Virus record (IMG/VR): IMGVR_UViG_3300029319_000033
Coordinates: 1 to 63,974 of that record
Strand: one strand, 5' to 3'
Source: a virus
Length of the DNA: 63,974 bases
The notes below the pieces were generated by a model that saw only the letters and a program-made list of their open reading frames with translations, did no database searches and was not told where the DNA came from. This document shows positions 1 through 63,974 of this stretch, in pieces. Every line of letters begins with the position of its first letter. Position 1 is the first letter of the stretch. The translations under genes were made by a program, and so were the position numbers.

Positions 1-101
1 AACTTAGCTTCTCTATTTTTTCTCCTAGTCTCAGAGGCTTTTCTATAACCTTCTTTTCTTCTAGCATCTTTAGCAGTAGTTTTAATCAATTCGTGTTCGT
101 G
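1..101. repeat. Terminal direct repeat, left copy
   Basis: The first 101 bases are repeated at 63874-63974. The first 98 bases are identical and the only difference is base 99 (G here, A at 63972). It is most simply an assembly overlap of a circular or circularly permuted molecule. Both copies lie inside the same giant gene and the difference is synonymous (CAC/CAT, His). Confidence 0.95.
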
Positions 102-3100
102 ATTTTCAAGACCCAAATCCCAAGTGCTCCAACCTAAAGTTAATAAAACTCTTTCCCAAGTTTCATAATTTTCTTTTGTTGCAGCTGTTATATTCCTAAT
201 TGTTAGTAATGCTCTATCTGCAGGAATATTAGTAAATGCAGATACACCTTTAGTACCAATTTCATATATAGGGCTATCAAATTTAAACCCTTTTGCTTCT
301 ATAACATCTTTTTCAATTTCACTTGTTTTATAACCACTATAAAGTTTACCAAAAAAAGTTCCTATGGGTGGAGAAATTGAAAGTAAATCATTTTCAATTC
401 TAGCAATGTCTTTAGCAAAAATACTATCACTTTGTTTTTGTTTATAAAGTTCTAGAATAGCATTTTTTAAACCAGCTACAACTGCTCCTGTATAACCAAG
501 ACCACCTCTTAAAAATGAATCTACTATACCATTTGTTGCAAAATCAATTTGTCTTTTTAAAAGCTTTTTTGTTTTCTCTTGTTTTTTTTCATCATCCTCA
601 TCATCACCACCGAGTCCAAGAGTAGCAAATAAAGCAGTTTGCATACCAGTAAAAAGTATGTTTTGTACTACAGCGTAGTAAGCTAATTTAGATAAATTAG
701 TCTTCCTATCGCCTCTATTATTTACAAGATCTAAATATGCTTTTTTAGTTAATCTAGCATACTGCATCGGTGTGTTTGCAAAAGCAAGTAATATTCTACC
801 AAAGTGACTTCTCTGTTGTTGTGATATTTCAGCCGGATCTGAAGACTGCTGAGTTTCTTCAGTTATTTGATCAAAATCTTCAAATGCAGCTTTCTCTGCT
901 TCCTGAACAGTCATCCCCTTCTTTATGTTTGAATTAACTCTATTCCTGTACATAGAAGCTCCTCCAAGAGCTATAGCAAAACTATCAGCTATTTGAGTAA
1001 AGAAAAATCCTTTATTCAATAAAGTTTTTATAACACTTCTAGTTTGATTTACTCCATCTTTCCCTTGAACTGCAGCTGAAATTTCTGCTTCAGCTATATT
1101 TATTTTCGTACCTGCTCTTCTTTGTCTTAACTTATCAGAATTAAACAAAAATGTAAAATCTTTCCAAAATTGTTTTTGATTTGCAAAAGCACGAGCAGCT
1201 TGTACTGGGTTGTTATCACTCCAGTTTAAATAATTAACAGATGAAATAGTTTGTAATATTGCAGATCTTACGTTAAAAAACATAACAGTTGCTGTTGAAT
1301 TATTAAGCCAATCGTACCATTTTTGTTCAACAGATCCCTTTTTTAATGGTCTTCTAAGTACACCACTTTTCATACTGTTTAATGAACCTTCTAAAGCCTC
1401 TCTAAATTTTGGACCATACGTAGCTTCTATTTTATTTAAATTTTCTTCTGAAAAAATTTCATTAGAATTTTCTATAAATTCATTTAAGTATTCTGATCTA
1501 GCATTATCAATGCTATAACTTAAATCACTTACAATAGTGCTACCTTCCCAAAATTCTTGAGGTTCTGGATATTTACCATCAAAACTTTTCATTGTACCTA
1601 AATCATCAGCAAAAGCTAATAATTGTTTGTCACTTTTAACAAACTCCACTAAAGTATCAACTTCTTTTTGAGTTAAATCAAGATCAGAATTTTTAACTCC
1701 TTGCTTGTTCCAAAGATATACTCTTACAGCTGCATCTTTATTAAAATTAGTATTAGGTACATGTTCTCCTGTTAATTTAGATTCAAGTTTAAGTTGATCA
1801 ATATATTTAAAATGTTTCTTTTTTATACCTTTATACTCATCTGTTATTCTTTGCCTTTGAGAATCCATTGCTGAAATACCTCTTTTATAAGGACTCATCA
1901 GGTTATATTCAAAAAAATCTTTATGACGTTCACCCACTTTACCTTTACCTAAAAAAGAATACATGAGACCCATAAAATTATCTGCTGATGGTGGAACAAA
2001 AAACTTATACCTACCCTTTCTTGCACCTTCTCTTGTTGCAGATCTTCTTGAGTATCTTTTAGTGGCTTCAACACCTTGAGATTCTTCTAGTATTTTATTA
2101 AATTCTTCATTAATATTTTTAGAATAATTAACATTTTTTTTGTTGTAATATTTAATATTATCATCTATTGATTTTCCATCCGTAATACTAAGTTTTTTAC
2201 CGCTTGGTTTGCTTTTTGATACAGGTATGGGTTTCCCTGCCTTGGGATCAATTCTTAGCTCCCCCCTTATCCTAAATGTACTTTCTCCAGTTTTAATGTC
2301 ATTTGAATCTTTTATTGCATCAAACTTTGCAGTAACAACAACTTTAACATCTAAATTTTTTTGGTTAATTAATAAAGGAGCATGAAAAATATTTCCTTTA
2401 TCATCATCACCTAAGTAAAAAAGACCAGAATTTGCAACTTCAAGATAGGAATTACCTTTTTCACGATAGTATTTTGCTATTTTACCTAAATTAATATCAT
2501 TACTATTAAATGTTCCACCGATTTTAAAATCTTTTATAACACGATCCATCCAAGCTTCTTTTGTTTTGTCAGAAATACGCTGTTTAAATGCTTTACCATC
2601 TGGACCTTTCTCCTTAATTGTAGATCTTTTAACTGGGTTTCTTCCTAGTGCTATTTCCTGCTTATCTAAAAAATCAAAAAATTTATTTAATTGTGCTGGT
2701 AAAACATTTCTTAAAACTGCTTCAAGAAATTCAAAATTTAATTTTTTATTTGTGAATGTAATTTTCCCCTTACCTTTATTATTTACAAAATCTTCATCCA
2801 CTGATAAAACACTACTACCAAAATCTGCACCAAAATCTTTTTTAACTTCTACACCTACTATAATTGGATCACCTACCTTAATTTCTTCCTTACCTTCAGG
2901 TAATTTTTTATTTAATTCATCTATAGTTTTTCTATCTTTTTCCTGATAAACATGACCCTTATAATGTATTTGAATGTCAGGTCTAGAATCATCATTCATT
3001 GCTGTACCCTTAAGCAATGTTATTTTACCATCTTTAGCGTTGTCTATTCTTATTAAATTAAAAACAGTTATTTCTTGAATAACACCACCAACTCTTTCAT

Positions 3101-6100
3101 TTCTAATTTGATTATATTGTTGTAGTATTTTTAGAATTTTAATAGTTACAGCGTCAGATACCTTCCCTTTTTCTCTTAATTTTTGATATTCTCCTTCTTT
3201 TCCTTCTAAAAGTTCTTGAATTTTTTTTCTAGGATCTTTTTCTTTTTTAACTTTTTTAGTAACTCTTTTTGTAACTTCTAATACTTTATTTAATATATTT
3301 ATTCCATCCCTTTCTTTTAATGTCTGGAATTCTTCATCATTTAAATCAAATTGAATGCCCGGAGCTGTTTCTTTTATTGGGAGAGCAAAATTAACATTAT
3401 TAACATCTCTTTCTATTTCTACGCCCATCTGAGCAATAATACCCTCAGAGACAACTTCATCACTAGCATATTTAGATAAATCAGAATCAGTTAAAACTTT
3501 TGTATAAGCATCAAAAGCTAAAGCAGTACCTATAGAATTAGCTAAAGAATTTTTTCTTTTACCAGAAGCATCTTCAAAAAACTCCAAAAATTGTTTTTCT
3601 GTAGGTGTTTTCTTTTTATATAAATTAGGTGATTGAGTTTCTGTTTTTGCTTTAATAGCACCAATATCTTTTGCTGCTCTAGCTTCTAATGGTGTTAATT
3701 GTTTCTTTATTAGCTCAGTAAATATTGGAGTTTTACTTTTTCTATCAAGAGCAACAAGATCTCTAATAGGTAATTTTTCTACTATATTTACTCTATTTGA
3801 TTTTAAAAAATTAACAAAATTTTCTTTAGCTTTTTTACCTCCAGAAATACCACCACTCATTAGTTTTTTAATATCGACAGAAAATTGAGTTTCAAAGTTT
3901 TTTTGAAGTTTTTTCCAAACACTAGGATTTATTTGACCAGTTGTTTTATTATAATAATTCATAAAATTATCTTCAAAATCTTTAACAACCGAATCAAGTA
4001 TCTTTTTGTAAAGACCAGTTTTTTTGTCGATACCTATACTCTCTCTAAATAATGGCTTTTGTTGTTTAGGTTTTTCCTCTGCAACAACTTCCTCTTCTGC
4101 TACATCAACTCTTTCAGTTAACTCATCTTCAAACTTATCTCTTGTAGCAGCCTCACCTTTTTTATAAACATTTTTTATTTTATTGTCTAGCTGACTATTT
4201 ATCCAACCAGATAAACTATTATTTTTTTCTGGATTAAAATTTCTTATGTGAGGTATTAATTCTTCTGTTGTTGCAGATACAAAATCTTCTTCAGAAAACC
4301 CCGGTTGTCTAAATTTAACTGGAGGTATTTTACTTTTTATTAAACCCTGTAAGTCTTGGTTTGTAAAAATATCACCCAATACTGCATCCCCTTTACCAGC
4401 ATCCCACTCTTGTTTTGTAAGTTTATAGTTTCCATCAATATTTTTTTCACCAACTAAACCATCTATTTTTTCTTGTTTAGATACAACTTCTCTAGAAAAA
4501 TTAATTTGATTTTGAACCTTATTTAGTTGTGATTGAGAGAATGGTTTCTTTTGTTTAAGGAAACTAGATAAGTCTTCTGTAAACTCACCTTTTTCTATAC
4601 TTTTATTATACTCTTTCATGAAGTTATACACTCCCTGACCACTATCAAAAGATATTTTTTTAAAACCTATTGATCTAAGTATTGGTGTAAGTACGTCTCC
4701 TAACTTTGTAAAAATATTTTCTTCAAACTCTATTAAAGATGTACCATCTTCATTTTTAATATTTAAAGCATCAGAAAAATTTGTTAGGTACTCTGTGTAA
4801 TATTGACTAGATCTATTACCTTTAGAATCCACAGAAATATCATAATTTCTTTTTTTCATTAATGTATCAACGATATTCCTTTGTCTTTGAGAAAGCTTTG
4901 ATTGGAATTTTTCTACTAAAATTTTTTGTTTAGCAGCATTCCCAGCATATCTAAAAAGAATACCATGCAATACTTCATGAGAACCCACTGTGTTTTGCAA
5001 ATCAGCAGCCACAGATTTATTAACATAAACTACATTATTTGGTGCATCGTAAAAACCACCAGCGTTTTTTATGTCTGATCTTTCTTGTTTTGAAAGTTTT
5101 ATTTTTTGTTCTTTTGGTAAGGTTTTATTTAATTTATCTAAATCAGCTAATAACTCATCTGCAGTATCAAAAGCCCTAACTTGAGAACCAGACTGTTTAA
5201 TAAATTCAATATCTCTTCTTACTCTTCTTTCTCTAGAAGCCTTTTTAATTGCTGCTCTTTTAGATTTATTATCTTTTACAGCCTTTATTCTTCTGTCAAT
5301 ATCTTTATACTTATCTGTTATTTCTTTTATTTCAGATTTAACTTCTGCTAATTTATTTTTTGAAGATACTGTTTTTTTATTTTCAAGTTTTTTAACTTCT
5401 TTTTCTAATTCAAAAAATCTATCCCTATCTGTCTTATCAATTATCCTATCATCTATCTCTGATTTTATTTCAATATCAGATTGAAGTTCAGATACTCTAG
5501 AGTATAAATCATTATCATTTTTAATTTCAAAGTCTATACTCGCTTTTTCAACATCAGTAATTTTATCAGATTCTAATATTTTTATAATTTCACCTCTAGA
5601 AGCTAATCCACCATTTACTTTATATCTACCTGCTTTAGTGTTTAAAGCACTAAAACCACCCACTACTGCAGTTTTTGGAGCACCTCCTAAACCTGCAATA
5701 CCTTCTATTATTATTTCTTTTGTATCAAGTCCTCTACCTTCTATCGCCTGTGCTCCTGCTTCACCCAAAGATCCCCCCACTCCTTCAACACCAAAAGCGG
5801 CAGCTCCTTTTGCAGCTTTTACACCTATTCTTCCAGTGGCACTAGTTACACCTCTAGTTGCTCTAGCAATAGAGGATATGGCTTTACCACCAACTAAGGT
5901 TGCTGCACCTTCGATAACACCTATAGTTGATCCTGCTGCTATTGACTTCATTTGCACACTTTCAAAAAGATCTTCATCATTTAAAAATTCTTCTATAGTT
6001 TCTGGAGTGACTTCCTTACCGGCATCTCTAATTGCAGCCTGCATATTTTGAGAAAACCTGTTTACAGATTCTGAATAAGCATTAGCTGCAGCAAATCCTC

Positions 6101-6770
6101 CTGAAAGTGCTCCTCCTGCAACAGTCACTGGAGCAAAAATACCTCCTGCGAATCCAGCAGCAGCACCAACACCGGCTCCTCCTGTTGCCGCTGCAAGAGT
6201 TTCAATATTAGATAAACTAGCCACACTTTGAGCCATAACTCCAAGAAATCCATCAGTACCTGTCTCCATTGTAGCTTTGTATGTTGCTTGAATTGCATTA
6301 TCACCTTTTTCTATGTATTTATCATAGGCTTGATTCCACTCTTCCATAGCCTCTATTGGGGCAGCATTATTTATTTTTTGAATAGCTTCAAATGCATTTT
6401 GTATATCTTCTTTAGTAGACTCACCTCCAGACCTCATTATTTGACTAAACTCATCTGTAGTTTCAGCCATTGTTAATCCAACCTTACCTCCTTGTGTGAT
6501 AGCATTAAAAGAGTCAGTAAATTCTGTAAATAAATTAAAACCTTCTTCTTTAGACTTTGATGGTTCAGGTTTTTTTACTTGTTTTTGTGTTTCAGCTATT
6601 TGTAAATCAATAGCTTTCTTCCAAGAAAAAGAATCATCTACAATATTTTTTTCTTGATCTTCGATTTCTTTTTCTTCAATCTCTTGTTCCTGACTGTCTT
6701 GTTCGTAAATTTTTCTTGCTTCAGCTATGGCATTTAACCATGAAGAAGTTTCATCATTTCCATTTGACAT
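1..6770 (-). CDS. Giant polyvalent ejection protein with zinc-peptidase motif (N-terminal 2256 residues; continues across the join)
   Basis: The frame is open from ATG at 6770 to base 1 and continues in the same frame at 63873 to a stop at 63780, giving about 2287 residues. Residues about 1-150 are acidic and charged. A Gly/Ala-rich hydrophobic stretch covers roughly 175-350. A metallopeptidase-like motif lies at about 598-602 (SHEVLHG; His598, Glu599, His602) with a possible third ligand Glu660 in YYTEYLTNF. Long charged helices follow. The C-terminal third carries a conserved-looking stretch (about 2015-2035, FANTPMQYARLTKKA), a hydrophobic region and a very basic Arg-rich tail. The size, position last in the structural operon and mosaic content fit 'large polyvalent proteins' packaged in the head and ejected with the DNA, comparable in place to T7 gp16. 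Peptidase activity is inferred from the motif only. Confidence 0.85.
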   Translation of the reverse strand, partial: MSNGNDETSSWLNAIAEARKIYEQDSQEQEIEEKEIEDQEKNIVDDSFSWKKAIDLQIAETQKQVKKPEPSKSKEEGFNLFTEFTDSFNAITQGGKVGLTMAETTDEFSQIMRSGGESTKEDIQNAFEAIQKINNAAPIEAMEEWNQAYDKYIEKGDNAIQATYKATMETGTDGFLGVMAQSVASLSNIETLAAATGGAGVGAAAGFAGGIFAPVTVAGGALSGGFAAANAYSESVNRFSQNMQAAIRDAGKEVTPETIEEFLNDEDLFESVQMKSIAAGSTIGVIEGAATLVGGKAISSIARATRGVTSATGRIGVKAAKGAAAFGVEGVGGSLGEAGAQAIEGRGLDTKEIIIEGIAGLGGAPKTAVVGGFSALNTKAGRYKVNGGLASRGEIIKILESDKITDVEKASIDFEIKNDNDLYSRVSELQSDIEIKSEIDDRIIDKTDRDRFFELEKEVKKLENKKTVSSKNKLAEVKSEIKEITDKYKDIDRRIKAVKDNKSKRAAIKKASRERRVRRDIEFIKQSGSQVRAFDTADELLADLDKLNKTLPKEQKIKLSKQERSDIKNAGGFYDAPNNVVYVNKSVAADLQNTVGSHEVLHGILFRYAGNAAKQKILVEKFQSKLSQRQRNIVDTLMKKRNYDISVDSKGNRSSQYYTEYLTNFSDALNIKNEDGTSLIEFEENIFTKLGDVLTPILRSIGFKKISFDSGQGVYNFMKEYNKSIEKGEFTEDLSSFLKQKKPFSQSQLNKVQNQINFSREVVSKQEKIDGLVGEKNIDGNYKLTKQEWDAGKGDAVLGDIFTNQDLQGLIKSKIPPVKFRQPGFSEEDFVSATTEELIPHIRNFNPEKNNSLSGWINSQLDNKIKNVYKKGEAATRDKFEDELTERVDVAEEEVVAEEKPKQQKPLFRESIGIDKKTGLYKKILDSVVKDFEDNFMNYYNKTTGQINPSVWKKLQKNFETQFSVDIKKLMSGGISGGKKAKENFVNFLKSNRVNIVEKLPIRDLVALDRKSKTPIFTELIKKQLTPLEARAAKDIGAIKAKTETQSPNLYKKKTPTEKQFLEFFEDASGKRKNSLANSIGTALAFDAYTKVLTDSDLSKYASDEVVSEGIIAQMGVEIERDVNNVNFALPIKETAPGIQFDLNDEEFQTLKERDGINILNKVLEVTKRVTKKVKKEKDPRKKIQELLEGKEGEYQKLREKGKVSDAVTIKILKILQQYNQIRNERVGGVIQEITVFNLIRIDNAKDGKITLLKGTAMNDDSRPDIQIHYKGHVYQEKDRKTIDELNKKLPEGKEEIKVGDPIIVGVEVKKDFGADFGSSVLSVDEDFVNNKGKGKITFTNKKLNFEFLEAVLRNVLPAQLNKFFDFLDKQEIALGRNPVKRSTIKEKGPDGKAFKQRISDKTKEAWMDRVIKDFKIGGTFNSNDINLGKIAKYYREKGNSYLEVANSGLFYLGDDDKGNIFHAPLLINQKNLDVKVVVTAKFDAIKDSNDIKTGESTFRIRGELRIDPKAGKPIPVSKSKPSGKKLSITDGKSIDDNIKYYNKKNVNYSKNINEEFNKILEESQGVEATKRYSRRSATREGARKGRYKFFVPPSADNFMGLMYSFLGKGKVGERHKDFFEYNLMSPYKRGISAMDSQRQRITDEYKGIKKKHFKYIDQLKLESKLTGEHVPNTNFNKDAAVRVYLWNKQGVKNSDLDLTQKEVDTLVEFVKSDKQLLAFADDLGTMKSFDGKYPEPQEFWEGSTIVSDLSYSIDNARSEYLNEFIENSNEIFSEENLNKIEATYGPKFREALEGSLNSMKSGVLRRPLKKGSVEQKWYDWLNNSTATVMFFNVRSAILQTISSVNYLNWSDNNPVQAARAFANQKQFWKDFTFLFNSDKLRQRRAGTKINIAEAEISAAVQGKDGVNQTRSVIKTLLNKGFFFTQIADSFAIALGGASMYRNRVNSNIKKGMTVQEAEKAAFEDFDQITEETQQSSDPAEISQQQRSHFGRILLAFANTPMQYARLTKKAYLDLVNNRGDRKTNLSKLAYYAVVQNILFTGMQTALFATLGLGGDDEDDEKKQEKTKKLLKRQIDFATNGIVDSFLRGGLGYTGAVVAGLKNAILELYKQKQSDSIFAKDIARIENDLLSISPPIGTFFGKLYSGYKTSEIEKDVIEAKGFKFDSPIYEIGTKGVSAFTNIPADRALLTIRNITAATKENYETWERVLLTLGWSTWDLGLENHEHELIKTTAKDARRKEGYRKASETRRKNREAK

Positions 6771-6775
6771 AATTG

Positions 6776-8041
6776 TTAATCTATTGGATTAAGATCTACA
6801 TATTTCATTAAAAGAGGTAACTCTTCAAATTTATAATATCTGATAGCTCTCATACCTTCTTTTGCTGCTTGATTTGAAAGTAAAAATGCATCTTGTTTTG
6901 GAACATACTCAACATAATACCCATCATAATATATTTCTTCGTTTAATCTATCACTCAAAGTTTGTTGACCTGTTATGTTTTGCTCTTGTATTTTAGTTTT
7001 TTCTTCATCATCAATATTAGTAAAATCCCGAATAGGATAAAATCTAACTAAATCCTTTTCATTACTTTTCATCCAATTTTGATGTTTACTTGATATTGTA
7101 TTAGGATTTTTTTGATTAAACCCTAAATTAGACTGCTGTATAATGGCTTGTCTATATTTAGCTAATAGTTCATTTTCTAATTCCTCTTTAGCTTGTAAAG
7201 AAATAATTTCATCACTACTATTAATTCTGTTAAATATTTCTTCAGTTCCTTCATATAACGATATGCCTGCAACCAAATCATCTACAGCTAAAGATTTAAG
7301 AACATCTATACCACCTTTTTCTATAGTTTTTTTAATTTGACTCATGGTTAAGTTTACAGTAGCATCACTAAGTTTTTGACCTGAATCAAAAGCTTTCACC
7401 ATTAAACTTTCAACGAACATAGCTTCATCTGCAGCTTTTAGTGAAGGAAGTTTTAAATCTGTCATCTTAAAAAAACCACCTCTACCATCATCAAAAAATA
7501 AATCACCTTGATCGTTTATGATGACATTTAATTTATCTGTAAATAAAGCTCCATTTAAAGCTATATTACCAAGATCATTAGCTTTAGAAAAATTTTTGTT
7601 GGTAAAATTAGTTAAATTATCTTCCTTACTTTGACCAAATAAATTCCATTGAGCTTTTAAATTACTCATTGCTTGTAAGGATTGATTCATTATATTTGTT
7701 TGTTCTTGATATTCATCAGTCCCTGCTTGCATATTTACTCTAGCAGTTACAGCGTCACTATATATTCTTTTTTGTTTAAAAGAAAAGTCTTCTATTGCTG
7801 ATCTGTATATTTCTGGTATATTAGAAATAGCTATACCGGGAGGGAATTGATCTATATATCTAGTTATTTCTCTGTTTATTCTTTCTTCAGTTGCTTTTCT
7901 TTCTAATCTTAGTTTTTCTGCTTCTAATCTTCTTCTTTCAGCAACCTCATTAAAAGGATCAGCTAATTCTTTTCCAAAACTAGGATTTTGATACATCCAA
8001 GCATCTTTTGATGCCCTTATTAAACCTACATCTGCTGCCAT
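6776..8041 (-). CDS. Probable internal virion/ejection protein
   Basis: 421 residues, ending 5 bases before the giant protein gene starts. The N-terminal third is strongly helical and charged (about 33-60, rich in Arg/Glu/Leu), followed by a mixed alpha/beta region with an acidic Gly-rich turn (DDGRGGFF, about 175). No catalytic motif was recognised. The place between a Gln/Ala-rich coiled protein and the giant last structural gene matches T7-like gp15 in order, so I infer a role in the DNA-ejection channel. There is no sequence-level family match I can name. Confidence 0.6.
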   Translation of the reverse strand: MAADVGLIRASKDAWMYQNPSFGKELADPFNEVAERRRLEAEKLRLERKATEERINREITRYIDQFPPGIAISNIPEIYRSAIEDFSFKQKRIYSDAVTARVNMQAGTDEYQEQTNIMNQSLQAMSNLKAQWNLFGQSKEDNLTNFTNKNFSKANDLGNIALNGALFTDKLNVIINDQGDLFFDDGRGGFFKMTDLKLPSLKAADEAMFVESLMVKAFDSGQKLSDATVNLTMSQIKKTIEKGGIDVLKSLAVDDLVAGISLYEGTEEIFNRINSSDEIISLQAKEELENELLAKYRQAIIQQSNLGFNQKNPNTISSKHQNWMKSNEKDLVRFYPIRDFTNIDDEEKTKIQEQNITGQQTLSDRLNEEIYYDGYYVEYVPKQDAFLLSNQAAKEGMRAIRYYKFEELPLLMKYVDLNPID

Positions 8042-8076
8042 AATTAAACTCTTTTAAACATTATATTTTTAACTTA

Positions 8077-9015
8077 TTAGACTGGACTTACTGCACCTAG
8101 AATAGTTTTAGCTGCTTCCATACCTGCAGCACCAAATTGACCAACTCCACCTATTATATCTGCTCTACCCAGTGCTCTTGCTTGATCTGCTTGACCCTTC
8201 CTCTGTAAAGATAACCCAAGTAATGTTGCATCTCTATCAAATTCAGCTTGCTGCAGTGCTTGTGCACCTCTAGCCTCAAAAACCTGACCTTGAAAACCCA
8301 TTTCAGCACCAAGTCTTTGATTAGCTTGAGCTTGTTGTGCTGCGAGTAGTTGATTTTGTTGTGCTATATCTACACCAGCCATTTGATTTGAAGCAGCCAT
8401 TTGTGCAGCAAGTATTTGATTTTGTGAACCTTGCTGAATCTCTCTAGCTTGATTTGCCGCTGACTCAGCTGCAGTCATTTGTTGTATTTGTGAGGCTTGT
8501 TGTGCTGCCAGTCTTCTATTTGCTTGTTCTTGTTGACCAATAGAAGCCGCTGCTGCTTGCATGTTTTGACTTTGTTGACCTGCTAATGTCTGTGCTAAAG
8601 CAGCTATACCGCTACTACCTGCTGCACCTCTTGCACCAGCTAAAATATTTGATAACCCTTGTTGTTGTTGTTGAGCTTGAAATTCAGCTGCTCTTTGATC
8701 CACAGTTAAATCTTCAGCTACGTTTTGCATTTGAGATGCAAAATTTTGTGCACCTACTGCTGTATTTTGAAGACCTGCTGCAAAATTAGTTAAATTAGCT
8801 GCTGGATTTGTTAAAGTTGCTGCTGGGGTTGCTAAATTAGCTGCTGGATTTGTAAGATTTGCAAAAGGATTTTGAAACTCAAAACTTTCATACGCCTGCA
8901 TTCTTTGATTAAGAAGATCCGCTGCATCTGATTGTTCTTTTCTTCTTCTTCTACTACCAAAGAGTCCCCCAAGTGTTTGTGCTATTCCTCCGATAAAACT
9001 AGGTCCATTACTCAT
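8077..9015 (-). CDS. Gln/Ala-rich virion protein, candidate ejection or tail-needle component
   Basis: 312 residues. After a basic patch (GSRRRRKEQ, about 20-28) comes a short repeat region of Asn-Leu/Pro-Ala units (about 50-100), then roughly 150 residues extremely rich in Gln and Ala that should form long helices or a coiled coil. The C-terminus is Gly-rich. Such proteins sit before the large ejection proteins in several podoviruses (T7 gp14-like position). The role is inferred from composition and order, not from a motif. The gene ends 35 bases before the 421-residue protein. Confidence 0.55.
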   Translation of the reverse strand: MSNGPSFIGGIAQTLGGLFGSRRRRKEQSDAADLLNQRMQAYESFEFQNPFANLTNPAANLATPAATLTNPAANLTNFAAGLQNTAVGAQNFASQMQNVAEDLTVDQRAAEFQAQQQQQGLSNILAGARGAAGSSGIAALAQTLAGQQSQNMQAAAASIGQQEQANRRLAAQQASQIQQMTAAESAANQAREIQQGSQNQILAAQMAASNQMAGVDIAQQNQLLAAQQAQANQRLGAEMGFQGQVFEARGAQALQQAEFDRDATLLGLSLQRKGQADQARALGRADIIGGVGQFGAAGMEAAKTILGAVSPV

Positions 9016-9057
9016 ATTGTTTTTATTTTATTTTTTTATTTTAATTACATATATATT

Positions 9058-9396
9058 TTAAGACTTACTGCTTTCAACTATGTCTGATCCTACTTGATAT
9101 AGCTCTACTTCACTTGTAGATTCATTTTTCATTTCAACTTCAGCATAATAACCTACTAGCGAAGATAAGTTAGCCTTATTGTCTTTACTAAAAAAGAAGA
9201 AATTACTTGTTGTAGGTACATCAGCACTAGAATCTATACTACATGTTACAGTTGTATTTGTTAATGCAGTTACACTACCAACTTCTATAGGAGTGCCAGT
9301 TATATTATTAGTTACTACAGCATAGTGAACCGTATCACCTATTTGTAAAGATTTATTGACTGGGTTTGCAAATGTTAAAATTAATGAAGTTGCCAT
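9058..9396 (-). CDS. Small beta-rich virion protein
   Basis: 112 residues, Ser/Thr/Val-rich and predicted all-beta, with no signal peptide or membrane segment. It lies 9 bases after the end of the 2878-residue tail protein gene and is likely co-transcribed with it. The N-terminus (LTFANPVNKSLQIGD) and alternating polar/hydrophobic pattern resemble small head or tail decoration proteins of marine phages. No enzyme motif is visible, and the function is not known to me. Confidence 0.55.
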   Translation of the reverse strand: MATSLILTFANPVNKSLQIGDTVHYAVVTNNITGTPIEVGSVTALTNTTVTCSIDSSADVPTTSNFFFFSKDNKANLSSLVGYYAEVEMKNESTSEVELYQVGSDIVESSKS

Positions 9397-9405
9397 ATTT
9401 AATAT

Positions 9406-12400
9406 TTATAATATATTACTTAATTGAACTTTTATTGTAACTCTAAGTATATCTGTTGAAACCACATCACCATTACATGTTACAGAAAAATCAAAACTAG
9501 CTCTTGTATTTGCAAAACTAGGTAAAAGATCAAAACCAGTTAATTGATTATTAACTTGATCAAATAATTTAACATTACTAATTGTTTGAGCATCAAATCT
9601 TTCACTTGAAGTAATTGATAATGTTACACCATTAACTGTATTACCATCTCCTCTAAAGAAAACGACTCCAGATCCAGATATTATATCATCATCTTCAGCC
9701 CCATTACCAGAACCAATTGTAACAGCCTTCTTAACTCTAACAAAACCACCAGAATTTGAACTTGTAGAATCATACAATCCACTAAGTGTTAAAGAAGTGT
9801 TTGCAGGAACTGAAGGTGCATCAGCCGATGCTATAGAACGTAAAAATAAACTTAATCCTATTTCAGATGTTAAACTTTTAGTACCAAATCTTAAAACATT
9901 TAAAATACCTGTTATGGTATAAGTTTGTGGTGCAAATTTTGTAAATGTTAAAGCGACATCATCAGCAATAGTTTGTGAAGATGACATTACTAAATTTTGT
10001 TGATCAGTTACTGTTATAACACTAACTAATCCTACAATACCTTCACCTGTAATAACATCACCAACTGCAATAGTTCCAGAATTATTATCAACAACTAGGG
10101 CTGTAGATCCAGTAATAGCACCATTTTTATCTGCTGTTCTTGTAGCTGAAACTTCTTTACTTAAAACACCTTTTAAATTAGAATATTCAATTATCCAACT
10201 ATTAGGTGCTGAAAATGTTAAAATATCACCAACTGAAACATTATTTGCTGCTAAAAATATACCTGTTTGATCTCCGTTATTATTTAAACTTATATCAAAA
10301 CTACCTCCAGCATTTTTTATTGCTATTGTAGTCCCTGACGGTAAAGTCCCTCCAGAAACTATACTTGAAGTTCCTCCAGATGCTGCTGTTTGTATAGAAA
10401 AAACTCTAACGCTTTCATTAAATGTTAAAGCACTTGTACTTCCATTACCTGCAACAGAAACCTCTCTTTCAACTGTTGAATAACCAAAATCTTCATCCAA
10501 TATATCTCTAGAAGTAGTTAAATATTGACCACTAGCAGCTGTAATTGTAAATGAAAAATTAACTAAGGCAGACTTTGTTAATTCTTTTGGTTCACTAAAA
10601 GATGTGCCAGTTATAGTAAGATCACTTGTAGAAGTTGGATTTGTACCTGTTATACTAACATTAGGAGATATTGTCCAAGTAACTTCAGCAGTTTGATTAA
10701 TAGATACAGGATTTGTACCATTAAAATCTGTGGCTAAAGCAGTATCTTCTTGAGCCTCAACTTCATAATTAAATGTTCTAAATACAGATGTTGAAGCATA
10801 TTCTACTGGTATAGAATACACACCTGTAGATGGTATAGTTTGTATTAATGGAGAAGTTAATGTTCCAAAAGCACTAAAATTACTACCATCCCAAAATTCT
10901 GAAAAAGTTAGTTCTGTATCATCTGCTATCGTAGTAGAAGATGAAGCTGTGATTGTATTTGTTGAAACACTACTTACTCTTAAACCAGATTGAACATTAC
11001 CGCCTTCAATTCTCATACCTGATAAAACAGCAGCATTTGTGTTGTCTAAAGTTATACTAGCAGAACCACTAACAGCACCATTGACAGTATCCGTAGTAAA
11101 TCTTTTTAGTCTAAACTTAGCTCCTGATCTACCAAATATTCTTATAAATCTAGTTTCTCCTCTAGCACTTACAGGTTTTGTTGACATCTCCATGCCTGTA
11201 ATTTCATCGGCAGCGTCTAAAAATGTTTTTTCTGCTTTAGCTGTTAATAATATCTTGTCTTCTGTAGGGTTGTTTGTACTAAATACATAGTAAACTTTTA
11301 ATGTAACTGATGCAGGGAAAAAAGATAAAGTTGTATTAATAGGTATTGTAGCTGCAGTGGATAAAGTTAAAGTTGTACTACTTATTCCTGATACTGTAGT
11401 AAAAGATGATATTCCTGTTCCACTGACAACCATTCCTGTTGATATTAAAGAGTTAGAAGCACTAAGTGATACTGTTACAGAATTATCTACATCTGCCGCA
11501 ACAGAAGAAGTGGTAGAAACAAAATCATTGCTACTAGTGTATTCACTAAACGTACTTTCATCTTCCTCCAAAACATCTAATGTTGGTGCGGATCTAAACT
11601 CAAAACCAGTATCTGCTGTAAATGTTCTAGATATTATTTCTGTACCAAATCTTAATATAGTGTCATCAGGTATTGTAGCATTTAAATCAGCACCTGTACC
11701 ATCTTTAATATTCAAAGCAGTGCCATTTATTGATTTTACAAGTGCATTATCAGGAACGCCTGACCCTATAATAGCCATATTTTGAAATATTTTATTAGAT
11801 GAAATGATTATTGTAGAATTATCACTTAAACTTTGTGCACTTGATAAAGTTCCTATAAATTGATCACCATCATTAGTTGTAGCAAGTTGACTAGTTTTAT
11901 CAGTTATTTTTGGAGTAAAAGTTAAGTCTGTGTTATCAGATAATGTTACACTTTCAGACAGTGTAAGTTGAGTAACTGAAGCTACATTTGTAACTGTTAT
12001 AAACTTAGATATTCCATCGCCAGTAACAACTGAACCAACAAATATTTCTGACGATCTATTGTCATAATTTACAGTTGTAGAATTATTAACATTTCCATTG
12101 ACTTTAGCTGTAACTATAGCAACATCATTTCCAGTGATTGAATCATCTATAGAAATAATTTGATTATTAGATATATTATCTATATTTAAAGTTGTGCTTG
12201 AACTAGTAGCACCTCGGACTAATGCTGTCTTTTCAGGATGTAAAACTGGTGAGTTATCTGTACTTAATCCATTAACTTTTGCATTTAAATAATAATGCCC
12301 AACACCACTATAACCAACATTTGAAACGGAAGAAGTAGTTGTATTTTTTTCATCTGTACTAAATGTACCTGTTACTGCATACTTTGCTGGCTTTGCTGTT

Positions 12401-15400
12401 GCTGAAATATTAATGTCTTTAGTTAAATCAGATACCATATTAATAGTAGAATCTATGTCTATAGTTACTGTAACAGTATTATTCAAACTTCCCTGTCCAC
12501 CTACTGCATCTGTATTTTGTATTGTTCTACTACCAGCAGCAGTACCAGCAGCTACATCAATTGCAGATATTACAAATCCAGTATTTGGAGTTATAGTAAA
12601 AACAGCATCACTAAGATTAGCACCAACTTGTGCATTATCTGCCAATTCAGTATAAGTAACAGTAGTAGGATTTACCGTAGCATTATCTATTATATTATTA
12701 GATCCAGTATCTACAGTAAGAGTACGAGTTACTCCTCCACTTTGACTTATTGAAGATGGGAATCCTAATCCTTGTACAGAAAATTCTTTTGTATCTAAAT
12801 TAGATGATGTAGTATCATCCCCTAATATTTGATTAAACTTAAAGTTTTCTTTTTCTTTAAAAAATCTAACACTACCAGTTTGTTGATCTGTAGTTATAGA
12901 ATCAGCAAACCATCCTTTTGTTTCTGTTTCTGGTAATGCAGCTATACTAGCAGGAGAAAGACCTGCTTTTTTAAGAACTTCTAAAGTTGTTCCTGCTCCA
13001 TAAACAGGTGTAAATGTTAAAGTAACATCATTACTTATGCTTTGAGCTGAAGATAATACTAAATTATTTTGATCAGTAACAGTGGTAACGGTTACGGTTC
13101 CTGATATCCCAGAGCCAGTTACTACATCCCCCACAACAATGGTTCCAGAATTACCATCAACAACTAAAGCTGTTGAACTACTTATTGTACCATTTACTAC
13201 AGCTGTACTAGTTGTGCCTCCGTATGTGTATTTTCTAGAATCACTACCCTCGTAATTTAATGTTTTAAAACTTTTTACACTTTGAGGAAAATCATTAAAT
13301 ATAAACTTTACAGAAGATGCACTTGCTGTTCCGTAAAAAGTGTTTCTTACTGTATTATCATGAGAATATAAATCTCCATCTTTATAAGTATAATAAATAT
13401 TATTTAATGAAAATCCATTTTCAGGTATAAAAGATTTAAAGCTAGTCCATCCATCAACTCTTTCATCAAAACTTAATGTTTGATTATTTAAAGTTATATT
13501 ATATGATCCTTTATCATCATCATAACTACCAAGTATTGTTGTAGATAAAGGTAAGTTATCTCCAAAAAAATCAGTCATACCTTTTTCAGATATCTCAGTT
13601 AATCCATCTCTAGATAATCTTAAAACTGCACCTCTAGCTTTATCTGCAAAATATATTCTAAAAGCATGCGAAGCAAAAGATTCTGGATTTTTAGATATAC
13701 CATACTCACCAACATAAGGTATTGCTTGACCTAAAACTCTATTTGTTGCTGTTAAATTAGCATTTCCATCAGCATTAAACAAAGCATCTTTATTTGCTAA
13801 TACTTTTAATATTTTATCCTCACAAAAAGTAATTAAATCTGCATCTCTAGCATATATTCTTTGTATAGTCCCGTATTCAGGATTTATATCTTTTGTTATA
13901 GGTAATGCTAATAAAAATTGATTAAGTTCATTAACACCTGATGTAGAGTTGAATATTCCTGAAAATATAAATGTATTAGTTTTATGTTCTTCTTTGTAAT
14001 CTTCATTTAAAGTTGTGGATACTATAGGACCTTTATCAATAAAAGGTGTATTAAAATCATCTCTTATCCTATTAGATTCTACTCCATTACCAAAAGAAAA
14101 AACATTATACCAATCTAAAGAATTTATTTGACCATGAACTTGATTTTCTGCTAATACAACAGATTTAGCTGTGGCAACATCTCCACTAGTGGTTACCGTA
14201 AAACTGTATATATTATCTTGATCAGTAAAAGTTAATACAGTTCCACTAGACATAGTGCCATTTGTATTATTTAATAATTCTATATTACTACCATCTACAA
14301 CTGAACTAACAATATTAGAATTACCAGATCCCACATTTGTACCAGTAACAGTCATACCTGCTTTTATAATAGGTAAAGCATTACTTGCTTCATGGTAAAT
14401 ATCTAATCCTTCTTTTGTTTTTGGTTCTGTTTCAAATATTGCAGGATTGTTAGAACTTATTTTTTCATCATCTACTTGTATGTTTTTCTTTACTAAAGAT
14501 ATTTTACTTATTCTCCCAAGAAGAGTTGAGCTTGCAGTAGACGGATTAAACGAATCATCGTATAGCTCCCCTGTTTCTTGGTTTCTTATAAATACTTTAT
14601 ATAATCTTCTTTTACCACTTATCCATGTTCTTTTTGTAGTATCATTAGTTCTAAATTCAGACTTTACACTACTACCTGTAACTTCATATACCGAACCTTT
14701 GTCTCCAAAATCATTACTAAATTGTATTAAAGCTCCCGGCTTGGTTATTTCTGTTATCAGTGGATTTACATTTATACTTATATCATCTTCTTCAACACCA
14801 TACTGACCTATATCTATACCTCCAAAATAAAATTCAAAAAACTCAGAACCTTTTTTTGGATGTGTATTTGTTGAATTTAAAGGATTAGTTGCACTACCAA
14901 AATCCTCATCACCCCAAGCAAAATCTCTTTTTGGTTTTTCAGAGTCTTCATCTTTATTTGAAAAATCATTTAATAAGTTTAAATTAATAGTTTCACTTTT
15001 TACTATATCAAATCTAGACTTTACTGAAGGAAATGCCTCTATTATGTTTTTATCTAAAACTGTGTCTCTAGATACTTTAACAAAAAATCTACCAAAAAAC
15101 TCATCTTTTGGTTCTATAGTTTTTCTGAATATGTTTACACTAATATCTGATCCTTCAGAAACTAAAGTTGATGCGAACACGTCTTCATCACTTTCATGTA
15201 TTGGTTCTTTTAGAGTTACATCGTAAACAGTTCCACTGCTAGATAGTCCACCACTTTGTATTTTGTATTTTCTAGATCTTTTAGCAGGAGCAGGTATGAA
15301 ATTTAAATCAGTATTATCACTTATTGTTTGTACAGAAGATAATACTAAATTATTTTGATCAATTATTGTTTTAACAGTAGCATCTCCTGATATTCCAGTT

Positions 15401-18042
15401 CCAACAACTCTATCTCCTACTCTAATAATACCAACATTATTATCTATGGCTAAAGATGTAGAATCAGAAGTAGCACCATTTACTTTTGCTGTAGGGGAAT
15501 CATTTGTTGGTATATCTGTAGATATTTGTATTTCACTTTCAGTTCTAAATGCAGAAGAAAATGAAGGATTTGAAGATGCTTCAGGTCCATTAAATTGAAA
15601 AAATGTAGATCCAACTGATGGCTGATTTACTGATAATGTTGAACAGTTAGCTTTACCTGAAGAAATTAATTTTTGAGATATAAAAGCTGGTGCTTCATTA
15701 GATATATCTAAAACTCTGTATCTAGCTTTTTCCGATACAAAATTATCATTATCGTGTTGTTTCTTAAGTATTAAATAAGTTTCTTCATCTACTTTATTTC
15801 TCTCAGCTGAAGGAAATGATAACCAAATATTACCATCTTCTGCAAAATAAAACTTATCAAGAGCTAAGTTATAATATTCACTTGAAGTTTCTTTTACAAA
15901 AAACTTATAATGCGTTGCCCAGTCAGGAGCATTATTTTGTAACTGTACGTTTATCCTATTTTTTGTTACACCAAAAGATTTAGGTAATTTAATAGATGAT
16001 TTTTTTGAAGAAAAAACCGGGGTCTCTCTTCCATATCTATCAGAATAAGTTGTACCTATTTGATAAGTTCTTAAAGATTTAACTGATTTTTCAGGTATTT
16101 TCTTTTTAGTAAATGTTAAAACAGTATTTTCCTCCACATACACCTCCCAACTATTAGGTGTATATGTAGTTGTAACTCTAGATATATCACTAAATTTTTT
16201 TGTTTCTGCAGATATTGTTAATATGGTACCAGATATATTTTTAACAAAAGTGTGAGCAGGTATTCCTTCACCTGTTATTAACATACCTACTTCAATTAAA
16301 GAATTAGATGAAGATAAAATAATTTTATTACTTTCACCTTTATTAGATGTAGATACAGTAGCCGTAGTTTTTAAATTAGAAGCACTCTGTTCTACAGTTA
16401 CATCAATATCAGGAGTATTTTGTTTTAATAAATTATATCCTTGATAATAATTTGCAAATATAAGTCTATTAGCTATTATTTCTTGAGCTTTTGCTTTTTT
16501 AGGTACATTATCAAAAGGTCTTAATATTTGATTTGATTCTACTAATGCACCAAAACTTTCAGACAAAACAGAATATGATGTTTCTCTATTTTTTAAAACA
16601 TCTACTACATATACAGCATTACTAACTGAATCTTTAACTAATATTTCAACTAATTCAACATCTTCTGGCTGAGTATCAAAACCACTTAAAGATAATGTTC
16701 TTAATGAATTTTGCATACCTATATTGTGACTTTCATCACTTTCATACAAAAATTCACTAGGTAAAAAAGCTACTTCAGAAAAAGGTGAAAATGTAGAATA
16801 TTGACCTTCTTTATATTTATATCTGTAAGCAAACCTTACAAAAGTATCTTCAAATAAAGGATCTTTTTCTTTTAGTGTAGCAGTCCAAGTAACAGCACCT
16901 AAATCTGGTAGGTTTGTGTTTATCGTTTGAATAATACATGTTGCTGAATATGTATTTGAATCAGGGAATCCTTCAGTAATAATTTCAGAATTTATTAAAC
17001 CTAGTATTTTTACAGTTATTGTATGTTTAGTTTCAGTTACATTATCTATTTCAATATGTTCTAATATTATAATGTCATCTTTTATAAAATTAGCTTGAGG
17101 ACTAAATGTTATATCAAAGCTAGATCCTGAAGTTAAAACAGAACCTCCACTGTAAAAGTCTTTTTTTATAAAAACAGGAGTTCCACCTTCTACACCAAAA
17201 CTACTTTGAGTTCTTTCAGTAGAGGACATTGTTAATGTTGGTGCATTTAATGGAGATTGCTTAATTACAGTAATATCTTTTTCTGTAAAATCTGCATTAT
17301 TAATTTGAGTGTGGTAGTTAAAAGTGCTAGAACCAGCTTTAAATTTAGATATTTTTATTAATTTAGGTTCAGTTTGATTATCTGTCCAAGAAAGCAATCC
17401 ACTAATAACATTTGCCCCTGTTATCAAATATTCATCACTATATTTTAATATGTCATTTTTATCAACTAGAACTGGTGATATTTCCCCTGTAGTGCTATCA
17501 AACTCTGCAATACAACTAATTTTAGATTTAAATGTTAATAATGCACCATCTTCAAGAGTAAGTGTTTTAGATAAAATAATACTATTTGAAGTTAAAACCG
17601 TTGTTACTGTCACTTCGTCAAATATTCCTTTACCACTAACAGTCATACCCTCAACTATAGTCCCAGAGTTTTTCTCTATTAAAAAACTAGTATCTGTTCT
17701 TTCACTAGTAACTTGTGCTCTAACGGTGCTGCCTGAAGATATAAACCAATATACTTTATCATTTTGAGGGTCTACAACATATCCTATGCATTTAGGATTT
17801 GTTAAGTCTTTTATTGAAGATGAGTTACTGCCCCAATTAGTTAGTATGCCTGTGCTATTGTCAAAGTTTCTACCATCTTTTAATGTATTACCTAAAACAT
17901 TTTGAATAGACCCAACATTAGATCCTTCAGAAGTAATTATTTCAATATTCTGAGCATCTCTATATTCACCATTAGGTACTAGTCTTTCATCCAGATCTTT
18001 ATTCATTCGACCTGCACGAAAGTGATGTTTTATGTCTGCCAT
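9406..18042 (-). CDS. Giant tail protein (stabilization/tail-tubular-B-like) with reiterated beta domain
   Basis: 2878 residues. The N-terminus (about 1-60, with FRAGRMNKDLDERLVPNGEY and a Gly-rich follow-on) has the look of podovirus tail stabilization/tubular B proteins that begin a beta-propeller. The middle and C-terminal parts contain about eleven copies of a roughly 60-residue beta unit whose core reads VGDVVTGSGISGTVTV, then DQNNLVLSSSQSISD, then LTFTP. A further copy sits in the separate 305-residue protein at 19150-20067. The rest is Ser/Thr/Asn-rich beta sequence typical of tail-surface proteins. It likely forms the tail tube plus receptor-facing decoration. The stop is 9 bases from the 112-residue gene. 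Confidence 0.75.
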   Translation of the reverse strand: MADIKHHFRAGRMNKDLDERLVPNGEYRDAQNIEIITSEGSNVGSIQNVLGNTLKDGRNFDNSTGILTNWGSNSSSIKDLTNPKCIGYVVDPQNDKVYWFISSGSTVRAQVTSERTDTSFLIEKNSGTIVEGMTVSGKGIFDEVTVTTVLTSNSIILSKTLTLEDGALLTFKSKISCIAEFDSTTGEISPVLVDKNDILKYSDEYLITGANVISGLLSWTDNQTEPKLIKISKFKAGSSTFNYHTQINNADFTEKDITVIKQSPLNAPTLTMSSTERTQSSFGVEGGTPVFIKKDFYSGGSVLTSGSSFDITFSPQANFIKDDIIILEHIEIDNVTETKHTITVKILGLINSEIITEGFPDSNTYSATCIIQTINTNLPDLGAVTWTATLKEKDPLFEDTFVRFAYRYKYKEGQYSTFSPFSEVAFLPSEFLYESDESHNIGMQNSLRTLSLSGFDTQPEDVELVEILVKDSVSNAVYVVDVLKNRETSYSVLSESFGALVESNQILRPFDNVPKKAKAQEIIANRLIFANYYQGYNLLKQNTPDIDVTVEQSASNLKTTATVSTSNKGESNKIILSSSNSLIEVGMLITGEGIPAHTFVKNISGTILTISAETKKFSDISRVTTTYTPNSWEVYVEENTVLTFTKKKIPEKSVKSLRTYQIGTTYSDRYGRETPVFSSKKSSIKLPKSFGVTKNRINVQLQNNAPDWATHYKFFVKETSSEYYNLALDKFYFAEDGNIWLSFPSAERNKVDEETYLILKKQHDNDNFVSEKARYRVLDISNEAPAFISQKLISSGKANCSTLSVNQPSVGSTFFQFNGPEASSNPSFSSAFRTESEIQISTDIPTNDSPTAKVNGATSDSTSLAIDNNVGIIRVGDRVVGTGISGDATVKTIIDQNNLVLSSVQTISDNTDLNFIPAPAKRSRKYKIQSGGLSSSGTVYDVTLKEPIHESDEDVFASTLVSEGSDISVNIFRKTIEPKDEFFGRFFVKVSRDTVLDKNIIEAFPSVKSRFDIVKSETINLNLLNDFSNKDEDSEKPKRDFAWGDEDFGSATNPLNSTNTHPKKGSEFFEFYFGGIDIGQYGVEEDDISINVNPLITEITKPGALIQFSNDFGDKGSVYEVTGSSVKSEFRTNDTTKRTWISGKRRLYKVFIRNQETGELYDDSFNPSTASSTLLGRISKISLVKKNIQVDDEKISSNNPAIFETEPKTKEGLDIYHEASNALPIIKAGMTVTGTNVGSGNSNIVSSVVDGSNIELLNNTNGTMSSGTVLTFTDQDNIYSFTVTTSGDVATAKSVVLAENQVHGQINSLDWYNVFSFGNGVESNRIRDDFNTPFIDKGPIVSTTLNEDYKEEHKTNTFIFSGIFNSTSGVNELNQFLLALPITKDINPEYGTIQRIYARDADLITFCEDKILKVLANKDALFNADGNANLTATNRVLGQAIPYVGEYGISKNPESFASHAFRIYFADKARGAVLRLSRDGLTEISEKGMTDFFGDNLPLSTTILGSYDDDKGSYNITLNNQTLSFDERVDGWTSFKSFIPENGFSLNNIYYTYKDGDLYSHDNTVRNTFYGTASASSVKFIFNDFPQSVKSFKTLNYEGSDSRKYTYGGTTSTAVVNGTISSSTALVVDGNSGTIVVGDVVTGSGISGTVTVTTVTDQNNLVLSSAQSISNDVTLTFTPVYGAGTTLEVLKKAGLSPASIAALPETETKGWFADSITTDQQTGSVRFFKEKENFKFNQILGDDTTSSNLDTKEFSVQGLGFPSSISQSGGVTRTLTVDTGSNNIIDNATVNPTTVTYTELADNAQVGANLSDAVFTITPNTGFVISAIDVAAGTAAGSRTIQNTDAVGGQGSLNNTVTVTIDIDSTINMVSDLTKDINISATAKPAKYAVTGTFSTDEKNTTTSSVSNVGYSGVGHYYLNAKVNGLSTDNSPVLHPEKTALVRGATSSSTTLNIDNISNNQIISIDDSITGNDVAIVTAKVNGNVNNSTTVNYDNRSSEIFVGSVVTGDGISKFITVTNVASVTQLTLSESVTLSDNTDLTFTPKITDKTSQLATTNDGDQFIGTLSSAQSLSDNSTIIISSNKIFQNMAIIGSGVPDNALVKSINGTALNIKDGTGADLNATIPDDTILRFGTEIISRTFTADTGFEFRSAPTLDVLEEDESTFSEYTSSNDFVSTTSSVAADVDNSVTVSLSASNSLISTGMVVSGTGISSFTTVSGISSTTLTLSTAATIPINTTLSFFPASVTLKVYYVFSTNNPTEDKILLTAKAEKTFLDAADEITGMEMSTKPVSARGETRFIRIFGRSGAKFRLKRFTTDTVNGAVSGSASITLDNTNAAVLSGMRIEGGNVQSGLRVSSVSTNTITASSSTTIADDTELTFSEFWDGSNFSAFGTLTSPLIQTIPSTGVYSIPVEYASTSVFRTFNYEVEAQEDTALATDFNGTNPVSINQTAEVTWTISPNVSITGTNPTSTSDLTITGTSFSEPKELTKSALVNFSFTITAASGQYLTTSRDILDEDFGYSTVEREVSVAGNGSTSALTFNESVRVFSIQTAASGGTSSIVSGGTLPSGTTIAIKNAGGSFDISLNNNGDQTGIFLAANNVSVGDILTFSAPNSWIIEYSNLKGVLSKEVSATRTADKNGAITGSTALVVDNNSGTIAVGDVITGEGIVGLVSVITVTDQQNLVMSSSQTIADDVALTFTKFAPQTYTITGILNVLRFGTKSLTSEIGLSLFLRSIASADAPSVPANTSLTLSGLYDSTSSNSGGFVRVKKAVTIGSGNGAEDDDIISGSGVVFFRGDGNTVNGVTLSITSSERFDAQTISNVKLFDQVNNQLTGFDLLPSFANTRASFDFSVTCNGDVVSTDILRVTIKVQLSNIL
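9938..10131 (-). repeat. DNA copy of the reiterated beta unit (copy near tail-protein C-terminus)
   Basis: Encodes the unit with VGDVITGEGIVG and DQQNLVMSSSQTIAD. The nucleotide sequence is recognisably related to 13006-13200, 15290-15490 and 19385-19592, so the repetition is visible in DNA as well as protein. Confidence 0.75.
13006..13200 (-). repeat. DNA copy of the reiterated beta unit (mid tail protein)
   Basis: Encodes VGDVVTGSGISGTVTV and DQNNLVLSSAQSIS. This is the copy closest to the one in the neighbouring 305-residue gene. Confidence 0.75.
15290..15490 (-). repeat. DNA copy of the reiterated beta unit (N-terminal third of tail protein)
   Basis: Encodes VGDRVVGTGISGDATV and DQNNLVLSSVQTISD. 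Flanking protein sequence is unrelated between copies, so only the unit is shared. Confidence 0.7.
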
Positions 18043-18045
18043 ATT

Positions 18046-19146
18046 TTAATGTTTAATTCTCTTAGACTTATTTCTCATTATCTGAGCAATCTCCTCAGAT
18101 TTAAGATTAGACAATCTTAATTTAGCAGTTCTTATAGCAGCAAACCTTTCTCTTTTAAATCTATTTACAATGTATTCAGGAACATTTGCTTTAGTTGCTA
18201 ATATAGCATGAGCTAAATATTTGTACATAGCTTCTTCTATAAATTTATGCACAACCATTTCACCATCTGTAGCTAAACCATCACTAATGTAATCTAATAT
18301 AATAGTTTTTCCTGCAACGGAAGAGCTAAAATGTATATTACCTCTAAGTTGATCTATATAGTAAGTACCATTTATTTGAGCAGATTCTGGAGTTAATCCA
18401 TATCTACCACCCAAAAGTAATTTTGTTCTTTCATCTAATGTATTTTCTGATGTTATATTTGAATCTGATTGACTATTACTTTTAGATCTTGACCAAGATT
18501 CTGAATCATTTGACTCTAGTAAATCTCCAGTAGTAGCATCAAATAAAAAATTATAGTCTGAATCTTGCAGTATTGATCTAGGATTGCTAAGTGATCTAGT
18601 GGGGTATAGTGGTCTTTTAATACCTGTTTCAGCCTCTACAAAAGATATTTTAACATAATTAACATAATCTTGAGGTAATGGTATTAATAAACTTAAAGGA
18701 ACTTCTAGCTCAAAAGATTTTTTAGATTCTAAAGTATCGTAACTAAACTCTTGCAATGCTCTTTGAGCATGAAAAGCAACATCTGCTCTTCTGACTCTAT
18801 TTATTATTTTTTCACTACCTACATAAGCAACCATAAAATTACTTATAATGTCATCCAAACTTATTCTTTGATAATTACCAAAAGTTTCTGCTGATGTATT
18901 TTCTTTAACTAATATAACTTCACCTGCAGTTCTTCCTGATGAAAAATCTAAATTAGGTGAACTATAACTATAAAGTGAACTTGATAGTTGCACTCCATCA
19001 GCAAAAACATCAAATTGAGTTTCAGCTGTAGGTAAAGTTGGGAAAAAACTTGTTGTTAATACAAATCTTGTTTGACTAGCTGTAGCAGTAAAACTCTGAC
19101 TTTGACTATAATAGCTTTGTTCAGTTGTTGTTCCTAATAATCCCAT
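18046..19146 (-). CDS. Neck/tail adaptor protein
   Basis: 366 residues. The N-terminus is Ser/Thr/Gln-rich beta sequence. The middle (about 115-160) contains ADVAFHAQRALQEFSYDTLE, a helical segment often seen in neck proteins that join portal to tail. The C-terminus is helical and basic (RFKRERFAAIRTAKLRLSNL). It lies between the 305-residue connector-like gene (3 bases away) and the 2878-residue tail gene (3 bases away), so a head-tail joining role is likely. There is no enzymatic motif. Confidence 0.6.
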   Translation of the reverse strand: MGLLGTTTEQSYYSQSQSFTATASQTRFVLTTSFFPTLPTAETQFDVFADGVQLSSSLYSYSSPNLDFSSGRTAGEVILVKENTSAETFGNYQRISLDDIISNFMVAYVGSEKIINRVRRADVAFHAQRALQEFSYDTLESKKSFELEVPLSLLIPLPQDYVNYVKISFVEAETGIKRPLYPTRSLSNPRSILQDSDYNFLFDATTGDLLESNDSESWSRSKSNSQSDSNITSENTLDERTKLLLGGRYGLTPESAQINGTYYIDQLRGNIHFSSSVAGKTIILDYISDGLATDGEMVVHKFIEEAMYKYLAHAILATKANVPEYIVNRFKRERFAAIRTAKLRLSNLKSEEIAQIMRNKSKRIKH

Positions 19147-19149
19147 CTA

Positions 19150-20067
19150 TTATACTTTTTCTTGTTGTAATTTTTTAACTTCTTGTTGAGTTGCAGCTTG
19201 ATATAGTTGAGGGTCTTCTATAGATATGCCTGCTAATTCTAATATTTTTAATACAAGTTCTGTTTCTTCAGATTCGTGTAGTTCAAAATCTACAGAGTTT
19301 GTAGAATTGAATAAAGCTTCTCCATTGACTATAGTATAATCAAAAGAAGCATCTGTTGGTTTGTCTACATAATTACACTTAACACTAGGTGTAAATGTTA
19401 AAGTTACACCATCACTTATACTTTGACTAGAAGATAAAACTAAATTGTTTTGATCTGTTAAACTAGCTACTGTGACAGTTCCAGAAATTCCTGTTCCTGT
19501 TACAGTATCTCCAACTGCAATATTTCTATTTGTAGACTGACCATCTACGACCAAAGCTGTAGTGCTACTTATTGACCCATTTACATCAGCAGTAGATGAA
19601 GCTAAAGATAAAGGATATAATTTTATTGTTGTTTTATTTTGTCTGGTAAAATAAGGTCTATTTAAAGTTGCTCTGGTTAAAGGAGATTTTTCTAAATCTA
19701 AAACATCATTTTGTGAAACCTCATCTAGTTCAATAGGGTATGTTCCGCCTGAATACATGACAGTGCCTAACCTATAAACATCAGTTGGTAATGTACCTAT
19801 TCCTGATGAATCTATAGTAGATATAGTTTGTTGATACTTTTGAAATATAGCTACCTTTTCATTTAATAAATCAATCATATTAGAATACTCTGTGTCATTT
19901 CCGGGTACTCTATTAAATTGATTTATGTCGTAAAAATATTGTTCAAATATATCTAGTTGAGCTTGATTGGCGAATAAGTTAAACTCTTGAGGAGTTATAT
20001 ATCCTCTTTGTTCTTTATTAGCAATCGCTAAAACTCTTTGATATACTGTATCTACACTTACTGACAT
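19150..20067 (-). CDS. Head-tail connector-like protein carrying one reiterated beta unit
   Basis: 305 residues. The N-terminal helical domain (about 1-60, VYQRVLAIANKEQRGYITPQ, then NLFANQAQ and FEQYFYD) looks like the conserved helical connector/tail-tubular-A-like protein of podoviruses. Residues about 165-225 are an inserted beta unit (VGDTVTGTGISGTVTV, DQNNLVLSSSQSISD) nearly the same as units in the 2878-residue tail protein. The C-terminus returns to helical, acidic sequence. It follows a strong hairpin terminator, so it may start a sub-operon with the neck and tail genes. Confidence 0.65.
   Translation of the reverse strand: MSVSVDTVYQRVLAIANKEQRGYITPQEFNLFANQAQLDIFEQYFYDINQFNRVPGNDTEYSNMIDLLNEKVAIFQKYQQTISTIDSSGIGTLPTDVYRLGTVMYSGGTYPIELDEVSQNDVLDLEKSPLTRATLNRPYFTRQNKTTIKLYPLSLASSTADVNGSISSTTALVVDGQSTNRNIAVGDTVTGTGISGTVTVASLTDQNNLVLSSSQSISDGVTLTFTPSVKCNYVDKPTDASFDYTIVNGEALFNSTNSVDFELHESEETELVLKILELAGISIEDPQLYQAATQQEVKKLQQEKV
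19385..19592 (-). repeat. Reiterated beta unit shared between two different genes
   Basis: This copy inside the 305-residue connector gene matches the units of the adjacent 2878-residue gene at DNA and protein level, which suggests spread by duplication or recombination within the genome. Confidence 0.8.
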
Positions 20068-20081
20068 ATTTTTATTTTTAA

Positions 20082-20121
20082 AATAATAGTGTGACTACAT
20101 ATATATAATCACACTATTATT
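20082..20121 (-). terminator. Strong hairpin terminator after the 279-residue virion gene
   Basis: AATAATAGTGTGA (20082-20094) pairs perfectly with TCACACTATTATT (20109-20121) across a 14-base loop. On the minus strand the stem is followed by TTTAAAAAT, and the hairpin lies 8 bases past the stop of the 20129-20968 gene. Confidence 0.8.
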
Positions 20122-20128
20122 GTACTTT

Positions 20129-20968
20129 TTACTTTAATTGTTTTTCAATATTTGAATAAACTTCCATTCCTTCATCAGTCTTAAACCAAGATGCTAAAGC
20201 TGAATATGGATGTTCATCAAATGGTACAGTCATTAATTTACGACCATTAGATCCCCATAAAAAATTTCTTTGATCTGATGATAATTTTATAATACCAATT
20301 TCAGTAGCTTTTATACCAAAATTTCTTAGTTGCACATTGTCATCATTAACAAGTTCTAAGAAGAGATCTGGGTTTCTTTTAGCATATATTAATAAATCTC
20401 TTTTAAGTTCCTTAGAACTCATCTCTGATACCTTAGATCCAATTTCTACCCTCATTACAGCTTCTGCAATATCTATGTCTAAATTTTTAGCTGCATTTAA
20501 AGCTTCTATTTCCATTTCTAGACTTTCTATTTCATTCTCTGCTTCTTTTACTTTTTCAAATTCTTTATAAACAAGATTTTTATGAGGATGGTACAGTGAT
20601 AGTAGTTTTTGTAGCGTTTGCTTTTCTCTAGGAACTACTAAATATCCATTCCTAAATATGATATGAGATAATCTTTGATCACCTTTCATTTCATCTACAA
20701 AAACAGTTCTTTGATTTTCTGTATATTTTAATTCTCTTTCATAACCTTTTTCTTCATCAAAATAATATATTCCTGAAGATTTTATAGATCTTGATAAGGG
20801 AGTTTTGTTGTTTACAAGATAATAAGTTCTGTCTTTTATTTCCCAATTATCAGTTTTTGTATTTTTTTGTTTTGTAGGTTTTTCTTGAACCATTGGTTCA
20901 TCCATAACCATACTATCTGTATTTTGAACTGCTTTTCTATTAGCAGATCTTGTTTGTTTCTTAGCCAT
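20129..20968 (-). CDS. Virion-associated protein of unknown function, helical core
   Basis: 279 residues. The N-terminus is basic and disordered (Lys/Gln/Thr/Asn, about 1-45). A small beta region follows (about 45-125), then a coiled-coil segment at about 136-165 (Glu/Lys/Ile/Leu repeats), then a helical C-terminal domain. It sits just after the major capsid gene and between two hairpin terminators, so it may be transcribed from its own TA-rich leader (20966-20997). It could be a head-completion or minor capsid protein. I do not recognise the family. Confidence 0.55.
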   Translation of the reverse strand: MAKKQTRSANRKAVQNTDSMVMDEPMVQEKPTKQKNTKTDNWEIKDRTYYLVNNKTPLSRSIKSSGIYYFDEEKGYERELKYTENQRTVFVDEMKGDQRLSHIIFRNGYLVVPREKQTLQKLLSLYHPHKNLVYKEFEKVKEAENEIESLEMEIEALNAAKNLDIDIAEAVMRVEIGSKVSEMSSKELKRDLLIYAKRNPDLFLELVNDDNVQLRNFGIKATEIGIIKLSSDQRNFLWGSNGRKLMTVPFDEHPYSALASWFKTDEGMEVYSNIEKQLK

Positions 20969-20997
20969 AATATAATATAATATAAGTTAATAAAAAA
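20966..20997 (-). promoter_or_regulatory. TA-rich leader, copy 1 of 3
   Basis: Reading on the minus strand, TTATATTATATTATATTATG runs into the start codon at 20968, preceded by TTATTAAC. The same block occurs before the genes starting at 23845 and 25331. It may be a late promoter or an unstructured translation leader. Confidence 0.5.
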
Positions 20998-21001
20998 TAA
21001 A

Positions 21002-21034
21002 AAGTAAGGTGTAGAAATAAACTACACCCTACTT
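21002..21034 (-). terminator. Rho-independent terminator after the major capsid gene
   Basis: AAGTAAGGTGTAG (21002-21014) and CTACACCCTACTT (21022-21034) form a 13-base stem with one mismatch and a 7-base loop. On the minus strand it is followed by TTTATTTTTTATT, and it begins 12 bases after the capsid stop. Confidence 0.85.
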
Positions 21035-21045
21035 GTAAGTAATAA

Positions 21046-22539
21046 TTACTTCATTAACATGAAGTTATTTGCACCTTGAACAACTAAACATCTTTCAGAT
21101 AAATAGTTGATCTGCATTGCATCCAAATCAGATGTAACTGCTCCAACAGATCCAGTTACAAAAGTTTTCATTTTTCTATCATCAGTTTGAGATGCTCTAT
21201 ATCGAACATGTAAAAATGGTCGTTTTAGATTTTTACCTAACTGTTGATCGTAAACAGAAGATACTCCAGCTGGAACAATTACACCACGAATAGCGTCAGT
21301 TGTTGCTCTGTCATTAATTCCACCTCTTGTAGCTTTGTCATTTAAATATTTAAAATCAGACTTATAAAAATCGTAAGATCCTCTTCTAAATCCTGTAAAT
21401 CCTAAATTCAACGCCATCTCTTCATCGTTACTGAATACTCCATAAGAAGTACCACCAGCACCATAAGAGTTCATTGAAGCAAGCATGTCATCAATAGCAA
21501 GAGATGTGCCTCTATTTACAAATAACATATTTTCTTCAATTGCACCTTGTTTGTCAAATTCTGCTAAAATAGCATCAAACTCAGATAAATCTGTTGAAGC
21601 ATTAACTCCAGTCACACCACTAGTAAGATTACCCCTATCTTCGATAGCAGCAAACAAACCTTCAGTACCAGAATTACTACCTAACGCAGCATACTCAGTG
21701 TCATTAGTACCTCCAGCATCAACAACATGTGAATTAGAATTTGTTTTTTGTGATTCTAAACAAATCATTTCTAAATAATCAGAGAAACGAGCACGAGTAT
21801 CACCTTCAGCTTTTAAATACCAAAGATATCCACTCTGTCCTTCTTCTCCACTAATTTCAACCCAACCTATTTGTGATGAGTCAGATCCTGAAATTTCATA
21901 GTAATCTTTTATAATAACTGGTTTGTTAGTAAAAGACTTATGAGTTGGCTTTGAAGTTTTAGAACTACCAGTTCCAGAACCATAAGATCCTTGACCTGTA
22001 ACACCTTTTGTAAATTCAGAACCAATAACTAACAAAGTAGCATCGCCATCTGCAGTACCAGAAATATCATCCATGTTTTCAGCTTCAAATGGTTGTGCTG
22101 TAATGGCTGAACCATTAACCTTTGTTACATGACATGGGAAAGCAAATCCTGCTATAGCTACTAAAACTACATCATTTAGTCTAACTCCATGATCAGCAAC
22201 TGTAAATCCGTCACCAGATACATTACCATCAATGTCTGTTACTACTGTAAAAATAGACTCAGATACATCAACTGTACCTTTTACTGAAATATGTAATCTA
22301 CCCTGCTCAGACCAAATAACTTGATCAGACGTCATAGATTCCTCTGCTCCTATTTGAGATAAAAAACCAGATATAGTCCTAGTTCCAAATACTTCAGCTT
22401 CTTGTTCCAACAAGTCTGGTACATACTGCTGTGCCCATCCAGCTGTTCCAGAAGCTGTAAAATCAATGTAATTTGAACTTAATGTTTGCTTCTGTGAAGA
22501 AGGCACGCTATTCAAATTACTTCCTGCTGTAATTGCCAT
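21046..22539 (-). CDS. Major capsid protein (probable)
   Basis: 497 residues. It is directly preceded by a Glu-rich scaffold-like gene and followed by a strong terminator, the usual setting of a highly expressed capsid gene. The N-terminus (about 20-60) is a helical arm with AQQYVPDLLEQEAEVFG, consistent with an HK97-fold N-arm. A Gly/Ser-rich insert is at about 180-205 and the C-terminal part is alpha/beta (HVRYRASQTDDRKMK). Assignment rests on position, length and the general look of capsid proteins from Bacteroidota phages. No single diagnostic residue exists. Confidence 0.75.
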   Translation of the reverse strand: MAITAGSNLNSVPSSQKQTLSSNYIDFTASGTAGWAQQYVPDLLEQEAEVFGTRTISGFLSQIGAEESMTSDQVIWSEQGRLHISVKGTVDVSESIFTVVTDIDGNVSGDGFTVADHGVRLNDVVLVAIAGFAFPCHVTKVNGSAITAQPFEAENMDDISGTADGDATLLVIGSEFTKGVTGQGSYGSGTGSSKTSKPTHKSFTNKPVIIKDYYEISGSDSSQIGWVEISGEEGQSGYLWYLKAEGDTRARFSDYLEMICLESQKTNSNSHVVDAGGTNDTEYAALGSNSGTEGLFAAIEDRGNLTSGVTGVNASTDLSEFDAILAEFDKQGAIEENMLFVNRGTSLAIDDMLASMNSYGAGGTSYGVFSNDEEMALNLGFTGFRRGSYDFYKSDFKYLNDKATRGGINDRATTDAIRGVIVPAGVSSVYDQQLGKNLKRPFLHVRYRASQTDDRKMKTFVTGSVGAVTSDLDAMQINYLSERCLVVQGANNFMLMK

Positions 22540-22567
22540 AATTTTTAATTTTTATTTATGTTTAAAT

Positions 22568-23845
22568 TTATTTTTTATTTTTAAGTTTAAATTTAAAATT
22601 AGCAGAATCATCACTTAACACTTTAACTTTTATACCTCCAGCTTCAACCTCACTATGAGACTGTCTAGAACCCATGTCTATATTTTTAGACTTAGTAACA
22701 CTATCCTTGATAGCATCAGCTTTACCTTGTTCATAGAAATGTTTAGCAACAGCGTCAGGATTCATTGCTGTAAATAAAGATTTATGATAACTCTTAGCAT
22801 CTGACATTTCATTATTTTTATTTAGAAACTTTCTAACAAAATTGTTAATGTCACTTTGAGTTTCTTTTACTTTATTTGCTTCCTTAATATTAAACCTATA
22901 CCTCTTGTCTCCAACATCATATTCAAAACCTTTGAACTGATCACTAAAGACTTCATTAGTTTTATTTAAGAAAACTGTTTTTTGCTTCTCTGCTAATTTT
23001 TGAGACTCTTCAGTCTCTTTGTTATAACGATTAAAAAAATCAATAGCTTTTTGCTGTTCAGGTGCTAACTTAGAACCCATTTTGATTTCTTCATAATATT
23101 TAGACTTTAATCCGTCTAAGTAAACTTTAGCGTTAGCAACTTGCTCTTTAAACGCCAATTTTTTTCTTTTAATATCTTTCTCTTCATCTACTTCTTCATC
23201 GTAAGAAAAAGAGTCTTCCATTAAAAAATTAATTTCTTCACCATTTAGATGTGGCTTTGTTTGTTTGTAATATTCTAATAACAAAAACTTATCATCTAAA
23301 TTGCTGTAATCTTGATTTAGTCTAACATAATCTTCTAGACTTCCTCCAGTTTCTTTCATAAAGTCAACTACCTTTTGTATGTTTTCAGGTAATTCAACTC
23401 CTGTTTCTTTTTGTTCTTGTACAGCTTCTTTAACTTCTTCAGTTAGTTGCTGTGTTTCTTGCTTAACTTCCTCCTCTTTCTTTTCTTCCTCTTCTTCCTT
23501 TATTTCTTCAAGTACAGGTTGTTCTTCTGCCTTCTCTTCTACTTTTTCTTCTTTTTCTTGTCCGGCAGACTCTTCATTTGTTTCTTTGTTGTTTTCTTCT
23601 TGTACCTCTGAAATAGTTTCGGATTCGTTGCTGCTAGAAACCTCATCTGTGCTTTGCTCTTGAACGGCATCTTCTTCTTTTTTGTTTTCTTGTCCTTCTT
23701 CTTCTTTTTGTACAGGCTTGGATAGGTCTATTTTAATAACCTCGTCTTGTATTTTTCTTTTTACAGATTTAGGACGTCTTTTAACTTTTATTTTTTCTTG
23801 AGGTTTTTTCTCAAGAACTTCTTCTTGTATTGTGTTCTCTTCCAT
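22568..23845 (-). CDS. Capsid scaffolding protein (probable)
   Basis: 425 residues. The first 170 residues are extremely Glu/Lys/Gln-rich (many Glu-Glu-Lys runs) and likely disordered or coiled. The rest is helical and charged, ending in a basic Lys-rich tail (FKFKLKNKK) of the kind that contacts capsid protein. It lies 28 bases upstream of the major capsid gene and carries a TA-rich leader (23843-23874). Composition and position are classic for a scaffold; no protease motif is visible. Confidence 0.7.
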   Translation of the reverse strand: MEENTIQEEVLEKKPQEKIKVKRRPKSVKRKIQDEVIKIDLSKPVQKEEEGQENKKEEDAVQEQSTDEVSSSNESETISEVQEENNKETNEESAGQEKEEKVEEKAEEQPVLEEIKEEEEEKKEEEVKQETQQLTEEVKEAVQEQKETGVELPENIQKVVDFMKETGGSLEDYVRLNQDYSNLDDKFLLLEYYKQTKPHLNGEEINFLMEDSFSYDEEVDEEKDIKRKKLAFKEQVANAKVYLDGLKSKYYEEIKMGSKLAPEQQKAIDFFNRYNKETEESQKLAEKQKTVFLNKTNEVFSDQFKGFEYDVGDKRYRFNIKEANKVKETQSDINNFVRKFLNKNNEMSDAKSYHKSLFTAMNPDAVAKHFYEQGKADAIKDSVTKSKNIDMGSRQSHSEVEAGGIKVKVLSDDSANFKFKLKNKK

Positions 23846-23874
23846 AATATAATATAATATAAATTAAAAAATTG
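23843..23874 (-). promoter_or_regulatory. TA-rich leader, copy 2 of 3
   Basis: 32 bases that differ by only one base from 25351-25382. On the minus strand they read CAATTTTTTAATTTATATTA followed by TATTATATTATG, the ATG being the scaffold start. Confidence 0.6.
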
Positions 23875-23876
23875 TT

Positions 23877-25331
23877 TTATTTTTCTTCTAAGCTTTTTAC
23901 TCTTGCTTCTAAATCTTGAATAGCTTTAGTTAAAACAGGTACTAATTTAGCATATTCTAAAGTAAGTTTATTTTCACTATCTGAACCAACAACTTCAGGA
24001 ACTTCTTTTTGAACTTCCTGTGCAATAAATCCTATCTCTTTTTGAGATCCAAAATTAATTTTATCTTTCCAGTTAAAAGTAATTGGGTTAAGATTTAAAA
24101 CAGAATCTAAACCATAAGGTATTGGTTCTTTATTTTCTTTTAAGCTTTCATCTGAGCTTGAGTTTGTTAAAGTTCCGTTTGCTGTAGAAAATACTGCTCT
24201 ATTCCCACTTCCAGAAAGGCTTTGAATTCTTCCATCACCAACCACATTTAAATTATCCAAACACCTTACTTCAGATGTTGTATTTCCAATCGCAATTAAA
24301 GTCCCAGCAGAGTTTGCAACTTTTAAGTCTATATAATAAGAAGATGCAGGAATTGTTGGATAATTAACAGCGAATCTACTTTTAGTTTGTATGTTAGCAA
24401 CACCTGCATCAATTGTTACTTTAGATGTACCAGGTGCTGTATTACATATAAGTTTTATTCCATCTATTGCTGAAGAATCAGACTGATATTCGGCAGATGA
24501 GTTAAGGATTATTTGCCCATATTTATGTGCTTGAGCAATGGTTAAAAGTCCTTGAGAACTAGCGGTACCTGATGTAATTGTTATATCATCAGTGGCATCT
24601 ACTGTTATGTTATCTGTAGAATTAATATCAAGTAAATTTGTATTTATCTCTACTTCATTTGAACCTCCGTTAATTGTTACCCCACCAGCAACGGTTAATG
24701 ATGCAGAAGCTAGAGTAAGTAAATCAGTGTCAGAAGTACAACCGATTGTGCCAGAGTCTGGTATTTCAATTCCAGAACCAGTTATTGTTAATTCTAAAGT
24801 ATCAGCAACTCCAAAACGCATTTTTTCACCTGCAGAAGTGTGTAGATAAGTTATGAAACCACTAGTGTCATTAGTGGTGTCAGCAAAATAAATATTACCT
24901 CTACTGTCATTACTACTACCTCCACTAGCTGAAACTATTGATATACCAGTATTATTAGAACTAGTGCTACCAAGCACTAAATCATTTCCTGCAGAAGAAT
25001 AACTACCTACAGCAAGTCCTCCAAGACCTAGACTACCTGCAACGGTTAAAACACCATCAGCTAAAGTTAACAAATCATTATCACTAGTATGACCTATTGT
25101 TGTACCATTTACTATAACATTATCTACTGTTAGTGTCGTAAGTGTTCCTAATGATGTGATATTACTTTGTGCTGCACCAGTTACTGTAGCTGCTGTTCCA
25201 GATACGTTACCTGTAACATTACCTGTAAGATTACCAGTTATAGTATTTATAAACGCTGTATTCCAACGCTTTCCTGTTACACCAATTCCACCTTCTCCAT
25301 TGTCGTTAGGTACTATATTTTTTGTTGCCAT
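23877..25331 (-). CDS. Fibre protein with C-terminal S74 intramolecular chaperone
   Basis: 484 residues. The N-terminus MATKNIVPNDNGEGGIGVTG is shared in pattern with the 478-residue fibre at 25721-27157 and probably anchors both to the same virion site. The middle is Gly/Thr/Asn-rich beta sequence. The C-terminal about 95 residues are a peptidase S74 (endosialidase-type) chaperone: SDESLKENKEPI, then GFIAQEVQKEVPEVV and a coiled-coil end. Ser in SDESLK and the downstream Gln-Glu region match the autocleavage-competent family. The domain trimerises a fibre and is usually cleaved off. It lies between scaffold and a small fibre-accessory gene. Confidence 0.85.
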   Translation of the reverse strand: MATKNIVPNDNGEGGIGVTGKRWNTAFINTITGNLTGNVTGNVSGTAATVTGAAQSNITSLGTLTTLTVDNVIVNGTTIGHTSDNDLLTLADGVLTVAGSLGLGGLAVGSYSSAGNDLVLGSTSSNNTGISIVSASGGSSNDSRGNIYFADTTNDTSGFITYLHTSAGEKMRFGVADTLELTITGSGIEIPDSGTIGCTSDTDLLTLASASLTVAGGVTINGGSNEVEINTNLLDINSTDNITVDATDDITITSGTASSQGLLTIAQAHKYGQIILNSSAEYQSDSSAIDGIKLICNTAPGTSKVTIDAGVANIQTKSRFAVNYPTIPASSYYIDLKVANSAGTLIAIGNTTSEVRCLDNLNVVGDGRIQSLSGSGNRAVFSTANGTLTNSSSDESLKENKEPIPYGLDSVLNLNPITFNWKDKINFGSQKEIGFIAQEVQKEVPEVVGSDSENKLTLEYAKLVPVLTKAIQDLEARVKSLEEK

Positions 25332-25350
25332 GTTTTATTTTTTTTTATTT

Positions 25351-25382
25351 CATGATATAATATAATATAAATTAAAAAATTG
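25351..25382 (-). promoter_or_regulatory. TA-rich leader, copy 3 of 3
   Basis: 32 bases with one difference from 23843-23874. Here the conserved block lies 19 bases upstream of the used ATG (25331) and itself ends in an ATG, which is out of use because a longer A-rich leader follows. This argues that the block is a promoter rather than only a ribosome-binding leader. Confidence 0.55.
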
Positions 25383-25389
25383 TAATCTC

Positions 25390-25674
25390 TTATTGAGCTT
25401 CCTTAAAAGTCTTGTATGCGGTCTTTACATCATCTGTCCATACAACATTTGCTATTGCTTGTACATTAGCTGCTTCACCTGAAATATCAGTGGCTGTATG
25501 CGTCCAACTGTTGTCTTCTGCTTTAGATGAACTAAACGGAACTAATACATGCCTATGAAAAGATCTTGTTAATTCAACGCCATCTTCTTTAACAATAGTA
25601 GCTGTTCTTACTTGAATATTCCAATCTTGAACTACTTCTATTTTATCTACTTTTACTTCTTTTGTTATTGCCAT
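25390..25674 (-). CDS. Small beta protein of the fibre cassette
   Basis: 94 residues, alternating beta strands with no cysteine or membrane segment (TKEVKVDKIEVVQDWNIQVR at the start). It shares the MAIT start and general build with the two 110-residue proteins at 27168 and 27510. It is sandwiched between two fibre genes and may be an assembly partner or a decoration. No family was recognised with certainty. Confidence 0.5.
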   Translation of the reverse strand: MAITKEVKVDKIEVVQDWNIQVRTATIVKEDGVELTRSFHRHVLVPFSSSKAEDNSWTHTATDISGEAANVQAIANVVWTDDVKTAYKTFKEAQ

Positions 25675-25720
25675 AATTTATTTATTTATTTGTCCGCACC
25701 TAGAACCCACTAGATGTATT

Positions 25721-27157
25721 TTAACTTGTTGTAATATACGTTCCTCCTATCATTACAAATGTATCTCCTGATGCTACCCAATTTACATAATTGGTAGTAT
25801 TATCTTGAACAAGACCAACTGAACTTGATCCAGAGGAGATAAATCCATTATTAACTGCTGCACTAAAATTTACACTATGTGAAACTGTTATTACTCCTGT
25901 ATGCCCTGAAGCACTAGCAAAAGGTAGTCCACCTATTGCAGCACTGGATCCACCATTAAGATTTGATATATTTATTTCACCACTGTTATATTGGATATGC
26001 ACCATTTGACCTATTTTAACATATTGTCCGGTAACATTTTCAGGTGCACTTGAACCTGCACCAGTAACAGTTGGATTACTTCCAGTTAAATTTAAAATAG
26101 TAGCTGTAAAAGTACCTTCTTCGTAATCGTCTAAAATAGTATTTGCTGAACCACTTCCACTTGGTGATTCAGCAGCAAAATCAATACCATGCCCTGCTGT
26201 ACCTATTACTAAGTTACCGTCTGCTATCTCTGCATCACCACCAGCTTTAACTTCAAATCTAGTTGCTCCATTTACATAAACTTCGAACGCAGAGTCGCTA
26301 GCACCTGAACCACGATCTAACTGAATAAAATGTGTGCCTGAAACATTAGTACCTGCAAATGATATTCTTGGATTAGTGCTAGATCCAGTGGTTATTGTTA
26401 ATAAACCATATTCTGCAATAGTTAATGCACTCCCTGCATTAGCAGTACCAAAACGCATTGCATCGGTGCTGTGATTATATTCAACATAACCAATACTAGC
26501 ATTATCTGCATCTCCAAATCTTAAACTTGCTGCTGCTGTAGATACAATAGTAATACCACTTTCACTCGCGCCTTTGTCAATAACTATATCATCAGCGTTT
26601 GTTGCAGGTGTTACTGTTGCTGAACTACCAACTTTAACATTTCCTGCAAAAGTTGCATCTTGACTAGTGTCTAAAGTTAATGCTAAATTACCACCACCTG
26701 TTGTAAATTTAACAGCACCAGATTCAGATCTCATTATAAAATCAGTATTAGCTGCACCACTCAATAAAGAAGTACCATTACCTATATAACCTGCAACTGT
26801 ACTAGTATTATAAGCAAACTCAGTGTAACCAGAAGTTGCATTTGTAGTAGCAAAAGTAGTAATATCAGAAGATGAAGATGTTATTGTTGATGTTACATTA
26901 CTTACAGTAAAATTACCATCTACAACAAATCCAACATTAGCTGCTGCTGCAGCTGCATCTACAGTTGTAATTGTAAAAGCTCCATTAGCGGCTGCTGCAA
27001 GAGTAATAGTGTCACTTGCAGATGGCGTAAATACTAAATTAGCTGCTGCATCATTGCCAATATTTAATCCATCTAAATAAGCTGAAGACCAAAATTTACT
27101 TGATGTTCCTAATTGACCTTCACTGTCGGCATTAGGTACTATGTTTTTAGTTGCCAT
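25721..27157 (-). CDS. Fibre/spike protein with shared anchor N-terminus
   Basis: 478 residues. It begins MATKNIVPNADSEGQLG, the same pattern as the S74 fibre, and continues as Ala/Thr/Ser-rich beta repeats. Near the C-terminus (about 340-380) is ILDDYEEGTFTATI, a signature seen at the start of the last domain of many marine phage fibre proteins. No S74 domain is present, unlike its paralogue. It is likely an alternative receptor-binding or head-decoration fibre. Confidence 0.7.
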   Translation of the reverse strand: MATKNIVPNADSEGQLGTSSKFWSSAYLDGLNIGNDAAANLVFTPSASDTITLAAAANGAFTITTVDAAAAAANVGFVVDGNFTVSNVTSTITSSSSDITTFATTNATSGYTEFAYNTSTVAGYIGNGTSLLSGAANTDFIMRSESGAVKFTTGGGNLALTLDTSQDATFAGNVKVGSSATVTPATNADDIVIDKGASESGITIVSTAAASLRFGDADNASIGYVEYNHSTDAMRFGTANAGSALTIAEYGLLTITTGSSTNPRISFAGTNVSGTHFIQLDRGSGASDSAFEVYVNGATRFEVKAGGDAEIADGNLVIGTAGHGIDFAAESPSGSGSANTILDDYEEGTFTATILNLTGSNPTVTGAGSSAPENVTGQYVKIGQMVHIQYNSGEINISNLNGGSSAAIGGLPFASASGHTGVITVSHSVNFSAAVNNGFISSGSSSVGLVQDNTTNYVNWVASGDTFVMIGGTYITTS

Positions 27158-27167
27158 ATTTTATTTT

Positions 27168-27500
27168 TTATTCACCGATATATTTTCTAACAACAGTTGG
27201 TGTTGCTTTTTCTTGTATTACTTCTTCAATTACACTTTTATAGTGATTTATTTGATCTGTACCAAGATAAGTTTCAACCCAACCAATTACATCAGATTCT
27301 TTCAAAACTGCAAACTCTGTAAAACTAGAAAGATCTGAAGTATCTATTTCTGCAACACCAGTTGTTACTGATGAGTTTTTTTCTGCTGTATCATCTACAC
27401 CTTCTAGCTTCCAATAAACTTTAAATATTACATCTGATTTACCACTTTTTGTTGGGTAGGTATCTACAGTTTTTGTATCCCATGTATATGTTATTGCCAT
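27168..27500 (-). CDS. Paralogous small fibre-cassette protein A
   Basis: 110 residues. It aligns along its length with the next gene: a common MxITY-W start, GVDDT at about 34-38, DTSDLSSF at about 53-60, W-E-LGTD near 75, and a Lys/Glu helical end. The tandem copies are separated by 9 bases and clearly arose by duplication. Composition suggests a beta domain with a C-terminal helix. A role in fibre assembly or attachment is inferred from place only. Confidence 0.6.
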   Translation of the reverse strand: MAITYTWDTKTVDTYPTKSGKSDVIFKVYWKLEGVDDTAEKNSSVTTGVAEIDTSDLSSFTEFAVLKESDVIGWVETYLGTDQINHYKSVIEEVIQEKATPTVVRKYIGE

Positions 27501-27509
27501 TTTTTATTT

Positions 27510-27842
27510 TTAATTAGAAAGTTGTTTATTAACTAGTTTAGGAGTTACTTTTTCCTGTATTAATTTTTCTATATCTTGTTTCCATTCATTAAGTCTATCC
27601 GTACCAATCGTACTTTCAACCCAACTAAATACATTTGATTCTGTTACATCTGAAAATTCAATAAAACTAGAAAGATCTGAAGTGTCAAACCCCACTCGGT
27701 GGTAAGATGAAACAGTATTTTGATCTTCAGTATCATCAACTCCTTTTAAATATATATCAACATATTTAATCACATCTGATTTATCATCTTTTGTTGAGAG
27801 TGAACCAACTTTATCTATTTTCCAACTATATGTTATTGACAT
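27510..27842 (-). CDS. Paralogous small fibre-cassette protein B
   Basis: 110 residues, duplicate of the 27168-27500 gene. The shared anchor motifs are GVDDT and DTSDLSSF, and the C-terminal helix has IQEKVTP against IQEKATP in the partner. The central part has diverged, as expected if the pair binds different fibres. Function is unknown. Confidence 0.6.
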   Translation of the reverse strand: MSITYSWKIDKVGSLSTKDDKSDVIKYVDIYLKGVDDTEDQNTVSSYHRVGFDTSDLSSFIEFSDVTESNVFSWVESTIGTDRLNEWKQDIEKLIQEKVTPKLVNKQLSN

Positions 27843-27870
27843 TGTTTTATTGTTTTATGTTTTATATTTT

Positions 27871-28098
27871 TTATTTAGGTGTTAAATCTCCATTTGAATC
27901 TACATTCCAATAACCTTCTTCACTAGGTGACTCTGCAGGTGTTAGTTCTGTACTAGTTACATCCCAAGAATCACTAAAATCATAAGCAATACCGTCTCTA
28001 GGTGTCAAATCACCACTAACAACATCCCAAACATAATCTTCTATTGCCACTGCAGCAGCACGTGGGAAAGAAGTTAAACTTATTCCTATGCCCGGCAT
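27871..28098 (-). CDS. Short protein with three W-D/N-V repeats
   Basis: 75 residues. It contains three successive units of about 17-22 residues with the pattern Trp-Asp/Asn-Val ... Asp/Glu-Leu-Thr-Pro (YVWDVVSGDLTP, SWDVTSTELTP, YWNVDSNGDLTP). The stop of the upstream 210-residue gene and this start share bases (28098), so the two are translationally coupled. It may be a modular surface decoration; the family was not recognised. Confidence 0.55.
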   Translation of the reverse strand: MPGIGISLTSFPRAAAVAIEDYVWDVVSGDLTPRDGIAYDFSDSWDVTSTELTPAESPSEEGYWNVDSNGDLTPK

Positions 28099-28730
28099 CA
28101 GTATCCAAAGTAACAGATTACACCACCATCAGCATCTGCTTCAGGAGTTATAGTTGTATATCTACCAACTATAGTTAATCCTTTCGGATAAGTTATTCCT
28201 GTAGCATCATTACCACCAGCACCATTGTAGTTATCTAAAAAAACTAAACTTTGACTTGATGGAGTTATTTGAGCACTAAGTTGTAAGGATGTAGTTGTAT
28301 TTGCATAAGCAGTTACAAAAACTCCTTGATTACTGGGTCCACCATATATAGGTATTGGAGTCTCTGAATCAACAGTTATTCCATTATCAATAGTGTCTCC
28401 TTGAGCTATAAGTAAAACATATTGTCCTACCTTAATTTTAGTATCAGCAGAAGCTATGGTTATATTTGCTCCAGCAGCGTATGTTCCATTAGTAACATTA
28501 ACTTCTGTTACTCCATTATAATTAACATGATCTGCTGCTTCTGTTGAAAAAAAGTTTGGTCCTGTAACTCCTAAGTTTTCACTTTTTAAAACAGTAGGAG
28601 TATTATCTGCTAAAAATTGAATTGCAGTTATTACCATACCTTGTGGTGGAACTACAGGTGTTGCTGTTTGACAAGTAACACTACCTAGTTGTCCAAAGTT
28701 ATAAGATGTTCCGGTTGAATTTATACCCAT
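28098..28730 (-). CDS. Beta-rich virion protein of the portal-fibre interval
   Basis: 210 residues, all-beta and rich in Thr, Asn and Gly, with no membrane segment or cysteine cluster. It starts 18 bases after the portal stop and overlaps the next gene by one base. Its composition resembles head-fibre or decoration proteins. Residues 85-165 (ANITIASADTKIKVGQYVLL and following) recall, at low similarity, the reiterated beta unit of the tail protein. Function is not established. Confidence 0.5.
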   Translation of the reverse strand: MGINSTGTSYNFGQLGSVTCQTATPVVPPQGMVITAIQFLADNTPTVLKSENLGVTGPNFFSTEAADHVNYNGVTEVNVTNGTYAAGANITIASADTKIKVGQYVLLIAQGDTIDNGITVDSETPIPIYGGPSNQGVFVTAYANTTTSLQLSAQITPSSQSLVFLDNYNGAGGNDATGITYPKGLTIVGRYTTITPEADADGGVICYFGY

Positions 28731-28747
28731 TTTATTTTTGTTTTTAT

Positions 28748-31165
28748 TTATTGATTAAAACCACCTAAATTAACATTATTACCAATCATATCTTGATCAA
28801 GTGATTCAAAATTTTTAGGTGGTTTATTTTTCTTTCTCTGATCAATTAATTCAGACTGTTGACTTGCTTGAATTTTAGTTCTTTCATCTTTACGATCTTC
28901 CTTTTGCTTTTCTCTAGAACTTAACCCAGCTGTTTCTAATTGTTTTAACTGTAAATCATATTGAAACTTTAATTGCATTAGTTCTTTTTTTGCAAATGTT
29001 TCTTGTTCCATTTTTTGAGCATCTAATTGAGCTCTTAATTGTTCAAGTTGAGCATTAATTTGAACAAGAGATTGTTGTTTTTGAACCTCCGCTTGTGCTG
29101 CAACTTGTTGTGCTTGAGCGTTTGCATTTGCTTGTGCTTGTATGTTTTGTTGTTGAGCGATTTGATCTCTTTCAAACTTTTTCCTTCTTTTAATTTTTAA
29201 AAGTTGATTAGCAAGTTTTACATTTTTTATTTGTCTCAAATCTATTGCATCTTCTAAATCTATGCCTTGTTGTGCAACTGCTGCTTGAATATTATTCTCA
29301 AGTCTTTGTTTTTCTTCTTCATCTGGTTCAATTTCTAAAAATATCCCAAAATCATGTAAATGTAAATTTTGCAATTCATCTAAAGTAGCGACATTATGTA
29401 CACCTATGCTTTGTATAAAAGCATCTCTTGTTGGTGAATATTCAAGCACATCCGATATTCTAAGAGATAAACATTCAGCAGTTTCTGTTGTTAAAAATAA
29501 TCCTGACTGTAATATATGTCTTGTAGCAGTATTTGAATTTGCTGCAGCTATTTTTTGCAATCCTACTAAAGCATTTTTGTCAGGAGTGCTACCATCTCTA
29601 GCTTCATTTAGCCCTGTTACATCTCTAATCATCTGCAAGTAATAATTATAATTACCTATTAGTGACTGCATTTTAGCTCCACCACTGCCACTTGCTATTT
29701 CTTGTATAGGCACCTTACCCGGATTCATATCTCCGTCAGATGTCATTGATCTACCTATTACACTACCAGTTTGAAAAAACATATTTAGTGCCTCTTGCGG
29801 ATTGTAATTGGTTCCATTACCAAGATCAATTTCAGCTATACCATCAGCATCAAGATAAACTCCATCAGGTATTAGTCTTGACATAACCTGTTGAATTTTA
29901 AGGTGAGTTAGTTGGATCATATCAGCAAACCCTGTAATTCTACCAACTAAAGACTCTACACGACCTCTATACATTCTTGGGGCAACAATAGCATAGTTCA
30001 TTTTAACCTTACTATTATCACTTTTAGGTCTCATCATATTAGTGGCTAACTGCCATTTCAATAACTTATCAGTGCCTAAAATCAAAACACCTTCATAAAG
30101 CACTTCAATAGATCTAGATATTTTTTCAAAATTAGAATCTAAAACTTCTACTGGAGGATCAAATGTGTCATCTTTAATTAATACTTTAGATGATCCTGTT
30201 GCTGTTGTTTTTATTTTATAAACTTCATTCATATATGTTTTGTAATTAAAATACAAAACATCTATTTGATTATTGTCAGTTTTATCGTAAGAAGACCTAT
30301 TATTAGGCATTGCGTAACTAGTTGGCTGTCTTTCTATTTCTTCTAAATCTTCTTGAGATAAATTTGGAAATTCTTTTTTTAATTCGTTTATAGGTATTGT
30401 TTTTATTTCTCCTACATAATAAATATCTTCAAAGTAAGGTGACTCAGTATAAGAATAAACTAAGTTAGCAGGATCTACATAATCTACTTTTATTCCTTCA
30501 GAATTATTAAATGTATTTTTAACACAACCTATGCCTAATACAGTAAGATCATAATAAAACCTTTTCTTTGTAAGTTCATATTTATTGGCTTCAAATAAAA
30601 CATTTATAGCTTGTTCTTCTGCTGTTTCTATAGCTTGTTTATATGTCAACTGCATGTGTAACTCAAGCTCTTCTTGAGAATCAGGTAATTTCTCTTCTGG
30701 AAAGTTAGCAATGTCAATACCAAAGGCTTGTTTTGTGAAAACATTTAGTTCTTTAGTTCTCATGTCATCTAGTAAACTTTCCATGTATTCAGTTCTTTTA
30801 CTAACCCCATAAGGATCTTGAGAAAAAGCCTTTACATCATAAGTTCTTTCAGCAATACCATTAACAACAATATCCACAAACTTTGGGATTATAGGTACAG
30901 GTCTCCAGTCTAAGTTAAGATAAGACAAATCACCATTAATTGATAATTCATCTTTATATTTTTGAACAGACTGCTCTCCTCTAGCATACAATCTTAGTCT
31001 GTGGTAATTATCAAAATTAGTTCTAAATCTTTGAGTACCATAATCTCCATAAAACCATTCACTTTCAATGGCTTTAGCTACTTTAAGACCATATTCTGAA
31101 CTTATTTTTTCAAGATCACTTGCTACTTGACTAGGAAAATAATTCTTAATATATGAATCAGCCAT
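28748..31165 (-). CDS. Portal protein
   Basis: 805 residues. Its position directly after terminase (8-base overlap), length and pattern match the large portal proteins of Bacteroidota podoviruses. A charged N-terminal wing/clip region is followed by the helical core (about 400-560, with RMYRGRVESLVGRITGFADM and DVTGLNEARDGS, a typical portal stretch before the Pro-Asp-Lys helix). A long Gln/Ala/Lys coiled C-terminus (about 645-760) would form the barrel. It forms the dodecameric ring for DNA passage. Confidence 0.85.
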   Translation of the reverse strand: MADSYIKNYFPSQVASDLEKISSEYGLKVAKAIESEWFYGDYGTQRFRTNFDNYHRLRLYARGEQSVQKYKDELSINGDLSYLNLDWRPVPIIPKFVDIVVNGIAERTYDVKAFSQDPYGVSKRTEYMESLLDDMRTKELNVFTKQAFGIDIANFPEEKLPDSQEELELHMQLTYKQAIETAEEQAINVLFEANKYELTKKRFYYDLTVLGIGCVKNTFNNSEGIKVDYVDPANLVYSYTESPYFEDIYYVGEIKTIPINELKKEFPNLSQEDLEEIERQPTSYAMPNNRSSYDKTDNNQIDVLYFNYKTYMNEVYKIKTTATGSSKVLIKDDTFDPPVEVLDSNFEKISRSIEVLYEGVLILGTDKLLKWQLATNMMRPKSDNSKVKMNYAIVAPRMYRGRVESLVGRITGFADMIQLTHLKIQQVMSRLIPDGVYLDADGIAEIDLGNGTNYNPQEALNMFFQTGSVIGRSMTSDGDMNPGKVPIQEIASGSGGAKMQSLIGNYNYYLQMIRDVTGLNEARDGSTPDKNALVGLQKIAAANSNTATRHILQSGLFLTTETAECLSLRISDVLEYSPTRDAFIQSIGVHNVATLDELQNLHLHDFGIFLEIEPDEEEKQRLENNIQAAVAQQGIDLEDAIDLRQIKNVKLANQLLKIKRRKKFERDQIAQQQNIQAQANANAQAQQVAAQAEVQKQQSLVQINAQLEQLRAQLDAQKMEQETFAKKELMQLKFQYDLQLKQLETAGLSSREKQKEDRKDERTKIQASQQSELIDQRKKNKPPKNFESLDQDMIGNNVNLGGFNQ

Positions 31166-33380
31166 ATTCTTCTTTTATTATTTTAGATGACATGCCTATA
31201 TTTTTATATCTAGCAAATCCAATGTTTATTTTTTGTTTTTCTTTTTTTACAACAGGTGTATATAGATTTCTATTACAAGCCATTATAGCTAAACCACTAC
31301 TTATAGATGCATCAAATTTAGTTCTATTATTTATATCAAACTTAGACCAATCATTCAATGTTTTGTTAAAGAACATATCTCCATAACTACCATTTGGTGT
31401 TGCACCAACATAATTTTGTATGTACATTTCAATCGCTGCAGCATGTGCTTGTTTCATATCTTCACTAGAGTTTGGTATACCACCTATTTCTTTTTCAGTT
31501 ATAGATAATTTATTCCATATTCTATCCGGTCTATTCATGGAATAGCTTCTATACCCTCTTCTTTTTAAATAATAAAGAAGCCTTGGTTTATTGTTTTCTG
31601 CAAGTATAGGCATCCCATAAAAAACTAATGCCATTAATACATCTTCAAAAAATATTTCTGATGTTTGAGGTCTAGCAATATATTCTAAAAAAAACTTATT
31701 TGGTGGAGCATCCTCCATAGAAAATTTTGTTAATCCATGTAAAGCTCCTTTAGAACCTTGACCGTCAACAGTACCAGATATATCATAACTATCACATCCA
31801 AAAGCACCTATATGTTCGTTACCGGGTTTTTTACCGTTGTTAGTTTGTATTACTTTATTTTGCAAATGACTTTGTGGTATCCAACTAATATTAAATCTAC
31901 CTTTTGGATCTGGATAAAATATTACTTTAGAGTCTTTAATTCCATTAATCCACTGAAAATTACCTGTAGTTATGGAAGCATTATTTTCCATAACTTCATT
32001 ATAGTCTATTTGCTCGTATATTTTAGTTAAATTAAATATACTGTTTTTAGTTTCATCTCTAAAGGCATGTTCTTCTGTTCTAGGAAATTGTCTGTAAAAT
32101 TCATTTAATGCATCAGGATCATTTTTTAATCCATCAACTTCATTTTGCCAGTGTTCTAATATACCTATGTCTATGTAATCCCCATAAGGTCCTTTAACTT
32201 CTTTTTCAGGTGTATCAAATACTGGCTGACCGTATTCATCAATAAACCCTTCGTAATTCCATTCCATAGGAATAAAAAGGCTATAAAGCCCAGAACTAGT
32301 CTGCCCATTTCTATTTCTTTTGGTGACATCAGAATCTCTGTATAATTTTTTAAAATTACCACCACCTTTATCTGATGAGTTACATGTACTACCCATCATA
32401 CATTTACCTATAACTCTACTACCTAATCTTAAGGTTGTTTTTGTGACTCTCCAGTTGTGGAGGATGTTGTTTGGTTTCTCCCACTTTCCGGATTCATCAT
32501 GTACCAATAACTTGATTTTTTCTCCATCGTAGGAGTTATCTCCTGTATTTTTCCAGTCGATTGTGGTGTCCAAGCCCTGTAAATCCTCTGTCCTGTCGGT
32601 GCTCGTAATACTCCGTCTTGTAAGTTTTGATGCTGGAACTCTAAAAGCGAGTTCTGTTTTTGGTCTATCCATGCCGTCTTGTATTGGTTTGAAGAAGAAC
32701 GGATAGTTGACGGATATAGGCACCACTTTGTCGGTGAACATTTTCTTCGCATCGGGACCGGACTTGGACAGTATTCCGTACCTCGCATCACTGGATATGG
32801 TTGCAAGGTTGACAACTTCACCAGACGCCATGAATGAGAAGCCGGATCGTCTGTTCTTAAGATAACACATCCCGTAAGATCGAAAGTCGGCTTTACAGGC
32901 TTCCCAAAAGATGTAGAATAATCTATTGGCTTCACGATAATCTGGTTTTCCAACGTCAATTTTACTCCATTGCAAGTACATGTAATGAGTGCCAGTAATA
33001 TAAGTAGGAACACCCCTATTATAGTACCATAAACCCTCTTCTCTAATTTTGAACTCATTCTCTATGTATTCTATATATTTTTCTTTAAAATCATTAGAGT
33101 ATGTTTTCCAATCAAAGATTGTTTTTATTTTACTAAGTTCTTTAGGGTATTCAGTGTACTCCCATTTGTTACTTTTAAATTTAACAACATTACTTTGTTT
33201 AGGTAAGGCTATCTTAAGATTTTGTATCTCATATATATCCCCAATCTGACCGGTCTTACTAATTACAACAACATCGTGTTCTTTGTTATAACCATACTCC
33301 CATTTCTTAGACTTGTTAAGTCTTGATATTGTATTTAATTTAATTGGAGTTACAACCTTATATAAGGTTTGTTTATACAT
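31158..33380 (-). CDS. terL: Terminase large subunit
   Basis: 740 residues. The N-terminal ATPase has a deviant Walker A region KNRRSGFSF (about 174) and Walker B LLVHDES (about 290). The coupling-type motif GSTCNSSDKGGG follows at about 325. The C-terminal nuclease has a first acidic cluster GAFGCDSYDISG (about 538) and further Asp/Glu downstream. The family powers DNA packaging through the portal, and the gene directly precedes the portal gene. Between about 32430 and 32930 the base composition changes (for example 28 G+C of 60 at 32521-32580 against 17 of 60 at 31681-31740), over the most conserved ATPase part. The frame is intact. Confidence 0.9.
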   Translation of the reverse strand: MYKQTLYKVVTPIKLNTISRLNKSKKWEYGYNKEHDVVVISKTGQIGDIYEIQNLKIALPKQSNVVKFKSNKWEYTEYPKELSKIKTIFDWKTYSNDFKEKYIEYIENEFKIREEGLWYYNRGVPTYITGTHYMYLQWSKIDVGKPDYREANRLFYIFWEACKADFRSYGMCYLKNRRSGFSFMASGEVVNLATISSDARYGILSKSGPDAKKMFTDKVVPISVNYPFFFKPIQDGMDRPKTELAFRVPASKLTRRSITSTDRTEDLQGLDTTIDWKNTGDNSYDGEKIKLLVHDESGKWEKPNNILHNWRVTKTTLRLGSRVIGKCMMGSTCNSSDKGGGNFKKLYRDSDVTKRNRNGQTSSGLYSLFIPMEWNYEGFIDEYGQPVFDTPEKEVKGPYGDYIDIGILEHWQNEVDGLKNDPDALNEFYRQFPRTEEHAFRDETKNSIFNLTKIYEQIDYNEVMENNASITTGNFQWINGIKDSKVIFYPDPKGRFNISWIPQSHLQNKVIQTNNGKKPGNEHIGAFGCDSYDISGTVDGQGSKGALHGLTKFSMEDAPPNKFFLEYIARPQTSEIFFEDVLMALVFYGMPILAENNKPRLLYYLKRRGYRSYSMNRPDRIWNKLSITEKEIGGIPNSSEDMKQAHAAAIEMYIQNYVGATPNGSYGDMFFNKTLNDWSKFDINNRTKFDASISSGLAIMACNRNLYTPVVKKEKQKINIGFARYKNIGMSSKIIKEEYG

Positions 33381-33383
33381 ATA

Positions 33384-33776
33384 TTATCCTTTTGTAAAGA
33401 AAGCATATTCAGCAACTATTGTATTTGCAGAAGCCTCTAATTGTACCGCAACTGAACCACTATTTTGACCTATTGGAACAAACATAAATTCACCTGCACT
33501 TAATTCTCCAAAAGATTTTCCATTTTCTATTTCAACTTCTAATGTTGATGTTACTGCAGAATCACTTGCATCAACTCCGGTGTGCTTTAAATACAAATAT
33601 CTAATACTAGAATGTGATGCCAATATTATTGTTTCATTGCCTGTAGTTGTAGCTGCTACTTTACTTAATCCTATTATGGGATCTGTTACTGTTAAAGAAT
33701 CTGTTACAGATAAACTTAAAGCATCTGAAGTAATGTCTGTACTTGCTAATGTTAATGTTGCTGTTAATGTTGCCAT
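33384..33776 (-). CDS. Small beta-rich virion protein next to terminase
   Basis: 130 residues, Thr/Ser/Ala/Val-rich, predicted all-beta, without cysteine or membrane segment. A run such as VQLEASANTIVAEYAFF at the C-terminus resembles capsid decoration proteins. It ends 3 bases before the terminase start. A decoration or head protein is the best guess. Confidence 0.5.
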   Translation of the reverse strand: MATLTATLTLASTDITSDALSLSVTDSLTVTDPIIGLSKVAATTTGNETIILASHSSIRYLYLKHTGVDASDSAVTSTLEVEIENGKSFGELSAGEFMFVPIGQNSGSVAVQLEASANTIVAEYAFFTKG

Positions 33777-33782
33777 ATTTTT

Positions 33783-34061
33783 TTATTTAGACTTTCTTTC
33801 TGCAAAACCACTAAATGATATACTTTGATTTGTATCAAGTGATATTTTATTTTCTAATATATTTTCTTCTTCTTCTATTCTATTGAGTATTTCAAACGCA
33901 TCAAAGATAGCAAGTTTTTTTGTTGCAGCAGCATTTTTTAATCTATCTGCCGATATATCATCATCAGAATCTACAATAGCTTCTTTTGCTACTTTAATTA
34001 ATTCCTCAACTGCTACTTGCCCAGCTTGGATTATATTCTTCTTCGTTTCCTTGATATTCAT
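33783..34061 (-). CDS. Small helical protein before terminase, candidate small terminase subunit
   Basis: 92 residues, almost entirely helical and acidic. The central stretch DISADRLKNAAATKKLAIFDAFEILNRI is the most structured part. It overlaps the upstream 201-residue gene by 56 bases in another frame. Helical small proteins two genes upstream of the large subunit are candidates for the small terminase, but no DNA-binding motif is clear. Confidence 0.5.
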   Translation of the reverse strand: MNIKETKKNIIQAGQVAVEELIKVAKEAIVDSDDDISADRLKNAAATKKLAIFDAFEILNRIEEEENILENKISLDTNQSISFSGFAERKSK

Positions 34062-34611
34062 ATTTAATTGTAATTTGACTAGTTAAAACTCTATATAGTC
34101 TTTCACCGTCAATAATAAATTCATAAGTGCTAACAGGTGTAAATCCAACTAAGTCACCTTCTTCTAACCCAAACTCATTAAGAGTTTTATTACTTTTTTT
34201 TAGAACACCTATACATTCTCTTTCTTTATCTAAAGAATATTTATCTATAGATTTTATTGGCTTTACAAAACAAAAACCATCTGTAGCTACCCACTTATTG
34301 TCTCTTTTGTATGAAAATATTTGATCTTCTTTTACACAATAAGTGTTTTCATTTATATAACTCCTACTATTTTTTTCTTTAGAATCAACATTATACCATC
34401 TTCTAAACACATTATGATGTACTATAATATTATCACCTACTTTTATTTTAGTATTAATTGCTATGGGTGTTGATTTAACTACAGCCTCCCTGCTAACATA
34501 CTGATGATTATATATTTCTGTATTAAGAATAAGATCTTTATCATCAACTTTTTTAGTATTATTATAACGAGATGACTTAGGTGATATTATAAAGTCATAT
34601 ATACTCCTCAT
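34006..34611 (-). CDS. Beta-rich protein with GroES-like features (tentative)
   Basis: 201 residues, beta-rich. The opening YDFIISP resembles the first strand of co-chaperonins, KVGDNIIVHH (about 57-66) resembles the strand-turn after the mobile loop, and GLEEGDLVGFTP (about 149) recalls the paired strand of the GroES barrel. It is longer than a normal GroES. Genome-encoded gp31-type head-assembly co-chaperonins can be this divergent, but the resemblance is only by pattern. It overlaps the downstream 92-residue gene by 56 bases and touches the upstream gene by one base. Confidence 0.4.
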   Translation of the reverse strand: MRSIYDFIISPKSSRYNNTKKVDDKDLILNTEIYNHQYVSREAVVKSTPIAINTKIKVGDNIIVHHNVFRRWYNVDSKEKNSRSYINENTYCVKEDQIFSYKRDNKWVATDGFCFVKPIKSIDKYSLDKERECIGVLKKSNKTLNEFGLEEGDLVGFTPVSTYEFIIDGERLYRVLTSQITIKYEYQGNEEEYNPSWASSS

Positions 34612-34832
34612 TAATATTCTAGATTATACTCTACAGATATAGCCATGTTTTTGTTGAAGTTTTTCCAAATAATTACATCATTATTTTTTTTAATGTAAAT
34701 ATCAAAACCTTCATCTTCTTCAATTATATCACAAATCCTATGCCCTCCATAAACCTCTTGACCTACGGAGTAATGCATAGATTCATTTTTATAATCTTTA
34801 CCAACACTAATTTTACGTATTAGCTTACTCAC
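34611..34832 (-). CDS. Small hypothetical protein
   Basis: 73 residues, mixed charge, probably a small beta domain (YSVGQEVYGGHRICDIIEED). It overlaps the upstream coiled-coil gene by 4 bases and the downstream gene by one, so all three are translationally coupled. No motif was recognised. Confidence 0.5.
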   Translation of the reverse strand: MSKLIRKISVGKDYKNESMHYSVGQEVYGGHRICDIIEEDEGFDIYIKKNNDVIIWKNFNKNMAISVEYNLEY

Positions 34833-35227
34833 TTTTTTGCTTCTTCAAACTCGTAATCCTTACCTATTTCTCCCTCTCCTTCAAGCTCTTTAATTCCTTC
34901 TAGATTTGGTTTTTTGTTAAAGATTTCACCACCACCTTCAAATTCTGTTTTAACAGTTCTATCTTCTTTGTTTTCACCAGTAGCTAACTCACTTAATTCT
35001 TGTTTGGTTATAGTACCATCAACAATACTTATAGAAACTTTGCCATACTCTTTTTCTAATTCATCTTGAGTATTCTTTAAAGTTTTTTGTACCTCTGCTA
35101 CTTGGTGTAACAAAACATGCTTTTGTGTTTCAATATGACCAATTTGATTTTGACCATTTTGAATTTGTTTAACTAGTGTTTGTAATAACTCTAACTGTTC
35201 TTTTTTTATTTTTTCTACTTTACTCAT
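34829..35227 (-). CDS. Coiled-coil protein
   Basis: 132 residues. Residues 1-65 are a continuous coiled coil rich in Lys, Gln, Glu and Leu. The C-terminal half is acidic and Gly-rich and likely disordered. It follows a 64-base gap after the BspA-like gene and is coupled to the next gene by a 4-base overlap. It could be a structural spacer or assembly factor; the family is not recognised. Confidence 0.5.
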   Translation of the reverse strand: MSKVEKIKKEQLELLQTLVKQIQNGQNQIGHIETQKHVLLHQVAEVQKTLKNTQDELEKEYGKVSISIVDGTITKQELSELATGENKEDRTVKTEFEGGGEIFNKKPNLEGIKELEGEGEIGKDYEFEEAKK

Positions 35228-35291
35228 TTTAAATTTAATTTAATTATACTTATTGATATTACTATTACATATATAGTTATTTTTTTAACTT

Positions 35292-36812
35292 TTAAGTATG
35301 TGTACCATCACCGTCTGTAATTGTCCAACCTCTACTAACTAATGTTGCTCTAGCATTTTGACCTGCAGTATCTGTTAAACGAGCAATGTCAAAGTGTGCT
35401 GTTACATTACTTTGTGTTGATTGTGCCGCCCAACCTATAATTGTAGCTTTATAATTAGCGTCAGATAAAGAACCAGCACCATTAAACATATCTGTCATAT
35501 TTGTTACATTACTTATATCCCAACTAGCAAGGTTTTGATTAAAAACCATACCTAACTCTCCACCCTTAAACATATTACTCATGTTTGTAACACTACTTGT
35601 ATCCCAACCACTAATATCTTGATTAAAACTTTCAGCACCTTCAAACATACGATGCATATTAGTAACACTGCTTACATTCCAACTACTAATATTCTGATTA
35701 AAAGATTGTGCATTTTCAAACATTTCAGACATATCGGTAACACTACTGACATTCCAACTAGTAATGTTTCCATTAAAAGCAGTGGCTCCTTCAAACATTG
35801 CACTCATATTTGTAACGCTACTTACGTCCCAAGAATTTAGATCTTGATTAAAAGATGTAGCATTATTAAACATCGCTGTCATGTTTGTAACATTACCTGT
35901 ATTCCAAGAATTACAAGTTTGATTAAAAGAAGTAGCTCCTCTAAACATATTTACCATACTAGTAACATCTGCAGTATCCCAAGAATTAATACTTTGATTA
36001 AAAGATGTAGCATTCATGAATATTTGTAGGAAATTAGTGGCACTTCCTGTATTCCAACCACCTATATTTTGATTAAAAGCAGAAGCACTAGAAAACATAC
36101 TATTAAAATCTTGCACATTGCTAACATCCCAACTAGTAACATTACTATCATTAAAATTTGTTAGACCTTGAAAACAACTACTTAAATCTGTACACCTTGA
36201 AAGATCTGGTGTGTCGCTAGCACTTATATTTAAACTTGTACTTGCACCTTGTAATGTTAACTTTCTCCATTTTATATTACCCCAAGCAGATATATCAGTT
36301 ACATTAAAAGTAGTTAAACTCCATTCTGGAAATGATAGAACTGTATCTGCTATTATGGTAGCATTATAAGAGCTTGTTGATCCCCCTCCACTATTATCTA
36401 AATAAGTTTTGTTAAGTTGACCAGCATCAAGTGTAAAGGTAAGTATATTAATAAAAGTTGTAATACCATCACCCCAAGCAATAGCAGCACCGTATTCACT
36501 AGAAGTACCATTTAAAGTTATTCTTCCATTATAATTTTGACCTGCAGGGAACGTTGTAGTGAATGCAAAAGCTGTTGAGGCTACTGATGCTGGATATCCT
36601 CTGTATTGATTGGCGTTAGTTACATTACTTAAACTACCACTTAAATCTCCAGAGAAAGTTGTATCAAATAAAGAAACATTAGATGCAGCTATTAAATCGT
36701 TTAAATTATCAACACTAGCTACAGATCCACCACCTTCAGTTATAGCACCTTGTATTGTAGTGTTATCGCTATTACCAAACATACTAAAACTACCGCTAGT
36801 AGGTACACCCAT
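35292..36812 (-). CDS. BspA-like (DUF285-type) repeat surface protein
   Basis: 506 residues. About nine repeats of 23-24 residues occupy roughly 225-450, each of the form Trp-Asp/Asn-Val/Thr-Ser-x-Val-Thr-Asn-Met-x-x-Met-Phe-x-x-Ala-x-x-Phe-Asn-Gln. This is the signature of the DUF285/BspA-like family, best known from surface adhesins of Bacteroidota, mollicutes and protists. The N-terminal 200 residues are beta-rich and could be the virion anchor. It lies one base from the 180-residue S74 fibre gene, so I infer a tail or fibre adhesin, perhaps acquired from a host surface gene. Confidence 0.85.
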
Positions 36813-36813
36813 A

Positions 36814-37356
36814 TTACTTAATTTTTTCCTCTATTGCTACTAATTTTTCTTCTAATTCAAGTATCGCTTTATGCATGTGAGCTAAGACGCTTCTATCACT
36901 CATAGACAGGTATCCATCATTATTTTCATATACTGCATGAGGTATTACTTCTTTAACTTCTTGAGCTATAAAACCTGATTCTTTTTCACCACCTTTAATA
37001 TAGCTGTAAGAAGAAAACTTTTTTATAACTTCAATACCTTCTTTAATGGGTTGTATTTCAGATTTTAATCTTTCATCTGAAGTTGTTACAAAGTTAGCGG
37101 CTGTTAAAGCTCCACTACTAGAATTAAAAGTTAAGTTAGTACCAGTTTTAGGTGCCAGAGTTCCTGTTGCTGAAGTAGAAAAAAGTGGGAAACAAGTTGT
37201 GTCACTGGATTCATCCACAACTGTATTAGCATATACAAACTCTCTTAAAGATTGTACGCTAAAATTCTTTGTAGTACCATCACTTGAATCTGTACCTACT
37301 AGTTTGTCAGAGTTATTGATAGTACCATCTAAATCAAAAGTTGATATTCTTGGCAT
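36814..37356 (-). CDS. Short fibre protein with S74 intramolecular chaperone
   Basis: 180 residues. The N-terminal 75 residues are a small fibre foot ([20 protein letters not shown]). Residues about 90-180 are an S74 chaperone: [26 protein letters not shown], and a coiled-coil end. It is the second S74 domain in the genome, diverged from the 484-residue fibre. The fibre part is unusually short, which suggests a small knob or a partner for the adjacent BspA-like protein. Confidence 0.8.
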
Positions 37357-37362
37357 GAATTT

Positions 37363-37818
37363 TTATTTTTTAGAGCTTGTACCGTAGTAGTATGCAAATA
37401 TGTTAGATATAACAACACCTTCAACCATACCCATAAGATGTACAAACAAATCATTATCTGTGACAGTAGGTACATATACTACAGCATATATTATAAAAGC
37501 AAATGACAATAAACCAACTATGCCGGTTAATGTCATCATAAAATCTTTTTTACCAGTTTTAGCAACTTCTATCTCTCTATTTCTAGCAGAATCTCTGTCA
37601 GCAACTTCTATCTTATAAAGTTCTTTTTGATGTTGTTGCAACATCTTCTTGTCCTCTGGAGATATGTCTGGATCTGCATCAATCATCTTACTTACCATGC
37701 TAAGAACTCCAGCATCAGGTAAAAATTCACCAGCAACATTTAAAATCTTAGGTGCTATCTTTGATAGTAATCCACCTAATTTAGTATCTTTAAATTTTTT
37801 CTTTTTATCACCACTCAT
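37363..37818 (-). CDS. Holin, 3TM-type (probable)
   Basis: 151 residues. An amphipathic N-terminus with a hydrophobic patch (about 12-45), a charged helix with DRDSARNREIEVAK (about 74-87), then two strong membrane segments at about 93-114 and 124-145. The Asp-Ser-Ala-Arg-x-Arg-Glu motif before the membrane pair is typical of the 3TM holin family found in phages and gene-transfer agents. The gene shares its last base region with the upstream 116-residue gene (37818). It would permeabilise the inner membrane at lysis. Confidence 0.7.
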   Translation of the reverse strand: MSGDKKKKFKDTKLGGLLSKIAPKILNVAGEFLPDAGVLSMVSKMIDADPDISPEDKKMLQQHQKELYKIEVADRDSARNREIEVAKTGKKDFMMTLTGIVGLLSFAFIIYAVVYVPTVTDNDLFVHLMGMVEGVVISNIFAYYYGTSSKK

Positions 37819-38168
37819 TATCTCCTCCTTTTACCATTTCTATATTTACGTCTAGTTTTTTCGTAAGCTTCTTTTTCCCAAGGCAAATCACTACTACCTT
37901 CTTTCATTTGACTTCTAGGATAGGTTTTACCTTTCCAGTACACATTTTTATCATCATAATCGAGATCACCTCTTTTCATTTGATTCATGTGAACTTTCTC
38001 ATGTTCAATTGCTTCTTCAGCTAACTTACTACCTTTTTTAACATCTTTATCCAAAAATATTGTCCCATCCCTGTTAGCTTCTGCCACTATATTTTTACCT
38101 AGGTTTTTATGAAAAATAGGTGTACCAGATTCGTTAAAACCCGGTAACCCTTTCATTTTAAATGCCAT
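37818..38168 (-). CDS. Small zinc-peptidase-like protein
   Basis: 116 residues. HEKVH at 56-60 is a perfect HExxH zinc-binding motif inside a helix, with a downstream Glu-rich helix (PWEKEAYEK, about 96-104) that could supply the third ligand. The start MAFKMKGLPGF resembles the neighbouring 386-residue gene's start. It lies between a Lys-rich structural protein and the holin. Known relatives of this build are uncharacterised phage zincins. A lysis or virion-processing role is possible but unproven. Confidence 0.6.
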   Translation of the reverse strand: MAFKMKGLPGFNESGTPIFHKNLGKNIVAEANRDGTIFLDKDVKKGSKLAEEAIEHEKVHMNQMKRGDLDYDDKNVYWKGKTYPRSQMKEGSSDLPWEKEAYEKTRRKYRNGKRRR

Positions 38169-38170
38169 GT

Positions 38171-39331
38171 TTACTTTTTCTTTTTCATCATCTTCATTGA
38201 AGAATTTTTTTTCTTCATTAATGGCATAGGTGATTTTTTCTTCATTATTTTCATTGAAGAATCCTTTTTCATTAATTTTTTTGGTGAATCTTTTTTCATC
38301 AACATATTAGGTGATTTCTTTTTCATCATCTTCATACCACCTTTATGTATTTTTTTTGTTGGACTTTTTTTCATCATTTTACTTTTATTTTTAGTTTTTA
38401 TTAATTTTCCCGGACTCCCTCCACCTGCAAAGATTACATTATTATTATTTTCTTCTTTCTTCTTTTTTTCTTTTTCTTTTTCTCTTTCTCTTTTATTTAT
38501 AAAATCTTGTTTTTGTTTAGCACTAGTAAAAGATTTACCTGTTTCTGGATTAATTCCAAGTTTACTTACTTTTCCTCCTAATCCTTCTTCTTTAAGTGTT
38601 CTTTTAGCTGTTCTTGTTTGTTTTCTAATTTGAGCCTTTCTACCTCCTCTATCTATGGCTGCTGTAAGTCTATCTTGTATGGCATCTATAGGTAATCTTT
38701 TACCAGAAGTAGGTGAAGTCCTATCTTTTGTTGCATTTGTTTTTGGATCTTTAACTTCAGATGTGCTAACTGGTCTCGCAAGCACACCAAAATTTTTAGG
38801 TACATCTCTAGTAAGAGGATCTTTTTTTATAATCTCTTTTAATCCTTTACTTACTTCTATATTTTTTACTTTTGCTTCATTAAGTCTTCTGTTAAGACTT
38901 TCAAACTCCTCACTTCTTGATTTAGGCTTTTCATCAGTTTTTTTTGTTGATTTTTTTTCTGAATCTCTTAACGATGGTTGCAAAATTATTGTATTTTTTC
39001 TTCTTAATCTAAACTCTGCATCAGCTTTACGTCTTTCCTCTTGTTTTACCCTTGCATTTGCTGCTTGTTGTGGAGTTAAACCAAAAGTTATTTGTGCTTT
39101 TTCTATATCTTCTCTAGTTATTTCAGCGTCTTCTTCTGGTCCATTACTTTTAACTGGACTATTTTTTTTCAATTTATTAGGACTTTTGACTTTTGTTCCA
39201 TCAGGATTGATAACTCCTCTACCAATCAATACATCTTTTTGTGTAACCTTTCCATCCCCAGATAGGTCTTTTAGTTTCTTCATTGCAGAAGTAGACACTT
39301 TATTAAAGGGGCTCATCATTTTAAATGGCAT
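38171..39331 (-). CDS. Lys/Met-rich basic protein with an EF-hand loop
   Basis: 386 residues. Residues 22-33 (DLSGDGKVTQKD) are a canonical 12-residue EF-hand calcium loop. Most of the rest is basic, low-complexity and probably disordered. The last 75 residues are repeats of Lys-Lys-Ser-Pro/Met units such as MKKKSPM and LMKKDSP. A 42-residue stand-alone relative is at 42145-42273. A DNA-condensing or internal head role is suggested by the charge, but no family is known to me. Confidence 0.65.
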   Translation of the reverse strand: MPFKMMSPFNKVSTSAMKKLKDLSGDGKVTQKDVLIGRGVINPDGTKVKSPNKLKKNSPVKSNGPEEDAEITREDIEKAQITFGLTPQQAANARVKQEERRKADAEFRLRRKNTIILQPSLRDSEKKSTKKTDEKPKSRSEEFESLNRRLNEAKVKNIEVSKGLKEIIKKDPLTRDVPKNFGVLARPVSTSEVKDPKTNATKDRTSPTSGKRLPIDAIQDRLTAAIDRGGRKAQIRKQTRTAKRTLKEEGLGGKVSKLGINPETGKSFTSAKQKQDFINKREREKEKEKKKKEENNNNVIFAGGGSPGKLIKTKNKSKMMKKSPTKKIHKGGMKMMKKKSPNMLMKKDSPKKLMKKDSSMKIMKKKSPMPLMKKKNSSMKMMKKKK

Positions 39332-39349
39332 AATTTTTTTTGTTTAATT

Positions 39350-39790
39350 TTATCTATCTTTATCTTTTATCATATCATCTAAAGCTTTATTCATAACCTT
39401 ATCTGTGTATGATTTATTTTTATAAAAAACATTTCTTTCTGTAAATGGTGGATCTTCCTCACCTAATAATATTCTATATATCCTACTAATTACTTGACTG
39501 CATTTAAAAGATGTTTTAAAGATACTATATTTTATAGTTGTTCTATTACGATGTCTCCAAACTTCTATCCACCCTTCTCTTTTCAACCTCTCCCACCTAT
39601 GTTTATCCCAAGAGTATGTATATACTCCTTCAATAAATTCATTTCTTGTAAATCTACCTTTACAATCTAAGTATATTAATAATTCTAAGTCAGCATCATT
39701 TAATCCATAAGTTTTACAGACCCACTTACGTGTGAGCCTGTAATACTTAAGGATGTTAAGATCACGAAGATCTTGTGCTGTTAATCTCAT
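39350..39790 (-). CDS. Winged-helix (MarR-like) DNA-binding protein
   Basis: 146 residues. The region about 30-100 (LELLIYLDCKGRFTRNEF, then a recognition-type helix SWDKHRWERLKREGWIEVW and a strand pair with TTIKYSIF) has the layout of a MarR-type winged helix. The gene lies in the late operon beside virion genes, so it could be a small terminase or late regulator rather than a repressor. There is no ligand-binding domain. Confidence 0.6.
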   Translation of the reverse strand: MRLTAQDLRDLNILKYYRLTRKWVCKTYGLNDADLELLIYLDCKGRFTRNEFIEGVYTYSWDKHRWERLKREGWIEVWRHRNRTTIKYSIFKTSFKCSQVISRIYRILLGEEDPPFTERNVFYKNKSYTDKVMNKALDDMIKDKDR

Positions 39791-39793
39791 TTA

Positions 39794-40201
39794 TTAACTA
39801 AGAGCAGCTGCAATTGATATAGCTCCACAAGATGTAATATCTCCTGAAACATATACTGCTGCTTTTGTTGTTCCTAAAAAGTCAGTTGTAGCATCATCTG
39901 CCACTGTAATAAAACCATCGCTATGAGGTCCACCATTAATTGCACTGACTATATCTTGCATAACTTCAGTTGCTTTACCTTGATTAATATTTAATACAAT
40001 ACTATCATTATTCACAACATTTCCATCTTGGGCATCACTACCATTCCTGATTTGAGGTTGAAAAAATAAAGTTAAAGCTGTATCACTTGTAGGGTGCACT
40101 CCTTTAAATGAACTTACTGGATATAAAGCTGATCTTGCAGAATCATCATCATCATCTTCATCTGCTTCTGTACGAAAATATAAGTATTTTTCTTGTAACA
40201 T
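39794..40201 (-). CDS. Hypothetical beta protein with acidic patch
   Basis: 135 residues. An Asp run (EADEDDDDDSARS, about 12-24) follows a short N-terminus, then a beta-rich domain ending in small residues (SIAAALS). It is the first gene after groES and may be a virion or assembly protein. The 98-base gap upstream holds a hairpin and could hold its promoter. Family not recognised. Confidence 0.5.
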   Translation of the reverse strand: MLQEKYLYFRTEADEDDDDDSARSALYPVSSFKGVHPTSDTALTLFFQPQIRNGSDAQDGNVVNNDSIVLNINQGKATEVMQDIVSAINGGPHSDGFITVADDATTDFLGTTKAAVYVSGDITSCGAISIAAALS

Positions 40202-40276
40202 AATTATTATTTGTTTTGAGTTTTAAAATTAATTTACCGTTTGTGGTTATAGGATTGTGGATTTAGGTTTCTGGTT

Positions 40277-40296
40277 TATTCTATATTAATAGAATA
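40277..40296. other. AT hairpin between groES and the next late gene
   Basis: TATTCTAT (40277-40284) pairs with ATAGAATA (40289-40296) around a 4-base loop, 3 bases past the groES stop. There is no T-run on the minus strand, so it is more likely an RNA-stability or processing element than a strong terminator. Confidence 0.45.
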
Positions 40297-40299
40297 TCT

Positions 40300-40557
40300 T
40301 TATTCAACAAGAACTACATCTTGTGATTTAATAATTTTATAAAGGGTGTCTTCATAGCTGATACCATGTCCTGCATGCTTGTCATAGTATACTATGTCTT
40401 TATCTTTGACACCCTCGACCTTACTGCCGCAGCTGATAACCCTTGCTCTAATGTAACGATTATCTAGGTCTGTCTTTTCTGTGAAAATAAGTCCAGCAAT
40501 CTTTTTCTGTTCTTCTTTGATATCACTTACTATCAAATAAAAATTAATTGCCTTCAT
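40300..40557 (-). CDS. groES: Co-chaperonin GroES
   Basis: 85 residues, a little shorter than bacterial GroES (about 97). The opening INFYLIV strand, a Lys-rich mobile loop with the hydrophobic contact GLIF (22-25), the V-x-x-C-G turn (ARVISCGSKVEG) and the closing ILYK/VVLVE-type strands all fit. It overlaps the groEL 3' end by 14 bases, in the order groEL-groES, which is the reverse of the usual bacterial operon. It would cap the phage GroEL, or the host one, to fold virion proteins. Confidence 0.85.
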   Translation of the reverse strand: MKAINFYLIVSDIKEEQKKIAGLIFTEKTDLDNRYIRARVISCGSKVEGVKDKDIVYYDKHAGHGISYEDTLYKIIKSQDVVLVE

Positions 40558-42109
40558 TAGTCCTCATATTAGATATTACACAATCTGCAGATATAATGGT
40601 GGATACCACACTCACTGCATTTTTTAAAGCTGTTTTAGTTACAAGGACAGGATCTATAATTCCACCCTTGATCATATTTACATGCTCACCAGATACTACA
40701 TCAAATCCCCAGCCTTCCCTTAAAGGCTCAACTGAATCTTCAATGCTTGCATTTTCTAATATAGTTTGATATGGTGCACGAATAGCACTTAACAAAATAT
40801 TTTCACAGTCGTTAGAAGGGAGTATTTTTTGTGAAGCATTTAACAGTGCAATACCTCCACCAGAAATAATACCTTCTTTTAATGCTGCTTTAACAGCGTA
40901 TATTGCATCTTCAATGCGATCTTTCTTTTCTTTTAGTTCAACTTTAGAATCAGCACCTACTTTTACAATACCGACAGAACCAGATAACATACTAAGTCTA
41001 TCTTGTAATTTTCTTTTTAAGAAAGGATTTTTTTCTTTTTCTATTTTTTTATTAATTTCATCAACCCTTTCTGTAGTATCTTCTTTTAACTCTTTAATGG
41101 TTAATACTGTGTTTTTGTTGTCTGTTACAGACATTAAAACTTCACCTAAATGTTCAGGCTGTATTAAATCTAAATCATCACCAAGTTCTTCACTTATAAC
41201 TTTAGCTCCTGTTAAAAAAGCTAAATCTTCTATAGTATCATTTTTATAAGGTCCAAATCCGGGAGTATCAATAATATTAACATTAATGTTTCCCTTCACC
41301 TTATTCATCATTAAAGCTGTTTGTACTTGTTGTGCAACTGGTGCTACAATAAGTAAAGCTCTTTTATTTTTTATAACATGTTCTAGTATAGATTGTATCT
41401 TCCTAATACTTGTTATCTCTGAAGATACTATTAATACTAGTGGGTTTTCTAAAACTGCAGTCTCTCTATCTTTGTCTGTAACAAAGTAAGATGATTTTAA
41501 AGCACAATCTATTTGTACACCATCAACTGTTTCTACATAAGTTTCATTAGTTTCTGACTCCTCCATTAATACCACCCCATTCTTACCTACGATGTTGTAA
41601 GCCTCTGCTATCGTTTTACCAAGAGTGGTGTCGTTATTACAAGATATGGAGGCTACACTATCCAGCATGTCTCCTTTTACTTGTATGCTTTTTTTATCAA
41701 GGTAATCATTAACCTTTTTAAGTGCTGAATCTATACCTTGTTTTATTTGTCTTACAGTCTTAACTGTTTTAGCACAGTTAGCTTCTTTTATAAGGGATTC
41801 GGCAAGTACGATAGCTGTTGTAGTACCGTCACCTGCCTCCCTCACTGTATTTCTAGAAGCCTCTTTTATAAGAGTTGCTCCTATGTTCTCCACTGGATCA
41901 AACAAGACAACCGATTCCGCTACGGTTACTCCGTCTTTTGTGATCACTGGTTTTCCTCTAGCATCTTCATAAATTACACATTTACCAGATGCACCTAGAG
42001 TAGATTTAACTGCTTTAGCAAGTTTATCTACCCCAGCTGATATTCTGCCATTAGCTGAATCACCAAAGTTTAAATCTTTGACAATCTCACTAGGTTGATT
42101 GTATTCCAT
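40544..42109 (-). CDS. groEL: Chaperonin GroEL
   Basis: 521 residues against about 540 for bacterial GroEL. The nucleotide-binding residues are present: KSTLGASGKCV, ITKDGVTVA (Asp59), EAGDGTTTA (93-97) and GGGIALL. The apical domain is shorter and divergent, and the Gly-Gly-Met tail is missing; the protein ends in NMRTNEGN. An intact ATPase suggests an active but specialised ring. As a late gene upstream of all the structural genes it probably folds capsid or tail proteins. A four-fold TTAAA repeat precedes the start codon. Confidence 0.95.
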   Translation of the reverse strand: MEYNQPSEIVKDLNFGDSANGRISAGVDKLAKAVKSTLGASGKCVIYEDARGKPVITKDGVTVAESVVLFDPVENIGATLIKEASRNTVREAGDGTTTAIVLAESLIKEANCAKTVKTVRQIKQGIDSALKKVNDYLDKKSIQVKGDMLDSVASISCNNDTTLGKTIAEAYNIVGKNGVVLMEESETNETYVETVDGVQIDCALKSSYFVTDKDRETAVLENPLVLIVSSEITSIRKIQSILEHVIKNKRALLIVAPVAQQVQTALMMNKVKGNINVNIIDTPGFGPYKNDTIEDLAFLTGAKVISEELGDDLDLIQPEHLGEVLMSVTDNKNTVLTIKELKEDTTERVDEINKKIEKEKNPFLKRKLQDRLSMLSGSVGIVKVGADSKVELKEKKDRIEDAIYAVKAALKEGIISGGGIALLNASQKILPSNDCENILLSAIRAPYQTILENASIEDSVEPLREGWGFDVVSGEHVNMIKGGIIDPVLVTKTALKNAVSVVSTIISADCVISNMRTNEGN

Positions 42110-42130
42110 TAAATTAAATTAAATTAAATT
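42109..42130. repeat. Tandem TTAAA repeat at the groEL start
   Basis: Four perfect TTAAA units plus TT adjoin the groEL start codon. On the minus strand it gives an AATTT-rich unstructured leader. It could tune expression by slippage in repeat number. Confidence 0.6.
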
Positions 42131-42144
42131 GATTATATATATTA

Positions 42145-42273
42145 TTATTGAAATTTAGAAGATTTAGACATTTTGTTTTTACTGCCTGTTTTCTTCTTTT
42201 TCATTAAAGTCATAGGTGATTTTTTCTTTTTCATCATCATCACTGGTGACTTCTTTTTTTTCATTCCGGGCAT
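42145..42273 (-). CDS. Lys/Met-rich microprotein
   Basis: 42 residues, too short to be called by length alone. It begins MPGMKKKKSPVMMM and repeats Lys-Lys-Ser-Pro-Met units, the same units that end the 386-residue protein at 38171-39331. The repeated amino-acid pattern, ATG start and position between groEL and the next small gene support a real gene. It is probably a nucleic-acid binder; function unknown. Confidence 0.6.
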   Translation of the reverse strand: MPGMKKKKSPVMMMKKKKSPMTLMKKKKTGSKNKMSKSSKFQ

Positions 42274-42292
42274 AACTTTAATATTTAAATAT

Positions 42293-42583
42293 TTAAAATG
42301 TTTTTACAACTTTAGGACCTTTTAAAGCCTCAAGTTTCTTGTTGTAATGTTCGATACTACCATCGATAGCTGCTTCTGCACCATCTAAGGTCTCTCTCCT
42401 TGTAACGTCATACCAAACATCTTCATTTTCGATGTCTCGGTGCTCGGTTTGATAAAATCCATTAGGTAATTGTGTGATTCTCCAGTTGCTTTTTAGGGCA
42501 ACATGCTTGAGTTTCTCAATTATTTCTGGATTTACTTGTGTTTGGTTGTTCACTGTGTTTGAACGGTAATAAAAATATGTCAT
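42293..42583 (-). CDS. Small hypothetical protein
   Basis: 96 residues from the ATG at 42583 (MTYFYYRSN). An upstream in-frame ATG at 42613 would add 10 residues, and the shorter form is chosen because it follows a better A-rich leader. It is a mixed alpha/beta protein with Trp/Tyr-rich middle (EDVWYDVTRRETLDGAEAAI) and a Lys-rich end. No family was recognised. It sits at the start of the late operon. Confidence 0.55.
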   Translation of the reverse strand: MTYFYYRSNTVNNQTQVNPEIIEKLKHVALKSNWRITQLPNGFYQTEHRDIENEDVWYDVTRRETLDGAEAAIDGSIEHYNKKLEALKGPKVVKTF

Positions 42584-42641
42584 GGTTTTTAAATTTACAT
42601 GGTTAAACCGCAATATTGCGGGTATCTTTAGGTTTTTTACC

Positions 42642-42746
42642 TTATTTTTTCTTATATAAACACTTTTTTATGGTGTAAGCTACCACTGTTAGTGATATTA
42701 ACACTAAATTAATTAAAACTATAAAAAAAGTAGCCTCATTATCCAC
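42642..42746 (-). CDS. Possible membrane microprotein with GTG start
   Basis: 34 residues if started at GTG 42746. One hydrophobic segment (FFIVLINLVLISLTVVAYTI) is followed by a Lys-rich tail. It overlaps nothing: the 84-residue gene stops at 42748. No ATG is available, so this is uncertain. Confidence 0.3.
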   Translation of the reverse strand: MDNEATFFIVLINLVLISLTVVAYTIKKCLYKKK

Positions 42747-42747
42747 T

Positions 42748-43002
42748 TTATTTGTAGTATTTATGCTGATAACTACTTTTACCCTCTTTTTTTGTTCCTT
42801 CGCCCTCGTTTCCTCTGTTAGATCTAACAGAAACAAACTTTCCTCGCTTATGATCAAAGTCTTTACCTGCAGCATCACTAGGATTTGCCCTAGCCTCACG
42901 TTGAGCATGTGCTTTTTTAGCTCTTCTTTCAGGAGATTTAGCAAAAGCCAAGTCTCTAGCAGCCTTATCTCTACGTGCTTGTGCAGATAGTCGTTGTTTC
43001 AT
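42748..43002 (-). CDS. Basic protein, first gene of the late arm
   Basis: 84 residues, very basic and polar (Arg/Lys/Ala/Glu, KSPERRAKKAHAQREARAN at about 23-41), probably helical then disordered. It is the first gene leftward of the regulatory region and lies 39 bases from the palindrome at 43041-43089. A longer ORF in another frame over the same bases is rejected as a shadow. It may be a nucleic-acid-binding protein; the family is not recognised. Confidence 0.6.
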   Translation of the reverse strand: MKQRLSAQARRDKAARDLAFAKSPERRAKKAHAQREARANPSDAAGKDFDHKRGKFVSVRSNRGNEGEGTKKEGKSSYQHKYYK

Positions 43003-43040
43003 ATTAATACTATTACATGTAAAAAATATTTTTTAAAATA

Positions 43041-43089
43041 GTGTAACAATAGGGTGTTATTCTTTATATCTTATACCCTAAAGTTACAC
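43041..43089 (-). promoter_or_regulatory. Palindromic control element A, upstream of the late arm
   Basis: Arms GTGTAACAATAGGGT and ACCCTAAAGTTACAC (15 bases, two mismatches) flank a 19-base centre. Read on the minus strand it closely matches element B at 52430-52478, including the core TTAGGGTATAAGATATA. It faces the first late gene at 43002. Confidence 0.75.
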
Positions 43090-43300
43090 TTTTTGTGTAA
43101 TGTTAGATATGTGGGGATTTTGGGTTGCAAATACTGTGCCAACTTTTGTTGCAAAACAAAAACCAAATTTTTTTCACCCAGTCCCCCACCTTTTTTATTA
43201 AAATTTTCGCAATTTTTTAGTTTTTTTATGGGATATATCACAATATTTTTACCTTTTTTTTAACATTTTTTTAATACTATCTGACTGTGTATTTGCCTAT

Positions 43301-43380
43301 GCGATTATGCGGTTTAAGCGTTGGGGTGTGGGGGGGCGTGTATAGCATTTGCGTAATCGGGTAAGCGAATATGCAACTCC
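43301..43380. other. G+C-rich island, candidate replication origin
   Basis: 42 of 80 bases are G or C by hand count, in a region otherwise roughly a quarter to a third G+C. GCGATTATGC (43301-43310) and GCGTAATCGG (43351-43360) form an imperfect inverted pair (8 of 10) around a G-run (GGGGTGTGGGGGGGCG, 43323-43338). The surrounding sequence is T-rich and easily melted. Position at the divergence of the two arms supports an origin, but no known initiator site is seen. Confidence 0.4.
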
Positions 43381-43410
43381 CCAAACTCTGTTAGTATATT
43401 CGTGTAGCCA

Positions 43411-43449
43411 ACTCACCGGTTAAATAATTTTTTGTATAGATAATATAGG
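43411..43449 (+). promoter_or_regulatory. Early promoter-like box, copy 1
   Basis: ACTCACC-GG-TTAAATAATTT-7 bases-AGATAATATA, with the same spacing as copies 2 and 3. It is followed by GGTGTAAC, a half-arm similar to the palindromes. It lies 137 bases before the first early gene. Confidence 0.75.
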
Positions 43450-43495
43450 TGTAACAAATAAAAAAAATAAATAAATTTTAAAACTAAACTAACTA

Positions 43496-43534
43496 ACTCA
43501 CCCATTAAATAATTTTATAATCAGATAATATATA
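43496..43534 (+). promoter_or_regulatory. Early promoter-like box, copy 2
   Basis: ACTCACC-CA-TTAAATAATTT-7 bases-AGATAATATA, ending 13 bases before the ATG at 43548. If it is a promoter, the transcript leader is very short. Confidence 0.8.
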
Positions 43535-43547
43535 TAAATAAAAAGAT

Positions 43548-43676
43548 ATGGAAAACTTAAGAGAATTATTTGAAAGCATGAACCCAAACTCAATCTTAGC
43601 TATGGAAAAAGCATGTGAAATAATAATTAAAAAAAGACAAGCAAAGCATAAGATACAGGATAAGACCCCTAACTAA
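43548..43676 (+). CDS. First early microprotein
   Basis: 42 residues (MENLRELFESMNPNSILAME at the start, then a Lys-rich helix). It follows box 2 by 13 bases and box 3 follows it, so it is transcribed at once. Residues 3-12 (NLRELFESMNP) recur at the start of the 60-residue zinc protein at 45026-45208. Likely a host-takeover peptide; function unknown. Confidence 0.65.
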   Translation: MENLRELFESMNPNSILAMEKACEIIIKKRQAKHKIQDKTPN

Positions 43677-43709
43677 TTTTAAACAACAAAACAAAACGTA
43701 CACTTTTAA

Positions 43710-43748
43710 ACTCACCTATTAAATAATTTATAATAAAGATAATATAAT
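43710..43748 (+). promoter_or_regulatory. Early promoter-like box, copy 3
   Basis: ACTCACC-TA-TTAAATAATTT-7 bases-AGATAATATA, 19 bases before the ATG at 43768. Confidence 0.8.
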
Positions 43749-43767
43749 TAAACAAACAGATAATAAA

Positions 43768-44007
43768 ATGAAAAGATTCGACAGACATACCAACACATTA
43801 CAAAGAGACGGTGACGATATCATATCATATCGCACAAGGGTTGCAACCATCATAGGCGATGAACTCCACGTTCATGGCAAGTATTCACCGACCACATCGA
43901 GACATATCAACTATGTTGCAGATGAATTGAACTTAACTAAGGTTAAATCTAGCGAATACACCGAGTCACCTAATTTTTACAAACTTGATAACTGGAAACA
44001 AATATGA
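43768..44007 (+). CDS. Early hypothetical protein
   Basis: 79 residues, basic, with several His and Arg in the first half (MKRFDRHTNTLQRDG and GKYSPTTSRHINYV), a likely alpha/beta fold. It is directly behind promoter-like box 3 and overlaps the next start by 4 bases (ATGA). No family recognised. Confidence 0.65.
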   Translation: MKRFDRHTNTLQRDGDDIISYRTRVATIIGDELHVHGKYSPTTSRHINYVADELNLTKVKSSEYTESPNFYKLDNWKQI

Positions 44008-44174
44008 TATATATACACGAAGAGAATATCCCAATAAATGTAAAAAAATCGAAGTATATGAATGAGCAAGAATATATCGAAGAAGTATTATTATGCAACT
44101 ACCCTCACCTATCGATACAAGAAATCCAAGAGATGGATGAAGATGAGAAAAGAATGCTAATGGGGTGGGACTAA
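44004..44174 (+). CDS. Small acidic early protein
   Basis: 56 residues, strongly acidic C-terminal half (EIQEMDEDEKRMLMGWD). It is coupled by an ATGA overlap to the gene before it. Acidic small early proteins often mimic DNA or bind host enzymes, but nothing more is visible here. Confidence 0.6.
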   Translation: MIYIHEENIPINVKKSKYMNEQEYIEEVLLCNYPHLSIQEIQEMDEDEKRMLMGWD

Positions 44175-44203
44175 ATAAAACAATAACAACTAAATAAACA
44201 AAC

Positions 44204-44527
44204 ATGAAAACAAGAACATACATAACAGAATTTGAAGACAATATGGCATGGGGCAAAGCCCCCTTCTATAAGAACCTCGCGAAAGGTGAAACAATGATGA
44301 TGAACAACACACCAATATTTAAAGAAGAATATAATCTAATGATAAGTAAAAGAGACTTCGGTTTGTTTGCGATGGGATTAAAACCGCATAGATATTGGAG
44401 TTTTAACGAGACTAAAAAATACTATGGTCTCAAAGGTAACAAAACAAAAGTAGCTGAAGATATCAAACAACTTTGTGAGGATTGGAAAGAATTTAAAAAG
44501 AAACATGTATCTTACTCGGAAGGGTAA
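44204..44527 (+). CDS. Early hypothetical protein
   Basis: 107 residues, mixed charge, Met/Asn/Lys-rich, with aromatic patches (LKPHRYWSFNETKKYYGLKG) and a helical Lys-rich C-terminus. Its leader, AACTAAATAAACAAACATG, is of the same A/C type as that before 44687. No motif recognised. Confidence 0.6.
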   Translation: MKTRTYITEFEDNMAWGKAPFYKNLAKGETMMMNNTPIFKEEYNLMISKRDFGLFAMGLKPHRYWSFNETKKYYGLKGNKTKVAEDIKQLCEDWKEFKKKHVSYSEG

Positions 44528-44553
44528 GATACTACAAACAAAACGACAAAATT

Positions 44554-44676
44554 ATGAAAAAAGTAAGATGTAATAATTGTATGAAAATATATACAGAAGA
44601 TACAGAAAACTATGAATATATTTATAAATGTATTAAGTGTAATACAGAAGAATATTTAATGGATATTAACAACTAA
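44554..44676 (+). CDS. Zinc-ribbon microprotein
   Basis: 40 residues. Two CxxC knuckles (CNNC at 6-9, CIKC at 26-29) separated by 16 residues make a minimal zinc ribbon. It may bind nucleic acid or a host polymerase. The ATG follows an A-rich leader. It is one of several zinc-knuckle microproteins in this arm. Confidence 0.65.
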   Translation: MKKVRCNNCMKIYTEDTENYEYIYKCIKCNTEEYLMDINN

Positions 44677-44686
44677 ACAAATAAAC

Positions 44687-44875
44687 ATGGAAACAATGAC
44701 AATTAGAGAACACGCAAAAAGATTCTGTTACGTTGTAATTAAGTGGCAAATCAATGGAAGAGAATGGACTACTCATGGACAATTTACTAGCAGAGATAAT
44801 GCTGAAAAATTTATTAAGGAAGAAAATATAAGTCAACTATCGCCTAACGTAACTTATGAAATAGTAGATATATGA
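44687..44875 (+). CDS. Early hypothetical protein
   Basis: 62 residues with a likely beta-beta-alpha-beta fold (CYVVIKWQINGREWTTHGQF, then a helix and a final strand). It overlaps the next start by 4 bases. Unknown function. Confidence 0.6.
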   Translation: METMTIREHAKRFCYVVIKWQINGREWTTHGQFTSRDNAEKFIKEENISQLSPNVTYEIVDI

Positions 44876-44988
44876 GATATAGAGAAATAGATGACATGTA
44901 TTATGTTGGGGACATGGTAGATGTAGACGGAAACGGATGGGTAGATAAAGAAACTTTTAAACTTATCTGTTTGGAATTGATTAAATAA
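44872..44988 (+). CDS. Microprotein with EF-hand-like loop
   Basis: 38 residues. The centre DVDGNGWVDKETF fits an EF-hand loop at positions 1, 3, 5, 6, 8 and 9, but position 12 is Thr rather than Glu, so binding may be weak. Helix-forming residues flank it. It is translationally coupled to the gene before (ATGA overlap). Confidence 0.55.
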   Translation: MRYREIDDMYYVGDMVDVDGNGWVDKETFKLICLELIK

Positions 44989-45025
44989 ATTATTATATTA
45001 CATAACACCAAAAACAAATACCATT

Positions 45026-45208
45026 ATGAAAGACCTTAAAGAACTATTCACTAGCATGAATCCGACTCCCTCGGATATCTTCCCAGAAGATACAAGGTGC
45101 TATACATGTAACAACTTTATCACAGATCTTGACCGACAAATTGCAAACGGTAACACAGATCAATGCACAGAATGTTTTATTGAAGAACTAATTGAATCAA
45201 AGAGATGA
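45026..45208 (+). CDS. Zinc-ribbon early protein
   Basis: 60 residues. The N-terminal LKELFTSMNP repeats that of the first early microprotein (43548). Two CxxC pairs follow (CYTC and CTEC, about 26-29 and 49-52) and an acidic helix. The shared N-terminal tag on an unrelated body suggests a common binding partner. It overlaps the next gene by 4 bases. Confidence 0.65.
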   Translation: MKDLKELFTSMNPTPSDIFPEDTRCYTCNNFITDLDRQIANGNTDQCTECFIEELIESKR

Positions 45209-45321
45209 AAAGAACAACAGTAAGAGAAATATGTCAATACTACGGTCAGCACTATGACAATGTAAAACACATGAAAGAATTTATTAAACAACTTAAAAAA
45301 CGATACAAAGATGAACAGTAA
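45205..45321 (+). CDS. Basic early microprotein
   Basis: 38 residues, helical and basic (MKRTTVREICQYYGQHYDNV then Lys-rich). It overlaps the genes on both sides (4 and 11 bases), a tightly packed arrangement. Unknown function. Confidence 0.55.
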   Translation: MKRTTVREICQYYGQHYDNVKHMKEFIKQLKKRYKDEQ

Positions 45322-45595
45322 ATATAACAAACTAATTGACCTATTAAAGTACCATGATTGGACATACGAATATTCAGATGACAACCGAGCGTATGAGTGG
45401 GGGTACAATAACAAAATAGAAATTGATAGGGAACTTGAAAGACTAGGTAGGGATGATCAAAGCCTCAAGATATACGAGGATGCTAAACCCGACTATCTTA
45501 AGACTAGTGAGTTCATTGATAGTGGTAGTCAACACCTACCAATGTCAAGTGAGGATAATGATTGGGATAATAAATTTGAATGGAAAATTAAATAA
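45311..45595 (+). CDS. Early hypothetical protein
   Basis: 94 residues, charged, Asp/Trp/Tyr-rich (YHDWTYEYSDDNRAYEWGYN near 15-34) with an acidic C-terminal half. It may be a small alpha/beta protein. It starts inside the previous gene. Family not recognised. Confidence 0.6.
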   Translation: MNSKYNKLIDLLKYHDWTYEYSDDNRAYEWGYNNKIEIDRELERLGRDDQSLKIYEDAKPDYLKTSEFIDSGSQHLPMSSEDNDWDNKFEWKIK

Positions 45596-45601
45596 TAAAC
45601 T

Positions 45602-45766
45602 ATGAATTGGCTTTGGGATGATCAAAAGAAAAAATCAAATATGGTTATAACTTACGAAGGTAAAATTGTACAATTTATAACTCCAATACATTGTTATGAA
45701 GTAATTGGAGTACAAACCAAATCTGAAGATAAACAAAATGCACAAATAAAATTTATATATGAATAA
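45602..45766 (+). CDS. Small beta protein, paralogue of 47335-47505
   Basis: 54 residues. KKSN, V-I-T, YEVIGVQT and an IKF-Y end line up with the 56-residue gene at 47335, so the two are duplicates. It is probably a small beta barrel. It overlaps the next start by 8 bases. Confidence 0.6.
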   Translation: MNWLWDDQKKKSNMVITYEGKIVQFITPIHCYEVIGVQTKSEDKQNAQIKFIYE

Positions 45767-46004
45767 TAAAACTATGACAATATACGATATAAAAAGAATG
45801 AGTGAGGACAAGGCTCCTTACTTCTTCGAGCGAAAGACATTAAAGTTTTTCAACCAAACATTAAAAGACTTTTCAGTCAAGAAACTAAATGAAGAAAGGT
45901 ACTATATTTCTGCACCCATGAGGGACTCGAGAGGTCACCAAGTGGGGGTAACTAAAAGAGTATTTGATGTAAGGACTAGAGAACTATTAAACACAGAACT
46001 ATGA
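45759..46004 (+). CDS. Early hypothetical protein
   Basis: 81 residues. A later ATG at 45774 (MTIYDIKRM) is an equally good start, giving 76 residues. It has a basic middle and a beta end (ISAPMRDSRGHQVGVTKRVF). It overlaps the next gene by 4 bases. Unknown. Confidence 0.55.
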   Translation: MNNKTMTIYDIKRMSEDKAPYFFERKTLKFFNQTLKDFSVKKLNEERYYISAPMRDSRGHQVGVTKRVFDVRTRELLNTEL

Positions 46005-46297
46005 TAGATAAGATATATGTAATAGCGACTACTTGGCGTGGTATTATTCAAGCAGATATGGAACATTTCTATACATCTGATGAAGCATTGGAAAGAATAA
46101 GTGAAATAGCAATTGAAAATGGTTTCACAAAACCAGACCCTGAAGATGACCCCAAAAGATATTTGTATGATTATAACGATTATTTAATTGAAAATGATAT
46201 TTGTCCTAAAATTGATGTATCATTACACACAATTAATTTAGGAGAGGAGTTATCCATGGATAGAACTTACTACCAACAAAGTTACAAAAGTATATGA
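46001..46297 (+). CDS. Acidic early hypothetical protein
   Basis: 98 residues, alpha/beta and acidic (PDPEDDPKRYLYDYNDYLIE at about 46-65). It opens with a strand IYVIATTW and ends in a basic tail. Coupled to its neighbours by overlaps of 4 bases. No family recognised. Confidence 0.6.
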   Translation: MIDKIYVIATTWRGIIQADMEHFYTSDEALERISEIAIENGFTKPDPEDDPKRYLYDYNDYLIENDICPKIDVSLHTINLGEELSMDRTYYQQSYKSI

Positions 46298-46527
46298 GTG
46301 ATATTAGAGAAATATTATGGGACAAGCAAACCCAAATCAAAGACATAAAAAGTCAAATAAAATACAACAATGAACATAACAAACGACTGATGAAAAAGTG
46401 GGAGGAACATTACAATAGCATGACTAACTATATGATAGGTAATGAAGAGTATGTTCTAAGCAAGATAGATTTTAGTTATATTCTTGAAATCATGAAAAAT
46501 AATAGACCATGTCCAAAGATAGATTAG
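46294..46527 (+). CDS. Helical early protein
   Basis: 77 residues, a long charged helix (about 1-45) with a short C-terminal region. It overlaps the genes on both sides. Coiled-coil assembly is likely; function unknown. Confidence 0.55.
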   Translation: MSDIREILWDKQTQIKDIKSQIKYNNEHNKRLMKKWEEHYNSMTNYMIGNEEYVLSKIDFSYILEIMKNNRPCPKID

Positions 46528-46661
46528 TAGTAAATAAGATAGGGTCATTAGTTCATGTAATCTTTGAGGATAACTTTCCAAGATATAGACTACTTGTAAA
46601 AGGAGTAAAGACTAACAAAAGTCTAGTAAACAAAGAAATAAGATGGTGGTACTATGGGTAA
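46509..46661 (+). CDS. Basic beta microprotein
   Basis: 50 residues, basic, mainly strands (LVVNKIGSLVHVIFED, RYRLLVKGVK) and a Trp-Trp-Tyr-Tyr-Gly end. It overlaps the previous gene by 19 bases and the SNase gene by 8. Unknown function. Confidence 0.55.
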   Translation: MSKDRLVVNKIGSLVHVIFEDNFPRYRLLVKGVKTNKSLVNKEIRWWYYG

Positions 46662-47046
46662 GTCAATAACTATAATATGTGTAGGTCTTTTATTGATCTA
46701 CTACATCATCTCAAGTAGAGATACAAGAGTAACAAGAGTTATAGATGGTGATACATTTATAACAAACAAAGGGGACAGGGTGCGACTCATTGGAGTTGAT
46801 GCACCCGAACTCCCAAGTTTAAGAGGTATTGAATCTAAGATGTATCTACACCAATTAATAGATAACAAGGTGGTGATACTTGAAAGAGATGGGATATCAG
46901 ACAACAAGGACAAGTATGGTAGATTACTCAGGTATGTGTATTTAAACAAAAAAGATGTTAACTTACAGATGTTAAAGAGTGGATATGCAAAACCATACTT
47001 ATATTTTAATTTTGAAAAACTAAACCAATATAAATACTATGATTAA
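46654..47046 (+). CDS. Membrane-anchored thermonuclease (SNase family)
   Basis: 130 residues. Residues 4-20 form a hydrophobic anchor or uncleaved signal. The nuclease has RVIDGDTF (28-35), RLIGVDAPE (44-52) and DKYGRLL (86-92), giving the expected Asp33, Arg44, Asp49, Glu52 and Arg90. The family is calcium-dependent and cuts DNA or RNA. An exported anchor would place it outside the inner membrane. It could destroy superinfecting or free DNA, or scavenge nucleotides. It overlaps the next gene by 8 bases. Confidence 0.85.
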   Translation: MGKSITIICVGLLLIYYIISSRDTRVTRVIDGDTFITNKGDRVRLIGVDAPELPSLRGIESKMYLHQLIDNKVVILERDGISDNKDKYGRLLRYVYLNKKDVNLQMLKSGYAKPYLYFNFEKLNQYKYYD

Positions 47047-47317
47047 AAATTTACTAATCGGGGCGATGCTATACACGTCCCCGAGCGATTCAGACAAAAT
47101 AACAAATTACGAATATAAAATAAATGAAATGATATTAACAATCGAAGACTTGCATGAGTGGATCCGCAATGACGTTGACAACGGATCTTTAGATCCAAGA
47201 CTTGGAGAGATCTACCAAGAGAACTACGAGCGACTGATCAAAGATCTCAACGAACTCAAAGTAGTGCAGTACCCTTCGGACTTCATTCCATTGAGAGCAA
47301 AAGCATTAAGTAAATAA
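47039..47317 (+). CDS. Early helical protein with possible signal segment
   Basis: 92 residues. A short hydrophobic start (MIKNLLIGAMLYTSP) could be a weak signal, followed by a helical acidic body. Downstream of the SNase by an 8-base overlap, it may act with it in the envelope. Family not recognised. Confidence 0.55.
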   Translation: MIKNLLIGAMLYTSPSDSDKITNYEYKINEMILTIEDLHEWIRNDVDNGSLDPRLGEIYQENYERLIKDLNELKVVQYPSDFIPLRAKALSK

Positions 47318-47342
47318 ACTAAAACCAAAAACCAATGAAACA
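47317..47342 (+). repeat. 26-bp A/C-rich leader repeat, copy 1
   Basis: AACTAAAACCAAAAACCA followed by ATGAAACA, identical to 47504-47529. It spans the start codon of the 47335 gene. Confidence 0.8.
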
Positions 47343-47505
47343 TAAAAAATCAAATATTTTTATAACTAATAGGGGTGTACTTGGGACATTTCTAAACGAT
47401 GGGTACTACTATGAAGTAGTAGGTGTGCAAACATACTACCCATACCCAAAACCATCTAAGCATCAAAACAAGTACAACTCAGAAATTAAATTTAAATATA
47501 GATAA
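47335..47505 (+). CDS. Small beta protein, paralogue of 45602-45766
   Basis: 56 residues. KHKKSN, FITN, YYYEVVGVQT and a final IKFKYR match the 54-residue gene 1.7 kb upstream. A Tyr/Pro-rich insert (YYPYPKPSKHQNK) distinguishes it. It is preceded by a 26-bp leader that recurs before the next gene. Function unknown. Confidence 0.6.
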   Translation: MKHKKSNIFITNRGVLGTFLNDGYYYEVVGVQTYYPYPKPSKHQNKYNSEIKFKYR

Positions 47506-47529
47506 CTAAAACCAAAAACCAATGAAACA
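47504..47529 (+). repeat. 26-bp A/C-rich leader repeat, copy 2
   Basis: Identical to 47317-47342. It includes the start codon of the 47522 gene and begins at the stop of the previous gene. Confidence 0.8.
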
Positions 47530-47725
47530 ATTAAACAAAGTAACTAAGAAAGAAGTCATGGCTGCAATACAGTATTTGCATACTGAGGGATTTATAGATA
47601 ATATGAGAAGTGATGAAGCGCACTACACTAAAATTTTACTTAGGAAAGTAGCTAATGACTTCAATGTAAGATTAGTGGTAAATGTTCCTCATAAAAAACA
47701 TAAAGGATTAACAATCCCCTTGTAA
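47522..47725 (+). CDS. Basic early protein
   Basis: 67 residues, helical then beta, basic (KQLNKVTKKEVMAAIQYL at 2-19). Shape resembles a small winged or ribbon-helix DNA binder, but no clear motif. It overlaps the next start by one base. Confidence 0.55.
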   Translation: MKQLNKVTKKEVMAAIQYLHTEGFIDNMRSDEAHYTKILLRKVANDFNVRLVVNVPHKKHKGLTIPL

Positions 47726-48312
47726 TGGAAATAAGTATAGATAGTTTATTAAAGAGTTGCCACAAGTGTGGAGACCTTTTAAGTGGCACTAAATCATTAA
47801 CCAATGGAGTAACCAATACTTTTAGAGAATTGTCTTTACAAGAAATTTTTGAAACAATGCATGGTTATTGTGGAGATACCGATTGGGACTATAGTGGAGA
47901 AATCATAAGACTAAAGACTAAATTTAAATTAGAAGGTATAGATGATCGTAGACCTTTCTGTTATAGATGTCTTAAAGAAGAAGATATTCACGAAGGTCCT
48001 CTTCATGAAGATCCTGAGGAGTATTTACTCTTTATTGAAAACGAAATTAAGGAAATTGAGACATTTAAATTATGTGATATAGATCCAATGAATATTAAAA
48101 AGTTGAGTGATTTAAAAGATATCAGGGATGAATTAAAAGTCATTGTATTTCCTGAAGTTCCATCTGTTACTGAGTATGGTATGTATTTAAGAGAAAAACA
48201 TGATGAAGTAAAGTATCAAGAGTTTTTATGTAAAGAAAAAGATGATGAACATAAATACAGAATGGAAGAAATTGAAAAGCTAATAGAAAATGAGGCTACT
48301 AAAAAATGTTAG
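47725..48312 (+). CDS. Zinc-binding early protein
   Basis: 195 residues. CHKC (12-15) and CYRC (about 79-82) could make a zinc site across a 60-residue insert. The rest is helical and acidic, ending KKC. It may bind a host protein or nucleic acid. It overlaps the next microprotein by 7 bases. Confidence 0.6.
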   Translation: MEISIDSLLKSCHKCGDLLSGTKSLTNGVTNTFRELSLQEIFETMHGYCGDTDWDYSGEIIRLKTKFKLEGIDDRRPFCYRCLKEEDIHEGPLHEDPEEYLLFIENEIKEIETFKLCDIDPMNIKKLSDLKDIRDELKVIVFPEVPSVTEYGMYLREKHDEVKYQEFLCKEKDDEHKYRMEEIEKLIENEATKKC

Positions 48313-48386
48313 AAATCATAATAACACTAATATTATTTGCAGTTATATTTTTTGGAATATTTAAAATTATGAATGTAGATGACTGA
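48306..48386 (+). CDS. Membrane microprotein
   Basis: 26 residues, one hydrophobic span (IIITLILFAVIFFGIFKI). ATG follows AAAAA and it overlaps the genes on both sides by 7 and 8 bases. Likely a single-pass inner-membrane peptide. Confidence 0.5.
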   Translation: MLEIIITLILFAVIFFGIFKIMNVDD

Positions 48387-48585
48387 CAGAAAAGCACCTA
48401 AATACACTGATTTATCAGATCTCCAAGAATCAACAAAAAGAGGGATACTGATTGATCATGGATATAGTTTTGTATTCTCCACCGACATGAGAGATTGGAT
48501 AATGCAAAAGAAAAGAAGACAAGAATTAGAATCACGAGAACGAATAAGAAATGGAAAAGAAAGAAGACCTTATAAAAAAAGATAA
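48379..48585 (+). CDS. Basic early protein
   Basis: 68 residues with a Lys/Arg-rich helical tail (QKKRRQELESRERIRNGKE). It overlaps the genes on both sides. Probably binds nucleic acid; unknown family. Confidence 0.55.
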   Translation: MTDRKAPKYTDLSDLQESTKRGILIDHGYSFVFSTDMRDWIMQKKRRQELESRERIRNGKERRPYKKR

Positions 48586-48838
48586 ACAGAAATTTGAAAA
48601 TAACAAATGGGGTTTGTACGCTGAAATATTTACAGAACTCAGACACAAGAAGGATGAGGTCAATATGATTAAAGATCTACTTGAGAGACTATCTGAGAAC
48701 AAAGCAATAACAACCACAGATATTAACTTGATTAATAAAGTTATGAATGGTAGTTTAGCTTTAAGGTTGCAGAGGATCTCAACAAGTGATAGATATTTGA
48801 AAGCAATGAGTAAAAAACGTAAACAAAAACAACTATGA
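48551..48838 (+). CDS. Helical early protein
   Basis: 95 residues, basic and helical throughout, with a Ser/Gln/Lys-rich end. It starts 35 bases inside the previous gene in another frame. Both ORFs have ATG starts and normal composition, so I keep both. Unknown function. Confidence 0.5.
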   Translation: MEKKEDLIKKDKQKFENNKWGLYAEIFTELRHKKDEVNMIKDLLERLSENKAITTTDINLINKVMNGSLALRLQRISTSDRYLKAMSKKRKQKQL

Positions 48839-49107
48839 GTGATTTTGTAATTTCTAGCGATGACTTAATCAATAAAGAAGACCCTGACATAAGGGATGCA
48901 ATAGCATGGTTTAGATTGCATGACGTGGAAGCATACACAGATGAGTATGGTGGATTCTACGTAGTAATATCTAGGGTGTTGCATGTGCAACTAAATGATG
49001 ATGACATACACGTATTGATATCTCCATCTGAAGTATCTTACAGAGCAGATTTATGGAGGGAGTTTAAAGGTAAGGATAAAAAATCTAGAAAAAATGGGAA
49101 AGTTTAA
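48835..49107 (+). CDS. Early alpha/beta protein
   Basis: 90 residues, acidic, with a strand-rich middle (YTDEYGGFYVVISRVLHVQL near 36-55) and a Lys-rich end. It overlaps the previous gene by 4 bases and the next by 14. Unknown. Confidence 0.55.
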   Translation: MSDFVISSDDLINKEDPDIRDAIAWFRLHDVEAYTDEYGGFYVVISRVLHVQLNDDDIHVLISPSEVSYRADLWREFKGKDKKSRKNGKV

Positions 49108-49627
49108 AGATGATTTGAACATAGGTCAGAAGTATGAGGATATCATACTTAAGAGGGCAAAGAAAACTTATCCTCTAGCCTACATACAAAAGGGTAAGTT
49201 TAAGTATTGGGATATCAATATCCCAGAAGTAAATATATCTCTGGAGGTAAAGTATGATGAAAGGAATCAAACATCAGGCAACATACTTATAGAGTTTGAG
49301 TGTAATGATAAACCTTCAGGTATTACTACAAGTAAAGCAGACTTTTGGATCTTGTTTGATAAACCTGATGGAGACCCTATATGGTTTTTAACTGAAGGTA
49401 TTCGAAGGTGTATTTATGAAAATAGTTTTAAAACAAAAATAATTAAAGGGGATAAGGTAGGAGATCCGTATGATAAAAAAGTATACCTAATTAAAAAAGA
49501 GATATTATACAAATATAAAATGCCTAAGAATGCATGGATTGAAAAGGTAAAGCAGAACAACGGTACAACACCTTATGCTTCTTACGGATCTAAATCACCA
49601 AATCAAATACATGAGTTTTATGACTAA
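49094..49627 (+). CDS. PD-(D/E)XK nuclease-like protein
   Basis: 177 residues. KYWDINIPE (about 37-45) followed by SLEVKYDER (about 49-57) gives the Asp ... Glu-x-Lys core of the PD-(D/E)XK superfamily, with a preceding conserved-looking Glu in GQKYEDIIL. The size fits a phage endonuclease or resolvase. It lies outside the recombination block, among early microproteins, so host-DNA attack is also possible. Confidence 0.7.
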   Translation: MGKFKDDLNIGQKYEDIILKRAKKTYPLAYIQKGKFKYWDINIPEVNISLEVKYDERNQTSGNILIEFECNDKPSGITTSKADFWILFDKPDGDPIWFLTEGIRRCIYENSFKTKIIKGDKVGDPYDKKVYLIKKEILYKYKMPKNAWIEKVKQNNGTTPYASYGSKSPNQIHEFYD

Positions 49628-49805
49628 TAGAAACGTAATATTCTTGATCATACTAAATAAAGCACTTGACTTATCTTCACGTCTATTAAACAAGATCTTA
49701 AGGAGGAGATGGTTTAAGTTAGCTAACAAATTAGTTATTCTTAGGAAAAAGTATGTAATAAGTAATATGTTAAAACTAAACAAAAAAGAAAATGATAAAA
49801 CCTGA
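49620..49805 (+). CDS. Basic early microprotein
   Basis: 61 residues from the ATG at 49620, very basic (LLNKILRRRWFKLANKLVIL). Amphipathic, may bind membrane or nucleic acid. It overlaps the gene before by 8 bases and the next by 14. Confidence 0.5.
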   Translation: MTNRNVIFLIILNKALDLSSRLLNKILRRRWFKLANKLVILRKKYVISNMLKLNKKENDKT

Positions 49806-49929
49806 ATGGACTTTTATGCTTGATAAACAATTTATTGCATGGCAATGTGTGTGTGGTGGGCTAAACTCTATGTCAAGAGAAAAATGTGGTAAGTGTGGTA
49901 AAATTAAAGAAGTAAAAAAATATTATTAA
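49792..49929 (+). CDS. Zinc-ribbon microprotein
   Basis: 45 residues. CVCG (19-22) and CGKCG (32-36) form a zinc-ribbon pair. The rest is short and basic. Similar in build to the 44554 gene but not clearly homologous. Confidence 0.6.
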   Translation: MIKPEWTFMLDKQFIAWQCVCGGLNSMSREKCGKCGKIKEVKKYY

Positions 49930-49930
49930 T

Positions 49931-50104
49931 ATGGAAACACAATTATTTATATACGGAATATGTTTGATAGGTGTATTTAGTATGCTAAGTTTGCAATCTT
50001 ATAAAGAATGGTTAGACAAAAAAGATAACATAGTCAGCTTCATAATTTACATGATTATAAATATTATTACTATCGTAGCTTTCATAGCACAGTTTAGTAA
50101 TTAA
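49931..50104 (+). CDS. Two-span membrane microprotein
   Basis: 57 residues. Hydrophobic spans at about 5-20 (LFIYGICLIGVFSMLS) and 35-54 (IVSFIIYMIINIITIVAFIA) are joined by a charged turn. It is the last gene before a terminator, so it ends an operon. It may act on the host membrane or on superinfection. Confidence 0.55.
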   Translation: METQLFIYGICLIGVFSMLSLQSYKEWLDKKDNIVSFIIYMIINIITIVAFIAQFSN

Positions 50105-50108
50105 AGAC

Positions 50109-50128
50109 ACTACATAGTGTAGTTTTTT
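50109..50128 (+). terminator. Rho-independent terminator ending the first early operon
   Basis: ACTACA-TAG-TGTAGT followed by TTTTT, 5 bases past the stop of the 49931 gene. Confidence 0.75.
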
Positions 50129-50156
50129 CATAGTGTTGTTTAGTTGAACAAGTGTT

Positions 50157-50186
50157 TGCAGATTCACTTTAAAAAAAAAATCTGCA
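50157..50186. other. Hairpin just upstream of the tRNA
   Basis: TGCAGATT (50157-50164) pairs with AATCTGCA (50179-50186) over a 14-base A-rich loop. It could be a tRNA-processing or promoter-proximal structure; there is no T-run. Confidence 0.5.
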
Positions 50187-50189
50187 CAC

Positions 50190-50277
50190 TGTAAGGTGGT
50201 GGAACAGGAAGACACGCCATCCTATCTCGATGGTGACAATTTCGGTTGTCGTGGAGGTTCGAACCCTCCCCTTACAG
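50190..50277 (+). tRNA. Class II tRNA with unusual anticodon (ATC by position)
   Basis: A complete cloverleaf folds by eye. The acceptor is TGTAAGG/CCTTACA (7 of 7), the D arm GTG/CAC, the anticodon stem CCATC/GATGG, a long variable arm GACAA/TTGTC, and the T arm GGAGG-TTCGAAC-CCTCC. The discriminator is G; CCA is not encoded. The anticodon loop is CTATCTC, so positions 34-36 read ATC. That would decode Asp codons, yet the long variable arm belongs to Ser, Leu or Tyr tRNAs, and the D arm looks Leu-like. The gene may be a real tRNA of unusual identity, a decoy or a decayed copy. It stands alone between the terminator and the next gene. Confidence 0.85.
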
Positions 50278-50310
50278 CTATTAAATTAAACCAAAAACCT
50301 GTAATTATAT

Positions 50311-50730
50311 ATGGAAGATCAAGATAGAATAAACTTCGTTTTAGACCACTACAAAACGGAGATATGTAAAGACCAAAGTTCATTTGGCAAATGCGATTTC
50401 CAAATCTATTCGGACTATACCTCCGATGGATACAAACTCACAGTCGCAAAATACAATGAAAATATTTTAAGTAAGGATGGAGGCATACCAACTATTCTTA
50501 AGGATCCGGAAGGATCTTCAGGTAAAGTATTCCTTAATGAGCATGTGTTTCACAACAATTACGATTTATCCTTAGTGTTTATTCAAGAACTCAGGAAGGG
50601 TGATCTATCAATTTATATTGATGAAGAGATATATGAGGATGCAATGATAGATAGCTATTTGGAGCAAGAGTATGAGCGTATTATAGAACTTCAAGAAAAA
50701 GATGATAAACTATATGATAATTTTATATGA
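50311..50730 (+). CDS. Early acidic hypothetical protein
   Basis: 139 residues, alpha/beta with an acidic C-terminal third (EEIYEDAMIDSYLEQEYERI). It starts 33 bases after the tRNA with a typical A/C-rich leader and overlaps the next gene by 4 bases. Family not recognised. Confidence 0.6.
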   Translation: MEDQDRINFVLDHYKTEICKDQSSFGKCDFQIYSDYTSDGYKLTVAKYNENILSKDGGIPTILKDPEGSSGKVFLNEHVFHNNYDLSLVFIQELRKGDLSIYIDEEIYEDAMIDSYLEQEYERIIELQEKDDKLYDNFI

Positions 50731-51020
50731 CTGATAAGGAAAAAAATGAGATTGCTGACATGGTAATAAGGAAGATGTTGGAAGCTAAAGCAAAGATGGA
50801 GGCTGACCTTTTTAACGTCAACGATGTACTATTTACTTTACTCAACGCAAGACTTACAGAAGAAGAATTGTTGGTGGGTGAACTAGCAAGGCTCATGACT
50901 TTATTAAACACATACGAGGATAAGGAAGAGTATGAGAAAGCAGCAATAATAAAAAATAAAATAGACAAAATTAATAATAAGTTAGATCAAATTGATAATC
51001 AAAAAAGAGGAGAATTATGA
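50727..51020 (+). CDS. Helical protein with UVR-like motif
   Basis: 97 residues. The second half (LLNTYEDKEEYEKAAIIKNK, about 66-85) resembles a UVR motif, the helical pair that mediates UvrB/UvrC-type contacts, and the first half is also helical. The similarity is short. It could bind a host repair or protease adaptor. It overlaps the next gene by 4 bases. Confidence 0.5.
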   Translation: MTDKEKNEIADMVIRKMLEAKAKMEADLFNVNDVLFTLLNARLTEEELLVGELARLMTLLNTYEDKEEYEKAAIIKNKIDKINNKLDQIDNQKRGEL

Positions 51021-51352
51021 TTAAATTATTAGGTGCAATTTTGGTAACTGCAACAGTATATAATGCAGTGCCAGAGCAAACCGACTCAACACCATTCATC
51101 ACCGCATCAGGATCCATTATAAACCCTGATTGTCCGGAGGTACACCGTTGGGTTGCAGTATCACAAGATATGTTAAAAGAAGGTTGGGAGTTTGGTGAAT
51201 GTATAGAGGTAAGAGGTGCAGGGAATCTGGATGGTGTCTGGCAGATACAAGATGTAATGAATAGACGTTATAAAAAATCGATTGACTTTCTTGTAGAGAA
51301 TACGAGGAGATTGGGGAAATGGAGAGGTGTTAGAATTAAACTCGTTAGCTAA
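51017..51352 (+). CDS. Secreted 3D/double-psi-barrel-like protein
   Basis: 111 residues. A hydrophobic N-terminus (KLLGAILVTATVYNAVP) suggests export. The rest has the 3D/RlpA-type layout: WVAVSQDML, GWEFGECIEVRG, LDGVWQIQDVMN and a final Ile-Asp. These folds occur in MltA-type lytic transglycosylases and cell-wall proteins, and the Asp of IQDVMN and IDF would be the conserved acids. It may cut or bind peptidoglycan during exit or entry. It ends one base before the beta-propeller gene. Confidence 0.65.
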   Translation: MIKLLGAILVTATVYNAVPEQTDSTPFITASGSIINPDCPEVHRWVAVSQDMLKEGWEFGECIEVRGAGNLDGVWQIQDVMNRRYKKSIDFLVENTRRLGKWRGVRIKLVS

Positions 51353-52435
51353 ATGGAAACAGAAGAATTAAATAATTTCTTTTATTATTCTAATAGCTTA
51401 CCAAAAATTTTAAAAAAATTAAATGGTTCTTTAGTATTTAGTACCTATCAAGCAAATAGATTAATATTTTTAAGTTCTCCGGACGGTGAAAAACTAATTA
51501 AATATGCTAAAAGTTTTGATAAACCTATGGGTATTGCATTTGATGAAAAAAAATCAAAGATTGCATTAGCTAGTAAGACATGTATAGACGTTTTTACGAG
51601 TAGTGAAGCACTAGCAAAAAATTACCCTGAGAAAAAAAATAAATTCGATTATTTATTTATACCTCAAGTAAAATACCAAACCGGATATTTAGACACTCAT
51701 GAAATGGAGTATGGATCTGACGGTGAATTATATTTTGTTAACACTATGTTTTCTTGTATTAGCAAACTTAGTGCTGAAAAACATTTTGAATTTTATTGGA
51801 AACCATATTTTATAAAAGAGTTAACTCCTACAGATCAATGTCATTTAAATGGAATGGCAATGAAAGATGGTAAACCTTCCTATGTAACTATTTTTGAAAG
51901 AAAGACAAGTACATTTGGTTGGAAAAAATCAAAGGGAGATGGGGGATTATTGATGGATGTTAATTCTAATAAGGTAATTTTAGATAATTTACAGATGCCA
52001 CATTCTCCTGTTTATTTTGATAACAAAATTTATTTTTTATCCTCTGGTAGTGGAACAGTAAATTGTTATGATATCAAAACAAAAGAAACAAAATTAATTT
52101 GTAGAATGAATACATTTGTTAGGGGGTTACAAGTCATTGACGATTATTTAATCGTAGCCGCATCTAAAATGAGGGAAGGAATTAAAGAAACATTACAACA
52201 TTTAAATTACAAATCTAAAGATACTTATTGTGGTATTTATATTATTGATAGATTTAGTGGTAAAAAAATTGGTGGAATATCTTATGTTGATTTGGTATCA
52301 GAAATTTTTGACGTTAAATTATTAAACAATATAAAAGTACCAGCAATATTAAATGATAATGACACATTATCTGATAAAAATATTATGGCAGATCCAAATT
52401 TAAATTTTTGGATTAAGAAAAAGAACAAAGTGTAA
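51353..52435 (+). CDS. TIGR03032/DUF4915-type beta-propeller protein
   Basis: 360 residues. The order of motifs matches the TIGR03032 family from memory: STYQANRLI (30-38), KPMGIAFDE (57-65), FIPQ, DTHEME (114-119), VNTMFSC (129-135), CHLNGMAM (163-170), GW, MPHSPV (215-220), SGSG, RGLQV, ASKMREG and CGIYIID. The family is normally chromosomal and of unknown function, often beside oxygenase or glycan genes. The gene has no such partner here. It looks intact and full-length, sits between the barrel protein and the HTH/sigma operon, and its stop codon lies in element B. It is likely a moron gene that modifies the host. Confidence 0.85.
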   Translation: METEELNNFFYYSNSLPKILKKLNGSLVFSTYQANRLIFLSSPDGEKLIKYAKSFDKPMGIAFDEKKSKIALASKTCIDVFTSSEALAKNYPEKKNKFDYLFIPQVKYQTGYLDTHEMEYGSDGELYFVNTMFSCISKLSAEKHFEFYWKPYFIKELTPTDQCHLNGMAMKDGKPSYVTIFERKTSTFGWKKSKGDGGLLMDVNSNKVILDNLQMPHSPVYFDNKIYFLSSGSGTVNCYDIKTKETKLICRMNTFVRGLQVIDDYLIVAASKMREGIKETLQHLNYKSKDTYCGIYIIDRFSGKKIGGISYVDLVSEIFDVKLLNNIKVPAILNDNDTLSDKNIMADPNLNFWIKKKNKV

Positions 52436-52478
52436 CATTAGGGTATAAGATATATAGAATAAGAGGCTAATGTTACAT
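52430..52478 (+). promoter_or_regulatory. Palindromic control element B, upstream of the HTH/sigma operon
   Basis: GTAACATTAG pairs perfectly with CTAATGTTAC (10 bases) around a 25-base centre with TATAAGATATA. The left arm contains the stop of the beta-propeller gene and the right arm contains the ATG of the HTH gene. The minus strand of element A (43041-43089) matches it over about 36 of the first 40 bases. Confidence 0.8.
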
Positions 52479-53099
52479 AAAACTTTAAATAGAAATTTAG
52501 ATTATTTGCATCGAAAAAGGTTTAAATATAAAAAAGAACCTACTACAGATGTTCCAACTAAAAAGTATTATTGGGGGTCTTATTATAAAAATGGTACATA
52601 TCAGGATTATAATTTATTTTATGGTAATGCTAAGATAACCACATTTAAAGCATTAGTATGGCATATTGAAGTTTTAAGGTATATAAATTTAGATTGGGAT
52701 AAAGATGACTTTAGGAAAATAATTTACTTTATAGCTGAAATTAAAAATGGTTTTGTTACCTTTGAAATTAACACAAGTTATTTAGATAGATATATAGACA
52801 ATGCGTTGTCTAATGATTTTTCTTACAAACCTATAAACAGAAAAAAAATAATAGTATTTAAAGATGGAACCGGTCTGTCTAGAAAAGAAAAATTAAAAAT
52901 AGTTGGTGAGGTAGTAGGTAGATCTAAGATTGTTGATAATGAAATCATTTATGAATGCATGTTAGAAATCAACAAAGACAAAAGAAAGATAACCATATCT
53001 AATATAGCTAAAATATTAAATTGTTCTAGAATGTCCATATACAGGAATATGGATACTGAGTTGAAGGTTGAGAGGGATATGCTTAATGAAAAAGTATAA
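52470..53099 (+). CDS. HTH protein paired with the sigma factor
   Basis: 209 residues. The N-terminus is basic and aromatic, the middle alpha/beta. The C-terminal 35 residues contain a helix-turn-helix (RKITISNIAKILNCSRMSIY, about 169-188) of the resolvase/regulator type. The start codon lies inside palindrome B, so it may regulate itself. It overlaps the sigma gene by 14 bases. It could be a transcription switch protein acting with the sigma factor, or a replication initiator. Confidence 0.7.
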   Translation: MLHKTLNRNLDYLHRKRFKYKKEPTTDVPTKKYYWGSYYKNGTYQDYNLFYGNAKITTFKALVWHIEVLRYINLDWDKDDFRKIIYFIAEIKNGFVTFEINTSYLDRYIDNALSNDFSYKPINRKKIIVFKDGTGLSRKEKLKIVGEVVGRSKIVDNEIIYECMLEINKDKRKITISNIAKILNCSRMSIYRNMDTELKVERDMLNEKV

Positions 53100-53844
53100 C
53101 GCAAATACATATAGAATATACAAAGAGGACTTAAGTAATAATGTTAGTAGAGTAGACTTTGAAAAGACATACGATGAACTTACAAAAGATGAATTGATAG
53201 TAAGGTTTTTACCTTTAGTTGAAAATATAGCGAAGAAATTTTCAACTGCATCTCAGGCTTCAGGTGTTATGGATATACTAGATCTTATACAGGAGGGTAG
53301 TGTAGGACTTATAAAAGCAATAGAAAGGATAGATTGGAACATATTTAATAAATCTAAGTATAAGGAAAATACCATGAGATCTTTTCTTACAAAAAGAATT
53401 AGAGGTGCAATAAGGAGGGCAATAGATATTAATAGAGCAGACATGAGGATCCCAGAGCATAAGTTGCAAGAGATCCGAAAGAACTTTGGTAAAGATGAGA
53501 AAATGGTGGCTATGTTTTTCAACTCCATATTTTTATCAGTTGATGAATATGAAGATAAAGAAGACATATCTTTAGAGGTAGAGGATAAATCAGAGCCAAA
53601 GAATATGGATTTGTTAAATGTTTACTTATCAGGTTTGTTAAGGAAGCATTTAAACAGTAAAGAATATCAAGTGTTGAGGTTGAGTTATGGTCTTGATTGT
53701 AATAAGCATTCAGCACAAGAGATAGCAGAGGCATTAAATTTGAAAGGATCTAGTGCTTATGTTAAAGTTTCTAAGTTAAAGAAACAAGCGGTTGAAAAGC
53801 TAATACAAAATGTAGATCCTTCACAAGTTCTAGATTACACTTGA
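53086..53844 (+). CDS. RNA polymerase sigma factor
   Basis: 252 residues from the ATG at 53086; a TTG 18 bases upstream is less likely. Region 2 is clear (ILDLIQEGSVGLIKAIERID, then FLTKRIRGAIRRAID) and region 4 ends the protein (RLSYGLD, then a helix-turn-helix AQEIAEALNLKGSSAYVKVS). The large region 1.1 is missing, as in alternative and phage sigma factors. It would redirect host polymerase to phage promoters, probably those with element A/B or the TA-rich leader. Confidence 0.85.
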   Translation: MKKYNANTYRIYKEDLSNNVSRVDFEKTYDELTKDELIVRFLPLVENIAKKFSTASQASGVMDILDLIQEGSVGLIKAIERIDWNIFNKSKYKENTMRSFLTKRIRGAIRRAIDINRADMRIPEHKLQEIRKNFGKDEKMVAMFFNSIFLSVDEYEDKEDISLEVEDKSEPKNMDLLNVYLSGLLRKHLNSKEYQVLRLSYGLDCNKHSAQEIAEALNLKGSSAYVKVSKLKKQAVEKLIQNVDPSQVLDYT

Positions 53845-53878
53845 TACTTTAACAATTGTTTAATTTAAATTTAATTTT

Positions 53879-54319
53879 ATGAATACCAGAAATAAAACCG
53901 ATATGTTAAATGACTTATACAAGAAGTATGAGTTACACAAGAGTGACACATTTAAGTCTCCACAAGGATGGACTATAATTACTCGTAGTGGAATTGATAA
54001 AATCCAAGCAGTAGCCAATATAGATATTGAATACGAAATGGTGGAGTATACACCTGCCGAATCAGCCGCTGTTAAAGCTACAGCTAATTGGAATGATAGG
54101 ACACTATCCACATTTGGTGAGGCTAATCCTAAAAACTGCAGACAAAGCTATGTACTTGCTATGGCAGAGAAGAGGGCAATGTCAAGGATAGTTTTAAAGT
54201 TGACCGGATTCTATGCACTAGGAGCATTTGGTGAGGATGAATCTGAAGATTTTAAGAAGCCAAGAGCAAATACAAATCACGTATCTAGGGTTGATGAACT
54301 AATTAAGTCTTCATTATAA
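53879..54319 (+). CDS. Rad52/DdrA-like single-strand annealing protein (probable)
   Basis: 146 residues. WNDRTLSTFGEANPKNC (about 75-91) followed by LAMAEKRAMSRIVLKLTG (about 96-113) matches the conserved core of Rad52-fold annealing proteins, where a GEA turn is followed by a MAE-x-RA helix. It is shorter than full-length homologues. It directly precedes an exonuclease gene, the usual Red-like pair. The function is inferred from motif and neighbourhood. Confidence 0.65.
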   Translation: MNTRNKTDMLNDLYKKYELHKSDTFKSPQGWTIITRSGIDKIQAVANIDIEYEMVEYTPAESAAVKATANWNDRTLSTFGEANPKNCRQSYVLAMAEKRAMSRIVLKLTGFYALGAFGEDESEDFKKPRANTNHVSRVDELIKSSL

Positions 54320-54320
54320 G

Positions 54321-55052
54321 ATGACTGAAAAGGATGTACTTGAAAAGCTCAAGGATGATGAGCATTACTATGGGGAGTTTGGTAAGAAATATCTTAGCAA
54401 CTCCGACATAGCAGTTCTACTTACAAATCCTATGGGTTTACACAAGTCATTTCAAAAGACTGTCCCACTTATTGTAGGTGGATATTTCCATACTGCAATA
54501 CTTGAGCCTGATAAGCTTAAGAAGTATAAGATAGTCAAGTCATCAACTAGGAACACCAAGATTTATAAGGAAACATCAGGGGGTGAAATATGCTTGTTGC
54601 AACATGAGGTTGATATGATTGAATTAATGACAGATAAAATTTTAACTAATGATGTCTGTAGAGGTTTGATCCAAGATCCTAGTAACGAGTATGAAGTCCC
54701 CGGTATTTCCAATATTGAAGGTCGTATGTGGAAAGGTAAAGCGGACATATTAAACTTAAATGAAAAATTAATTGTAGATCTTAAAACCACAAACGATATA
54801 AATAAGTTTGAATACTCTGCAAAGAAGTACAACTACGACAGTCAAGCGTACATATACAAGAAAATATTTGGTTACGACTTTTTGTTTTTAGTAATAGACA
54901 AGAACACTAATCAAATAGGTATCTATGATTGTTCTGATAATTTTTATAGGTCAGGACTTGATAAGGTACAAAGAGCGATTGAAGCCTATGAATTATTTTA
55001 TAATTCAGAAGACTTTGATCCAAGTCAATTTTTTATAAATAAAACTCTATAA
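54321..55052 (+). CDS. PD-(D/E)XK exonuclease (RecE/lambda-Exo-like)
   Basis: 243 residues. GGYFHTAILEP (about 53-63) contains the first conserved His and Glu. GKADILNLNEKLIVDLKTT (about 139-157) gives the Asp ... Asp-x-Lys core, and YDSQAYIY supplies the Gln-x-x-x-Tyr motif. It would resect 5' ends to feed the annealing protein before it. Overall length and motif order match phage recombination exonucleases. Two bases separate it from the SSB-like gene. Confidence 0.8.
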   Translation: MTEKDVLEKLKDDEHYYGEFGKKYLSNSDIAVLLTNPMGLHKSFQKTVPLIVGGYFHTAILEPDKLKKYKIVKSSTRNTKIYKETSGGEICLLQHEVDMIELMTDKILTNDVCRGLIQDPSNEYEVPGISNIEGRMWKGKADILNLNEKLIVDLKTTNDINKFEYSAKKYNYDSQAYIYKKIFGYDFLFLVIDKNTNQIGIYDCSDNFYRSGLDKVQRAIEAYELFYNSEDFDPSQFFINKTL

Positions 55053-55054
55053 TT

Positions 55055-55363
55055 ATGGCAGGAATAATAACCGGTAGTATAAACCTAAGTAACATACCAA
55101 AAGATAAGATTATCGATGGTAAGAAAGGTAAATACTTACCCATATCAATATCAATAAATGATGAACTTGATCAATTCGGTAATCAAGGACCAATAATGGT
55201 TAGTCAAACCAAGGAAGAAAGGGAGTCGAAGACTGCTAAAACTTATCTTGGTAATGTTAAGGTTGTTTGGGGGAATGGTGTAATGCCTGACCCTGCACCA
55301 CGTGATGGTGAAAGACAAGCAAAACCTGAACCGATGGTTGAATCCAATGACTTACCATTTTAG
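55055..55363 (+). CDS. Single-stranded DNA-binding protein (probable)
   Basis: 102 residues. A short beta-barrel-like body is followed by a charged linker and the acidic hydrophobic tip ESNDLPF, the tail by which SSB recruits partners. It sits between exonuclease and primase-helicase. The OB fold itself is divergent. Confidence 0.7.
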   Translation: MAGIITGSINLSNIPKDKIIDGKKGKYLPISISINDELDQFGNQGPIMVSQTKEERESKTAKTYLGNVKVVWGNGVMPDPAPRDGERQAKPEPMVESNDLPF

Positions 55364-55366
55364 ATT

Positions 55367-57079
55367 ATGAATGTTGAAACCGTTGAGATTAATGGTTTTA
55401 TTATTGATACATTTAATCAGTATAGTTTAGAGGAAGGTAAAGCACAGGGGATTTGTCCCTTGTGTTCTTCCACTAGAAAACCAGAAAATCGTAAAACCAA
55501 ATGTGCAAGTTATGACTGGGAGAGAGGTCTTGGAACTTGTCACAACTGTAATACCACATTCCAACTTCACACATATCAGCGTAAGGGGGCAAGTGAAAAA
55601 GAATATGTGAGACCGGGAGTTGATACCATTATGAAAGTTAACTCTAAAGTTGAAGAGTGGTTCAAGTCTAGAGGTATATCTAAACAGACACTTAAAGATC
55701 TTAGGGTTAGTGAAGGTAAGGAGTGGATGCCGCATAGCGGCAAAAGTGAGAATACCATTAAGTTTAATTATTTTATGGGTGATCAGTTGATCAACATAAA
55801 GTATAGGGATGCTAGGAAGAACTTCAAGTTAGTTAAAAATGCAGAGAAAATATTCTACAACATAAATTCAGTTGTAGGTTATGATAGCTGTATTATAGTG
55901 GAGGGTGAGATGGATGTACTAGCACTACATGAAGCTGGTATTAAGAATGCAATATCAGTTCCTAACGGTGCCACACTAAACTCTAATAACCTAGACTATT
56001 TAGATAACTGTATAGACTATCTTGAAGATAAAACAAAGATTATACTAGCAGTTGATGCTGATGAAGCTGGTCAGGCTTTACGTCAAGAGTTTATACGTAG
56101 ACTAGGTGCAGAGGTTTGCTACCTTGTTGACTTTAATGGATGCAAGGATGCTAATGAATATTTGTTGAACTTTGGAGCAAAAAAGTTAAACAAAGTTATA
56201 GATCTAGCAGTACAAGTTCCATTAGAAGGTGTATCAACATTAAAAGATGTTGAAGAAGATCTTAAGGATTTTGTTCTGAATGGTGCTAAACCCGGTTATC
56301 AAATCGGCATAGAAAACTTTGACAAGATATTCTCCACATACACATCACAATTTATAACTGTAACAGGGATACCAAGTAGTGGTAAGAGTGATTTTGTTGA
56401 CCAAATGGTGGTTGGGTATAACAAAAAATATCAATGGAAGACTGCATTCGCATCACCTGAAAATCACCCTATACACATGCATGCACATAAATTAATGCGT
56501 AAGATATGGGGAACCATGCCACCTCCTTCTGAGATAGGTAGTAACAAGTGGAATCAAGTAACAGAACATGTCAATGATAACTTTTTCTTTATCGACATGG
56601 ATACTTACAATTTAGAATCTGTATTAAAAAAGGGTGCTGAACTTGTAAAACGTAAGGGGATTAAGTGTTTAGTTATAGATCCTTTTAATAAAATTAGAAG
56701 TTCAGATGGTTCAGGTGATGTAAATGTATATACAATGGACTATCTTAGCAAAATTGAAATATTTGCTAGAAAGTATGATGTACTTGTTATCGTAGTAGCA
56801 CATCCAACCAAGATGTATAAAGACAAGGATGGTAAGATTGAAGAGCCAACCATGTACAACATTAAAGGTGGTGGTGAATGGTACGATGCTAGTTATCATG
56901 GGTTGTTAGTACATAGAGATTATGAAGCAAAGACCACAAAAGTAAAAGTGTTAAAAGTTAAATTTCAAAACCTAGGCGAAAACGGTGCAGAAGCTCACTT
57001 TACATGGGAGCGAAATTCCGGAAGCTACATACCATTAGTTGTAGATGACGGAGATCCACTGCCTTGGGAAGAAAAGTAG
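55367..57079 (+). CDS. Primase-helicase (T7 gp4/Twinkle type)
   Basis: 570 residues. Zinc-binding cysteines lie at 30, 33, 46, 58 and 61 (CPLC, CHNC). The Toprim domain has VEGEMDVLALHEAG (about 181) and AVDADEAGQAL (about 227). The RecA-like helicase has Walker A GIPSSGKSD (about 334), Walker B LVIDPFNK (about 435) and VVAHPTK (about 478). All essential motifs look present. It would unwind DNA and prime lagging strands for the host polymerase, as no phage polymerase is found. Confidence 0.9.
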   Translation: MNVETVEINGFIIDTFNQYSLEEGKAQGICPLCSSTRKPENRKTKCASYDWERGLGTCHNCNTTFQLHTYQRKGASEKEYVRPGVDTIMKVNSKVEEWFKSRGISKQTLKDLRVSEGKEWMPHSGKSENTIKFNYFMGDQLINIKYRDARKNFKLVKNAEKIFYNINSVVGYDSCIIVEGEMDVLALHEAGIKNAISVPNGATLNSNNLDYLDNCIDYLEDKTKIILAVDADEAGQALRQEFIRRLGAEVCYLVDFNGCKDANEYLLNFGAKKLNKVIDLAVQVPLEGVSTLKDVEEDLKDFVLNGAKPGYQIGIENFDKIFSTYTSQFITVTGIPSSGKSDFVDQMVVGYNKKYQWKTAFASPENHPIHMHAHKLMRKIWGTMPPPSEIGSNKWNQVTEHVNDNFFFIDMDTYNLESVLKKGAELVKRKGIKCLVIDPFNKIRSSDGSGDVNVYTMDYLSKIEIFARKYDVLVIVVAHPTKMYKDKDGKIEEPTMYNIKGGGEWYDASYHGLLVHRDYEAKTTKVKVLKVKFQNLGENGAEAHFTWERNSGSYIPLVVDDGDPLPWEEK

Positions 57080-57084
57080 AATAC

Positions 57085-57312
57085 ATGGGAACTTACAATC
57101 CAACAACACAAGATCTTGATATAAGATTGTGGTGTCATAGGAATCATATACTTATAACTCCGGTGGAGATAGGTTATAGGAAAAAGAAGTGGTATGTTGA
57201 AATAGACATAAACGGTAAAATATACAAGTCACCAGAAACCTATACTCCAACTACAATTTGGGAAAAAATATTTGAATATAGAAGATACTATTATGAAAAA
57301 TACAAAAAATAA
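57085..57312 (+). CDS. Small beta protein
   Basis: 75 residues from ATG at 57085; an upstream TTG in-frame start is less likely. Strands with KKKWYVEIDINGKIY and a Tyr-rich helical end. It overlaps the next gene by 20 bases. Unknown function in the nucleotide/replication block. Confidence 0.55.
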   Translation: MGTYNPTTQDLDIRLWCHRNHILITPVEIGYRKKKWYVEIDINGKIYKSPETYTPTTIWEKIFEYRRYYYEKYKK

Positions 57313-57592
57313 TATTAAATTAAATGTTGAAGATCCTGTAGTAGAAAAAGTTATAAGGAGGTATGCAGAGAGAAGTGAAGTGGGTATGAAAAAATATGGG
57401 AGGTCTTTGCATGAAGAAAGAATCTCAGGAATGAAAAGTTTAGCAGGTTACTTAAAAGATGTTCAAGAAGAGTTAATGGATGCAGTTGTTTATATTGAAA
57501 CTGCCAGAGATGAACTTAAACATCTTGCTTTAGTAGAGCAAGAAAAAGCTGAGTTTTTAATGAGGAAAGATAGTTATGAACAGGGTCTTTAA
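57293..57592 (+). CDS. MazG-like nucleotide pyrophosphohydrolase (tentative)
   Basis: 99 residues from the ATG at 57293. RRYAERSEVGMKKYGRSL and DVQEELMDAVVYIET have the helical, Glu-Glu-x-x-Asp layout of the all-alpha NTP pyrophosphohydrolase superfamily. The place next to ribonucleotide reductase fits nucleotide cleaning or control. The start chosen avoids a TTG seven codons earlier. It overlaps both neighbours. Confidence 0.6.
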   Translation: MKNTKNNIKLNVEDPVVEKVIRRYAERSEVGMKKYGRSLHEERISGMKSLAGYLKDVQEELMDAVVYIETARDELKHLALVEQEKAEFLMRKDSYEQGL

Positions 57593-58040
57593 ATATAAAA
57601 GAAAAAAAGGTCCGGTTGTATCTAAGAAAATAACTTATGATGGTATTGATTTTGCATCAGGGTTAGAAAAATATATGTACATAGCTTTGAAAAAAGCAAA
57701 AATAAAATTTGAATATGAAGGAGAAAATTTTACACTTATTGAATCGTTTAAATTTAACAGTCAAGCTCATGAAAGACAGAATAATGGAAAAGGTGAGTAT
57801 ATTAATAGAGGAGATAAAAAAGTTTTAGGGATTAGATATACCCCTGATTTTGTAGGTGAAGATTTTATAATAGAAACTAAGGGTAGGGCAAATGAGTCTT
57901 TCCCTATGAGGTGGAAGTTGTTTAAAAAACACATGCAAGAGATAGGGGATAACAGAAACCTATACAAACCACAAACCAATAAGGAGTGTGATAAAACAAT
58001 TTATTTAATTTTAAAAAACAGAAAGAATGGGATTATTTGA
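57576..58040 (+). CDS. Endonuclease I-like Holliday-junction nuclease
   Basis: 154 residues. GLEKYMYIAL (about 30-39) holds the first acid. RYTPDFVGEDFIIETKGR (about 88-105) is the PD ... ExK core with the E-T-K-G sequence typical of T7 endonuclease I-like nucleases. The enzyme would resolve branched DNA before packaging. It overlaps the genes on both sides by 17 and 14 bases. Confidence 0.75.
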   Translation: MNRVFKYKRKKGPVVSKKITYDGIDFASGLEKYMYIALKKAKIKFEYEGENFTLIESFKFNSQAHERQNNGKGEYINRGDKKVLGIRYTPDFVGEDFIIETKGRANESFPMRWKLFKKHMQEIGDNRNLYKPQTNKECDKTIYLILKNRKNGII

Positions 58041-58998
58041 TAATAGAGTAGAGTATAAACCATTTGAGTACCCTGAGTATTATACCGAAGGGTGGTTGAA
58101 ACAAGCTCAAGCATTTTGGTTACACACTGAAATACCAATGTCAGGGGATGTTAAGGATTGGAATGAAAACTTAACACCAGAAGAAAAGAATCTGGTAGGG
58201 AATATTCTACTAGGTTTTGCACAAACCGAGTGTGCAGTATCAGACTATTGGACACAAAAGGTTGTGGGGTGGTTTCCTAAACACGAGATACAACAGATGG
58301 CTATGATGTTTGGGTCTCAGGAAACAATACATGCAGTAGCCTATAGTTATTTAAATGAAACATTAGGACTTGATAATTTTGAAGCGTTTTTACACGAACC
58401 TGCGACAGCTAATAGATTCGATAATCTTGTCGGATACACCGGCACCTCCAAGTTGGGGATCGCTAGATCTCTTGCAGTCTTTTCCGCTTTTGCCGAGGGT
58501 GTTAGCCTTTATAGTGCTTTTGCTGTGTTATATTCTTTCCAACTTCGTAACTTACTTAAGGGAATTGGTCAGCAAATGAAATGGAGTGTAAGAGATGAAA
58601 GTCTGCATAGTAAGATGGGGTGTCAACTATTTAACCACATGTGTGAGGAAGATCCTACATTAAGGATGTCTTGCAAAGACAATATTAAAGAAGCGGCTGA
58701 AACTATGGTGGAGTTAGAGGAGAAATACATTGATAAGATGTTTGAGATGGGTGATATAGAAGGTATTAAATCTTATGACCTTAAACAGTTCATCAGGAAG
58801 CGGTGTAATGAGAAGTTAAGGGAACTTGGTTATGATGAGGTCACATCTCGAATGTTTGTATACGACAAAGAGGCATCAGATAATTTAGATTGGTTTTATC
58901 ATCTGACCGGAGGTCATACACATACAGACTTTTTCTCTATGAGACCAACAGACTATAGCAAAGCAAATGAAGGAGAAGATTTCGAAGATATTTGGTAA
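58027..58998 (+). CDS. nrdB: Ribonucleotide reductase small subunit
   Basis: 323 residues, class I R2. Metal ligands and radical site are present: Glu68 in QTEC (Glu in place of the usual Asp), Glu99 and His102 in SQETIHAVAY, Tyr106 four residues after His102, Glu157 in FAEGVSLY, and Glu191/His194 in RDESLH. The C-terminal tail is acidic and ends EDFEDIW, for docking to the large subunit. A membrane-protein gene overlaps the 3' end and nrdA follows. Confidence 0.9.
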   Translation: MGLFDNRVEYKPFEYPEYYTEGWLKQAQAFWLHTEIPMSGDVKDWNENLTPEEKNLVGNILLGFAQTECAVSDYWTQKVVGWFPKHEIQQMAMMFGSQETIHAVAYSYLNETLGLDNFEAFLHEPATANRFDNLVGYTGTSKLGIARSLAVFSAFAEGVSLYSAFAVLYSFQLRNLLKGIGQQMKWSVRDESLHSKMGCQLFNHMCEEDPTLRMSCKDNIKEAAETMVELEEKYIDKMFEMGDIEGIKSYDLKQFIRKRCNEKLRELGYDEVTSRMFVYDKEASDNLDWFYHLTGGHTHTDFFSMRPTDYSKANEGEDFEDIW

Positions 58999-59233
58999 TA
59001 TAGAAAAACAACTCGTTAGGAGGAGGAGTCTCTCCCCTTGGGAGAAAATGTATGAAAGAATAGGTTATATGGGTAGTGGTTTTTTAATTGCTGCACAATG
59101 GACTATATCAGCTGAACTTTATGTAGTAGGATTTATACTTGTAATGATTCAGACAGCGTCTAGAAGACAATGGAACTTAGTAATATTAAACTTAAACGGA
59201 TTAACCGCATGGTTAATACATCTATTAAAATAA
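58967..59233 (+). CDS. Small membrane protein between nrdB and nrdA
   Basis: 88 residues with two hydrophobic spans (about 36-58 and 66-86: SAELYVVGFILVMIQ, NLVILNLNGLTAWLIHLL). The start overlaps nrdB by 32 bases; an ATG at 59048 is an alternative giving a shorter form. Lying inside the reductase operon, it may be unrelated in function. Confidence 0.55.
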   Translation: MKEKISKIFGNIEKQLVRRRSLSPWEKMYERIGYMGSGFLIAAQWTISAELYVVGFILVMIQTASRRQWNLVILNLNGLTAWLIHLLK

Positions 59234-60934
59234 ATGACAAGTAGTAACAGATGGATAAAGGGTCAGGATTACCCTTCTTGGGCAGACAGTGATGTATACA
59301 AGAAAACAATTCAAGGAGGATATTTACTATCCGGTGAAACACCAAAAGAAGCTTACACAAGAGTAGCAAAGACTGTCTCTAGGCGTTTAAATAAGCCTGA
59401 GATGGAAGAAAGATTCTTCGAATACATTTGGAACGGTTGGCTATGTTTAGCCTCTCCTGTGCTCTCTAATACAGGCACAGACAGAGGTTTACCAATCAGT
59501 TGTTTTGGTATTGACGTAGCCGACTCTATATATGATATAGGATCTAAAAATTTAGAGATGATGCTACTTGCAAAACATGGTGGTGGTGTTGGTATTGGTA
59601 TTAATCAAATCAGACCTGCTGGTGCTAACATAACTAACAATGGTACATCAGATGGTGTTGTACCCTTCTGTAAAGTATACGACTCCACTATCCTTGCAAC
59701 TAATCAAGGATCAGTAAGGAGAGGGGCAGCAAGTGTTAATTTAAATATTGAACACGCAGACTTTGAAGATTGGTTAGAGATTAGAGAACCAAAGGGTGAT
59801 GTAAACAGACAATCACTTAACATGCATCAATGTGCAGTTGTTGGTGATAAGTTTATGAGGAAGTTAACTGCAGGAGATAAAGTAGCTAGGAGGAAGTGGG
59901 GTAAGTTATTACAGAAAAGAAAAGCTACAGGAGAGCCTTATGTAATGTTTAAAGGTAATGTCAATAAAGCAAATCCACCTGCATACAAAGACAATGCTTT
60001 GAAAGTATTTATGACAAATATATGTTCAGAGATTACCTTACATACAGATGAGAATCACAGCTTTGTTTGTTGTCTCTCTAGTTTAAACCTAGCAAAATAC
60101 CACGAATGGAAAGATACCAACTTAATATATGATAGCACGTTCTTTTTAGATGGTGTTATGGAAGAGTTTATACAAAGAGCAAAAGGTTTGAAGGGATTTG
60201 AAAACTCTGTAAGATCTGCCGAGAAAGGTAGGGCAGTAGGTTTAGGTGTATTAGGTTGGCATACATATTTACAAGAGAAGGGATTACCCTTCGAAGGATT
60301 ATTAGCACAACATGAAACAAGAAGGATATTTAGCCAAATTAAAATCGAAAGTGAACGAGCTAGTATGGCTCTTGCTGATAAGTACGGAGAACCGTTATGG
60401 TGCGTTGGTACAGGGTTTAGGAATACTCATCTTAGAGCTATTGCTCCTACAGTTAGTAATAGTAAGCTTAGTGGTAATATTAGTCCCGGCATTGAGCCTT
60501 GGGCTGCTAATGTATTTACTGAACAAAGTGCAAAAGGTACTTTTATACGCAAGAACCCTACTTTGGAAAAAGTTTTAGAAGAACAAAATATGAACACCAG
60601 CGAAGTTTGGGATAAAATTTTAGCTGACGGAGGATCCGTACAAGGGTTGGATTTTTTAAGTGAACATCATAAAGATGTGTTTAAAACCTTTAAGGAAATA
60701 AATCAATTAGAATTAATCAATCAGGCAGGGATTAGACAGCAGTATATAGATCAGGGGGTGAGTTTAAATTTAGCGTTCCCATCTCAAGTGGATCCTAAGT
60801 TTGTAAACAAGGTTCATCTTGAAGCTTGGAAGAAAGGAATTAAGACTTTATATTATACTAGAACGGAATCTGTTCTTAGGGGAGATATAGCTGATAAAGC
60901 TATGGATGAGAATTGTATAAGTTGTGATGGGTAA
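59234..60934 (+). CDS. nrdA: Ribonucleotide reductase large subunit
   Basis: 566 residues, class I R1 without the N-terminal ATP cone (bacterial NrdA is about 760), so overall allosteric control should be reduced. Catalytic residues are present: Cys90 (LPISCFG), Asn262-Cys264-Glu266 (TNICSEI), Cys279/280 (FVCCLSSLNL), the Tyr540-Tyr541 pair and the tail Cys561/Cys564 (CISC). The reaction supplies dNTPs for replication. It ends the rightward arm and converges on the late genes. Confidence 0.9.
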   Translation: MTSSNRWIKGQDYPSWADSDVYKKTIQGGYLLSGETPKEAYTRVAKTVSRRLNKPEMEERFFEYIWNGWLCLASPVLSNTGTDRGLPISCFGIDVADSIYDIGSKNLEMMLLAKHGGGVGIGINQIRPAGANITNNGTSDGVVPFCKVYDSTILATNQGSVRRGAASVNLNIEHADFEDWLEIREPKGDVNRQSLNMHQCAVVGDKFMRKLTAGDKVARRKWGKLLQKRKATGEPYVMFKGNVNKANPPAYKDNALKVFMTNICSEITLHTDENHSFVCCLSSLNLAKYHEWKDTNLIYDSTFFLDGVMEEFIQRAKGLKGFENSVRSAEKGRAVGLGVLGWHTYLQEKGLPFEGLLAQHETRRIFSQIKIESERASMALADKYGEPLWCVGTGFRNTHLRAIAPTVSNSKLSGNISPGIEPWAANVFTEQSAKGTFIRKNPTLEKVLEEQNMNTSEVWDKILADGGSVQGLDFLSEHHKDVFKTFKEINQLELINQAGIRQQYIDQGVSLNLAFPSQVDPKFVNKVHLEAWKKGIKTLYYTRTESVLRGDIADKAMDENCISCDG

Positions 60935-60951
60935 TAATGCTATACACATTA
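60935..60951. terminator. Convergence point with weak shared hairpin
   Basis: TAATG (60935-60939) and CATTA (60947-60951) can pair around a 7-base loop in the 14 bases between the convergent stops. It is weak and lacks a strong T-run, so termination may be inefficient. Confidence 0.35.
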
Positions 60952-61221
60952 CTTTCTTCTAAGACCTTTTACTCTTCTGGGGCTTCCTGCTGGTTGTCCC
61001 AGACTCTTTTTCTCTCTAATCTTTTTTGCTTTCTCTGCAGCTGACATCTCACCTGATGTCTTCGGAGTTTTACTGGAGACTCTCTTACTTGGTCGGCAAT
61101 AAGGCGTACCCCTACCTTCACCTTTCTTTCTACCGCAAGGTTTGCCAGTTCTAACATCTACCCATTTTTCTTTGAACCATCTTTTTAAAGCTAATCCTTC
61201 TTTTGTTTTCCTTACTGCCAT
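60949..61221 (-). CDS. Small basic DUF5872-like protein
   Basis: 90 residues, very basic, with LKRWFKEKWVDVRTGKPCGR (about 12-31) then a second Cys (TPYCRPS) that together resemble DUF5872 proteins of large viruses and phages. Pro/Lys/Ser-rich C-terminus. Last gene of the leftward run across the join. Function not known. Confidence 0.6.
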   Translation of the reverse strand: MAVRKTKEGLALKRWFKEKWVDVRTGKPCGRKKGEGRGTPYCRPSKRVSSKTPKTSGEMSAAEKAKKIREKKSLGQPAGSPRRVKGLRRK

Positions 61222-61769
61222 TATATTTTGTCTTTTATATGCTCATACATAGAAGTGCCAAGTTGCTCACCGAATTTAGAGTCAGATTTGTAATGTGCTT
61301 TGGCTACGTTTCTACTATAAGATATATCTTTAGCTTCTTTCATAAAATCTTTTGAAGCCTCCGGATATTTATCTGCTAATACTTTACCAATTAAAAAACC
61401 TTGTGCTGAATGACCTGATGGATATGATGGAGTTTTCATAGTTTTAAGTTCTATATCATCAAGTTCCACTCCAAGTTCTTCAGCAACAATTTTAGGTCTA
61501 GGTCTTTTATAGAAATTTTTAAGATCCATTATTGGTTTATCACTTTCATTAATTAGTGTTTTTACAAGTTTACTAGGATATTCTATATTGTTTTTTTCTG
61601 CAACAGACTTAAACGCAGTAAACACATCATCTTTATCCTCTACAAACTTTCTATCACTTTTTATTTTTTTAAGTTCTTTTATTTCTTTAAAAGTACCTAA
61701 TGATTTATTTCCGGGAGGTTTCTTTTTTTTAAACTTACTTATATTAAAATCTTTAAATAAATCTTTCAT
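61221..61769 (-). CDS. PAP2-family phosphatase
   Basis: 182 residues. All three signature motifs are perfect: K84-x6-R91-P92, P117-S118-G119-H120, and S152-R153-x5-H159-x3-D163. No membrane segments are visible, unlike lipid phosphatases, so it is more like the soluble class A/haloperoxidase-type members. The Lys-rich N-terminus (1-45) may be a tether. The substrate is unknown and could be a lipid, a nucleotide or polyphosphate. It touches the 90-residue gene and is 2 bases from the next. Confidence 0.8.
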   Translation of the reverse strand: MKDLFKDFNISKFKKKKPPGNKSLGTFKEIKELKKIKSDRKFVEDKDDVFTAFKSVAEKNNIEYPSKLVKTLINESDKPIMDLKNFYKRPRPKIVAEELGVELDDIELKTMKTPSYPSGHSAQGFLIGKVLADKYPEASKDFMKEAKDISYSRNVAKAHYKSDSKFGEQLGTSMYEHIKDKI

Positions 61770-61770
61770 C

Positions 61771-61926
61771 TTACCTTCTGTACTTAGGACTTTTTACTTT
61801 TCTACCTTTATTCTTATCACTAGTTCTAGGGATTAAACCTCTAGCTTTAGCTTGAGCTTTTTCACTAAATCCTAATTTTTTACCAGATTTAATTTTTTTC
61901 TTTATTGTTTCAACTTTTGCGACCAT
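61771..61926 (-). CDS. Basic microprotein
   Basis: 51 residues, Lys/Arg-rich (MVAKVETIKKKIKSGKKLGF at the start). Begins inside the previous gene's end. Probably binds nucleic acid; no family. Confidence 0.5.
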   Translation of the reverse strand: MVAKVETIKKKIKSGKKLGFSEKAQAKARGLIPRTSDKNKGRKVKSPKYRR

Positions 61927-62194
61927 GCTTTCTCCTTATAGCTTCTTTACCTCTTTTAGCTATTGCAGCCTGTTGTGGTTTTTTAGCGAACCTAGCTCTT
62001 TGCTCCATTACAGTTAATATCTGTATCTTTCTAGCAAAAGGTTTATTTATTTTTTTAACTTTAGCAACTGTAGCTCTAGCGTCTGCAGGAGTTGCATACT
62101 TTATTCTGACGGTATCTTTAGGATTTTCATCAGTATACAATCTTCTACCAGAGCCTTTAGGTTTTTTACCAGTACCAATTTTAGGATCTGCCAT
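61910..62194 (-). CDS. Basic protein, conserved-looking
   Basis: 94 residues. GRRLYTDENPKDTVRIKYAT and DARATVAKVKKINKPFARKI resemble small proteins common in marine phages and large viruses, by memory only. Strongly basic, likely DNA-binding or packaged. Part of a run of eight basic small genes. Confidence 0.55.
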   Translation of the reverse strand: MADPKIGTGKKPKGSGRRLYTDENPKDTVRIKYATPADARATVAKVKKINKPFARKIQILTVMEQRARFAKKPQQAAIAKRGKEAIRRKHGRKS

Positions 62195-62195
62195 T

Positions 62196-62315
62196 TTATT
62201 TTTTCTTAGAGTTCATAGACTTTAAAATCTTATCAATCTTATTAGCTTGAGCTTTATGAATCCTAGATGAAGATTTTAATTGTTTTGATATCTCTCTTAA
62301 TTTTTTAGAGTCCAT
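62196..62315 (-). CDS. Basic helical microprotein
   Basis: 39 residues, Lys/Ser-rich and helical (MDSKKLREISKQLKSSSR). ATG with A-rich leader, one base from the next gene. Unknown. Confidence 0.5.
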   Translation of the reverse strand: MDSKKLREISKQLKSSSRIHKAQANKIDKILKSMNSKKK

Positions 62316-62317
62316 AA

Positions 62318-62488
62318 TTATTTTTTCTTTTTAGATGACTTACCATAATTAGCAGCACCCACTTTTCTACATTTAGCAATAGCACCACTAGCATAAGCTG
62401 ATGGGAATACTCTATACCTAGCTTTCACCTTGTGGTAGCATGCATCCTTTAGTTTAAAAGGTGATTCTTCTTCTTTATTTTCCTTCAT
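62318..62488 (-). CDS. Basic microprotein with two cysteines
   Basis: 56 residues. SPFKLKDACYHKVKARYRVF and SGAIAKCRKVGAANYGKS resemble a small family seen in marine phages, by memory. Basic, Cys-containing, possibly a packaged DNA-binding protein. The start overlaps the next gene by 4 bases. Confidence 0.55.
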   Translation of the reverse strand: MKENKEEESPFKLKDACYHKVKARYRVFPSAYASGAIAKCRKVGAANYGKSSKKKK

Positions 62489-62649
62489 TTCTTTTTATTT
62501 TTATATGGAAATAATATGTTTAATGCATCCCTTCTACCCTCACATCCACAAGGTATATTTAATCCTTCAGATACTCTATCTACCATACTCTTAATACCAG
62601 TGGCTTTTGTAAATTTTTCTATACTATCTCCTAATCCTCTTGATTTCAT
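62485..62649 (-). CDS. Small CGC-motif protein
   Basis: 54 residues from ATG at 62649, starting MKSRGLGDSIEKF; a longer ORF from 62682 would overlap the upstream gene by 29 bases and is less likely. IPCGCEGRRDALN holds two close cysteines (possible metal or redox site). This form occurs widely in marine phages by memory; function unknown. Confidence 0.6.
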   Translation of the reverse strand: MKSRGLGDSIEKFTKATGIKSMVDRVSEGLNIPCGCEGRRDALNILFPYKNKKK

Positions 62650-62653
62650 AATA

Positions 62654-62938
62654 TTAACATTTCCACCTACGCCTTGCAGCACAGATTCTTTTTTCTGGTG
62701 TTTTTGAACAATTTATTCTATGCATTTTCATTTGACCTCTTGACCTAGCACAAAAAGATTTTTTTCTTTTACCACCTTGAGGTTGTGGTGGTTTTAAATT
62801 ACCACCTGTTTCTCTATTGTACGCAGCCCTACCTGCAGCTGTCATTCCGGCACCTTCTTTTGCTGTAAGGAAGTGTCGACCCTTGCCTTTGGTAGTCTTC
62901 CTTAATTTAGTAAATGGTGAGCTTGTTTGAATATACAT
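62654..62938 (-). CDS. Basic DUF6321-like protein
   Basis: 94 residues. LTAKEGAGMTAAGRAAYNRE (about 24-43), GGNLKPPQPQGG and KSFCARSRGQM match the DUF6321-type layout from memory. It is Gly/Arg/Lys-rich with four cysteines. Possibly a packaged basic protein. Function unknown. Confidence 0.6.
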   Translation of the reverse strand: MYIQTSSPFTKLRKTTKGKGRHFLTAKEGAGMTAAGRAAYNRETGGNLKPPQPQGGKRKKSFCARSRGQMKMHRINCSKTPEKRICAARRRWKC

Positions 62939-62940
62939 AA

Positions 62941-63414
62941 TTATTGTTTACATGTGCAGTTACATTCAGTACAACAATCTGTTACACTAATATTTATAAT
63001 ATCAGCTTCACACATCTTTTGGTATAATCTTTTAAATGCTGGTGTTGAACTACTTAAATTGTTATTTTGATCAAATCTATTAGATTTAACGGAATCGGCT
63101 ACAAGTAAGCAACCATCAGTATGATCGTCATCATTTCCTATGTGAATGTAAACATACTGAAAATTAGGGACATCATGAAGCATGAAATGATAGTCGAACC
63201 AAGGGTATTTGTTTCTATACTTCTTTGTTAACTCACTAAGCACTTCACGCTTTGCTACTTTATAAGTGCCTTCAGGTATCCTAGTTTCACCTTTCACCTT
63301 TTCTTCTCTATATTCATCCTCCAGTGTAAAACATTCAAACTCTCCGTCAACAAATAATAAACCTAGAGTAGTATCACTCTGGCTACTAAATCTTTTTAAT
63401 TCTAGTTTCATCAC
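62941..63414 (-). CDS. DUF5675-like protein, candidate lysis protein
   Basis: 157 residues. ELKRFSSQSDTTLGLLFVDG, FTLEDEYREEKVKGETRIPE and GTYKVAKRE give the DUF5675 layout; HIGNDDDHTDGCLLVAD holds His and Asp residues as possible active-site. The Cys-rich end (CCTECNCTCK) is unusual and may bind metal. Relatives are phage proteins of uncertain role, possibly acting on the cell wall. It overlaps the next gene by 4 bases. Confidence 0.65.
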   Translation of the reverse strand: MMKLELKRFSSQSDTTLGLLFVDGEFECFTLEDEYREEKVKGETRIPEGTYKVAKREVLSELTKKYRNKYPWFDYHFMLHDVPNFQYVYIHIGNDDDHTDGCLLVADSVKSNRFDQNNNLSSSTPAFKRLYQKMCEADIINISVTDCCTECNCTCKQ

Positions 63415-63728
63415 CTATCTTTTTTATTGTAAAGATCTTTTTGTAAATCTTCAATATGTTTCCTGAGATCTTTAACATCTTCCTCTAAATCACTAACATG
63501 ATCTAGCATCCAAGCATGATTTAAATCATACTCTTTCCTCTCTATTGCAGCTGGTGGCAATAGCTTTGCCTCTTCGATGTCATTTTGTAATTTAAAATAC
63601 ATGCCACCCAATGTAAATATTGCTGCAACGATTAAACCTATAGATTTTAGTGTTAAATGAAAATCAGGCTTACCATCACCATCCACATCAACTCCCATAT
63701 TTGTACCACTCCCTAGTTCTTGTGCCAT
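63411..63728 (-). CDS. Membrane protein with coiled coil, spanin- or holin-like
   Basis: 105 residues. DVDGDGKPDF (14-23) is a calcium-loop-like motif. A membrane span is at about 29-46 (SIGLIVAAIFTLGGMYF) and the rest is a coiled coil. An inner-membrane anchor with a periplasmic coiled coil would fit an i-spanin, but an outer partner was not found. It is the first gene after the giant protein on the late strand. Confidence 0.55.
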   Translation of the reverse strand: MAQELGSGTNMGVDVDGDGKPDFHLTLKSIGLIVAAIFTLGGMYFKLQNDIEEAKLLPPAAIERKEYDLNHAWMLDHVSDLEEDVKDLRKHIEDLQKDLYNKKDR

Positions 63729-63779
63729 ATTTTATATTGTTTTATATCTTTAGTATTACTTATTTTTATGTTTTTTTAA

Positions 63780-63974
63780 TTATCTTCTTCTTCTTCTTTT
63801 ATCTTGATCAGAAGATCCTCTTCTTCTATCACCTTTATCCTTATCTTCATCTAATCCTCTTCTCCTATCTTGCAACTTAGCTTCTCTATTTTTTCTCCTA
63901 GTCTCAGAGGCTTTTCTATAACCTTCTTTTCTTCTAGCATCTTTAGCAGTAGTTTTAATCAATTCGTGTTCATG
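63780..63974 (-). CDS. C-terminal end of the giant polyvalent protein (across the join)
   Basis: This continues the frame that starts at 6770: codon phase matches at the join, and the repeated 101 bases encode the same residues (HEHELIKTTAKDARR). The tail is very Arg/Asp-rich and ends in five Arg before the stop at 63780-63782, a DNA-binding-like tail. Only bases up to 63873 are unique; 63874-63974 repeat the window's start. Confidence 0.9.
   Translation of the reverse strand, partial: HEHELIKTTAKDARRKEGYRKASETRRKNREAKLQDRRRGLDEDKDKGDRRRGSSDQDKRRRRR
63874..63974. repeat. Terminal direct repeat, right copy
   Basis: Same 101 bases as 1-101 with one mismatch at 63972 (A for G). Confidence 0.95.

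What the first reader, a model, noticed from the sequence alone, without database searches (positions are those of the whole stretch)
43041..52478. Two copies of a palindromic element face the late arm and the HTH/sigma operon
Element A (43041-43089, minus strand) and element B (52430-52478, plus strand) share GTGTAAC, TTAGGGTATAAGATATA and GAATAA. Both have inverted arms, and each reads towards the first gene it controls. B spans the stop of one gene and the ATG of the HTH gene. I infer a shared promoter/operator: the HTH protein or sigma factor may control itself and turn on late genes (GroEL, capsid). No third copy was seen. Because the copies are inverted relative to each other, recombination could also flip the 9.4 kb between them, but no recombinase is visible.
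Basis: partly seen in the sequence, partly recalled or inferred. Interest (0 to 1): 0.78.

Follow-up and report, generated by a model that had tools for sequence, protein, structure and literature searches.

The report
Phage regulator's self-targeting late-gene operator
Two near-identical 49-bp palindromes in an uncultured bacterial virus are, very probably, docking sites for a virus-made DNA-binding protein: one covers the start of that protein's own gene and the other sits just upstream of the structural genes, and the same layout recurs in every related virus examined.

Summary
Two 49-bp copies, 42/49 identical, lie at 43041-43089 (-) and 52430-52478 (+), with 0 expected by chance. Both recur in relatives: all 40 records searched carry the element, normally 2-4 copies. 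One copy (H) always covers the ATG of the 209-aa HTH gene. Another (L1) precedes the first late gene. About half of the genomes have further copies (L2) near early promoters. All 125 non-H copies are inverted relative to H and upstream of it.

The best reading is a long dyad operator read by the HTH protein itself. The window alone among 102 relatives has lost the invariant Arg188-Thr189 of the recognition helix, and it alone has GTGTAAC instead of GTGTGAC, in all four half-sites. The sigma factor loses no conserved residue.

The late promoter is a separate motif (KTAAAAWTT-N9-YGTRATWRTATA) downstream. Its spacing to the element falls in classes about one helical turn apart, which suggests an activator touching RNA polymerase. 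The same promoter without the palindrome follows the sigma gene in many relatives. Binding over its own ATG suggests autorepression.

Inversion is refuted and an RNA hairpin is not supported. The logic resembles phi29 p4 or Mu Mor, but the protein fits no known family. All functional claims are computational.

The parts
43041..43089 (-). Element A = site L1: 49-bp dyad operator upstream of the late operon (half-sites 43078-43089 GTGTAACTTTAG and 43041-43052 CTATTGTTACAC)
52430..52478 (+). Element B = site H: 49-bp dyad operator over the HTH start codon (half-sites 52430-52441 GTGTAACATTAG and 52467-52478 CTAATGTTACAT; ATG 52470-52472 inside the right half-site)
43005..43037 (-). Two-part late promoter motif KTAAAAWTT-N9-YGTRATWRTATA, 23 nt from element A to YGTRAT; best hit in the window with a leave-window-out matrix (24.4 bits)
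42748..43002 (-). First gene of the late operon (84 aa, MKQRLSAQARRDKAARDL...); similar small Lys/Arg-rich genes follow L1 in relatives
40544..42109 (-). GroEL-like chaperonin gene of the late operon (phrog_5725)
52470..53099 (+). HTH protein, 209 aa, proposed binder; C-terminal helix-turn-helix about 154-208, recognition helix 187-193 with M188-S189 instead of the invariant R-T
53068..53844 (+). Sigma-70-family factor, 258 aa (regions 2 and 4), overlapping the HTH gene
50280..50312 (+). Same promoter motif without a palindrome, ATG at 50311; would feed the genes leading to HTH and sigma (17.7 bits)
51353..52435 (+). DUF4915 gene whose stop codon lies in the left arm of element B

Best explanation
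The palindromes are operators for the phage's own 209-aa HTH protein. Each is a dyad of two long half-sites (GTGTGACAWTAGSNNNTTA in relatives, GTGTAAC-type in the window) whose 12-bp outer arms lie 24-26 bp apart, which a dimer, or a pair of dimers, would occupy. At L1 the bound protein sits just upstream of a phage-type late promoter, on a fixed face of the helix, and most likely helps RNA polymerase (with the phage sigma factor) start the 43-kb structural operon. At H it sits on its own start codon and most likely shuts down, or caps, synthesis of itself and of the sigma factor encoded next to it. Shown by sequence comparison: the conservation, the positions, the orientation, the promoter motif, the spacing classes, and the joint change of recognition helix and half-site. 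Inferred: that the protein binds, that it dimerises, that it activates at L1 and represses at H, that the phage sigma reads the promoter motif, and the transcript start positions.
For: Site H overlaps the HTH ATG in frame in the relatives that hold the region, except three carrying a gene insertion (HNH-like) that keeps an intact site upstream. 40/40 records carry the element. Of 34 HTH positions at least 98% conserved in 102 distinct relatives, the window deviates at five; three are shared with its sister L003 (GTGTGAC sites) and the only private ones are R188M and T189S in the recognition helix, while the sigma factor deviates at 0 of 41. The window alone has A at half-site position 5, in 4/4 arms; other odd cases are register errors, one masked site and one weak partial hit. 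L1: 22/29 sites carry YGTRATWRTATA within 70 nt (0.27 expected by shuffling), H 0/83; KTAA sits 19 nt before it with 96-100% conservation of TAA; spacings cluster at 18-24, 29-33 and 40-44 nt (R = 0.53 at a 10.5-bp period, p = 7e-4 against uniform). The same motif lies 1.4-2.5 kb past H, behind sigma, in about 43 of 95 loci without a palindrome. AlphaFold gives a confident HTH.
Against: No binding, footprint or transcript data exist. The helix/half-site co-change is one evolutionary event, and a search for a second GTGTAAC lineage found only chance matches in coding DNA. The spacing statistic is not corrected for relatedness, and seven of 29 L1 sites lack a recognisable promoter motif. The promoter motif works, by inference, without the palindrome elsewhere, so the element could delay or tune rather than activate. 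L2 sites have no late promoter motif (that is how the class was defined) and remain unexplained. In the window the L1 promoter motif lies close to the ATG, so the true start site matters for the geometry.
Confidence: 0.68

Rival explanations
1. The element itself is the promoter of the phage sigma factor: the arms and inner GTAA are read by sigma, and transcripts start inside or just after the element; at H this would give a leaderless HTH mRNA.
For: Inner-right RTAA is invariant or nearly so in every site class, and at H it lies about as far from the ATG as GTAA does in the free promoters. HTH has no intergenic space upstream in the window.
Against: A separate promoter motif follows L1 and also occurs alone elsewhere. 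The inner GTAA is mirrored by TTA on the other side, i.e. part of the dyad. The half-site base changed in the window although the sigma factor lost no conserved residue.
Confidence: 0.15
2. Architectural reading: HTH proteins bound at H and at L1/L2 hold the two ends of the early region together, looping it out and shutting it off at the switch to late expression.
For: Sites occur only at the borders of, or within, the early region, always inverted, upstream of H and 3.8-15 kb from it. L2 sites sit next to early-promoter-like motifs (33/69 within 150 bp, 3.3 expected).
Against: Simple separate regulation of each operon gives the same layout. L1 spacing to its own promoter is helically phased, which points to local contact.
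Confidence: 0.1
3. The palindrome acts as RNA: a hairpin in the transcript that controls translation of HTH or terminates transcription.
For: The H site covers the start codon, and L1/L2 sites have A-tracts before and T-tracts after the arms.
Against: RNAalifold finds only 5 consensus pairs and a covariation term of -0.13; arms vary without compensation (A.A at position 8, C.A at position 4), and the only compensated pair is the window's own change. The H copy has no T-tract.
Confidence: 0.04
4. The inverted copies are recombination sites and the 9.4-kb segment flips.
For: The copies are inverted; the HTH resembles that of resolvases/invertases weakly (Pfam HTH_7).
Against: In 61 loci 97.8% of coding bases between sites run with HTH, so no flipped state is seen. 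The protein matches no recombinase catalytic domain.
Confidence: 0.01

Closest known systems
Bacillus phage phi29 regulator p4
   Same: Phage early protein that binds inverted repeats beside early and late promoters, activates the late promoter and represses early ones; it reads a single base per half-site by Arg-G and uses A-tracts (PMC3100819). Here too an Arg is tied to a half-site G and A-tracts flank L1/L2.
   Different: No match between the proteins was found by sequence or fold; arms 25 bp apart rather than 15, one site over its own ATG, and a phage sigma factor encoded alongside.
Phage Mu Mor / C activators
   Same: Dimeric phage activator on a dyad element directly upstream of a middle or late phage promoter, helping RNA polymerase (Mor, PMC4390567).
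   Different: Mor uses 5-bp repeats in a 16-bp element at -43.5 with host sigma-70; here a 49-bp dyad lies further upstream at variable, turn-spaced distances.
Phage P2 Ogr / P4 Delta late activators (from own knowledge)
   Same: Short dyad bound upstream of late promoters.
   Different: Zinc-finger proteins at about -55; not tested here.
CRP class I activation (from own knowledge)
   Same: Sites tolerated at whole-turn steps upstream.
   Different: Global host regulator with a short 22-bp site; unrelated protein.

Membership tests
phi29 p4-type early/late switch regulators | Inverted-repeat site upstream of the late promoter | tested here: met
   L1 site upstream of a conserved promoter motif in 22/29 sites
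phi29 p4-type early/late switch regulators | Same protein represses early promoters | tested here: inconclusive
   L2 sites lie near early-promoter-like motifs but the window has no L2, and repression is untested
phi29 p4-type early/late switch regulators | Homologous protein or fold (N-hook) | tested here: inconclusive
   No p4 match in PDB sequence or fold searches; absence from a list does not exclude it
Bacterial/phage HTH transcription factors binding a dyad operator | HTH domain | tested here: met
   Pfam HTH_7/HTH_11 just below cut-off; AlphaFold C-terminal HTH matches DtxR/TetR-type HTHs, Z up to 6.2
Bacterial/phage HTH transcription factors binding a dyad operator | Recognition helix co-varies with operator half-site | tested here: met
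   R188M/T189S with GTGTGAC to GTGTAAC, single event
Bacterial/phage HTH transcription factors binding a dyad operator | Direct binding to the site | not testable with these tools
   needs EMSA or footprint
Invertible DNA segment with recombinase | Flipped and unflipped states among relatives; recombinase | tested here: not met
   Fixed orientation in 61 loci, 125/125 sites; no recombinase catalytic domain found in the HTH protein
Structured RNA element | Compensatory base-pair changes | tested here: not met
   covariation term -0.13, 5 pairs only

The most novel reading that the evidence does not exclude
A previously undescribed phage switch: a new HTH protein family and its partner sigma factor in which long dyad operators bracket the entire early region, so that one protein at the same time caps its own operon, blocks early promoters and, at whole-turn distances, drives the late promoter, possibly by physically bridging the two ends of the early region.
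Probability: 0.15. Interest if true: 0.75.

Novelty: new variant of a known kind. Interest (0 to 1): 0.58.

Why it matters
This gives a testable transcription programme (operator, reader protein, late promoter, sigma factor) for a large group of uncultured, mostly environmental phages: 393 stretches in IMG/VR encode relatives of the HTH protein. The HTH and sigma proteins have no tblastn match in 50,697 phage records, and the HTH protein falls in no PHROG family beyond weak HTH matches. The window also offers a natural specificity switch, one protein and its four half-sites changed together, that makes protein-DNA recognition directly testable with natural sequences only.

Tried and rejected
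RNA hairpin: consensus folding gave almost no covariation. DNA inversion: no flipped state in 61 loci. A second, independent lineage with GTGTAAC sites: 13 pattern matches in IMG/VR, all chance matches without an HTH or sigma relative. Cultured relatives as a source: Elemovirus and MW202828 share the terminase, but the parts read (49,000 of 59,846 and 24,851 of 60,850 bases) hold no element hit above chance and no clear HTH relative (one marginal hit, E 2e-4). Fold of the N-terminal domain, predicted alone (pLDDT 88): no PDB match with Z of 5 or more, which does not prove a new fold. TGCTATACAC as an early promoter motif: no more frequent in the window than by chance. Literature searches for promoters of Bacteroidota phages of this group found nothing relevant.

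Full report
Observation. Both copies are present exactly as described. They are 42/49 identical; the 33-bp core is found twice against zero in shuffles, and no third copy exists in this 63,974-bp virus record. A model trained without the window still finds B and A as its two best hits there.

Identity of the phage. The window encodes a terminase (phrog_6681), portal (phrog_6547), GroEL, primase/helicase, ribonucleotide reductase and a sigma-70-family factor. The terminase is closest to the uncultured podovirus MW202828 (62%) and Flavobacterium Elemovirus (45%), with Cellulophaga phages among the other matches, so a Bacteroidota host is likely (inference). The sigma and HTH proteins have no tblastn match among 50,697 phage records.

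The element is conserved. Searching IMG/VR with the sigma factor gave 47 loci, and with the HTH alignment 393 relatives, of which 80 were kept. In relatives the consensus is GTGTGACAWTAG-N24-26-CTAWTGTCACA. All 40 records searched whole have it, with 2-4 copies wherever the interval is complete. Site H overlaps the HTH start codon: the ATG inside the right arm is the in-frame start. In L028, L029 and L048 an inserted gene that looks like an HNH endonuclease separates the intact site from the HTH reading frame. Site L1 lies directly upstream of the first late gene. Further copies, L2, lie between early genes, often next to early-promoter-like sequences. All 125 non-H copies are inverted relative to H and lie upstream of it, 3.8-15 kb away.

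DNA, not RNA. Consensus folding keeps five pairs with a covariation term of -0.13. The dyad extends inwards: TAG-N4-TTA on the left is mirrored by TAA-N4-CTA on the right.

Who reads it. Across 102 distinct relatives the HTH protein has 34 positions at least 98% conserved. The window deviates at five, three of them shared with its closest relative L003, which keeps GTGTGAC. The two private changes are R188M and T189S, both in the recognition helix (187-193 of the AlphaFold model). The sigma factor deviates at none of 41. In the same genome, and only there, all four half-sites read GTGTAAC instead of GTGTGAC. This is one event, but it falls exactly where a specificity change is expected.

What it does at L1. 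Downstream of L1 is a two-part motif, KTAAAAWTT-N9-YGTRATWRTATA, in 22/29 L1 sites against 0.27 expected, and in 0/83 H sites. The window's copy is the best match in the whole record with a matrix that never saw it (24.4 bits). Distances from element to YGTRAT fall into 18-24, 29-33 and 40-44 nt, about one helical turn apart. That is the signature expected when a bound activator must face RNA polymerase. The test treats sites as independent, which they are not fully. The same motif, without a palindrome, occurs 1.4-2.5 kb past H, directly behind the sigma gene, in about 43 of 95 loci, and at 50300 in the window. So the motif is a promoter class of its own, probably that of the phage sigma factor (inference), and the palindrome is an added control of the late operon.

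What it does at H. A protein bound over its own start codon, in an operon without space for another promoter (window: the upstream stop codon lies in the element), most simply blocks transcription of HTH and sigma, i.e. negative feedback (inference). An internal leaderless promoter is the main alternative.

Known systems. phi29 p4 (PMC3100819) and Mu Mor (PMC4390567) work alike: phage dyad-binding activators at middle or late promoters, p4 also repressing early promoters. The HTH protein is in no PHROG or NCBIfam family above weak HTH matches, and its N-terminal domain has no convincing PDB match. It is therefore a new variant of a known kind of regulation; membership in those families is not claimed.

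Noticed in passing
window 43395-43463, 43480-43548, 43694-43762: Three direct repeats AACTCACCNATTAAATAATTT...AGATAATATA reading rightward before the early genes: probably an array of early promoters.
   Followed up: partly
L028, L029, L048 about 8088-9183: A gene that looks like an HNH endonuclease (read by eye from its C-terminal end) is inserted at the start of the HTH gene, leaving the site H operator intact upstream and cutting the HTH frame off from its usual start.
   Followed up: no
window 20067-20129 (-): A second copy of the late-type promoter motif (18.9 bits) overlaps a perfect 13-bp inverted repeat AATAATAGTGTGA/TCACACTATTATT inside the late arm.
   Followed up: partly
window 50190-50278: tRNA gene called tRNA-Asp with the unusual anticodon ATC by ARAGORN, immediately upstream of the palindrome-free phage promoter at 50300.
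   Followed up: no
L082 4166-4214 and other L2 sites: L2 copies point against the early genes and are flanked by A- and T-tracts; no late promoter motif follows them. Their role is open.
   Followed up: partly
BFVD A0A516MIB4: Only strong structural relative of the HTH protein among viral models (E 2e-10, TM 0.6, 27% identity), unnamed.
   Followed up: no
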